Source: a virus. From it: a stretch of 26,271 nucleotides of DNA. The stretch lies in the IMG/VR virus record IMGVR_UViG_3300032282_000149, positions 1-26,271 of that record; one strand, given 5' to 3'. Of the stretch, positions 1 to 26,271 are shown piece by piece (position 1 is the stretch's first letter; every line of letters starts with the position of its first letter). The position numbers were made by a program, and so were the translations under genes. The notes under the pieces were generated by a model. The model was given only the letters and a program-made list of their open reading frames with translations. It was not told where the DNA came from and did not search any database.

Positions 1-381
1 ACCACCACCAGAACCACCAGAACGACCATTACTTGTCCACCCGCCTCCGCCTCCACCACCAGCAGAAGTTATAGAAGAAAAAATTGAACTTGATCCATTG
101 GAACCAGGATCATTAGTTTGGCCACTTACAAAAGTGCCGCCGCCGCCAACTGTAACACTATATGGTGTGGAAGATTGAATAGCAAAATTTGAAGCTGTTC
201 TGAAACCACCAGCGCCTCCTCCACCACCAACGTTACCACCGCCAGCACCGCCGCCGCCAATTACAAGATAATCAACAACAGAAGCTGTACCAGCAAGTTG
301 ATTTAATCCAGTTGGAAAAGCGTAACCAGCTGGTCTTACAAAAGAACCATTTTTAGTATTATTAAAATATTCTATCGCCAT
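1..381 (-). CDS. Glycine-rich tail adhesin, partial (C-terminal part lies beyond the window)
   Basis: An open frame of 127 codons starts with ATG at 381 and runs off the left edge with no stop. An AGGAT ribosome-binding site precedes the start. The N-terminus (MAIEYFNNTKN, then RPAGYAFPTGLNQLAG) leads into VVDYLVIGGGG followed by glycine runs, the layout of the Gly_rich_2-type phage tail proteins. It closely parallels the two glycine-rich proteins at 9837-11706 in this window. In T-even phages, glycine-rich loops of gp38-type adhesins form the receptor-contacting tip; that role here is inferred. The 112-residue gene just upstream (396-734) is paralogous to the one preceding the glycine-rich protein at 10792-11706, so the two genes appear to travel as a pair. 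The missing C-terminus probably carries the SGIVIVRY and FTGDGTF motifs of its relatives. Confidence 0.8.
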   Translation of the reverse strand, partial: MAIEYFNNTKNGSFVRPAGYAFPTGLNQLAGTASVVDYLVIGGGGAGGGNVGGGGGAGGFRTASNFAIQSSTPYSVTVGGGGTFVSGQTNDPGSNGSSSIFSSITSAGGGGGGGWTSNGRSGGSGGG

Positions 382-395
382 AACATCCTAAATTG

Positions 396-734
396 TTAAG
401 ATACTTCAACGCCAAAGGCTGAAATTGAGATACTTGAAGAAGATGCGTTTGCCGCCAATACAGCGCCAGGTGGCAAAGTTAATCCAATGTTGAGAGTTCC
501 TGTATCACTCGCTGGCGCAACGCCACCACGAATGACAAAGTATGTATTAGCTGCACTTGTTGAGAAGTTAGCAGATGGCATTACGATAATGCTATAAGAA
601 GCATTACTTGATGTTTGATTGGCAATAATAAGAGAACTTACAACCGCAGCTGTTGAACTAGGAACAACATACACATTACCTTGTGTGTTTGCAGTTGGAT
701 TTAATTGACCAAGAATTTTATATGCGTTTGCCAT
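396..734 (-). CDS. Small tail-associated structural protein, 112 residues (copy 1 of a three-member family)
   Basis: The start ATG at 734 overlaps the stop of the 174-residue gene in the string TAATG, which points to coupled translation. The protein is a single domain with motifs YKILGQLNPTANTQGNVYVVP, NQTSSNASYSI, a VIRGGVAPASDT strand, LAANASSSSISI, and the ending AFGVEVS. It is strongly similar to the 112-residue protein at 11706-12044 and to the C-terminal half of the 174-residue protein directly upstream. The sequence looks like a compact beta-sandwich with no signal peptide or membrane segment. No enzymatic residues are evident. The family is frequent next to phage fibre genes, so a role as a fibre head, collar or attachment domain is plausible but unproven. 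A glycine-rich adhesin gene follows after a 14-base gap. Confidence 0.8.
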   Translation of the reverse strand: MANAYKILGQLNPTANTQGNVYVVPSSTAAVVSSLIIANQTSSNASYSIIVMPSANFSTSAANTYFVIRGGVAPASDTGTLNIGLTLPPGAVLAANASSSSISISAFGVEVS

Positions 735-1258
735 TATACTAACTCAACTCCGTATGCGTGAACTGAAATACCAGCAGCAGATGTTGCCGCATTGGCACCA
801 GTCGTATTAGCTGCAAGAATGGCATTTGCTGGTAATGTAATGCCTGGATCCAACACCAATGTGTCAGCTGCAGGAATTGTAATACCTTTAACTAGATAAT
901 GTTTAGCAGCAAGTGCTTCTGTTGTAGGTCTAACTGCCAAATCAAATACAACTGCATTTGGTGTACCGTTACAAACAGTAATAGAATTGAGTGCGGTATA
1001 AGATGTTGATGGAACAACATACACATTGGCAATAGCGTTTGCAGTTGTCGCAATTTGGCCTAGAATTTTGTAACCACCATAGTTATTTGTGTTAACAGAT
1101 AGTGTGGTGCCAGACATATTGAAAATGCCGTTGGCAAGATATAACTGAGGCACACCATTTGCATTTGTAGAAAACAAAGTTGAGCCAGTATTACTCAGAA
1201 TACTGAATGTATTATCTGAATCTAGTGTAACTGACGATACTAAAATTGAACCGGCCAT
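734..1258 (-). CDS. Tail fibre-like protein, 174 residues: fibre N-terminus fused to the 112-residue-family domain
   Basis: Residues 1 to about 60 (MAGSILVSSVTLDSDNTF, then a TNANGVPQLYLANG stretch) resemble the MAGxIxADT-type N-termini of the 248- and 356-residue fibre proteins in this window, which probably attach to the baseplate or a shaft. Residues from about 62 on (YKILGQIATTANAIANVYVVP, CNGTPNAVVFDLAV, HYLVKGITIPAADT, LPANAILAANTTG, ending HAYGVELV) are a second copy of the domain that forms the whole of the next gene (396-734). The fusion and the free-standing copy therefore sit side by side. An AAAGAGAT ribosome-binding site precedes ATG at 1258. Function is inferred as a small virion fibre or fibre-tip protein. 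Confidence 0.78.
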   Translation of the reverse strand: MAGSILVSSVTLDSDNTFSILSNTGSTLFSTNANGVPQLYLANGIFNMSGTTLSVNTNNYGGYKILGQIATTANAIANVYVVPSTSYTALNSITVCNGTPNAVVFDLAVRPTTEALAAKHYLVKGITIPAADTLVLDPGITLPANAILAANTTGANAATSAAGISVHAYGVELV

Positions 1259-1267
1259 ATTATCTCT

Positions 1268-1516
1268 TTAAATGTGTTGAGCTTCAACTTGTGCTTGATA
1301 AGCAGCAATAATTTCTGGTGTCCAAGTTAAGTTGCAAATAGCTGCAACATTAGCTGGTTGACCTGTTACATCATCGCCAGGCTGTAAACTAGAACGATGA
1401 TATTTTTTACTAATCTCTACACCATCTTCTTTAATTGTTATTGTTTCACGAACAAGAATAATCCCATTTTCGGTTACTGTAATTTGGTCTACTGCTGTTT
1501 CTTTAGTTAATGCCAT
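1268..1516 (-). CDS. Small conserved phage protein, 82 residues, possible fibre partner
   Basis: The protein starts MALTKETAVDQITVTENGI and contains KEDGVEISKKYHRSSLQPGDD followed by a short helical tail (TWTPEIIAAYQAQVEAQ). Similar small proteins with the KEDGxEISxxYHRxxxxPGDD core are common beside tail genes in aquatic phages; their function is not established. Its place directly after a long fibre gene (1564-2310) is the same as that of the small chaperone-like proteins elsewhere in this array, so it may help fold or attach that fibre. The start ATG at 1516 follows an A-rich leader with AAAAAGAAAA as the only ribosome-binding candidate. The stop lies nine bases before the ATG of the 174-residue gene. 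Confidence 0.75.
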   Translation of the reverse strand: MALTKETAVDQITVTENGIILVRETITIKEDGVEISKKYHRSSLQPGDDVTGQPANVAAICNLTWTPEIIAAYQAQVEAQHI

Positions 1517-1563
1517 GATGTTTTTCTTTTTAAATGTCCAACTAACAAATCCATGCTAGTTAA

Positions 1564-2310
1564 TTAAGATGCTTGGTAAGAAATAGAAAAAATAAGTTCC
1601 GTAGTTCCTGATACAAAATTTGATACTAATAAAGGCACATCAGTTGTTGCACTATTTGTTGTAAATAGTGCAATTTGCATCCATGTAGCACTAGCCCCTA
1701 AACTAAGAGTAGAGCTTACAGTAGACGCATTTCTACCAAGACGATAACTATAAAAATTTCCCTGTGCGTTCATAGTGGATACAAAAGGCAAGTTTCTAAT
1801 AAAAAAAGTATTCCCAGCTGTCATTCCACTTGTATTAATTGCACTCATGTAAACTTGTATAAAAACCTGTTTACCTATTTTTGTATAGGTTGCACCAGCA
1901 TTTGCATATGTTCCTGTATTACCACCACTTGAAGCATCAGCAATTACAGGTGTCCAATCACCTTCTTCATAATCATCTAGTGTATTAGCGTCACCTGAAG
2001 CAATCTGTGTTCCAGGAAACTTAATCTGACCACCAGTTAAGATGAATGGTGCATTAGCAGTTGTAATCTGTCCGTTTGCAGTAATACCTAGTGCAGTTGT
2101 ACCTGTTGCAGTAACAAGGTTTGCACCAATAACTGTTGGTGTAGAGATTGAATTGTTTGAAGTAACAACAATTTTGCCGCCACCAACATTCAATGAATTA
2201 CCAACAATAGTCAATCCATTAGCATCAATAAATGCCACATTGGCAGAAGCAATCTGTAACCTAAGGTTACTGTCTGCTTTTAGTGTATCTGCGTTAATCG
2301 TGCCAGCCAT
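1564..2310 (-). CDS. Tail fibre protein with DYEEGxWTP C-terminal domain, 248 residues
   Basis: The N-terminus MAGTINADTLKADSNLRLQI, followed by ASANVAFIDANGLTIV, is the leader found on many phage fibres and is shared with the S74 spike upstream, suggesting a common attachment point on the tail. Residues 40-105 are low-complexity beta-rich shaft sequence. From residue 110 the motif LDDYEEGDWTPVIAD and then TYTKIGKQVFIQVYMSAI define a C-terminal beta-sandwich common in phage tail fibres and probably involved in receptor or sugar contact. This gene begins a transcription unit: ATAAATA lies at 2334-2340, and an AAAGAGAAAC ribosome-binding site precedes ATG 2310. The 82-residue gene follows. The fibre assignment is firm; the exact receptor role is inferred. 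Confidence 0.85.
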   Translation of the reverse strand: MAGTINADTLKADSNLRLQIASANVAFIDANGLTIVGNSLNVGGGKIVVTSNNSISTPTVIGANLVTATGTTALGITANGQITTANAPFILTGGQIKFPGTQIASGDANTLDDYEEGDWTPVIADASSGGNTGTYANAGATYTKIGKQVFIQVYMSAINTSGMTAGNTFFIRNLPFVSTMNAQGNFYSYRLGRNASTVSSTLSLGASATWMQIALFTTNSATTDVPLLVSNFVSGTTELIFSISYQAS

Positions 2311-2333
2311 AGTTTCTCTTTAATTTAATCTAG

Positions 2334-2340
2334 TATTTAT
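2334..2340 (-). promoter_or_regulatory. Putative late promoter core ATAAATA (unit: 248-residue fibre to left edge)
   Basis: ATAAATA on the minus strand overlaps the TAA stop of the S74 spike gene and lies 23 bases upstream of ATG 2310. It matches the core of the T4 late promoter TATAAATA and the NATAAATA form reported for T4-like cyanophages. The intervening sequence holds AAAGAGAAAC as ribosome-binding site. Confidence 0.65.
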
Positions 2341-3407
2341 TTAGCTTTTAAAGCAGCAATTTCCACTGCCTGAGCATCAACAATTTCTTTAAGTTCTTTA
2401 ATAGCATTTACCAACAATGGAATCATATCTTGATATTGTAAACCTAATTTTCCATTTGGATCAGTTGTAATAGCTTCAGGTAAAACTTCTTGAACATCCT
2501 GTGCAATTAAAAATGCTCTACGAGTTTCTTCTTCATCAGATTTAAATTTACCAATAACAGTTCTTAATCCTACCACTTTATTGAGACCATCTGTAATTGG
2601 TTCAATAATATCTTTTAATGTTTCATCGGAAGAAGATGAAAAACTTGTGGAACCGTAACCCATATAAACGCCAGCATCAGCTGCATTATAGATAATCATA
2701 TATGGATTAGCATCAGCAGTTGCACCAATTTTCCAATATCTACCTGCGGTATTTTGTGCATTTCTAACAATCAACTGTGGCGAATTTCCGGCGGCAGTAT
2801 TGTTTACAAAAGAATGGCAAGAAGTTACTAACGGCGAAGTTACACCTACCAACAAATTACCGTTAGCATCAATACGCATCCGTTCTGTGCCGCTATTGTT
2901 TGTGTAAAACACGACATTATTTGTAGCGGCTACCATTGCATCTGCTGATGTATCGCCTAAAAATGTTCCTGATACACCATAATGTGCAAGAGTTGTTCCA
3001 TTTTGTTGTGCCCTTACTACTCCACCTCTAGTTGTAGCATTAATAGCAACAATACTAGAAACTGAATCTGTAACAGTTAATTTATTTGTAGGGCTAGTAG
3101 TACCAATACCAACATCTCCACCAGAAGTAACTCTAACCGCTTCAACGCCAGCAGTATGAACTCTTACTGTATTGGCAGTTGCAGTATTGAAACCTGTTGT
3201 GCCAGTAGAATCAAAATTTAAATTGGAAGAAACAGTTGCATTTACAATCGTAGAGTTGCCAAATGTGCCGTCACTACCAATAATTTTACCACCAGTATTA
3301 CTGTAAATACCAGAAGCGTTAATAGTAGCAACTCGTGTGTTGCTGACATTCATCTGAAGAAATGAACTTTCAGTTTGTATTGTATCTGCTATAATTTTAC
3401 CAGCCAT
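2337..3407 (-). CDS. Tail spike/fibre with C-terminal S74 self-cleaving intramolecular chaperone, 356 residues
   Basis: Residues 1-40 are the MAGKIIADTIQTESSFLQMN leader. Residues 95-110 hold GGDVGIGTTSPTNKLTV, and residues 165-190 hold a TERMRIDANGNLLVG repeat, both typical of trimeric beta-helical phage spikes. From about residue 256 the sequence is a peptidase S74 chaperone domain: SSSSDETLKDIIEPI carries the expected Ser260 and Lys265 catalytic pair (SDxxLK), followed by FLIAQDVQEVLPEAI and a terminal helix (IPLLVNAIKELKEIV). In this family the domain trimerises the spike and then cuts itself off N-terminal to the serine; here that would release about 97 residues. The homing endonuclease gene lies immediately upstream with two bases between its stop and this ATG. 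The stop codon overlaps the promoter of the next unit. Confidence 0.93.
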   Translation of the reverse strand: MAGKIIADTIQTESSFLQMNVSNTRVATINASGIYSNTGGKIIGSDGTFGNSTIVNATVSSNLNFDSTGTTGFNTATANTVRVHTAGVEAVRVTSGGDVGIGTTSPTNKLTVTDSVSSIVAINATTRGGVVRAQQNGTTLAHYGVSGTFLGDTSADAMVAATNNVVFYTNNSGTERMRIDANGNLLVGVTSPLVTSCHSFVNNTAAGNSPQLIVRNAQNTAGRYWKIGATADANPYMIIYNAADAGVYMGYGSTSFSSSSDETLKDIIEPITDGLNKVVGLRTVIGKFKSDEEETRRAFLIAQDVQEVLPEAITTDPNGKLGLQYQDMIPLLVNAIKELKEIVDAQAVEIAALKAK

Positions 3408-3409
3408 TA

Positions 3410-4054
3410 TTATGCCTTGTTTTGTTCTATAAATTTCTGTTTAGCTATCTCAGCTTCTTCTAAGCTAACATAATAACCAACATGGTGCCTTTTACCATTC
3501 ACATATGCTCTTGCTCTGAAATTTTTAATTCCGGTGCATTTATCAAAATGCCAGCGCTTCATACTTGTTTCGCCACCAGTCAGACTACAATTTGGACAAG
3601 TTACTTTCTTATATATGTAACCAGTCATAGCTAAAGTTCTTTTAGCTATACTTTCAGCTGTTTGTTTAACACCAGTCAATCTCTTTTTCATTGCTGCAAT
3701 TTGCTCTGGTGTTCTTTTGATGCCTTTTGCTCCAAAAGTTCCTTCACCACCATTTGTATTATTGGTCAAAATACCTGAACCGTCATTTCTTCTGCCGTAT
3801 TTAGCAATAAATTCTTGTTCTACTAAAAATGCCAATTCTTCATCAACATTGTCAATAATTTTACTAACTATTGGTTCTTTTCCTTCAGATAATAATTTAC
3901 GAACAACACGAACATTATATGAATTTAATTTTCTACCAGCTTTAGCATCCAAAAGATGGTGGTTGATTCTTTTGTTTGTACCTTTACCAACATAGAACGG
4001 AGTTCCATCAGGATAACTGTAAGTATAAACATAGAATCGGTTTTCAGAATTCAT
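3410..4054 (-). CDS. Free-standing GIY-YIG homing endonuclease with zinc finger and AP2-like DNA-binding tail
   Basis: This is a DNA-cutting mobile gene rather than a virion protein. Residues 8-25 (YVYTYSYPDGTPFYVGKG) are the GIY-YIG signature, followed by Arg29 in the NKRINHH segment, Glu79 and Glu81 in LVEQEFIAKYG, and LTNNTNGGEG near residue 97, as expected for the catalytic core. Residues 107-145 (GAKGIKRTPEQIAAMKKR and a second similar helix) resemble NUMOD3 DNA-binding repeats. Cys153, Cys156, His169 and Cys173 form a likely zinc finger. Residues 179-212 (FRARAYVNGKRHHVGYY, then a LEEAEIA helix) look like an AP2-type DNA-binding domain. Its ATG overlaps the upstream stop as TAATG, and its stop is two bases from the S74 spike gene, so it is read with the fibre genes. 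It probably spreads by cutting phages that lack it. Confidence 0.92.
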   Translation of the reverse strand: MNSENRFYVYTYSYPDGTPFYVGKGTNKRINHHLLDAKAGRKLNSYNVRVVRKLLSEGKEPIVSKIIDNVDEELAFLVEQEFIAKYGRRNDGSGILTNNTNGGEGTFGAKGIKRTPEQIAAMKKRLTGVKQTAESIAKRTLAMTGYIYKKVTCPNCSLTGGETSMKRWHFDKCTGIKNFRARAYVNGKRHHVGYYVSLEEAEIAKQKFIEQNKA

Positions 4055-4476
4055 TAAAATATTGTCCAGGTACTATTATTGGCAACTTGGACTGTGACCG
4101 AATTTGCGATTGTTAATGGCCCGGCCGAGGATGCATTATATCCTGTCGTGATACTAACATTCTCTGTTAGAATATTAGCGTTAATTCTTACGATACCTTG
4201 TGAATCAGCAGAAAGGTATGGGTTGACCAAAATTCTTTCGCCAAGGTAAGTTAATTCGATATTACTGGAACCACTTGGTGGTGCTTCAGTAAATACGATT
4301 TGTCCGTTAATCAAAGCATACGAATCTGCTTTTTGCTTTACACCAGAAATACAAACGATAACAGATGATTCGTTACCTGTGCCATATGCCAGCGAGTATG
4401 TGGTTTGACTTCCAGTACCAGAGAAATACTCTGTTCTGAACGAACCATTTATAATTTGATTGCCAAGATAACTCAC
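4054..4476 (-). CDS. Small tail fibre-like protein, 140 residues, GTG start
   Basis: The protein starts at GTG 4476 (MSYLGNQIINGSFRTEYFSG). Residues 19-79 are one copy of a beta-domain (FSGTGSQTTYSLAYG ... INGQIVFTEAPPSGSSNIELTY) that also occurs twice in the 223-residue protein at 12048-12719. The C-terminus (ENVSITTGYNASSAGPLTIA, then VTVQVANNSTWTIF) matches the end of the 68-residue protein at 9597-9803 and is a common terminal cap in phage tail proteins. The N-terminal MxYLGN also matches the 223-residue protein. This is the first gene of a unit driven by ATAAATA at 4513-4519, but no strong ribosome-binding site is visible before the GTG. It is likely a fibre or fibre-adaptor subunit. Confidence 0.82.
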   Translation of the reverse strand: MSYLGNQIINGSFRTEYFSGTGSQTTYSLAYGTGNESSVIVCISGVKQKADSYALINGQIVFTEAPPSGSSNIELTYLGERILVNPYLSADSQGIVRINANILTENVSITTGYNASSAGPLTIANSVTVQVANNSTWTIF

Positions 4477-4507
4477 GATTGTACCTTAATTAAATGTTTT
4501 GACATAT

Positions 4508-4546
4508 TCTTTTATTTATCTCTTATTCGTCAGCAGGTTCTGGAGT
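4508..4546 (-). repeat. 39-bp perfect direct repeat, copy A
   Basis: The 39 bases are identical to 5916-5954 at a constant offset of 1408 bases. They cover the last codons of the 51-residue gene (encoding TPEPADE), its TAA stop and the promoter core that follows. Similarity continues imperfectly beyond 4546 into the codons for the WVAxGN motif, but stops sharply at 4507. Confidence 0.9.
4513..4519 (-). promoter_or_regulatory. Putative late promoter core GATAAATA (unit: 140-residue protein, homing endonuclease, S74 spike)
   Basis: ATAAATA preceded by G lies directly after the stop of the 51-residue gene and 36 bases upstream of the GTG start at 4476. It is part of the 39-bp repeat shared with 5916-5954, so this promoter was probably copied together with the end of the small gene. 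Confidence 0.65.
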
Positions 4547-4678
4547 GTTGCCAGCAGCAACCCATGCTAAAAACTCAGGGTTATTTTCTGTGCACGTTAC
4601 TCGGCATAAATTATCATCATCAATTCTTGCGTAAATTTTAATGCCATCTTCATTTGTATTTAATAATTTATAAATCAT
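4523..4678 (-). CDS. Small acidic protein of 51 residues ending GNTPEPADE, likely fibre-assembly partner (copy 2)
   Basis: ATG at 4678 overlaps the stop of the 411-residue fibre gene as ATGA, and the frame closes at TAA 4525-4523. The translation starts MIYKLLNTNEDGIKIYARID, then has CRVTCTENNPEFLAWVAAG and ends NTPEPADE. It parallels the 49-residue protein at 5931-6080: both start with (M)YKLL, and both end with a (F/Y)[15 protein letters not shown] tail. The tail motif is common at the C-termini of phage tail-fibre assembly and accessory proteins. Each copy directly follows one of two paralogous long fibre genes, so a dedicated chaperone or tip-attachment role is likely. Short length keeps some doubt, but the overlap, conserved tail and paired context support a real gene. 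Confidence 0.75.
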   Translation of the reverse strand: MIYKLLNTNEDGIKIYARIDDDNLCRVTCTENNPEFLAWVAAGNTPEPADE

Positions 4679-5910
4679 AATTCTGCACTCCAGCCTAGAT
4701 AAGCATTTGTATTAACCGCCCTAAAACCACAACCTTGACCAGCAGTTAATCCTGATGCAGTAGGTAAATTTGTCCCAACCATTTGTGATGTGCCACCCTG
4801 AAACGCAGGAACAGATGAACAAACAACAGCCCCTGCTGCTACTCTTACTGTGTAATCTGATGCAGTCCCTGATTGTTCTAATGCAGTAGGATTTGTTCTC
4901 ATTTGAACTGGTAACTGTGTATAAACAGTTGCATTGGTAGTTGCGGTGCAAAATCCATTTCCTGAATCAGCAGTAGCAACAGGAACAGTTCTATAATAAT
5001 ACCGTTGACATAACATTAGTTCTTTACCATAAGGACGGAATTCAAAAGGTGTTGCCTGTGAACCTTTTTCCAATTGGACACCAGTGAGATACCAAGTAGC
5101 ACCAGAAGTACCAACTACTGATGTTGCACCTGTAGCTGAAGTATAATTATTTAAAGACCAAGACCCAGCAGTTCCAACTAATGTAGAACCTGCACCCATA
5201 CTAAAGTTAACATATGTACCAACACCATTAGTTGAACCCCAAGTTCCACTTGTTGGACCAGCAATAGTAATTACTTTTTGTTCCCAAGTATCGGCAGCAA
5301 CAATTGTGTAACTGAATGGGTATGAATAAGCAGTTCCAACATTTCTTAATGAACCACCAAAAGTACCAGTTAATGAAGAACGAACCCAAAATGATAATGT
5401 AACTGTTTTAGCTGAAGCGGTACCCCAAGCTAAATCAGCAATATTAGAACCTTCAATTACTTGTGCAACATTGTATTGTTCGGCAGAACCTACTGTGTAA
5501 GCAGAAGAAGAAACAACCTTTAATGAATTGGCAAAACCAGCAACTGTATTTGCTGAAGAATCTCGTTGAACGGTAAATTTTGAATCAACTGAACCAAAAG
5601 CATACCATCTATCAAGTGTATATGGCGCTGAAGTTGTTGCAGTAACACTAGCACCATTACTCCGTTGGTCAATTGCCATAGAACCATTAATGATTTTATT
5701 ACGGATACCAAATGATGTGCCTTGAGAACCCATATAATTCTCAACAGAACCTGTTTGAAATACTGTGTTGCTTAATGTATTACTAGCAATCTGTGTTGAA
5801 GTAATTGCACCATTAGCAATCAGATTAGCACTGATTGAGTATTGAACAAGGTCAGCCGCAATAATGGTATTATTAGCGATTGATTGCGTGTTTATTCTTG
5901 ATAAAGGCAT
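4675..5910 (-). CDS. Tail fibre protein with sugar-binding-like module and variable tip, 411 residues (copy 2)
   Basis: Residues 1-50 (MPLSRINTQSIANNTIIAAD ...) form a fibre attachment/shaft start. Residues 52-305 hold a module widespread in phage fibres: [83 protein letters not shown], and PYGKELMLCQRYY. It looks like a carbohydrate-binding beta-sandwich. The 410-residue protein at 6083-7315 matches closely across this module, but residues 307-411 differ almost completely between the two, apart from a similar last few residues (WSAEL versus FSSEL). This pattern suggests an exchangeable receptor-binding tip. A promoter core lies only 10 bases before the ATG. The 51-residue partner follows by ATGA overlap. 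Confidence 0.87.
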   Translation of the reverse strand: MPLSRINTQSIANNTIIAADLVQYSISANLIANGAITSTQIASNTLSNTVFQTGSVENYMGSQGTSFGIRNKIINGSMAIDQRSNGASVTATTSAPYTLDRWYAFGSVDSKFTVQRDSSANTVAGFANSLKVVSSSAYTVGSAEQYNVAQVIEGSNIADLAWGTASAKTVTLSFWVRSSLTGTFGGSLRNVGTAYSYPFSYTIVAADTWEQKVITIAGPTSGTWGSTNGVGTYVNFSMGAGSTLVGTAGSWSLNNYTSATGATSVVGTSGATWYLTGVQLEKGSQATPFEFRPYGKELMLCQRYYYRTVPVATADSGNGFCTATTNATVYTQLPVQMRTNPTALEQSGTASDYTVRVAAGAVVCSSVPAFQGGTSQMVGTNLPTASGLTAGQGCGFRAVNTNAYLGWSAEL

Positions 5911-5915
5911 AGTAG

Positions 5916-5954
5916 TCTTTTATTTATCTCTTATTCGTCAGCAGGTTCTGGAGT
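5916..5954 (-). repeat. 39-bp perfect direct repeat, copy B
   Basis: This is the partner of 4508-4546. It covers the end of the 49-residue gene, its stop and the promoter of the 411-residue fibre gene. Two such copies flank the 411+51 cassette and could allow its loss or gain by homologous recombination. Confidence 0.9.
5921..5927 (-). promoter_or_regulatory. Putative late promoter core GATAAATA (unit: 411-residue fibre and 51-residue partner)
   Basis: ATAAATA lies between the stop of the 49-residue gene and ATG 5910. Only 10 bases separate it from the ATG, so a transcript starting at the usual T4 late distance would have a leader of just a few bases. It belongs to the same 39-bp repeat as the element at 4513-4519. 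Confidence 0.6.
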
Positions 5955-6080
5955 ATTACCTTCAGCAACCCACTTGAGGTATTCTTGGTAATCGGTGTTG
6001 TCAGGGTCGAATGGAATAACTGCACCATCAAAAACTCTACGCACTTGATTAGAATTAGATTCTTTTAATAATTTATACAT
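5931..6080 (-). CDS. Small acidic protein of 49 residues ending GNTPEPADE, likely fibre-assembly partner (copy 1)
   Basis: ATG at 6080 lies two bases after the stop of the 410-residue fibre gene, and GGAG in the end of that gene acts as a ribosome-binding site. The translation is [19 protein letters not shown], then [20 protein letters not shown], ending [10 protein letters not shown], with TAA at 5933-5931. It shares its start and its tail with the 51-residue protein at 4523-4678, including a run of identical DNA over the last codons. The motif IPFDPxNxDYQxYLxWVAEG is typical of small phage tail-assembly proteins. A dedicated folding or attachment role for the preceding fibre is inferred from position. 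Confidence 0.78.
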
Positions 6081-6082
6081 TT

Positions 6083-7315
6083 TTATAGCTCCGAACTAAA
6101 ATTTACCCAGCTTGCACTTTGATATATTAAAGGTGCCCAACCAACAGTTAATCCACTCCAGCCTGTTACATTTAAAGATGCAGCATCTTTTTGAATATTA
6201 CTACCTGCAATATAAGAACCCGAACTTGTAAATGCACCCGAACTGGCTCTATCAACAGTAATAGTTCCACTTGGCACAGAAGCAGTAGGTGCGGCTCGCA
6301 TTGTTACTTTATAAGGAACGCTAAATGACATAGAAGCTGCTTCATAAACAACACCTATACCACCACTAATTGATTGATAATAACGTTGGCACAATGTTAA
6401 TTCAATACCATATTGGCGATATTCAAAAGGAGTTGGAACAGAACCTTCTTCAAATTGGACACCAGTAATATACCAAGTAGCACCGTTTGTGCCGACTACT
6501 GATACTGCACCTGTAGCCGAATCAAATCCACTACCACTTGCCCATGCACCTGGAGTTCCACTATATGTGGTACCAACACCTAAGCCAAACTCAACAATTA
6601 TACCAATGCCGTTTGTTGTTAACCAAGTTCCTGATGTGTCACCTGGAATAGTTACAAATTTCTGTTCCCAAGTATTAGCTGCAGAAATAGTATATGTATA
6701 TGGATAACTTCTTGCATAACTTGAGTTAGATATAGCACCACCAAATGTTCCTGTCAATGAAGAACGAACCCAAAATGATAGTGTAACTGATTTAGCTGAA
6801 GCAGTTCCAAATCCTAAATCAGCAATATTATTTCCTTCAATTCTTTGAGCAATAGAAAAATAATCTCCAGAACCAACTGAGTATGATGATAAAGAAGTAA
6901 CCTTTAATGAACTAGTAAAACCAGCTACAGTATTTGCTGAAGAATCTTGTTGAACTGTATATTTTGAGGATTGTGAAGCAGTAGCTTGCCATCTATCTAG
7001 TGTATATAAAGTTGTTGTAACTGTATTAGCTGCTCCAGAATTTCGCTGGTCAATCCTCATGGCACCATTGATAATTCTGTTTCGCATACCAAAATCTAAT
7101 GTATTGGCTCTCATGTAGTTCTCAACAGAACCGGTCTGAAATTGATTATTTGCTACTGAGTTTGCAGTAAGACTAATTGCTGTGTTTGAAGCCGCAACAA
7201 TAACACCAGAACCATCCACTTGAAATGATGGAATAGTATTAGCGGATCCAAATGTATTGGATGTAATATTATTAGTTACTGCGATGACAGCAGGAACAAC
7301 CTTAGTAATTGCCAC
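6083..7315 (-). CDS. Tail fibre protein with sugar-binding-like module and variable tip, 410 residues (copy 1), GTG start
   Basis: The start is GTG at 7315 ([20 protein letters not shown]), preceded by AGAGAG. The N-terminal ~55 residues ([17 protein letters not shown]) are a fibre leader unlike that of copy 2. Residues 59-312 are the shared module: [109 protein letters not shown]. The remaining ~100 residues are a different tip from that of the 411-residue protein. It is the first gene of a unit with promoter core ATAAATA at 7340-7346, followed by its 49-residue partner. It probably binds a surface sugar on the host; the specificity cannot be read from sequence. Confidence 0.87.
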
Positions 7316-7339
7316 TTTATGTTCTCTCTATTAATCTAT

Positions 7340-7346
7340 TATTTAT
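7340..7346 (-). promoter_or_regulatory. Putative late promoter core AATAAATA (unit: 410-residue fibre and 49-residue partner)
   Basis: The element contains the TAA stop of the 58-residue XkdW-like gene and stands 24 bases before the GTG start at 7315, with AGAGAG between as a ribosome-binding site. Confidence 0.65.
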
Positions 7347-7519
7347 TCTGTAACTGCATCCAACTGAGCTTGAGTTGGTTGTGTTAATGTTGGGTGAGTC
7401 CAAGACTTGATGTAGTCACCATTGCCATCATTTTGGAGAAGAATTGTTCCTTCATCAATATCAAAATCACGCACAGTCAATTGTGGATATAATGTTAAAA
7501 TTTTATTGTATAAACTCAT
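7343..7519 (-). CDS. XkdW-like small protein, 58 residues, likely fibre chaperone (copy 2)
   Basis: The chosen start is ATG 7519, which forms an ATGA overlap with the stop of the preceding C1q-like gene; an in-frame ATG eight codons upstream would add residues unlike the paralogue. The protein begins MSLYNKILTLYPQLTVRDFD, then has GTILLQNDGNGDYIKSW and ends THPTLTQPTQAQLDAVTE. It aligns along its whole length with the 60-residue protein at 8843-9025 and with the XkdW family first named from the Bacillus PBSX tail region. The family's function is not established. The repeated head-plus-XkdW arrangement suggests a dedicated assembly partner. Its TAA stop is embedded in the ATAAATA element that drives the next unit. 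Confidence 0.85.
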   Translation of the reverse strand: MSLYNKILTLYPQLTVRDFDIDEGTILLQNDGNGDYIKSWTHPTLTQPTQAQLDAVTE

Positions 7520-8043
7520 GCTGACCTCGCCAAAAATCCACAAAAATATGTTCCTGAACTTGTTGCATATATATACTTACTAATTCCACTTTCTTGCCTT
7601 ACATATATTTCAAAATAATCAGTTGTTCCATTTGCATATAATAACGCTGACACAAATCTTGATGGATATGTAGATGCTGGTCCATTTAAATTTTCTTCTC
7701 TATAAACTGCAGCAGAACCATTTTTATAAATCCAAGTTTGTGCTCTGCCACTAGTTTGATAATCTGATTGGCCAGCAAAAGTTAATTGATAATATCCGGC
7801 TACAGTAGGTGTAAAAGTTCCTGTTGAAGTATTAAAACAACTAGCGGTATCGTAATTTTCTGCTGTAAAAGTTAATTTTGTTGTAGTAGAAGTTGCTATT
7901 GAGGCATCTGATGTATAATAAGCATAAAACGCTGGCGCCAATGTAGATGCTAATTGAAATCCAATGTTTGCTCCACTGGAATTAAGATTAGCCATAATAA
8001 CGCCATTGGCCGTTTGTATTTGATTGACTTTTATAACTGACAT
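7516..8043 (-). CDS. C1q-like tail fibre head protein, 175 residues (copy 2)
   Basis: After a short leader (MSVIKVNQIQTANGVIMANL) the protein has a jelly-roll domain of C1q/TNF type: PAFYAYYTSDASIATSTTTK, TASCFNTSTGTFTPTVAGYY, WIYKNGSAAVYREE, LLYANGTTDYFEIYVRQ, and YFCGFLARSA at the end. The 190-residue protein at 9025-9597 has the same motifs in the same order. C1q-like domains form trimers and occur at the tips of phage fibres, so this is probably a trimeric receptor-binding head. The MSVIKVNQIQTANGV leader is a common fibre N-terminus. The XkdW-like partner follows with an ATGA overlap. Confidence 0.85.
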   Translation of the reverse strand: MSVIKVNQIQTANGVIMANLNSSGANIGFQLASTLAPAFYAYYTSDASIATSTTTKLTFTAENYDTASCFNTSTGTFTPTVAGYYQLTFAGQSDYQTSGRAQTWIYKNGSAAVYREENLNGPASTYPSRFVSALLYANGTTDYFEIYVRQESGISKYIYATSSGTYFCGFLARSA

Positions 8044-8046
8044 AGT

Positions 8047-8328
8047 TTACTCTGGTTTTGGATATTTAGTCTTAACGGCCTGGCAGGCTGCAATATAGGC
8101 ATCAATTTGTTCTTGGTCACCTTTCACTACACCATCAATATAATCTAGTAAGCTTGGATATTCTGCTTGACGCTTGGCAATATATGCGTGGTTGTTGATG
8201 TATGTCTGAACAGCTTCAACATCATAAGATACTTCGTTGCCGCTAGCATCATAGGCAATATCATCAATAAATTTGACAATTTGAGGATAAAGTTTAAAAA
8301 TAATATCTATTTGTTTTGTAGTAATCAT
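8047..8328 (-). CDS. Small phage tail protein of 93 residues ending VKTKYPKPE, likely assembly partner
   Basis: ATG 8328 overlaps the stop of the 172-residue fibre gene as ATGA. The sequence runs MITTKQIDIIFKLYPQIVKF, then YIAKRQAEYPSLLDYIDGVV, and ends AACQAVKTKYPKPE. The RxxEYPxxxDxxDxxxKG core followed by VKxKYPKP is a very widespread small phage protein found beside tail fibre genes, sometimes called a tail-assembly chaperone; a biochemical role has not been shown to my knowledge. The segment DDIAYDASGNEVSYDVEAVQ shows an insertion-type N-terminal half. Its position after a fibre gene mirrors the XkdW-like and PEPADE proteins in the same array. Confidence 0.83.
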   Translation of the reverse strand: MITTKQIDIIFKLYPQIVKFIDDIAYDASGNEVSYDVEAVQTYINNHAYIAKRQAEYPSLLDYIDGVVKGDQEQIDAYIAACQAVKTKYPKPE

Positions 8329-8843
8329 GCTGCTATCTCCATCAAAACAATTGATGATGCAGAAGAATCATCTTGAAATACAAGAGAACCAGAATTACCC
8401 ATTTGTCCTTGAACTTTATAAGTGATTGAAGATGTGGTTGCCGGAGAATCAAGAATAGTAACAGATGGAGCTACAGCTTGTTCTCTACTACCACTCGCAG
8501 CATCTACACTTATATAATTGTAATAAGCTCCGTAATTTCCAGGATTTCTGTAAATAGAAGTTGCATCTCTCAATACTTGAAGCGACATTCCAACATTGTT
8601 TTGAGAATTTGATACATTCTGATACATCTGCAATGTAACCAAAACTAATATTTTGCTAGTAGAAAATCTAGGTGTGATTGATGCAGTTACACCTGTATCT
8701 TGCCAACTGCTAGGGCTTGAAAAAGCAGTTCTAGTTGTATAAGTTTGATTGACCGTTTGAATTACACTACCTGTTGGCAAAGATGAAAGTCCACCTACTG
8801 CGGCTAATCCTGTGATTGATGAACTATTAAGGACTAAAGGCAT
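8325..8843 (-). CDS. Tail fibre-like protein, 172 residues, with ITPxxxxSKILV domain
   Basis: The leader MPLVLNSSSITGLAAVGGLS is followed by LPTGSVIQTVNQTY, SWQDTGVTASITPRFSTSKI, LVLVTLQMYQNV, LQVLRDATSIYRNPG and the ending SSASSIVLMEIAA. This is a well-represented phage fibre domain in which GSVIQ, W.DTG, ITPxxxxSKILV and the terminal SSIxLMEIA are conserved. It is probably a beta-sandwich head, similar in overall plan to the C1q-like proteins around it but with no clear sequence identity to them. Its ATG overlaps the stop of the XkdW-like gene upstream as TAATG, and its stop overlaps the 93-residue partner as ATGA. Confidence 0.84.
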   Translation of the reverse strand: MPLVLNSSSITGLAAVGGLSSLPTGSVIQTVNQTYTTRTAFSSPSSWQDTGVTASITPRFSTSKILVLVTLQMYQNVSNSQNNVGMSLQVLRDATSIYRNPGNYGAYYNYISVDAASGSREQAVAPSVTILDSPATTSSITYKVQGQMGNSGSLVFQDDSSASSIVLMEIAA

Positions 8844-9025
8844 TATTCTGTTACTCCGTCTAATTGCTCTTGTGTTGGTCTAGTTAAAGTAGGGTGTTCC
8901 CATTTGGCAATATAATCGCCTTTGCCATCTGAATCGTTTTGGAGGCGAATAGTTCCAGTTATTGGAGAAAAATCTTCTAAAGATAATTCGGAATAAATTG
9001 ATTTGATTTTATCGTATAATGTCAT
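8843..9025 (-). CDS. XkdW-like small protein, 60 residues, likely fibre chaperone (copy 1)
   Basis: The start ATG at 9025 overlaps the stop of the C1q-like gene in TAATG. The sequence MTLYDKIKSIYSELSLEDFS, then GTIRLQNDSDGKGDYIAKW and EHPTLTRPTQEQLDGVTE is a close match to the XkdW family pattern (LYxKIxxxYPxL, IxLQNDxDGxGxYIxxWxHPTLxxPTxEQL). The 58-residue protein at 7343-7519 is a paralogue. The N-terminal helix, acidic loop and proline-containing C-terminal segment resemble other small fibre-assembly proteins. Each XkdW-like gene directly follows a C1q-like head gene, which is the best evidence for a functional pair. Confidence 0.87.
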   Translation of the reverse strand: MTLYDKIKSIYSELSLEDFSPITGTIRLQNDSDGKGDYIAKWEHPTLTRPTQEQLDGVTE

Positions 9026-9597
9026 TATGCAGCCCTTATCAATATACCTTGAAAGAAATTATTTGATGAACCAGTATTTAATACTTTATTAACACCAGCT
9101 GCATGATACCAAGATATATTAACATAATCAGAAGTTCCATTTAAATATACAAGTGATGATGTGGATTGTAACCATATATAGCTTGCTGCCATATCATTTC
9201 CATAAGCATAATCGGATCCATTTTTTAATATTGAAACGATTGTTTCGGCAGAAATAGCACCTGACCAATAAACTTGTGCATTAATCCAATAATAACCAGC
9301 AACATTAGGTGCAAATGAATAAGCAGGTACAGAAATACCATTTAATGTTACAGTTGATCCAGTATTATTAAAACAAGTTGCAGTATCATTTACTTTAGTT
9401 TGGTATTGAATTTTTGTTCCAGTACCTGTTGCAATTGTTTGTTGTGAACTTTGATATGCAATAAACGCCGGCATATTGCCACTAACCATTACAGTACCAG
9501 TTGCTGCTGGGAATGTTGCAGTTAAATCTGAAGCACCATCAGCGCTTACTAATGCTAATGAACCGCCAGCAGGATTTTTTAATTTTAAATTTGCCAT
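9025..9597 (-). CDS. C1q-like tail fibre head protein, 190 residues (copy 1)
   Basis: An in-frame ATG at 9612 exists, but ATG 9597 is preferred: it overlaps the upstream stop as TAATG and gives the common leader MANLKLKNPAGGSLALVSAD, followed by ATFPAATGTVMVSG. The C1q-like domain follows: PAFIAYQSSQQTIATGTGTK, DTATCFNNTG, YSFAPNVAGYYWINAQVYWS, SILKNGSDYAYGND, YLNGTSDYVNISW, and NFFQGILIRAA. The domain matches that of the 175-residue protein at 7516-8043, while the leaders are unrelated, so heads and attachment leaders have been exchanged. A trimeric receptor-binding tip is the likely role. The XkdW-like partner follows immediately. Confidence 0.86.
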   Translation of the reverse strand: MANLKLKNPAGGSLALVSADGASDLTATFPAATGTVMVSGNMPAFIAYQSSQQTIATGTGTKIQYQTKVNDTATCFNNTGSTVTLNGISVPAYSFAPNVAGYYWINAQVYWSGAISAETIVSILKNGSDYAYGNDMAASYIWLQSTSSLVYLNGTSDYVNISWYHAAGVNKVLNTGSSNNFFQGILIRAA

Positions 9598-9803
9598 TAT
9601 AGAATTACCCAAGTGGAACCAGCATTCAATGTTACTTGATATGGGTCGTTAATTGTGATTGGTCCAGCAGAGTAAGCATTTTTATCGGCTGATACAGAAA
9701 TGTTTGATGTAACATTCTGTGAAGTATATAGCATAACATGATTAGCTTGAGTATCAACATACTGTGCGCCGCCGCTACTTGGATTAATCTGTTGAATTGG
9801 CAT
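9597..9803 (-). CDS. Small tail protein of 68 residues with terminal-cap motif
   Basis: ATG 9803 is preceded by AAGAGAAAA and by a promoter core at 9829-9835. The sequence is MPIQQINPSSGGAQYVDTQA, then NVTSNISVSADKNAYSAGPI and ends TLNAGSTWVIL. Its C-terminal half matches the end of the 140-residue protein at 4054-4476 (NVSI...NASSAGPLTI...NNSTWTIF). The SAGP(L/I)TI...GSTWxI motif is a frequent terminal cap of phage tail proteins. As the first gene of a unit that then encodes C1q-like and other heads, it may be a connector to which they bind, but this is a guess. Confidence 0.78.
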   Translation of the reverse strand: MPIQQINPSSGGAQYVDTQANHVMLYTSQNVTSNISVSADKNAYSAGPITINDPYQVTLNAGSTWVIL

Positions 9804-9828
9804 CTATTTTTTCTCTTATTAATTCTTT

Positions 9829-9835
9829 TATTTAT
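9829..9835 (-). promoter_or_regulatory. Putative late promoter core CATAAATA (unit: 68-residue protein to XkdW copy 2)
   Basis: ATAAATA follows directly after the stop of the 317-residue glycine-rich gene and lies 25 bases before ATG 9803, with AAGAGAAAA between. It would drive seven short genes coupled mostly by stop/start overlaps. Confidence 0.65.
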
Positions 9836-9836
9836 G

Positions 9837-10790
9837 TTAGTTGATGGAGAATAAGTTTGCTGTATTAGCAGTAAATGTTCCATCACCTGTGAATGTATGA
9901 ATGGTAAATCCAGAGTTAGAAGTTACTGTCCCGCCTGTAGCAGATTGTCCACCATAGTAGCGAACAATAACAATACCTGAACCGCCGGCACCTGATGTGG
10001 ATGGAGAATCACTTCCGCCACCGCCACCGCCACCACCAGTATTAGTTGTTCCATTTACACCAGCTGTACCACTTCTTATTCCGCCTTTGCCACCACCGCC
10101 TAATCCGCCAGCACCACCATCACCGTTTGGACCTAATGAATTAGAACCTCCGCCACCTCCACCAGCATATGATGTAACTGAACCAGTAATTGCAGAAGCA
10201 ATTCCGTTTCCGCCTTGGCCAGCGTAACCAGTATTATATCCACCCTCTACACCAGATATACCAGCGGCTCCTGCGCCGCCGCCGCCGCCACCGGATTCTT
10301 GGCCATTACCAGCAAAAGTGCTTCCGTTTCCGCCATTATTTCCTTGACCAGGAGTTCCTGAAGATCCAGGCGCAGCTGCTGGACCAGGTGAATATCTTGC
10401 GCCGCCACCAGAACCACCAACTGTGCTACCAGGTGCACTTGGGCCACCGCCGCCAGCACCACCACGATAAGCTGTTACTGAAGCAAATACACTATTAGAA
10501 CCTTCTGAACCTGAAGAATTTGTTCCAGTTCCAACTCCGTTTCCGCCACCGCCAACTGTTACTGTGTAAGGAGTGCCAGCAGTAATTGAAAGTGTTCCAG
10601 TTTGAAAACCTCCAGCACCTCCGCCGCCGCCGCCACCTTGAGTATTACCACCTCCACCACCGCCAGCAACTACAACATACTCAACTGAAGTTAATGTGTT
10701 TGCACCAGCAAATGAATTTAATCCAATAGGATATGGAAAACCGGATGGTCTAAATGTTTGTAAAGAAAATTGTTTTGTATTATCACCCAT
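9837..10790 (-). CDS. Glycine-rich tail adhesin, 317 residues (copy 2)
   Basis: Residues 1-35 (MGDNTKQFSLQTFRPSGFPY ... NSFAGANTL) are the attachment part. Residue 35 begins SVEYVVVAGGGGGG, the start of a Gly_rich_2-type region. Residues 43-270 contain about a dozen glycine runs broken by short variable loops, which in related phage adhesins would pack as polyglycine helices with exposed loops. The C-terminus has SGIVIVRYYGG (271-281), GGTVT and TIHTFTGDGTFTANTANLF, nearly identical to the 304-residue paralogue upstream. Glycine-rich adhesins bind host outer-membrane proteins or sugars in T-even phages. There is one base between the upstream stop and this ATG. The long antisense frames here are only the reverse reading of the glycine codons. 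Confidence 0.87.
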   Translation of the reverse strand: MGDNTKQFSLQTFRPSGFPYPIGLNSFAGANTLTSVEYVVVAGGGGGGNTQGGGGGGGAGGFQTGTLSITAGTPYTVTVGGGGNGVGTGTNSSGSEGSNSVFASVTAYRGGAGGGGPSAPGSTVGGSGGGARYSPGPAAAPGSSGTPGQGNNGGNGSTFAGNGQESGGGGGGAGAAGISGVEGGYNTGYAGQGGNGIASAITGSVTSYAGGGGGGSNSLGPNGDGGAGGLGGGGKGGIRSGTAGVNGTTNTGGGGGGGGSDSPSTSGAGGSGIVIVRYYGGQSATGGTVTSNSGFTIHTFTGDGTFTANTANLFSIN

Positions 10791-10791
10791 A

Positions 10792-11706
10792 TCAATTTAC
10801 CATGTAATTAGCTGCGTTAGATGTAAATGTTCCATCGCCTGTAAATGTATGTATGGTGTATCCACCAGAACTTGTAACTGTGCCACCGCCAGCGGCTTGA
10901 GATCCAAGATAACGAATGATTACGATACCAGAACCTCCGCTGCCGCCGTTACCACCGTTTGGTGCTGGTGCGTTAGCACCTCCGCCACCGCCACCGCCAT
11001 TTCCTGTATTAGCTGGGCCGGATGTTCCTGTGCCACTACCTGCATAACTTCCGCCGGCGCCACCAGCTGCATATGTTGCTGGACTTCCTGAATATGGACT
11101 TGCAGTTCCTGATCCTGCGGATCCGCCTGCGCCGCCAGAGGGGCCAGGAGAACCGTTTCCGCCTGCACCACCTTTACCACCACCACCACCACCACCGCCA
11201 CCTTGTGGAGAAGCACCGCCATTTCCGCCTATATTTCCTTGAGCTGGGTGACAACCTCCACCATAACCAGTTGCGGGGCCACCGTTACTTCCGCCGCCGC
11301 CAGATCCAGAAGCACCCATCATTGAGCCTGGATTTATTGTAGCGATACCATGTTGATAACTACCAGAACCACCACCACCGCCAATTGCAGTAATAGTAAA
11401 GAAACTTGATGTTGACCCTTGGCCAGAATTTGGACTAGAAGGACTACCAGCTGAACCGGCTGGAGCTCCGCCGCCAACAGTAACAGCATATGATGCTCCT
11501 TGGCGAATAGCTAAACCTGTACCTGTTAAAAGTCCACCAGCACCTCCACCAGCACCGCCACGAGCAGCTGGTGCACCACCTGATCCGTTACCAGCGCCGC
11601 CAACAACCAAATAATCTACTGAAGTTGGTCCGCCAGTTGCAGCTGAATTATTGAGAGCTACAGGGTAATCGTAATTTTGAGGACGACCTACTCTACGAAT
11701 ACTCAT
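10792..11706 (-). CDS. Glycine-rich tail adhesin, 304 residues (copy 1)
   Basis: The start ATG at 11706 overlaps the upstream stop in TAATG. Residues 1-30 (MSIRRVGRPQNYDYPVALNN ...) precede SVDYLVVGGAGNGSGG and a long glycine-rich region (38-260) with runs of up to nine glycines. The C-terminus carries SGIVIIRYLGSQ, GGTVTSSGGYTIHTFTGDGT and FTSNAANYMVN, as in the 317-residue paralogue next door. Loop sequences between glycine runs differ between the two, while the N- and C-terminal frames are conserved, as expected if loops set receptor specificity. It follows a 112-residue gene, the same order as at the left edge of the window. Confidence 0.87.
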   Translation of the reverse strand: MSIRRVGRPQNYDYPVALNNSAATGGPTSVDYLVVGGAGNGSGGAPAARGGAGGGAGGLLTGTGLAIRQGASYAVTVGGGAPAGSAGSPSSPNSGQGSTSSFFTITAIGGGGGSGSYQHGIATINPGSMMGASGSGGGGSNGGPATGYGGGCHPAQGNIGGNGGASPQGGGGGGGGGKGGAGGNGSPGPSGGAGGSAGSGTASPYSGSPATYAAGGAGGSYAGSGTGTSGPANTGNGGGGGGGANAPAPNGGNGGSGGSGIVIIRYLGSQAAGGGTVTSSGGYTIHTFTGDGTFTSNAANYMVN

Positions 11707-12044
11707 TATACTACCTCAGTACCAAATGCACCAATAGAAATTGAAGAAGAACTTGCGTTAGCTGCTAAAACCATACCAGCATTTGCGGTAAGACCTAAAG
11801 TAATAGCAATTGTATCAGCTGCAGGAACAACACCACCACGAATGATGAATGTTGCAGTTGGTGCAGCTGCGTTAAATTGAGAAGCATCCATTAATGCCAA
11901 ACTGTAAGAAGCATTAGAAGCTGTTTGATTACAGATAGTAATTGTTGAGATTACTGCTGAAGTTGCTGCAGGCACAACATACACATTAGTCTGCGTATTT
12001 GCAGATGGGTTAATTGCGCCAAGTCGTTTAAATGATTGTGCCAT
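11706..12044 (-). CDS. Small tail-associated structural protein, 112 residues (copy 2 of the three-member family)
   Basis: ATG 12044 follows a CAGGAAT ribosome-binding site. Motifs FKRLGAINPSANTQTNVYVV, ITICNQTASNASYSLALMD, FIIRGGVVPAADTIAITLGL, MVLAANASSSSISIGAFGTE align throughout with the protein at 396-734 and with the second half of the 174-residue protein at 734-1258. It is a predicted all-beta domain without visible catalytic residues. Both free-standing copies are directly followed by a glycine-rich adhesin gene, so a role as its attachment or collar subunit is possible. The protein at 12723-13049 has a similar plan (Y.CPSAT, SNKSNGT, terminal LLEIA) and may be a distant relative. Confidence 0.82.
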   Translation of the reverse strand: MAQSFKRLGAINPSANTQTNVYVVPAATSAVISTITICNQTASNASYSLALMDASQFNAAAPTATFIIRGGVVPAADTIAITLGLTANAGMVLAANASSSSISIGAFGTEVV

Positions 12045-12047
12045 TGA

Positions 12048-12719
12048 TTAAATTCCTGATAACATTAAAATATTTGTTAGGGGTGAAACTGCCAATTTAT
12101 TATCTGTTACACCGCCGTCTGCCAATTCAACTGTTCCTACTGAACCTGCGGCCAATGCCGTAACTGTCGTTGATGTTCTGAAGCCTAAATGTCTAACTGA
12201 AACATTAGAAGATGCAGGAGGTGCAGAAGTAAATGTAATTGTTGTACCAGTAACACTATAATGCGCTGGTGAAATTTGATAAACACCGTCAACTGTTACC
12301 ATAATGGAGTTTGCTGATGCAGGTGTTTCTTGTAATGTAAATGTTTGACCTGTACCGTTTGCGGTAAAAGTGTCTTGTGTGAACTGCTTAATGTTTGTGG
12401 ATAACTTAGCATAGGAAACAGAACCATCAGGTAACTGAACTTGTGCTGTGCCATAGTTACGATATACCAAATAGACATTATTTGTACCTGAAGGAGGAGC
12501 TTCAGTAAATGTGAGTGCCGTACCAACAACAGTATATGCGACTGTTGGTTCTTGACGAACATTCTCTACAAATAAATCAATATCTGTTACATCATTAACA
12601 GGTCTTGATAGTGTGAAAGCAGTCGTGCTTCCATTACCACTAAAGCGCTCAGCATCTAGTGGTTTGCCAGATGACCGTGTTGGGTCAAAAGGTAACGATG
12701 AGTTTCCTAAGTATCCCAT
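12048..12719 (-). CDS. Tail fibre protein with two tandem beta-domains, 223 residues
   Basis: Residues 1-24 (MGYLGNSSLPFDPTRSSGKP) are a leader like that of the 140-residue protein at 4054-4476. Residues 25-87 (FSGNGSTTAFTLSRP ... FVENVRQEP ... LTFTEAPPSGTNNVYLVY) and 116-178 (FTANGTGQTFTLQETPASAN ... VDGVYQISPAHY ... ITFTSAPPASSNVSV) are two copies of one domain, each ending in FTxAPP. The last third (AAGSVGTVELADGGVTDNKL) is the GTxELxDGxVTxxKL shaft sequence typical of trimeric phage fibres. It is probably a short fibre or adaptor near the baseplate. Three bases separate its ATG from the upstream stop. Confidence 0.86.
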   Translation of the reverse strand: MGYLGNSSLPFDPTRSSGKPLDAERFSGNGSTTAFTLSRPVNDVTDIDLFVENVRQEPTVAYTVVGTALTFTEAPPSGTNNVYLVYRNYGTAQVQLPDGSVSYAKLSTNIKQFTQDTFTANGTGQTFTLQETPASANSIMVTVDGVYQISPAHYSVTGTTITFTSAPPASSNVSVRHLGFRTSTTVTALAAGSVGTVELADGGVTDNKLAVSPLTNILMLSGI

Positions 12720-12722
12720 TTA

Positions 12723-13049
12723 TTATGCAATCTCTAGTAATGAAACGATGGTGTCAACTGCGTTGTTTGCACTTACAGTAACTTTTACAGCATCAGCTGC
12801 TTGAAGAACAACTTTCTGGTCACCACCAATTGGAACTAAAGAAGAACCAGTCAGAATTGGTGCATTAGAAATGATTGAGTAATCTGTACCAGAACGGCGC
12901 AAGAACACATTTGCGGTTACCGTGCCATTGGACTTATTAGATAAGGTCATTCCAATCAGAGTTGTTTGTGTAGCAGACGGACAAGTGTAAACAGTATTTG
13001 AAGTAACTTCAATGTTTACATTAGCCGTTGATTTAAAGGTATTTGCCAT
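12723..13049 (-). CDS. Small virion structural protein, 108 residues
   Basis: MANTFKSTANVNIEVTSNTV begins a compact beta-rich protein with YTCPSATQTTLIGMTLSNKS, VFLRRSGTDYSIISNAPIL, LVPIGGDQKVVLQAADAVKV and the ending DTIVSLLEIA. Similar ~100-residue proteins are common in tail modules of T4-like phages of aquatic bacteria and are annotated as structural; no function is known. It is the first gene after a tandem ATAAATA promoter (13073-13079 and 13081-13087), with CAAGGAT upstream of ATG 13049, the best-defined promoter plus ribosome-binding site in the fibre region. That placement suggests high expression. Confidence 0.8.
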   Translation of the reverse strand: MANTFKSTANVNIEVTSNTVYTCPSATQTTLIGMTLSNKSNGTVTANVFLRRSGTDYSIISNAPILTGSSLVPIGGDQKVVLQAADAVKVTVSANNAVDTIVSLLEIA

Positions 13050-13072
13050 GTTGTGTTATATCCTTGATATTC

Positions 13073-13087
13073 TATTTATCTATTTAT
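13073..13087 (-). promoter_or_regulatory. Tandem late promoter cores GATAAATAGATAAATA (unit: 108-residue protein to glycine-rich adhesins)
   Basis: Two ATAAATA elements eight bases apart (13081-13087 and 13073-13079) lie upstream of ATG 13049; the first contains the stop codon of the 247-residue gene. A CAAGGAT ribosome-binding site follows. This is the only doubled element in the window. Confidence 0.7.
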
Positions 13088-13827
13088 CCAAGTGCAATTG
13101 AGAGCGCAACAGAATTATCAATCGCAGTATTAGCTGATGAAAATGCACTATTCGCATAAGTTGAAGCACTATTGGCCACCTCAAACGCACTATTACCATA
13201 CGAAGCTGCGGAGTTGGCTGTGTAACTAGGAGTGTTAGCCTGTAAGAAGGCCGAATTTGCTTTACCAAATGCTGAGTTAGCGTATGAACCAGCAGAAGTT
13301 GCAAAGGCCTGTGCCGTTGCAATGTTGCTATATATTGCAGTATTGGCAGAGCCTGTTAAAATTGTTACATTAGCGGTTGAGAAATTACCATATGTTGCAG
13401 TTGCATTACTGAGGGTTGTGTTACCAGTAAGAATTGAGAAACCGCCAATTGAAAGATTGTTAGCAGCTGTAATAGAACCATTGGCAATAATATCGTCAAA
13501 GCCAATCGAATCAAGAATAATATTTCCTGATACTGTTACATTACCAGCAACAGTTAAGTCACCGCCAATATAGCCAGTTGATGAAACATTCAAAGTGGTT
13601 ACATTAGTAAAACCACCAAGAACTGCATTGTTCGCATACAGAGTATTGATACTTGCTGAGTTGCGGACATTTAACTGTGAACCTACACCAGAAACATCTA
13701 GTATGGTGTTAGCAACAAACGAAGCGCCATTACCATCAGTAAGGGTATTGGCGGTTGCAATTAAATTTTGAGTTGCCGCTAACCAATGTTGAAAGGTATT
13801 GGCGGTTGTTAATTGATTAATCGCCAT
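13084..13827 (-). CDS. Tail fibre-like protein with (Y)ANSAF repeats, 247 residues
   Basis: ATG 13827 overlaps the upstream stop as TAATG. Residues 1-75 (MAINQLTTANTFQHWLAATQ, then LIATANTLTDGNGASFVANT) are a leader shared with many phage fibres. Residues 76-160 (LNVSSTGYIGGDLTVAGNVT, VSGNIILDSIGFDDI, NNLSIGGFSILTGN) are beta-helical shaft sequence. Residues 181-236 are short tandem repeats of the type YANSAFxxANSAF, probably a helical or extended trimeric stalk. It is likely the baseplate-proximal part of a fibre. The gene is the last of the baseplate unit, and its stop lies inside the downstream promoter. Confidence 0.84.
   Translation of the reverse strand: MAINQLTTANTFQHWLAATQNLIATANTLTDGNGASFVANTILDVSGVGSQLNVRNSASINTLYANNAVLGGFTNVTTLNVSSTGYIGGDLTVAGNVTVSGNIILDSIGFDDIIANGSITAANNLSIGGFSILTGNTTLSNATATYGNFSTANVTILTGSANTAIYSNIATAQAFATSAGSYANSAFGKANSAFLQANTPSYTANSAASYGNSAFEVANSASTYANSAFSSANTAIDNSVALSIALG
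13120..13287 (-). repeat. Tandem repeats encoding (Y)ANSAFxx units
   Basis: Residues 181-236 of the 247-residue fibre protein consist of about seven imperfect units based on YANSAF, GKANSAF, TANSAAS, GNSAFEV and YANSAFS. They are coding repeats, not a CRISPR array: units are short, degenerate at DNA level and have no spacers. Confidence 0.8.
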
Positions 13828-14057
13828 TATCCATATTTCCTAATGTTAGCTATATCTTGCAATAGTGCTTTGATTTCAGACATTTCTTCTTCTATTTTGG
13901 CTAAGCGTTGTTTTGTTTCAAGTTTTTCAGAGATTTCTTTTTTTGCCATCTCTCTCTTTTGCATATAGTCTTGCAAACCAGCTCTATCTGTATTTAGAAC
14001 AGCTTTGGAGTGCATATCTCTTACTAAATTGTCGTGGTCTTTTACTTTAGCAAACAT
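13827..14057 (-). CDS. Coiled-coil virion protein, 76 residues
   Basis: The start is placed at ATG 14057, one base after the stop of the 1980-residue gene. An upstream ATG at 14111 would overlap that gene and add 18 residues unlike the family. The protein MFAKVKDHDNLVRDMHSKAV, then LNTDRAGLQDYMQKREMAKK is followed by a charged helix (residues 34-70, KEISEKLETKQRLAKIEEE, MSEIKALLQDI) with heptad spacing that predicts a coiled coil. The N-terminal KVKDHDxLVRDxxSKAVLNTD motif occurs in small structural proteins of T4-like cyanophages and pelagiphages, always near baseplate genes. It may trimerise and join the fibre to the DUF4815 protein; this is inference. Confidence 0.83.
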   Translation of the reverse strand: MFAKVKDHDNLVRDMHSKAVLNTDRAGLQDYMQKREMAKKEISEKLETKQRLAKIEEEMSEIKALLQDIANIRKYG

Positions 14058-14058
14058 A

Positions 14059-17000
14059 TTATGCACCGGCTGGTAAAGCAATTGCACGGAAATCACGAAC
14101 TTTAGGAACATCAGTAGTATCAGTTCCAGTCAAAACAATTTTAATAGCAAATGTTCTAAATGAGTTATATGCAGTTGAACTAGTTGTATAGTTTACAGAA
14201 TTATTGGCAGAACCACCAACACCTGGCGCATATGCAATTTCTCTGTAATCATCAGGACCAGCAGAAGCAAAGTTTGCATTACTTAACTGTGTCATCAATT
14301 GCCAAGTTTTATCATCAAATGTTGCAGTATCAGCAGCAGACAATAACTTGTAATATACACGAATGTTTGCAGCTGCAGGTTTGTATGCGGTCAAATAAAC
14401 ACGCAAGTCACCAGAATCAAATCCGTCAGCAAGAACCACTTTACGAGTTAGGTAACGAACATAAGAGTTACCACCAGATTTCTTATCTTCACCGTTATAA
14501 GTGATTGTTGCACCAGTACCTGGAGTTGTGTTAGCATCAACCAATGTAAATGTTGGAGATGTTTCGTAACCAGAACCAGGATTTGTCAAGTAGATAGATG
14601 TTACCACATTAGCAGTAACAACGGCAGCCGCAGTTGCACCTGAACCTCCGCCACCTGTAATAGTTACAACGGCGTTGGCGTTAGTTGAGTAACCTGTTCC
14701 ACCACTTGTTAATGTAATACCAGAATTACTCAATGGCAAATCATTGATAATGTTTTCAACGGCAATTACACCATATCGTGATGTGTCCAAAAATGGAGAA
14801 ATATCAGGATTGGATGTTTGTAATGTAGCCTTAACAGTTAATGTTGTATTACCTGTTGCTGGGTTTAATACACGGCGGCCAAAACCATCATTCATTTGGA
14901 AGTCGGTTAATGGAGTAATGTTTTTATATCCAGTCATACCACCAGTTGATTTCTCAGAATTGAACTGGTATGATAAAGAAGTATTAGCAACAGTAACATC
15001 TGAGGTAATCAAGTGTGTTAAGTCATAGACTGTATTTGAACTTGGATAATTAATCTTAAATGTTGCTTGAACAGGATCGGTACTAAACACATAACGGAAC
15101 AATCTAAACATGAGGTCTGAATTTTGGTCAGCAGTCCATGTAGAACCGTTTTGTGATAAGAACAATGAACCGCCATATGGTTGTTCAGAAATTTGACGAC
15201 CGCTTACTGTGTCAAGTTTACCAATTTCAGCAACATACACTTCATACTTGTTAGAGTTAGCTAACAATACAAATGAATGTTCACCTGGCTGCAAGTAGAT
15301 TGGTGCATCAAACTCAAACTCTGTATATTTACTAGCAGTATCTAAGTTTGGAGATGTAGTTGTATTAACTTTATCTGGTGTCAAAGTAACTGTTGAGTAA
15401 GGATAGATTATAGAAGATGATGGGTAACCATTTGTTGCAGGACGAACCTGTAATGTAACTGGTACTGTTGTATCTTTCGATTTAAATGCAAAACGAGCCT
15501 TAGACAGGAAAATACCTTGTGGGTAATTTACTGGTGATATTAAGAATGTTTGTGCAAGTGGATCCCAATAACCAATCACAACTTGGCGACTTGTTGTAGA
15601 AGAAACAACACGATTGTCGGTTACAGAAGCTCTTTGAATTGTTGGTACAGTTGTAGAGATAATAGTATTTTCTGTTGACTGTAAAATGCCTTGTGCAAAG
15701 AATGTAGCGTCACCGTTTGTAGATGAAGAACCTAAATCGCCGGTTGAATTGTCAACCATTCTAAAGTTCTTTTCACCAACACGGAATGTTGCAGAAGGAA
15801 TATTAAACACACCAGCAACATCGCCTGCCATGGTAGTTTTTAGATTACCAATTGAGTAGATAGAATCAGTAGATGGTATAGTTGTCCATGCACCAGAGAT
15901 TGCTACATTTCGTGTAGCAGCTGTGTAAGTAGTAATTGTGCCTTGTTGGCCAGCACCAGTTCCACTAACAATATAGATTGGTGAACCAACATAATCAGTA
16001 GTATTATTAGCACCAAACGCATCAACATTCAATACAATAGTATTTCCAGTAGCAGAGGCTGCATTACCAGAGTAGTGGTCATAGCCAACAACACGAACAG
16101 TTGTTCCTGTTGAAGAACCAACCAAGTTCATTGTAGAACCGTTAAGTGCAGAAGATGGGTTAACACTAATAATAAATGCTTCAGTATTAGATGTGCGAAC
16201 AACATATGCAGTAGCATTAGTTGTGCTAGTTGCAGTATTAACTACTGAAACTGTTTCTGGATTGCCAATCTCAGTTCTGAAACCAAGATTATTTGTGGCA
16301 ATTTTAAATTTGTTAGCACGAGCAACATACTTGTCAATATTAACATTATCAAAGAAAGAATATAATGTGGTATCTGGTTTAAAATCAGAACCAGTAAATA
16401 ACACATTACGATTTCTCATGTAAGGAATAATAGACACATCAACAACACGGTCACCCAAAGATTGAGTAATTGTGGTTGGAACAACAGTTGTTTTAACACC
16501 AGTTCTTGTTTGTGATGATGATGTTGTTGTTGTTTCTGTACCGTAAACCACTTCATATCGGCCTGTTGCACCTAACCAACCACGATATGCAGGACTGTCA
16601 GTTGTTGTTCCAGTCCAATATGTTGACCAATCACCCCACTCATATGAGTAAGCGTTGGCAGTAATTATATTCCAAGCATCTTTGTCACCTTGCAGATTAA
16701 CAAGAACATCTGGTTGTTTATTAGTGTCAATCCAAATATCAGACGCTGGGTCTAATTGAATTTTACCTAAGAAGTTAATCACATTGAATGGATTAACATT
16801 GATTGATTTGGAAGCTTTGTTTTGGTCAATAAATGCTGAGTGTGCAGCATTAGCAGTAACCAAAGGACCGTTCTTCATAAAGTTGCTTGAAGTGGCGGAA
16901 TCAAATGTTAATAAATGTGAAGAAATGTTAAATGATGGACGCAGTTCTTTGTTCTTAGGGTCAATAGACGATAAGTAATCATTTTTTGCCACATCAGCTA

Positions 17001-20000
17001 CAGAGTGGCCATCAAATGCATCAACCAAAATACCATTCTTAAATCGTGGTAAATTTGTGCTATCAAGTATTGTTAAATCTTGTTTGTTAACAGCAGATTG
17101 TTCTAGCAATGACAATGATGTATAATATTCTAAGTTTTCAACACGCTTGTCGATTGCACCAATATCACGCATTGTATAACGGCGATTGTCTTTGTATTCA
17201 ACTCTAATTAAAGATGTATTGGCAACATACGCAGGTTCACGCAAGGTATACAAAGTCATTGCCCCATCTTTGTCTTTTGGTTCAACAGGAGTTAGGGAAG
17301 GAATGCCTTGAATTACCTCAAATGTTCTGTCTTTGTTTAATACTACCTTGTCAATTCTTGGTAAGTAGTATTGATAGTTTAGAATGATGTCGGAACCATT
17401 CTCAGGAATCTTAGGACCAGTCGTGGTTGAATCAACATCAAATGTGACGGTGTTTGCTGTCGTTGTGCTTGTTGGCGTTGCTCGGACAGGCCTAAAATCA
17501 AGGCAATCCGAAAGTTGGTAATTGTTGCCTGCACCAACAGATGAATATGTGGGAATAGAACCGTAATCATACCCACTATAAGAATCAACATCAAAGAAAC
17601 CAGCACCAGACGAACTGAATCGGTTATATTTAACGACTAGGGGACCAACAGGAGTTGCTACACCAGCTTTCAAACTAATAGAAGCATGGTCATAATAAGA
17701 ATCTCTTTGACCATTATCTAGTGTGTAGCGTGAAGTGATATCTGTTGCAATAGCAGCATTAGCAACTGTAATTTGATTACCATTAAAATCCAATACTGAA
17801 GAAACGGCTACAACATCAGACACAAATAATGATTGTGCAGTTGCAGGTGTTTTAACAACAGTATTGGCCATAATGTGAGTTTGGCCTTGTGAAGCATAAA
17901 GAATTACGCCGTTATTAGCAAACAACGCTGTGCCGCCACTTGTTTGAACGGTTGCATTTGCAGTTGCAAAAGTTTTTGTTTTTGCTGATGGATTTGAAGA
18001 ATCAATCGTTGCAACAATATTAGCGGTCATATTGTTACCAGAAGTAACAGTAATTTTACGAGTGCCTGTATCTACTGTAAATAGATTAGAAGGAATAATT
18101 TGACCAACAGTATATGGCGAAGTACCAGATGATGTTACAACAACTGTATATTTTTCGTTTTTACTTGAAGTGCTTACAGCAGCAGAAATGGCTTCACCAG
18201 TACCTACTGAAAGTGTAGGTGATATTGAAGATGAAAAAGCTTGTGCTTCATACATTCTCTTATATGAGAAAGACAAATTACCAATAGTTCCACTAGCAAC
18301 ATAATTTTGACCAAGTGGCAATAATAGTGGCTCTAACTTAGTATCTGAAATAAATGTGTCATCGTAAGTTGTTGCTGGGTCTTTAGAAGCACCATCAATA
18401 TCAGCAGCTGCAACACGAGTTGTTCCGCTTGTAACAGCTAATGATTTAATATCATTAACTTCAAAGTCAATAGACCAAGTTGATGTTGTATTTGTTGTAG
18501 CAATAAATTGTTGAGATAATGTGATAACACCAGTAGCGCCATTATAATTTGTAATATATTTTGGAGTTTCACCAGCACCAGGACCAGCAATGATACGAAG
18601 TTTAGCACCAGTATATGCATTGTTCTGTGTAGAATAATATTGTCCAGCACCAGTATTGCCAATTGTAATTGTTGTGGTATTAGATGTTAATACATTACCT
18701 GTTAATGAAGAAACATTAACATCAAACAAATAAGTGCGATATTCATATGTAGCAGAGTTTGATGTGTTTGAAGCTGCTTCAAATTCAATACTTTTTACAC
18801 GAGCAGTACCAATCTTTGTATTAGTAATTGTGTTTGTAGATGAAACATTAATTGAACCATTTGATACACAATGCAAATCAATAGTAGCTAAACTATTAAT
18901 TGGAAATGTACCAAAGTGTGTATTTGAATAAACATAATAACCATAGTCAGAAGAAATGCGTTTATTAGAAACATTATCTGTTGTTCTTGGTTTATTAAAT
19001 GTAATTGTTGTTGGTCCAATTGTTTCGTGTTCGTAACCATAGACATATGCTTTACCTGGCGACAATACAACATTGGCTTTTGCGGTATTAGCAGCACTTG
19101 TGTCTAATGAAAGTTTAAATGGTCTTACTGTGTAGTTACCAGATTCATCGTAAGTTCTACGAGCAAGAGTATCTTCTAATACCGCATACAATGGGTATTT
19201 TACAGAATAGGTTAATGCGCCTTGTTCAACACGAGCAAGTTCAATAAATTGTGTATCATCGGTAGAATCTAAAGCACGAGTTGATAATACTAATGAAATT
19301 TTGTAGCGGTCGGAACCAGGTGCTTGAAAGTTTGAAGCATCTTGAGCAGGATCCAACAACGAAGTGTCTTGTGTATATTCTACAACAGCTTCAGTAACTT
19401 CAAAACCAATTCTTGCATTAGCTGTTGCGTTATTATATTTTGATGTGGCAATAGTTTGTGCATCGTTCTTAATGAAGAAACCATCGTAATAGAATACACC
19501 ATCATTTACAGAAAATGTTTGGCCTGTTCCAACACCAGATGTTGAAACATTAGCATATGCAGGCGCAGTTTCAACTGTGGAAATTTTATCTCCAGAAGCA
19601 AAAGCAGTACCATAAATCTGTTTGACTAATAGTGTTTTTGGATCACCTGTACCAGAATCAGCATCATAAACAACAACAACTTCACCACGCTTTGTTCCTG
19701 TGGAATCAGTAATTGTTTTACCATTAAAATTTGTTACAGAAACAGCTAAACCAGAATAATCGGTATCTAATTTTAAGTATGTAGCATTTTGAAGAAAAGT
19801 TTGACCACCAGTTACAAGAGAACCATTTTTGAAAACATTATTACCAAAACGACTAATTTGGCTCTGTAAAAGAGTTTGTAATTGTGTTAACTCACGAGCT
19901 TGAACAGCATAACCTGGCTTAAACAATAGACGAAGAAACTTTTTAGCTTCATCGAAGTCGTCATAGTATGGGTTGACATTAAAATTAGTATTTAACGACA

Positions 20001-20001
20001 T
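14059..20001 (-). CDS. Giant DUF4815 tail/baseplate protein, 1980 residues
   Basis: The largest gene of the window, with a good AAGGAAAA ribosome-binding site before ATG 20001. The N-terminus (FNVNPYYDDFDEAKKFLRLL, then FKPGYAVQARELTQLQTLLQ and SQISRFGNNVFKNGSLV) is the DUF4815 signature found in large tail proteins of T4-like phages of aquatic hosts. The middle contains segments of the type GAGxGxxxxI..Y at least twice (GPGAGETPKYITNYNGATG and GTGAGQQGTITTYTAATRN). A KAGVATPVGPLVVKYNRFS stretch and a YTMRDIGAIDKRVENLEYY helix are also typical of the family. Near the C-terminus (14501-14722) are GxGY beta-repeats, and the last ~130 residues form a beta-domain (KVVLADGFDSGDLRVYLTAY, VYYKLLS). 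It probably forms a long fibre or baseplate arm taking the place of T4 gp9-gp12 components, which are absent here. No catalytic motif is visible. Confidence 0.88.
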   Translation of the reverse strand: MSLNTNFNVNPYYDDFDEAKKFLRLLFKPGYAVQARELTQLQTLLQSQISRFGNNVFKNGSLVTGGQTFLQNATYLKLDTDYSGLAVSVTNFNGKTITDSTGTKRGEVVVVYDADSGTGDPKTLLVKQIYGTAFASGDKISTVETAPAYANVSTSGVGTGQTFSVNDGVFYYDGFFIKNDAQTIATSKYNNATANARIGFEVTEAVVEYTQDTSLLDPAQDASNFQAPGSDRYKISLVLSTRALDSTDDTQFIELARVEQGALTYSVKYPLYAVLEDTLARRTYDESGNYTVRPFKLSLDTSAANTAKANVVLSPGKAYVYGYEHETIGPTTITFNKPRTTDNVSNKRISSDYGYYVYSNTHFGTFPINSLATIDLHCVSNGSINVSSTNTITNTKIGTARVKSIEFEAASNTSNSATYEYRTYLFDVNVSSLTGNVLTSNTTTITIGNTGAGQYYSTQNNAYTGAKLRIIAGPGAGETPKYITNYNGATGVITLSQQFIATTNTTSTWSIDFEVNDIKSLAVTSGTTRVAAADIDGASKDPATTYDDTFISDTKLEPLLLPLGQNYVASGTIGNLSFSYKRMYEAQAFSSSISPTLSVGTGEAISAAVSTSSKNEKYTVVVTSSGTSPYTVGQIIPSNLFTVDTGTRKITVTSGNNMTANIVATIDSSNPSAKTKTFATANATVQTSGGTALFANNGVILYASQGQTHIMANTVVKTPATAQSLFVSDVVAVSSVLDFNGNQITVANAAIATDITSRYTLDNGQRDSYYDHASISLKAGVATPVGPLVVKYNRFSSSGAGFFDVDSYSGYDYGSIPTYSSVGAGNNYQLSDCLDFRPVRATPTSTTTANTVTFDVDSTTTGPKIPENGSDIILNYQYYLPRIDKVVLNKDRTFEVIQGIPSLTPVEPKDKDGAMTLYTLREPAYVANTSLIRVEYKDNRRYTMRDIGAIDKRVENLEYYTSLSLLEQSAVNKQDLTILDSTNLPRFKNGILVDAFDGHSVADVAKNDYLSSIDPKNKELRPSFNISSHLLTFDSATSSNFMKNGPLVTANAAHSAFIDQNKASKSINVNPFNVINFLGKIQLDPASDIWIDTNKQPDVLVNLQGDKDAWNIITANAYSYEWGDWSTYWTGTTTDSPAYRGWLGATGRYEVVYGTETTTTSSSQTRTGVKTTVVPTTITQSLGDRVVDVSIIPYMRNRNVLFTGSDFKPDTTLYSFFDNVNIDKYVARANKFKIATNNLGFRTEIGNPETVSVVNTATSTTNATAYVVRTSNTEAFIISVNPSSALNGSTMNLVGSSTGTTVRVVGYDHYSGNAASATGNTIVLNVDAFGANNTTDYVGSPIYIVSGTGAGQQGTITTYTAATRNVAISGAWTTIPSTDSIYSIGNLKTTMAGDVAGVFNIPSATFRVGEKNFRMVDNSTGDLGSSSTNGDATFFAQGILQSTENTIISTTVPTIQRASVTDNRVVSSTTSRQVVIGYWDPLAQTFLISPVNYPQGIFLSKARFAFKSKDTTVPVTLQVRPATNGYPSSSIIYPYSTVTLTPDKVNTTTSPNLDTASKYTEFEFDAPIYLQPGEHSFVLLANSNKYEVYVAEIGKLDTVSGRQISEQPYGGSLFLSQNGSTWTADQNSDLMFRLFRYVFSTDPVQATFKINYPSSNTVYDLTHLITSDVTVANTSLSYQFNSEKSTGGMTGYKNITPLTDFQMNDGFGRRVLNPATGNTTLTVKATLQTSNPDISPFLDTSRYGVIAVENIINDLPLSNSGITLTSGGTGYSTNANAVVTITGGGGSGATAAAVVTANVVTSIYLTNPGSGYETSPTFTLVDANTTPGTGATITYNGEDKKSGGNSYVRYLTRKVVLADGFDSGDLRVYLTAYKPAAANIRVYYKLLSAADTATFDDKTWQLMTQLSNANFASAGPDDYREIAYAPGVGGSANNSVNYTTSSTAYNSFRTFAIKIVLTGTDTTDVPKVRDFRAIALPAGA
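14501..14722 (-). repeat. GxGY beta-repeat pair in the DUF4815 protein
   Basis: The sequence encodes ITLTSGGTGYSTNANAVVTI, GGGGSGATAAAVV, then SIYLTNPGSGYETSPTFTLV and GTGATITY. The same repeat type occurs in the gp8, gp7-position and gp6-like proteins of this window, so it marks a mobile or repeatedly inserted decoration domain. Confidence 0.75.
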
Positions 20002-20013
20002 TAAATATTTTCC

Positions 20014-21564
20014 TTAGAATCTAATAACAAACTTAACATTTTCAGCTTGTCCTTCTGCTCTTTCAACTTTTTGTATATTTTCAGCATACATGATATCGCC
20101 ACTATATGGTTGGAACTCTGGTAAATTTTGTTTAACAATTGTTCTGTTTACACCAGAACTGGCACCAATCAAAATACCACCAACCGCAGCTTGACCTCTA
20201 ACTTTAGTCAATCTAACTTGGTTTGAAGATTGTGCATTAACAAAACCATAAAAATAGGCATTGTTTGCAGAACTACCTTGGTAGACAAATTCGTTCAATG
20301 TAAAATCAGTACCTGCGACCAATGTCAAATTGGTTGTTTGTGAGATAACAGTATTTGCATTAGAACTTGTTACTGGTGATGTTTCACCATATTTATATGG
20401 GTCCCGTAGAAGGCCATATTGTCTAAATGCTGTGCTAGTGGAAATAAGTCCACCTTCTGTTGAATCTACCAATCCAATCTTATCAGCAACCATTACATTT
20501 CCGCCATTCAATTCTTTAGCGGGATTGTATGCATGGCCGTATTGTGGAGGTAAAGCAACACGAACATTTGCTCCCGTTCCAGAACCATATACAATAGCAT
20601 TTGCATATGTATATCCTGATCCTGTCACATCTACTGTAATCTTTGAAATGGCACGACTGGCAATTGTTGCAGAAGCTTCTGTACCAGAACCATCACCACT
20701 AACATAAACTCTTGTTGTAAATGTTAAATTGTTTGCTACTGTTCCGCCACCGTTTGCGGTTGTGGCAGTAGAAATTGTAATTGTAGAGCTAATAGCATTA
20801 ACTGCGGTAACTAAAGTGGATGTTGCAATACCTGTTCCACTAACATACATATTTGCAGCCACATTTGTTGTGTTGGCCAAATTAATTGATGTTACGCCTG
20901 GACCAAATGCAGTAGATAAAATAGAAGGTTCCGCATATCCAGTTCCACCATTTGTAACAATAATAGTGGTTAATTCACCATTTATAACATCAGCAGAACT
21001 CACATTGTAATCTAATTTTGATGTGGAAATTGGTGCTGGCATCCAATCGGTTGTCAAAAACTTATTAGAAGGTTTGACATTATACATATACTTCCAAATG
21101 TAACCGTCAGCAGTTTTAATTGTACCGTTTGCGGTGGTGTAATCACCAGTTGGCATAACAGTAGAATTAGCGGAAGCGTTGTTTGACAAACACTTATAGA
21201 CATTTCGGTCTGTGGTAATAACATACATTGGTTTAACATTCAATGTTGTATTGCCGGTTGTCAAATCATCTATTGTAATTAAATCATCATATTGTTTGTA
21301 TTTTGTGGATCCTGTCCAATTGACCCTAGGAACAACCAATTCCACATCGTTACCAGTAACTTTTTTGGCTGCAAACATATTGTCCCAAACTGTCTTTTCA
21401 TCGGATGTAGAATCAACGATGGAGTTTGGTGAAGATTCGTTTGCATAAGGAACATGGTTTCCAATAAAAACATAACCAACTGTTGCAGCTGGTTCTGAGA
21501 ACGATTCTTTGAATTGTTCTGCGTTATTGAACGAGAGTTTCTTTGAGGTATAAAAAGTTGCCAT
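20014..21564 (-). CDS. 8: Baseplate wedge protein gp8, enlarged
   Basis: The baseplate wedge subunit gp8 is recognised by TVWDNMFAAKKVT (58-70), VVPRVNWTGSTKYKQYDD (77-94), RNVYKCLSNN (120-129), PTG then TADGYIWKYMYNVKP (151-165), and the terminal PYSGDIMYAENIQKVERAEG (487-504), which parallels the SGEMIYMENR segment of T4 gp8. T4 gp8 has 334 residues. The extra length here is mostly an insertion at about 200-340 rich in GxGY beta-repeats (TIIVTNGGTGYAEPS, KITVDVTGSGYTYANA) with a separate VSGTGIATSTLVTAVNAISS module. The promoter core at 21575-21581 lies 10 bases before the ATG. In the particle, gp8 forms dimers in each wedge. Confidence 0.9.
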   Translation of the reverse strand: MATFYTSKKLSFNNAEQFKESFSEPAATVGYVFIGNHVPYANESSPNSIVDSTSDEKTVWDNMFAAKKVTGNDVELVVPRVNWTGSTKYKQYDDLITIDDLTTGNTTLNVKPMYVITTDRNVYKCLSNNASANSTVMPTGDYTTANGTIKTADGYIWKYMYNVKPSNKFLTTDWMPAPISTSKLDYNVSSADVINGELTTIIVTNGGTGYAEPSILSTAFGPGVTSINLANTTNVAANMYVSGTGIATSTLVTAVNAISSTITISTATTANGGGTVANNLTFTTRVYVSGDGSGTEASATIASRAISKITVDVTGSGYTYANAIVYGSGTGANVRVALPPQYGHAYNPAKELNGGNVMVADKIGLVDSTEGGLISTSTAFRQYGLLRDPYKYGETSPVTSSNANTVISQTTNLTLVAGTDFTLNEFVYQGSSANNAYFYGFVNAQSSNQVRLTKVRGQAAVGGILIGASSGVNRTIVKQNLPEFQPYSGDIMYAENIQKVERAEGQAENVKFVIRF

Positions 21565-21574
21565 ATTAATTCTT

Positions 21575-21581
21575 TATTTAT
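21575..21581 (-). promoter_or_regulatory. Putative late promoter core CATAAATA (unit: gp8 to the 247-residue fibre)
   Basis: ATAAATA contains the TAA stop of the 832-residue gene and ends 10 bases before the gp8 ATG at 21564. As at 5921-5927 the predicted leader is very short, with only AAAGAA as a possible weak ribosome-binding sequence. Confidence 0.6.
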
Positions 21582-24076
21582 GCCACTATTATTAAATCTT
21601 GAACATTTGATGTATATGTAAATGGTGTGGAAACTGTCAATAGGGTATTACTGTAAATGGCATTAACCGTTCTAATTTCAGAGTTAACCGCAATCTGTGA
21701 ACCAACAGTAATGATTCCAGTAACCACATTAAACAATGTGCCTGTTCCCATCACATACATACTGCCGTTTGTGTTTACAGTACCAGCAACACTATTGCTT
21801 ATAGTTATGCTACTTCTGGAAAGATTGTTTGCGGCCACAACTTCATCAATCTTAAATTCTGCATACTCCACAAAACCAGCTGGATGAATAAGGTTTTTAA
21901 AGACATCTTTAAATTTACCAAATTCGACTTTAGAAGAAAGAACATAGGCATAATCAATATAGAAATTACGACCTTGAATAACTCTTTCTGAAGCAGAAAG
22001 AATAGAATCGGATGTCGTCCAACGACCAGGAAATTCAACATAACTAGGTTCAACTGAAGCATTGGCTCTTGCAGCTCTATTACCACTTCCAGTCAAATCA
22101 ATTTCTGGTGGATATTCATATCCTTGACCAGCATCAACAATACGAATTTTTAAAATTTCACCTGGATTTTTGTCTGCCGTTGCAAATAGATTTTCACCAT
22201 CACCAAGTATTCCTTGGACTGCAATATTAGCATTTGCACCAGATGTAGAAGATACTGTTACAGAAGGAAGTTTATTAAAAGCATAATTGATACCACCAAT
22301 TGGCAACAATTCAAATTTACCAAGTTTTCTATTTGTTTCAGTATAACCAAAATTTACATTGGTTGTCAATGAAGTATTAGAACTAATAGCATTAACCCAA
22401 CTGATTTGGTTGTTAACCATAATCTGGTCACCAATCTCCAATTCTCTTTGAAATAATGTGCCTGTTCCAGTAAGAGTGTTTAATGTTGAAGTAACATTAA
22501 CTGTGCCAGTAAGTCTTGGTGGTTGTAATTGAACTTTAGTAATTGCACCACTTGTAGATACATTAGTTACAGCAGCAGCTGCACCAAAACCAAACGACAT
22601 TGGTTGAGTTAATGTGAATACAAGTTCATCACCAATGGCATAGTTTGTTCCGCCACTATTGATTGTTAATCTACCTAAAGAGCCTGTTGAATAAACGTGC
22701 TCAACTTCTCCACTAGCAGTATATGGTGCAGATTCAGCATCCAAAGTTGGAACAGTAGAAAAAATTGCGTTAGCAAAAAGAATTGCCACATTGGTAATTG
22801 GACCAATACCTGTCAATGGTGCAAATGTAAAAGCGTCAATTAATCTTGTTGCAACATTTTCCGTAACAGCACTTGGAAATCCATAATTTGCATCACTAAT
22901 AGTTTTTGTAGTGTAGTCACCAATCTTATCAGTATTAACAATAAAACTATTAGCTGCATTGGCACCTGAAGTATCAACTCCGTCAATTGCCAAAACTAAT
23001 GAAGCATTTGCAGTTGTACCAACCAAGTTTACATTTGAACCAATTTTAAAACCTGAACCACCAGCAAGAACACGAATTTGATTAATGTAACCAGAGAATA
23101 CTTCTGAAACCAATGCTTCAGCTTGTTTAACAGCATTACCACCAGTAATAACTACGGGGTCACCAACATTATAACTTGCGCCACCATCAATAACATTAAT
23201 AGTTCTTAAAATTGATAATCCTAAAACTTCAATATAAATTAATGTGGAATCATCAGGATCAATAATAGTTAATGTTCCAACTTCACCATCGGCAAATTGA
23301 CCAACCAAAGTTTTTGTATTTACATATAATTCAAATGAACCAACACCATTAACCGTTTTTTGGCCAGTTCTTTCAACAATAGCATATGCATTAGATGTTG
23401 TACCAACAACTTTTCTATTGTTTAATAGTTCATAATTAAAATTATTATAAAGAATTCTTATTTTAGCATTACTACTTGGTGCAGTATTGAATACAAGTTT
23501 GCGGCTTTCTTTACGAATTCTAAAATTAGTTGTCTGAATAACATCATCCACATAAACAACAATTTCAGTAGAATCAACAACTTGTGCTAGTTTGAATATA
23601 GTTGTTGTACCGTTGCCTGTATAGGTGCTGTAAACATCTTGTGAAATACGAAAGGCTTTTTCAATTAACCACTTACCATCTGAAGCTTTAAGAACACTTG
23701 ATTTGGGTTGAATAACTTCCACATCTTCATTGAAAAGAAGTCTGAATAGAAGTTTAAATGATTTTTCATTACCTTTAGCAAGATACAAAGGCAATAAATT
23801 TTTAATTAATAAAGCTTTATCAACAGCAACTGTTTTTGGAACTAAAGAAGCGTAAGTATTAAAAAAGTTATCTTCAAATTGAACAATAGATGAATCAACA
23901 TCAGAAACATACCGCAAATCTTTAGCTTGCGATGTTAAATCATTATTTTTGCCGGTTTGTTTTGTTTCCAAAAATTCATAATATGCTTCCAAAAAAGCAA
24001 TAAAATTAGGATATTCTTCCCGAACAAACTCCGGTACCTGACGATTAATCAGTAAGGAGGTCTTTTGATTGGACAT
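21578..24076 (-). CDS. Baseplate wedge-associated protein in the gp7 position, 832 residues
   Basis: The gene lies between gp6 and gp8 and its ATG overlaps the gp6 stop as TAATG. The N-terminal ~140 residues (FVREEYPNFIAFLEAYYEFL, FEDNFFNTYASLVP, LLPLYLAKGNEKSFKLLFRL, LFNEDVEVIQPKS) form a helical domain known from T4-like phages of aquatic bacteria in this gene position. The rest is beta-rich. It includes FKLAQ..VYVDDVIQTTNF (160-185), four GxGY/GxNY-type repeats (around 291-365, 467-520, 595-622 and 643-675) and two copies of a ~55-residue module (526-579 and 764-822), each with GTGTLF, QIxVNxxI and VNAIxSNT. A conserved FGKFKDVFKNLIHPAGFVEY segment (719-738) is typical. Sequence identity to T4 gp7 is not evident; the wedge role rests on position and family. 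Confidence 0.82.
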   Translation of the reverse strand: MSNQKTSLLINRQVPEFVREEYPNFIAFLEAYYEFLETKQTGKNNDLTSQAKDLRYVSDVDSSIVQFEDNFFNTYASLVPKTVAVDKALLIKNLLPLYLAKGNEKSFKLLFRLLFNEDVEVIQPKSSVLKASDGKWLIEKAFRISQDVYSTYTGNGTTTIFKLAQVVDSTEIVVYVDDVIQTTNFRIRKESRKLVFNTAPSSNAKIRILYNNFNYELLNNRKVVGTTSNAYAIVERTGQKTVNGVGSFELYVNTKTLVGQFADGEVGTLTIIDPDDSTLIYIEVLGLSILRTINVIDGGASYNVGDPVVITGGNAVKQAEALVSEVFSGYINQIRVLAGGSGFKIGSNVNLVGTTANASLVLAIDGVDTSGANAANSFIVNTDKIGDYTTKTISDANYGFPSAVTENVATRLIDAFTFAPLTGIGPITNVAILFANAIFSTVPTLDAESAPYTASGEVEHVYSTGSLGRLTINSGGTNYAIGDELVFTLTQPMSFGFGAAAAVTNVSTSGAITKVQLQPPRLTGTVNVTSTLNTLTGTGTLFQRELEIGDQIMVNNQISWVNAISSNTSLTTNVNFGYTETNRKLGKFELLPIGGINYAFNKLPSVTVSSTSGANANIAVQGILGDGENLFATADKNPGEILKIRIVDAGQGYEYPPEIDLTGSGNRAARANASVEPSYVEFPGRWTTSDSILSASERVIQGRNFYIDYAYVLSSKVEFGKFKDVFKNLIHPAGFVEYAEFKIDEVVAANNLSRSSITISNSVAGTVNTNGSMYVMGTGTLFNVVTGIITVGSQIAVNSEIRTVNAIYSNTLLTVSTPFTYTSNVQDLIIVA

Positions 24077-26139
24077 TATTTGCTAATTTTTTCTAATGTT
24101 GTTGATATGGCAGTTGGATCATCCACATCAATAGTAAGAATTGTATCTCTTGTCGATTGAAGATAACCTTTTTCAATCTCAATTGATAGGCGAATTAATT
24201 CATCATCCGAATCAATTCTTATAAAACGAATATTATTAATAGTAACAATACCATTATTGTAGTCAATTGTTCCAGCATTTGAATTAATAATCTGTCTTTG
24301 TGCTAATGTATCGTAGTAAATTGTTCTAAGTGTGCCTGTTCTACCATCAATAACAGCTACAGCTTCTGCGCCGTAACCACTACCGCCTGTAATTGAAACA
24401 GTAGCACGAGTATAATCTGTACCACGATTTGTGATATTAATTGTTTGAATTCTTCCATTAACAATTACAGCTTCAGCAGTTGCACCAGTTCCATCACCAT
24501 TAATTGTTACTGTTGGAGTTGTTGTGTAGCTTGAACCAGGATTTGTAATTTGAATTTCCGAAACGCCTGTATAAGATTGTGGTGTTTCTTCAAACAACGC
24601 CGTTCTTAATGTTCCTGTTAAATCATATACTGCAAATTGTGTTGATGTTAATTTATTGGTAATTGTACCACGATGCAAAGGAACATTAAATTTAATTTCA
24701 TAACTTACTGATTTATCTAATTGTGGTTGAAATCTTTTTTGAACTCTTGTTGTTGTTCTTACACCAACAACAGCATTAGGATTTACTTGATTAATGTCAG
24801 CCTCAACATCAGAAGCAACATATATTGTTCCAAATTTATTTAAATAAGTGGTATTATAATTTAATATTGCTTGTTTAATAGATTGTTTTAATGCAGTTTC
24901 AGTAGATGTTGTTTTTCTTGGGTCATATTGGACATCATTTTCCAACAACAAATACAAATATTCGGCATCACGAATTTCAGTTTGTACCGAAATAATAGAT
25001 TTTGGATTAATAATTTCCGATACAATTCTAGCTTTCTCTGTTTCAGAAATATAATAATTTGCTTTTGGTTTTAAAGCTACATATACTTTACCATAAACTT
25101 TAGGAATCTCATCTTCTCCACCCCAAACAGAAATTGAATCGACACTTGGGTAATGATTTTTAATATATGATTCATAATCTTTTACTGTAACCAAACGATT
25201 CTGTGTGGCATATTGTGCTTGTGCTGAGAATTTAATATTATCAACAGATTCACGGTCTGAACCACCAGAAGCAGAAATGATTGGAGTAATTGTAAAATTT
25301 GTTTGAGAAACACTTAAAGAATCTGTTAGTGTAGCAGTTGCAATAAAATTATTTGCTTTATTGGCCGCAGTACCATTGGTGACCAAATATCTTACAGATA
25401 CGGTTGCACCATCAGGTAAAGACTTACCTACATCATCGTTACCAAAATAAATTTCATATTTTCCGTTGCGACTTTCTTGTAAGAAATAAACTTCAGATGT
25501 ATTAGAAACATCCAAAACATCAGTAACTTTGCTATAAGTGGAAGTTGCAGTATTGGCAGATTGTGGTGTTACTACAACTTTAATTGTGTTAGTATCAATA
25601 CCTTCATCAGGTAATGTAAAAATTTGTTTTGGATTTGAAGCTGCATTATATCCAAAACTATAAGTAATTAATTGGCCTTCACGAATTTCAAGGTTATCAA
25701 AATAATAACTTGTATTTGATTTGGTAACTGTTGTGTCATCCAAAACAACAAAATTGTAGGACTTATTATCAATTTGATTTGATAAAAAAGCAAATCCTGA
25801 TGGAATAGTTAATGTTGCTGGTGTTGTTGAACCAGATGCAACTTGAAAATCAATAGTTGCAGTTGGTGCAGTAGTTGAATATGGTGTGTAACCCAAAGTC
25901 TTTGCGTGTGAAACGGCAGAATCACGCAACAAAGCGGTATCTAAAAATGACTCATTTGCAACCATGTTAAGGTAATAAGCATTATAGTGGGTGTTGTATG
26001 CCAAGATATCCAACAAAACAGAAAGGCCAGACCCTTCAAAGTCATAGTCTGTAAACTCTGTTTGTTGATTTAAAAAGGTCTTTAAATTCGACTTGATTGT
26101 ATCAAAATCAAGTTCGGTAACTCTTAAACGGTCTGCCAT
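24076..26139 (-). CDS. 6: Baseplate wedge protein gp6
   Basis: gp6 forms the ring-like core of the T4 baseplate wedge and belongs to the J/gp6 family. Diagnostic segments are DFDTIKSNLKTFLNQQTEFT (11-30), FEGSGLSVLLDILAYNTHYN (34-53), YYLNMVANESFLDTALLRDS (55-74), AVSHAKTLGYTPYS (75-88), EIYFGNDDVGKSLPDGATV (229-247) and the central GSDRESVDNIKFSAQAQYAT (293-312), followed by RLVTVKDYESYIKNHYPSV and VYGKVYVALKPK. The first half is strongly conserved. An insertion at 527-597 adds two GxGY-type repeats (EIQITNPGSSYTTTPTVTIN, TINITNRGTDYTRATVSITG). Length is 687 residues, close to the 660 of T4 gp6. The gene follows the gp25-like gene with four bases between. Confidence 0.92.
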   Translation of the reverse strand: MADRLRVTELDFDTIKSNLKTFLNQQTEFTDYDFEGSGLSVLLDILAYNTHYNAYYLNMVANESFLDTALLRDSAVSHAKTLGYTPYSTTAPTATIDFQVASGSTTPATLTIPSGFAFLSNQIDNKSYNFVVLDDTTVTKSNTSYYFDNLEIREGQLITYSFGYNAASNPKQIFTLPDEGIDTNTIKVVVTPQSANTATSTYSKVTDVLDVSNTSEVYFLQESRNGKYEIYFGNDDVGKSLPDGATVSVRYLVTNGTAANKANNFIATATLTDSLSVSQTNFTITPIISASGGSDRESVDNIKFSAQAQYATQNRLVTVKDYESYIKNHYPSVDSISVWGGEDEIPKVYGKVYVALKPKANYYISETEKARIVSEIINPKSIISVQTEIRDAEYLYLLLENDVQYDPRKTTSTETALKQSIKQAILNYNTTYLNKFGTIYVASDVEADINQVNPNAVVGVRTTTRVQKRFQPQLDKSVSYEIKFNVPLHRGTITNKLTSTQFAVYDLTGTLRTALFEETPQSYTGVSEIQITNPGSSYTTTPTVTINGDGTGATAEAVIVNGRIQTINITNRGTDYTRATVSITGGSGYGAEAVAVIDGRTGTLRTIYYDTLAQRQIINSNAGTIDYNNGIVTINNIRFIRIDSDDELIRLSIEIEKGYLQSTRDTILTIDVDDPTAISTTLEKISK
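24349..24561 (-). repeat. GxGY beta-repeat pair inserted in gp6
   Basis: Residues 527-597 of the gp6-like protein encode EIQITNPGSSYTTTPTVTIN, GDGTGATAEAVIVNGRI and TINITNRGTDYTRATVSITG. The unit matches the repeat in the C-terminal part of the DUF4815 protein (NPGSGYETSPT, GTGATI). I know of no counterpart in T4 gp6. Confidence 0.75.
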
Positions 26140-26143
26140 TTTA

Positions 26144-26271
26144 TTATCTAATCCGCTCTAAAAAGAAATTGATTGAAATTGGATTTGGGTTATTAATGAT
26201 AAAAAACTCCAATAGTATTTTATATCCATTATCGTCTGGTGCTGCTGAGGCTATTACTTTTGACACTTTAA
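26144..26271 (-). CDS. 25: Baseplate wedge protein gp25-like, C-terminal part only
   Basis: One minus-strand frame is open from the right edge to TAA at 26146-26144 and gives 41 residues: KVSKVIASAAPDDNGYKILL, then EFFIINNPNPISINFFLERI and R. The pattern DDNGYxxxxxFxIxNNPxPxxxxFFLERIR is the C-terminal strand of gp25/lysozyme-like baseplate wedge proteins of T4-like phages. gp25 joins gp6 and gp53 around the central hub and carries the highly conserved EPR motif, which would lie beyond the window. The order gp25 then gp6 agrees with many T4-like phages of aquatic hosts. The start of the gene is missing. Confidence 0.82.
   Translation of the reverse strand, partial: KVSKVIASAAPDDNGYKILLEFFIINNPNPISINFFLERIR

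Follow-up and report, generated by a model that had tools for sequence, protein, structure and literature searches.

Fibre-assembly helpers are characteristically encoded by a small gene that stands behind a fibre gene and changes with the tip of that fibre. In the myocyanophage Pam3 the fibre gp24 is served by gp25, a chaperone established by structure, a protein of 162 amino acids in which a variable N-terminal beta domain (residues 1–55) grips the distal fibre and a conserved helical trimerisation domain occupies residues 64–162 (PMC9608196). The Alteromonas phages V22 (gp26/gp27) and A5 (gp8/gp9) carry a fibre with a cognate chaperone, a module that is common to unrelated phages, and the strands of the chaperone have been modelled as added to the fibre sheet (PMC7289586, PMC10579305). 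A hypervariable island of fibre genes, the ‘host recognition cluster’, has been described downstream of the VrlC gene in pelagimyophages and cyanomyophages, which are T4-like aquatic phages (PMC7029224).

The DNA analysed here, referred to as the window, is a stretch of 26,271 nucleotides (positions 1–26,271 of IMG/VR record IMGVR_UViG_3300032282_000149) and is a fragment of the tail region of a T4-like myophage. It encodes a baseplate wedge protein at 24076–26139 (phrog_219), for which the nearest named match is in Pelagibacter phage HTVC008M (42%), together with two more wedge proteins and a giant protein of 1980 residues (phrog_358). Beyond the giant protein lie approximately 14 kb of short adhesin or fibre genes, on the minus strand throughout. 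This array resembles the host recognition cluster, the giant protein being VrlC-like by position only; in the portions of PMC7029224 that treat the cluster, tip and partner modules are not resolved, unlike in the cassettes of the window.

Two of these cassettes, A and B, each consist of a fibre gene and a small partner gene, all four being minus-strand open reading frames. Fibre B (410 amino acids, 6083–7315, GTG start) and fibre A (411 amino acids, 4675–5910) match the tail fiber protein family phrog_4492 with E-values of 3.7e-57 and 8.6e-52 respectively, both at approximately positions 734–1077 of 1096, and compared with each other they give 337 bits and 54% identity over 358 amino acids (E 1e-117). 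Each is made up of an N-terminal leader or anchor, a shared core of 255 residues and a tip. For fibre B these are residues 1–58 (7142–7315), residues 59–313 (6377–7141, delimited by alignment to A and relatives) and residues 314–410 (6086–6376, 97 residues), and for fibre A they are residues 1–50 (5761–5910), 51–305 (4996–5760) and 306–411 (4678–4995, 106 residues). Partner B (49 amino acids, 5931–6080) begins 2 bp after fibre B, and partner A (51 amino acids, 4523–4678) overlaps the stop of fibre A by 4 bp (ATGA). The partners have a variable N-part and a conserved PEPADE tail, which in partner A lies at 4526–4573, and the local match between the two is confined to the last 17 residues (14/17, E 5e-10).

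Relatives of the window were located through the downstream array gene at 4054–4476 (minus strand, 140 amino acids), where synteny is conserved. The preliminary description of the locus, as two fibre genes with a common core, unlike tips and a PEPADE partner each, is borne out, as are the extent of the similar stretch (255 amino acids in both fibres, ending CQRYY) and the dissimilarity of the last 100 or so residues, which hardly align apart from the S(A/S)EL end found in both. While the similarity holds for the core, the first 50–58 residues of A and B are also unlike each other; these leaders are conserved per slot, at 96% and 80% identity for slot A and 98% and 97% for slot B in the relatives L001 and L177 respectively. 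The label of ‘long fibre’ had to be dropped: the products are short adhesins, with a leader of approximately 50–58 amino acids, a CBM-like domain and a tip, and with no predicted shaft.

Direct repeats link the two cassettes, one of 60 nt (92% identical, 4505–4564 and 5913–5972) and one of 271 nt (79%). The T4-late-promoter-like element GATAAATA is found at 5921–5928 between partner B and fibre A and again at 4513–4520 after partner A, inside the 60-nt repeat (both minus strand). The motif alone is not above chance, since ATAAATA has 9 matches in the window against 12 expected. All nine sites are on the coding strand and mostly at gene borders (4513–4520, 5921–5928, 13073–13088 and others), like T4-type late promoters.

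Structures were modelled as monomers only. The AF2 model of fibre A has a mean pLDDT of 78.8, and its first 70 or so residues are not confidently modelled. Residues 70–283 are predicted to form a CBM4/CBM22-like beta sandwich (VIA-align Z 14.4 to 2y6j, rmsd 2.7, 161 residues aligned; Foldseek E 1e-5 to 1e-6), and the tip is modelled as a separate all-beta domain with block pLDDT mostly 82–97. Cyanophage tail fibres are among the closest matches to this model in the viral model library. A search of PDB sequences with fibre A returned nanobody-like matches only, at chance level, and a weak match of the fibre profile to 9t9r, ‘Spike (GP13)’ (E 0.74, two collinear motifs), was not used as evidence. 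Partner A is predicted to fold as three strands and one helix (beta-beta-beta-alpha, pLDDT 89.8), the conserved tail comprising the helix and GNTPEPADE. Foldseek gave no match to the partner fold with E under 0.8, and the best VIA result, a likeness to chemokines (Z 3.9), was put down to chance.

The core was matched in 76 phage records, many of them from Synechococcus and others from Methylophilales, Pseudomonas and Acidovorax, often with several copies per genome, and in 475 stretches of viral contigs. The 168 loci examined further, selected by likeness to this window, yielded 165 distinct core ORFs whose ends are complete. Their tips range from 60 to 121 residues, with (S/A)EL as the ending of almost every one. 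A PEPADE-type partner stands directly behind 146 of these 165 core ORFs, so the pair of fibre and partner is a general cassette, not peculiar to this genome. A literature search found, with the terms used, no paper that names this cassette of tip and PEPADE partner. An AEL tip end followed by a PEPADE partner of approximately 50 amino acids is a marker for listing swappable tips in metagenomes.

That tips are exchanged between related phages is strongly supported. L001 is a syntenic relative that retains both slots, and its DNA identity to the window in slot A is 98% in the core, 40% in the tip, 42% in the partner N-part and 72% in the partner C-part. The core match of approximately 775 bp ends near window position 5028; there is little resemblance, at approximately 40%, in the tip (32% amino acid identity) or in the initial two thirds of the partner, and identity returns in the PEPADE tail codons (approximately 4566) and the following GAGATAAATAAAAGA. 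At the protein level, slot B of L001 is 98% identical in the leader, 65% in the core and 27% in the tip. A third relative, L177, has yet another tip and partner in slot B, the B tip of the window being 25–27% identical to the same-slot tips of L177 and L001. In slot A of L177 the leader alone is kept, and it is joined to a glycine-rich adhesin as head and followed by a different protein of 115 residues, with synteny retained. The preliminary description had suggested looking in metagenomes for relatives with exchanged or with conserved tips, and exchange is what is seen.

Mosaics of both directions occur elsewhere among the collected loci. In the reverse of slot A of L001, L070 and L021 are 100% identical at the DNA level in the tip and 93% in the partner N-part, with 63% in the core, and L155 and L136 have 80% in the tip, 82% in the partner N-part, 41% in the core and approximately 30% in the flanks. 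A kept core with an unlike tip, as in slot A of L001, is found in L055 and L064 (core 91, tip 45, partner N-part 37 and partner C-part 99%) and in L167 and L111 (core 96, tip 42, partner N-part 57 and partner C-part 88%). From the reciprocal mosaics (L001; L070/L021; L155/L136) it follows that the unit of exchange is the tip together with the partner N-part, and the joints are the end of the core and the PEPADE codons of the partner tail. A counter-example is the pair L059/L054, where the tips are unlike and the partner N-parts are 87% identical. These comparisons locate precisely the points where T4-like phages of aquatic habitats exchange their presumed receptor-binding ends. The PEPADE stretch was considered as a recombination signal in the DNA and rejected: apart from some preference at Gly codons and one Pro codon, the choice among synonymous codons is about as variable there as in other stretches, so that its conservation is mainly at the protein level.

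Class T2 of the partners comprises 27 members with the motif RIDDD, including partner A, and class T1 the remainder, including partner B. With T2 defined after the data were seen, its partners occur on one tip family in 27/27 cases, the tip ending YL(A/G)(W/F)S(A/S)EL or near it (one by a relaxed pattern or inspection). The maximum-likelihood tree of the core requires at least 18 changes of partner class. Among 12 independent supported pairs on this tree, 11 change tip and partner together, none shows the opposite and one has the partner unchanged; this single non-differing pair is taken to be a borderline pattern call. When the core is accounted for, the similarity of tips is correlated with that of the partner N-parts (partial Mantel 0.25, 0/2000 permutations), while the partner C-part, that is the tail, gives no signal with the tip. 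For class T2 the partner follows the tip and not the core. The earlier suggestion that partners are matched to their tips therefore stands for the class of gene A; it is less secure within T1, where coupling was sought and is weak, and has its exception in L059/L054.

Two alternatives concern the origin of these patterns. Mosaics could be chimeras of metagenome assembly, joined in the conserved core and PEPADE stretches; the breaks are indeed located at conserved sequences and the close relatives are all metagenome contigs, but the pattern is present in many contigs, gene ends and reading frames are intact, the leader and head swap of L177 retains synteny, and the class switches are old enough to be visible on the protein tree and are concordant for tip and partner, which makes this explanation highly improbable. 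The preliminary description had instead proposed that the gene was duplicated and tips were then replaced, giving one particle two specificities or leaving one copy as a spare for switching. The tip replacement is upheld by L001 and the other mosaics, and the 60-nt and 271-nt direct repeats between the cassettes could recombine. Recent duplication within the lineage, however, is neither supported nor needed, because the cores of A and B resemble each other (normalised score 0.66) no more than they resemble those found in other phages (maximum 0.70 for A, excluding L001, and 0.75 for B). No recombinase or invertase was seen among the genes of the window, nor any strong inverted repeat around the two cassettes, so switching by phase variation is unlikely. 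Fibres A and B are both intact in frame, the leader plus core of B is under purifying constraint (dN/dS approximately 0.43 against L001) and both slots are kept in relatives, being intact in L001, which argues against a dead spare. Duplication with a spare copy is thus very unlikely as a whole, and the simpler reading would be that A and B are displayed simultaneously on one particle.

For the partner, the reading that we consider probable is that these T4-like host-recognition cassettes combine a tip with a cognate assembly chaperone of minimal size, or with a transient cap. The slot-specific leader would presumably fix the adhesin to the tail, and the beta tip of approximately 100 residues behind the CBM-like core would presumably make or shape the contact with the receptor; it is from its position and variability that we infer receptor binding by the tip. 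The partner of approximately 50 residues would then be the minimal chaperone or cap for its tip, its variable beta-sheet part recognising the tip and its conserved helix and GNTPEPADE tail doing a job common to all partners. Because on this proposal chaperone and tip must fit, recombination that replaces tips would be retained when the tip and the partner N-part move as one, the breaks falling where the core ends and within the PEPADE codons.

The partner is read in this way because it is linked to the tip, is of the size of the Pam3 gp25 N-domain and has its motif in longer proteins of the phages S-2L and Kaagvere. As with Tfa-type chaperones, its gene lies directly behind the fibre and is exchanged with the tip. 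S-2L gene 51, annotated as ‘tail fiber assembly-like’, likewise stands directly behind a fibre with a CBM core and shares the N-motif, and so does gene 42 of the P. putida phage Kaagvere; searches of the PDB with these two longer chaperones gave nothing useful. Partner B matches positions 3–48 of the 148 of phrog_20370 (E 8.9e-15) whereas partner A matches this family at only E 0.0058; with a limit of E ≤ 0.01, 22 of the 28 partners aligned match it. The C-terminal 100 or so residues of the family are missing here, since the match ends at 48/148 and the partner genes end after 49–51 amino acids. Neither partner A nor partner B matched Pfam (Tfa/Caudo_TAP, DUF4376), the 28 relatives matched other families only at chance level, and no likeness of the partner to a solved chaperone was found, either in sequence or in fold. 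The partner model is also without the helical domain by which Tfa-type chaperones trimerise.

A different role for the partner would be to stay attached to the particle and form its outermost receptor-binding element, in the manner of the gp38 adhesin of T2 and S16 or of Mu Tfa, with specificity set by partner and tip. The partner N-part is as variable as the tip and moves with it, and Mu Tfa has been reported to stay bound (PMC9608196, PMC10579305). The variable residues number only about 30, however, and among T2-class partners the N-parts vary little (RIDDDGLCRLTCTEDYPEF) compared with the tips (scores of 0.3–0.5 for the tip versus approximately 0.6 for the partner), which fits a helper better, so that we regard this role as rather unlikely. 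It is also unlikely that receptor binding resides in the CBM-like core and that the tip is a mere trimerisation or end-cap domain: the core resembles sugar-binding modules (Z of approximately 14 to CBM4) and solved structures of Klebsiella phage tail proteins contain sandwiches of this kind (7xyc, 8iqe), but likeness of fold is no demonstration of binding, and it is the tip that is most variable and is replaced while the core is kept. The core may nevertheless bind sugars in addition to any receptor contact made by the tip. Returning to the partner as chaperone, a tentative and somewhat doubtful extension is that a stand-alone fibre-binding domain of approximately 50 residues suffices without a trimerisation domain, and that GNTPEPADE is a common part through which very many modules of tip and partner can be fitted to many different cores and leaders in unrelated aquatic phages, in a plug-and-play arrangement with specificity set by tip and partner jointly. 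If it is a chaperone it would be very small compared with the helpers of approximately 160–240 amino acids described so far, and the matching of tip to chaperone would be easy to test.

Other kinds of small adhesin and partner cassettes adjoin at 7343–9612 (minus strand): a C1q/TNF-like adhesin (7516–8043) with an XkdW-type partner (7343–7543), an adhesin (8325–8843) paired with a phrog_9114 protein (8047–8328) and an adhesin (9025–9612) paired with an XkdW-like partner (8843–9025). The adhesin at 2337–3407 (minus strand) carries at its C-terminal end a Peptidase_S74 intramolecular chaperone domain, which is a third route to tip folding in the same array, and at 5435–6520 of L181 a slot-B-like leader is fused to an S74-like protein. 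Between array genes, at 3410–4054 (minus strand), there is a GIY-YIG homing endonuclease (PF22945; phrog_314) that neither L001 nor L177 has at the corresponding position. In the array of L181 a frame that looks GIY-YIG-like by eye lies at another location (886–1539), and in Manatee Spring phage (L172) a gene annotated as an HNH endonuclease adjoins fibres. The GIY-YIG endonuclease of the window may drive exchange within the cluster. Glycine-rich adhesins are encoded at 9837–11706 and 1–381 (minus strand; Gly_rich_2 for the first two) and resemble the kind of distal domain that Pam3 gp24 is described as having. Behind such adhesins in L177 are members of a family of 115 residues (4210–4557 and 933–1277; MAHFAKV...GGTPLRKNFA...), perhaps a partner type for glycine-rich heads.

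By the published description, the partner of 51 amino acids, with three strands and a helix, is comparable in size and make-up with residues 1–55 of Pam3 gp25, but the partners stop after approximately 50–60 amino acids without the helical domain, and the Pam3 fibre head is TNF-like/glycine-rich where those of A and B are CBM-like. The cassettes share with V22 and A5 a fibre with a cognate chaperone in a module found across unrelated phages, whereas the chaperones of V22 and A5 are DUF4376 proteins of 195 and 239 amino acids and the partners have no DUF4376 match. In S-2L gene 51 and Kaagvere gene 42 the N-motif continues into an extension of approximately 75–100 amino acids, and both the phrog_20370 profile and S-2L gene 51 have approximately 100 further residues compared with the partners. 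The T4 gp38 and Mu Tfa helpers are approximately 180 amino acids long, no sequence likeness to the partners was found, and no inversion system was seen in the window; as with T4 gp37/gp38 and Mu fibre/Tfa, however, tip and helper are exchanged as a pair, which in those phages changes host range. Modular exchange of tip and helper for host range is already known, and the new part is the very small size of the proposed dedicated helper.

Follow-up and report, generated by a model that had tools for sequence, protein, structure and literature searches.

XkdW-like small proteins as probable chaperones of C1q-like fibre heads in a class-matched array of viral gene cassettes

The window, by which the whole analysed stretch of 26,271 bases is meant, is a virus record of IMG/VR with gp6-like and gp8-like T4-type baseplate genes at its right. 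Leftward of these genes, small tail genes lie in a long run on the minus strand. The gene calls in the window are mechanical open reading frames, and no near DNA relatives of the window were found in the phage records. Six genes were considered in particular, all on the minus strand. C1q-like head protein 1 (9025-9597, 190 aa) consists of a leader (residues 1-41, 9475-9597) and a C1q-like domain (9025-9474). It is followed by XkdW-like protein 1 (8843-9025, 60 aa), with a TAATG overlap of the two genes at 9025. Next are a class B head of 172 aa (8325-8843) and, joined to it by an ATGA overlap, a small protein of 93 aa (8047-8328). C1q-like head protein 2 (7516-8043, 175 aa) has its leader at 7936-8043 and its C1q domain (residues 38-171) at about 7531-7932; XkdW-like protein 2 (7343-7519, 58 aa) overlaps it by ATGA (7516-7519). 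Positions, strand and junctions of both heads and both XkdW-like proteins agree with those given by an earlier, sequence-only reading of this DNA.

The C-terminal ~150 residues of heads 1 and 2 are homologous (BLASTP E 3e-16, 34% identity), and their leaders are unrelated with 13% identity. Thus, the two proteins are one C1q-like domain on differing leaders, as had been proposed. Head 2 exceeds the Pfam cut-off for C1q (PF00386, 8.7e-7, 29.6 vs 23.7 bits). For head 1 no Pfam match of its own was obtained; it is assigned to C1q by its homology to head 2 and belongs to the cluster of C1q heads found upstream of XkdW. In the syntenic contigs L013 and L014 the leaders are 94% and 90% identical to those of the window, but the heads just 39% and 41%; the values for head 1 are 94% and 39%. 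When L016 is included, identity between contigs is 87-94% for the leaders and 34-41% for the C1q heads behind them. Near-identical leaders with divergent heads indicate head exchange behind a fixed leader, and the leader is a putative swappable attachment part. Co-duplication of head and XkdW had been suggested for the window, but as a recent event in place it could not be maintained. Heads 1 and 2 are 39% identical, whereas head 2 shares 79% identity with the head of another phage (L088), whose leader differs. A recent tandem duplication was rejected, as neither window pair has its nearest relative in the other.

XkdW-like proteins 1 and 2 are paralogues with 60% identity (E 4e-25), in agreement with the first description. 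Scanned minus its first four residues, protein 2 passes the Pfam cut-off of PF09636 (1.6e-7; 31.4 vs 24.6 bits); protein 1 lies half a bit below it (24.1 bits). The family profile A1 matches XkdW of the Bacillus subtilis element PBSX (2HG7) at 4e-6. The predicted structure of protein 1 (AF2, single chain, pLDDT 89.8) was aligned to 2HG7 over 51 residues (VIA; Z 5.6, rmsd 2.0), the sole PDB match listed; the fibre chaperones TfaMu and Pam3 gp25 were not among the matches listed. By profile and model, the window proteins share the fold of the N-terminal half of 2HG7. With 58-60 aa, compared with 110 aa for PBSX XkdW, they stop after this first domain, which is also all that the Pfam model of PF09636 spans. 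The C-terminal region of PBSX XkdW (residues ~53-110) is absent, and no match to DUF4376 (PF14301) was detected in the window XkdW proteins by Pfam scan.

The pair in the middle had been regarded as unrelated to its neighbours. By sequence this is correct, since no similarity of the class B head to the C1q heads was found. The heads of classes A, B and C were likewise ruled out as sequence relatives. With regard to architecture the description does not hold. The predicted structure of the class B head (AF2, single chain; pLDDT 83.8, pTM 0.79) matched the PLTL TNF-like lectin 9ib7 and Pgp3 6gjt with Z 12.8 and C1q domains with Z 9.0-9.7 (VIA), so that a TNF/C1q-like jelly roll is predicted. The small protein of 93 aa belongs to phrog_9114 (1.5e-11), and the N-terminal part of this family also matches XkdW-like protein 2 weakly. 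Full-length XkdW of pelagiphages consists of the XkdW domain and, behind it, the module with which the proteins of the 93-aa family end; hhalign of this full-length form with class B gave 97%. When the N-domain of class B is compared with the short XkdW domain, the first helix alone aligns. Among the class B relatives, one lies near the Phage_tail_APC family. The jelly-roll fold and the module on full-length XkdW suggest that the middle pair is a cassette of the same kind and no unrelated insertion.

From 9597 to 7343, three cassettes of one architecture lie in succession, and two further cassettes come next on the same strand. A class C head of 410 aa with GTG start (6083-7315) is followed by a motif-bearing small protein of 49 aa (5931-6080; phrog_20370, 8.9e-15), and a second class C head of 411 aa (4675-5910) by one of 51 aa (4523-4678; phrog_20370, 0.0058, with a match to the class C profile). 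Both heads are members of the class C head cluster. No relationship of the class C and class D small proteins to XkdW was found. The best explanation of the locus is an array of receptor-binding cassettes that can be exchanged, and in each of them a small fibre protein of conserved leader and variable head is followed by a tiny partner. A fourth kind of head and small protein (248 and 82 aa) is located at 1564-2310 and 1268-1516 (minus strand). Its small protein belongs to phrog_6228; of 14 distinct cases of this kind, 11 (+2) have a head cluster of their own.

The linkage of small proteins and heads was investigated in IMG/VR. A search with XkdW-like protein 1 gave at least 583 relatives, the best 80 of which were kept; hence, for the most distant members the linkage is judged from the samples of bacteria and pelagiphages. 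In the best-80 set together with a few phage records, 83 of the 85 distinct upstream neighbours fell into one C1q-like cluster, and TAATG was the most frequent junction of head and XkdW. A reverse survey with head 2 as query showed XkdW behind many, though not all, C1q heads. Further loci were fetched with the 93-aa and 49-aa proteins. A C1q head precedes 139 of 142 distinct XkdW genes. Of 162 distinct small genes of the 49-aa class (class C), 160 are found behind their own head class; for the 93-aa class this holds in about 80 of 105 cases. For an independent test, models were trained on one locus set and tested on loci from other queries. All 17 XkdW genes in loci fetched without XkdW or C1q lie behind a C1q head (p=1.4e-32). 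In independent loci, class B heads precede 34 of 37 genes of the 93-aa class (p=6e-59), class C heads precede 76 of 77 genes of the 49-aa class (p=5e-136), and cross-pairs among the three classes were not observed. The best explanation is that the partner family is fixed by the head class: XkdW-like proteins for C1q heads, the 93-aa family for the second jelly roll and the 49/51-aa family for the heads of ~410 aa.

In the order to which a Paenibacillus hit belongs, 45 of 298 genomes were found to contain PF09636; in a sample from the phylum of this hit, it was detected in 4 of 398 genomes. These bacterial genomes, the marine alphaproteobacterial contig L305 and the PBSX-like phage PBP180 provided 32 genes upstream of XkdW, and 30 of them end in a C1q head of the IMG/VR type (each E<1e-6 with the IMG/VR head model). 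In PBP180, too, XkdW comes after a C1q-ended fibre, as in the window. Pfam's C1q model detects just 10 of these bacterial and PBSX-like heads; their profile matches that of the IMG/VR heads in hhalign with 99.7% and 1e-26. Two upstream genes, both with XkdW proteins from Paenibacillus, have a Gp53-like_C tip at the end. In the survey proposed by the sequence-only reading, XkdW-like genes were thus tied to C1q-like heads well above chance, in relatives of the window as well as in Bacillota prophages. Occurrence beside genes with no link to fibre heads, which would have spoken against the proposal, was not the pattern found: exceptions are few, and the commonest (the 2 of 32) is itself a fibre tip.

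On the downstream side, PF09636 was present in all 35 scanned proteins. Eleven of them, bacterial or PBSX-like, also carry DUF4376, and in these proteins XkdW sits in the N-terminal slot. Others of the bacterial and PBSX-like XkdW proteins have, by eye, long predicted helices at the end. In three Paenibacillus loci (L306, 2677-3483, plus strand; L307; L326) an N-terminal extension, the XkdW domain and DUF4376 are combined in one protein behind a Gp53-like_C tip.

C1q heads with no XkdW directly behind them amount to 12 of 29, 54 of 181 and 50 of 167 head genes in three test sets. Therefore, the C1q fold does not always need XkdW. None of five IMG/VR fibres of at least 450 aa has XkdW directly behind it. 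When the head tree was labelled by presence and absence of XkdW, 25 changes were counted for 172 heads. XkdW directly follows one of eight C1q heads ending in RAV and none of seven ending in VSV (L058, L066, L082, L090, L100 and others), and several of these heads have an XkdW gene at most 1.5 kb downstream. A natural in-frame fusion of C1q head and XkdW was not found in the loci surveyed. In pelagiphage HTVC115P (L004, 3778-4333) a class C-like small gene adjoins a gene for full-length XkdW, and C1q heads are found elsewhere in the locus. This is a break in the usual order of head and then partner.

It was further examined how closely each XkdW protein fits its own head. In 137 pairs, heads share 34% identity on average and XkdW proteins 60%. 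Co-divergence is weak but significant (Mantel r=0.19, p=0.005; 0.16 controlling for the leader). Inter-protein mutual information is higher in true than in shuffled pairs (z=9.4), an excess that lineage could cause; the pairs of residues with top signals, which could be lineage effects as well, combine XkdW 45-54 with a residue near the head C-terminus. Residue-level co-tailoring of XkdW to its head was rejected as weak at best. The co-divergence would be expected if each XkdW recognised its own head only and the pairs had been duplicated together in the window phage. Against this, heads with 75-84% identity on different leaders have XkdW proteins of 55-68% identity, and 60% is the average of random pairs. 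One head pair with 98% identity has XkdW proteins of 85% identity. As, in addition, each window pair has closer relatives than the other pair, strict one-to-one recognition is considered most improbable. XkdW fits a head class and not an individual head. The specificity for the C1q-like head suggested in the beginning is supported at the level of the class, where no cross-pairs occur, but not for the single head.

Fibre chaperones encoded behind the fibre gene are well known. XkdW shares two of their features, the location directly behind a fibre gene and a matched client class. Since it occurs almost exclusively with C1q-like heads, in the window and in Bacillota prophages, it is most likely a mini-chaperone folding or capping such heads. 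Known systems provide comparable cases. To make an active tail fibre, the Alteromonas phage V22 requires gp27, which carries DUF4376 at its C-terminus (PMC10579305, PMC7289586). Like XkdW, V22 gp27 and A5 gp9 are encoded directly behind the fibre, and DUF4376 is the domain found in 11 of 35 bacterial and PBSX-like XkdW proteins. In contrast, the window proteins do not have it. In Pam3 gp25 a non-conserved N-domain binds the TNF-like part of the fibre and a conserved C-domain trimerises (PMC9608196). For gp25 and TfaMu the client is a TNF-like jelly roll and the trimerising C-domain is helical (PMC9608196); the client of XkdW has a TNF-family fold, too. The N-domain of Pam3 gp25, however, is a beta-sandwich, for which no match to XkdW was found by sequence or among the fold matches listed. 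In Bacillus phage Sam46 the plaques are altered when the C-terminal helix of an XkdW-like protein carries point mutations, and a role in tail assembly was suggested by the authors (PMC8190038).

We consider it probable that the XkdW-like protein is an intermolecular chaperone for C1q heads within a class-matched cassette array. The folding partner of the sequence-only reading is therefore kept as the best reading. The TAATG or ATGA overlap would couple translation of XkdW to that of the head. During synthesis, the domain of helix and beta-hairpin would dock on a feature that all C1q heads share, help three of them to fold and trimerise, and then depart or cap them transiently. The longer relatives would be chaperones of two domains, with XkdW at the N-terminus for recognition of the fibre and a C-terminal part (DUF4376, the shared helical module or a coiled coil) for trimerisation. 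Of these two domains, the window proteins would retain the docking one only and are best read as stripped, N-domain-only chaperones of fibre heads. Lack of the trimerising C-domain used by known two-domain chaperones counts against a chaperone role; short fibres may need less help. The stronger conservation of XkdW than of the heads (60% and 34%) fits a generic helper of a variable client. Chances are about evenly balanced for a more general code, in which each head fold class has its own tiny generic docking chaperone, so that members of a class are swappable, and the version in aquatic phages is the docking domain alone (~55 aa) with no trimerising part.

The linkage data also fit XkdW as a permanent part of the virion, a tip protein or adaptor that caps or joins the C1q trimer in the manner of TfaMu on the Mu fibre. 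SCOP places XkdW-like under the fold number d.186 of the head-tail joining protein gpW (PMC5671483), and the XkdW versions of the window are without a trimerising domain, both of which agree with a structural role. We regard this role as unlikely in view of the DUF4376 fusions and of Pam3, whose chaperone was not detected in virions by mass spectrometry (PMC9608196). Moreover, strong conservation beside hypervariable heads is less expected of an exposed tip. Head exchange behind conserved leaders and the much better conservation of XkdW would also be obtained if the small gene served as a homology anchor in a recombination cassette and had no contact with the head. But a pure anchor would have no need to correspond to the fold class of its head, and cross-pairs among the three classes are missing. 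The link also persists across unrelated phages and bacterial phyla, where no shared anchor is possible. The signal of true over re-shuffled pairs, which may include lineage effects, is likewise not expected of an anchor. A pure recombination cassette is thus hardly probable.

If the chaperone reading with its class code is right, it explains the free exchange of hypervariable heads in aquatic phages, as the helper recognises the fold class, and provides a rule for picking the correct partner when such heads are expressed. PF09636 is a family with solved structure and no known function. The C1q link, found in marine and freshwater phages as well as in Bacillota prophages, names its client and the DUF4376 fusion its likely job, which makes the function of XkdW testable in B. 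subtilis 168. In metaviromic islands of marine phages, the most variable genes include 10 for C1q heads and 4 for XkdW, the latter listed as unknown (PMC3909814); the accessible part of that study counts both and draws no connection between them. No literature linking XkdW to C1q heads was found within a coverage that leaves out most subscription papers. Thus, the pairing by class, the C1q head as client and the form reduced to the N-domain appear to be new, although this is not certain.

Other genes of the window are related to the fibres. A fibre protein of 356 aa (2337-3407, minus strand) ends in Peptidase_S74, an intramolecular chaperone (PF13884, 2e-8), so that this phage has a built-in chaperone alongside separate ones. 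Between tail fibre genes, an open reading frame of 214 aa (3410-4054, minus strand) is, by eye, a candidate homing endonuclease of the GIY-YIG type. Two adjoining genes at 9837-10790 and 10792-11706 (minus strand) encode glycine-rich domain proteins (PF21722), which are possibly adhesins.
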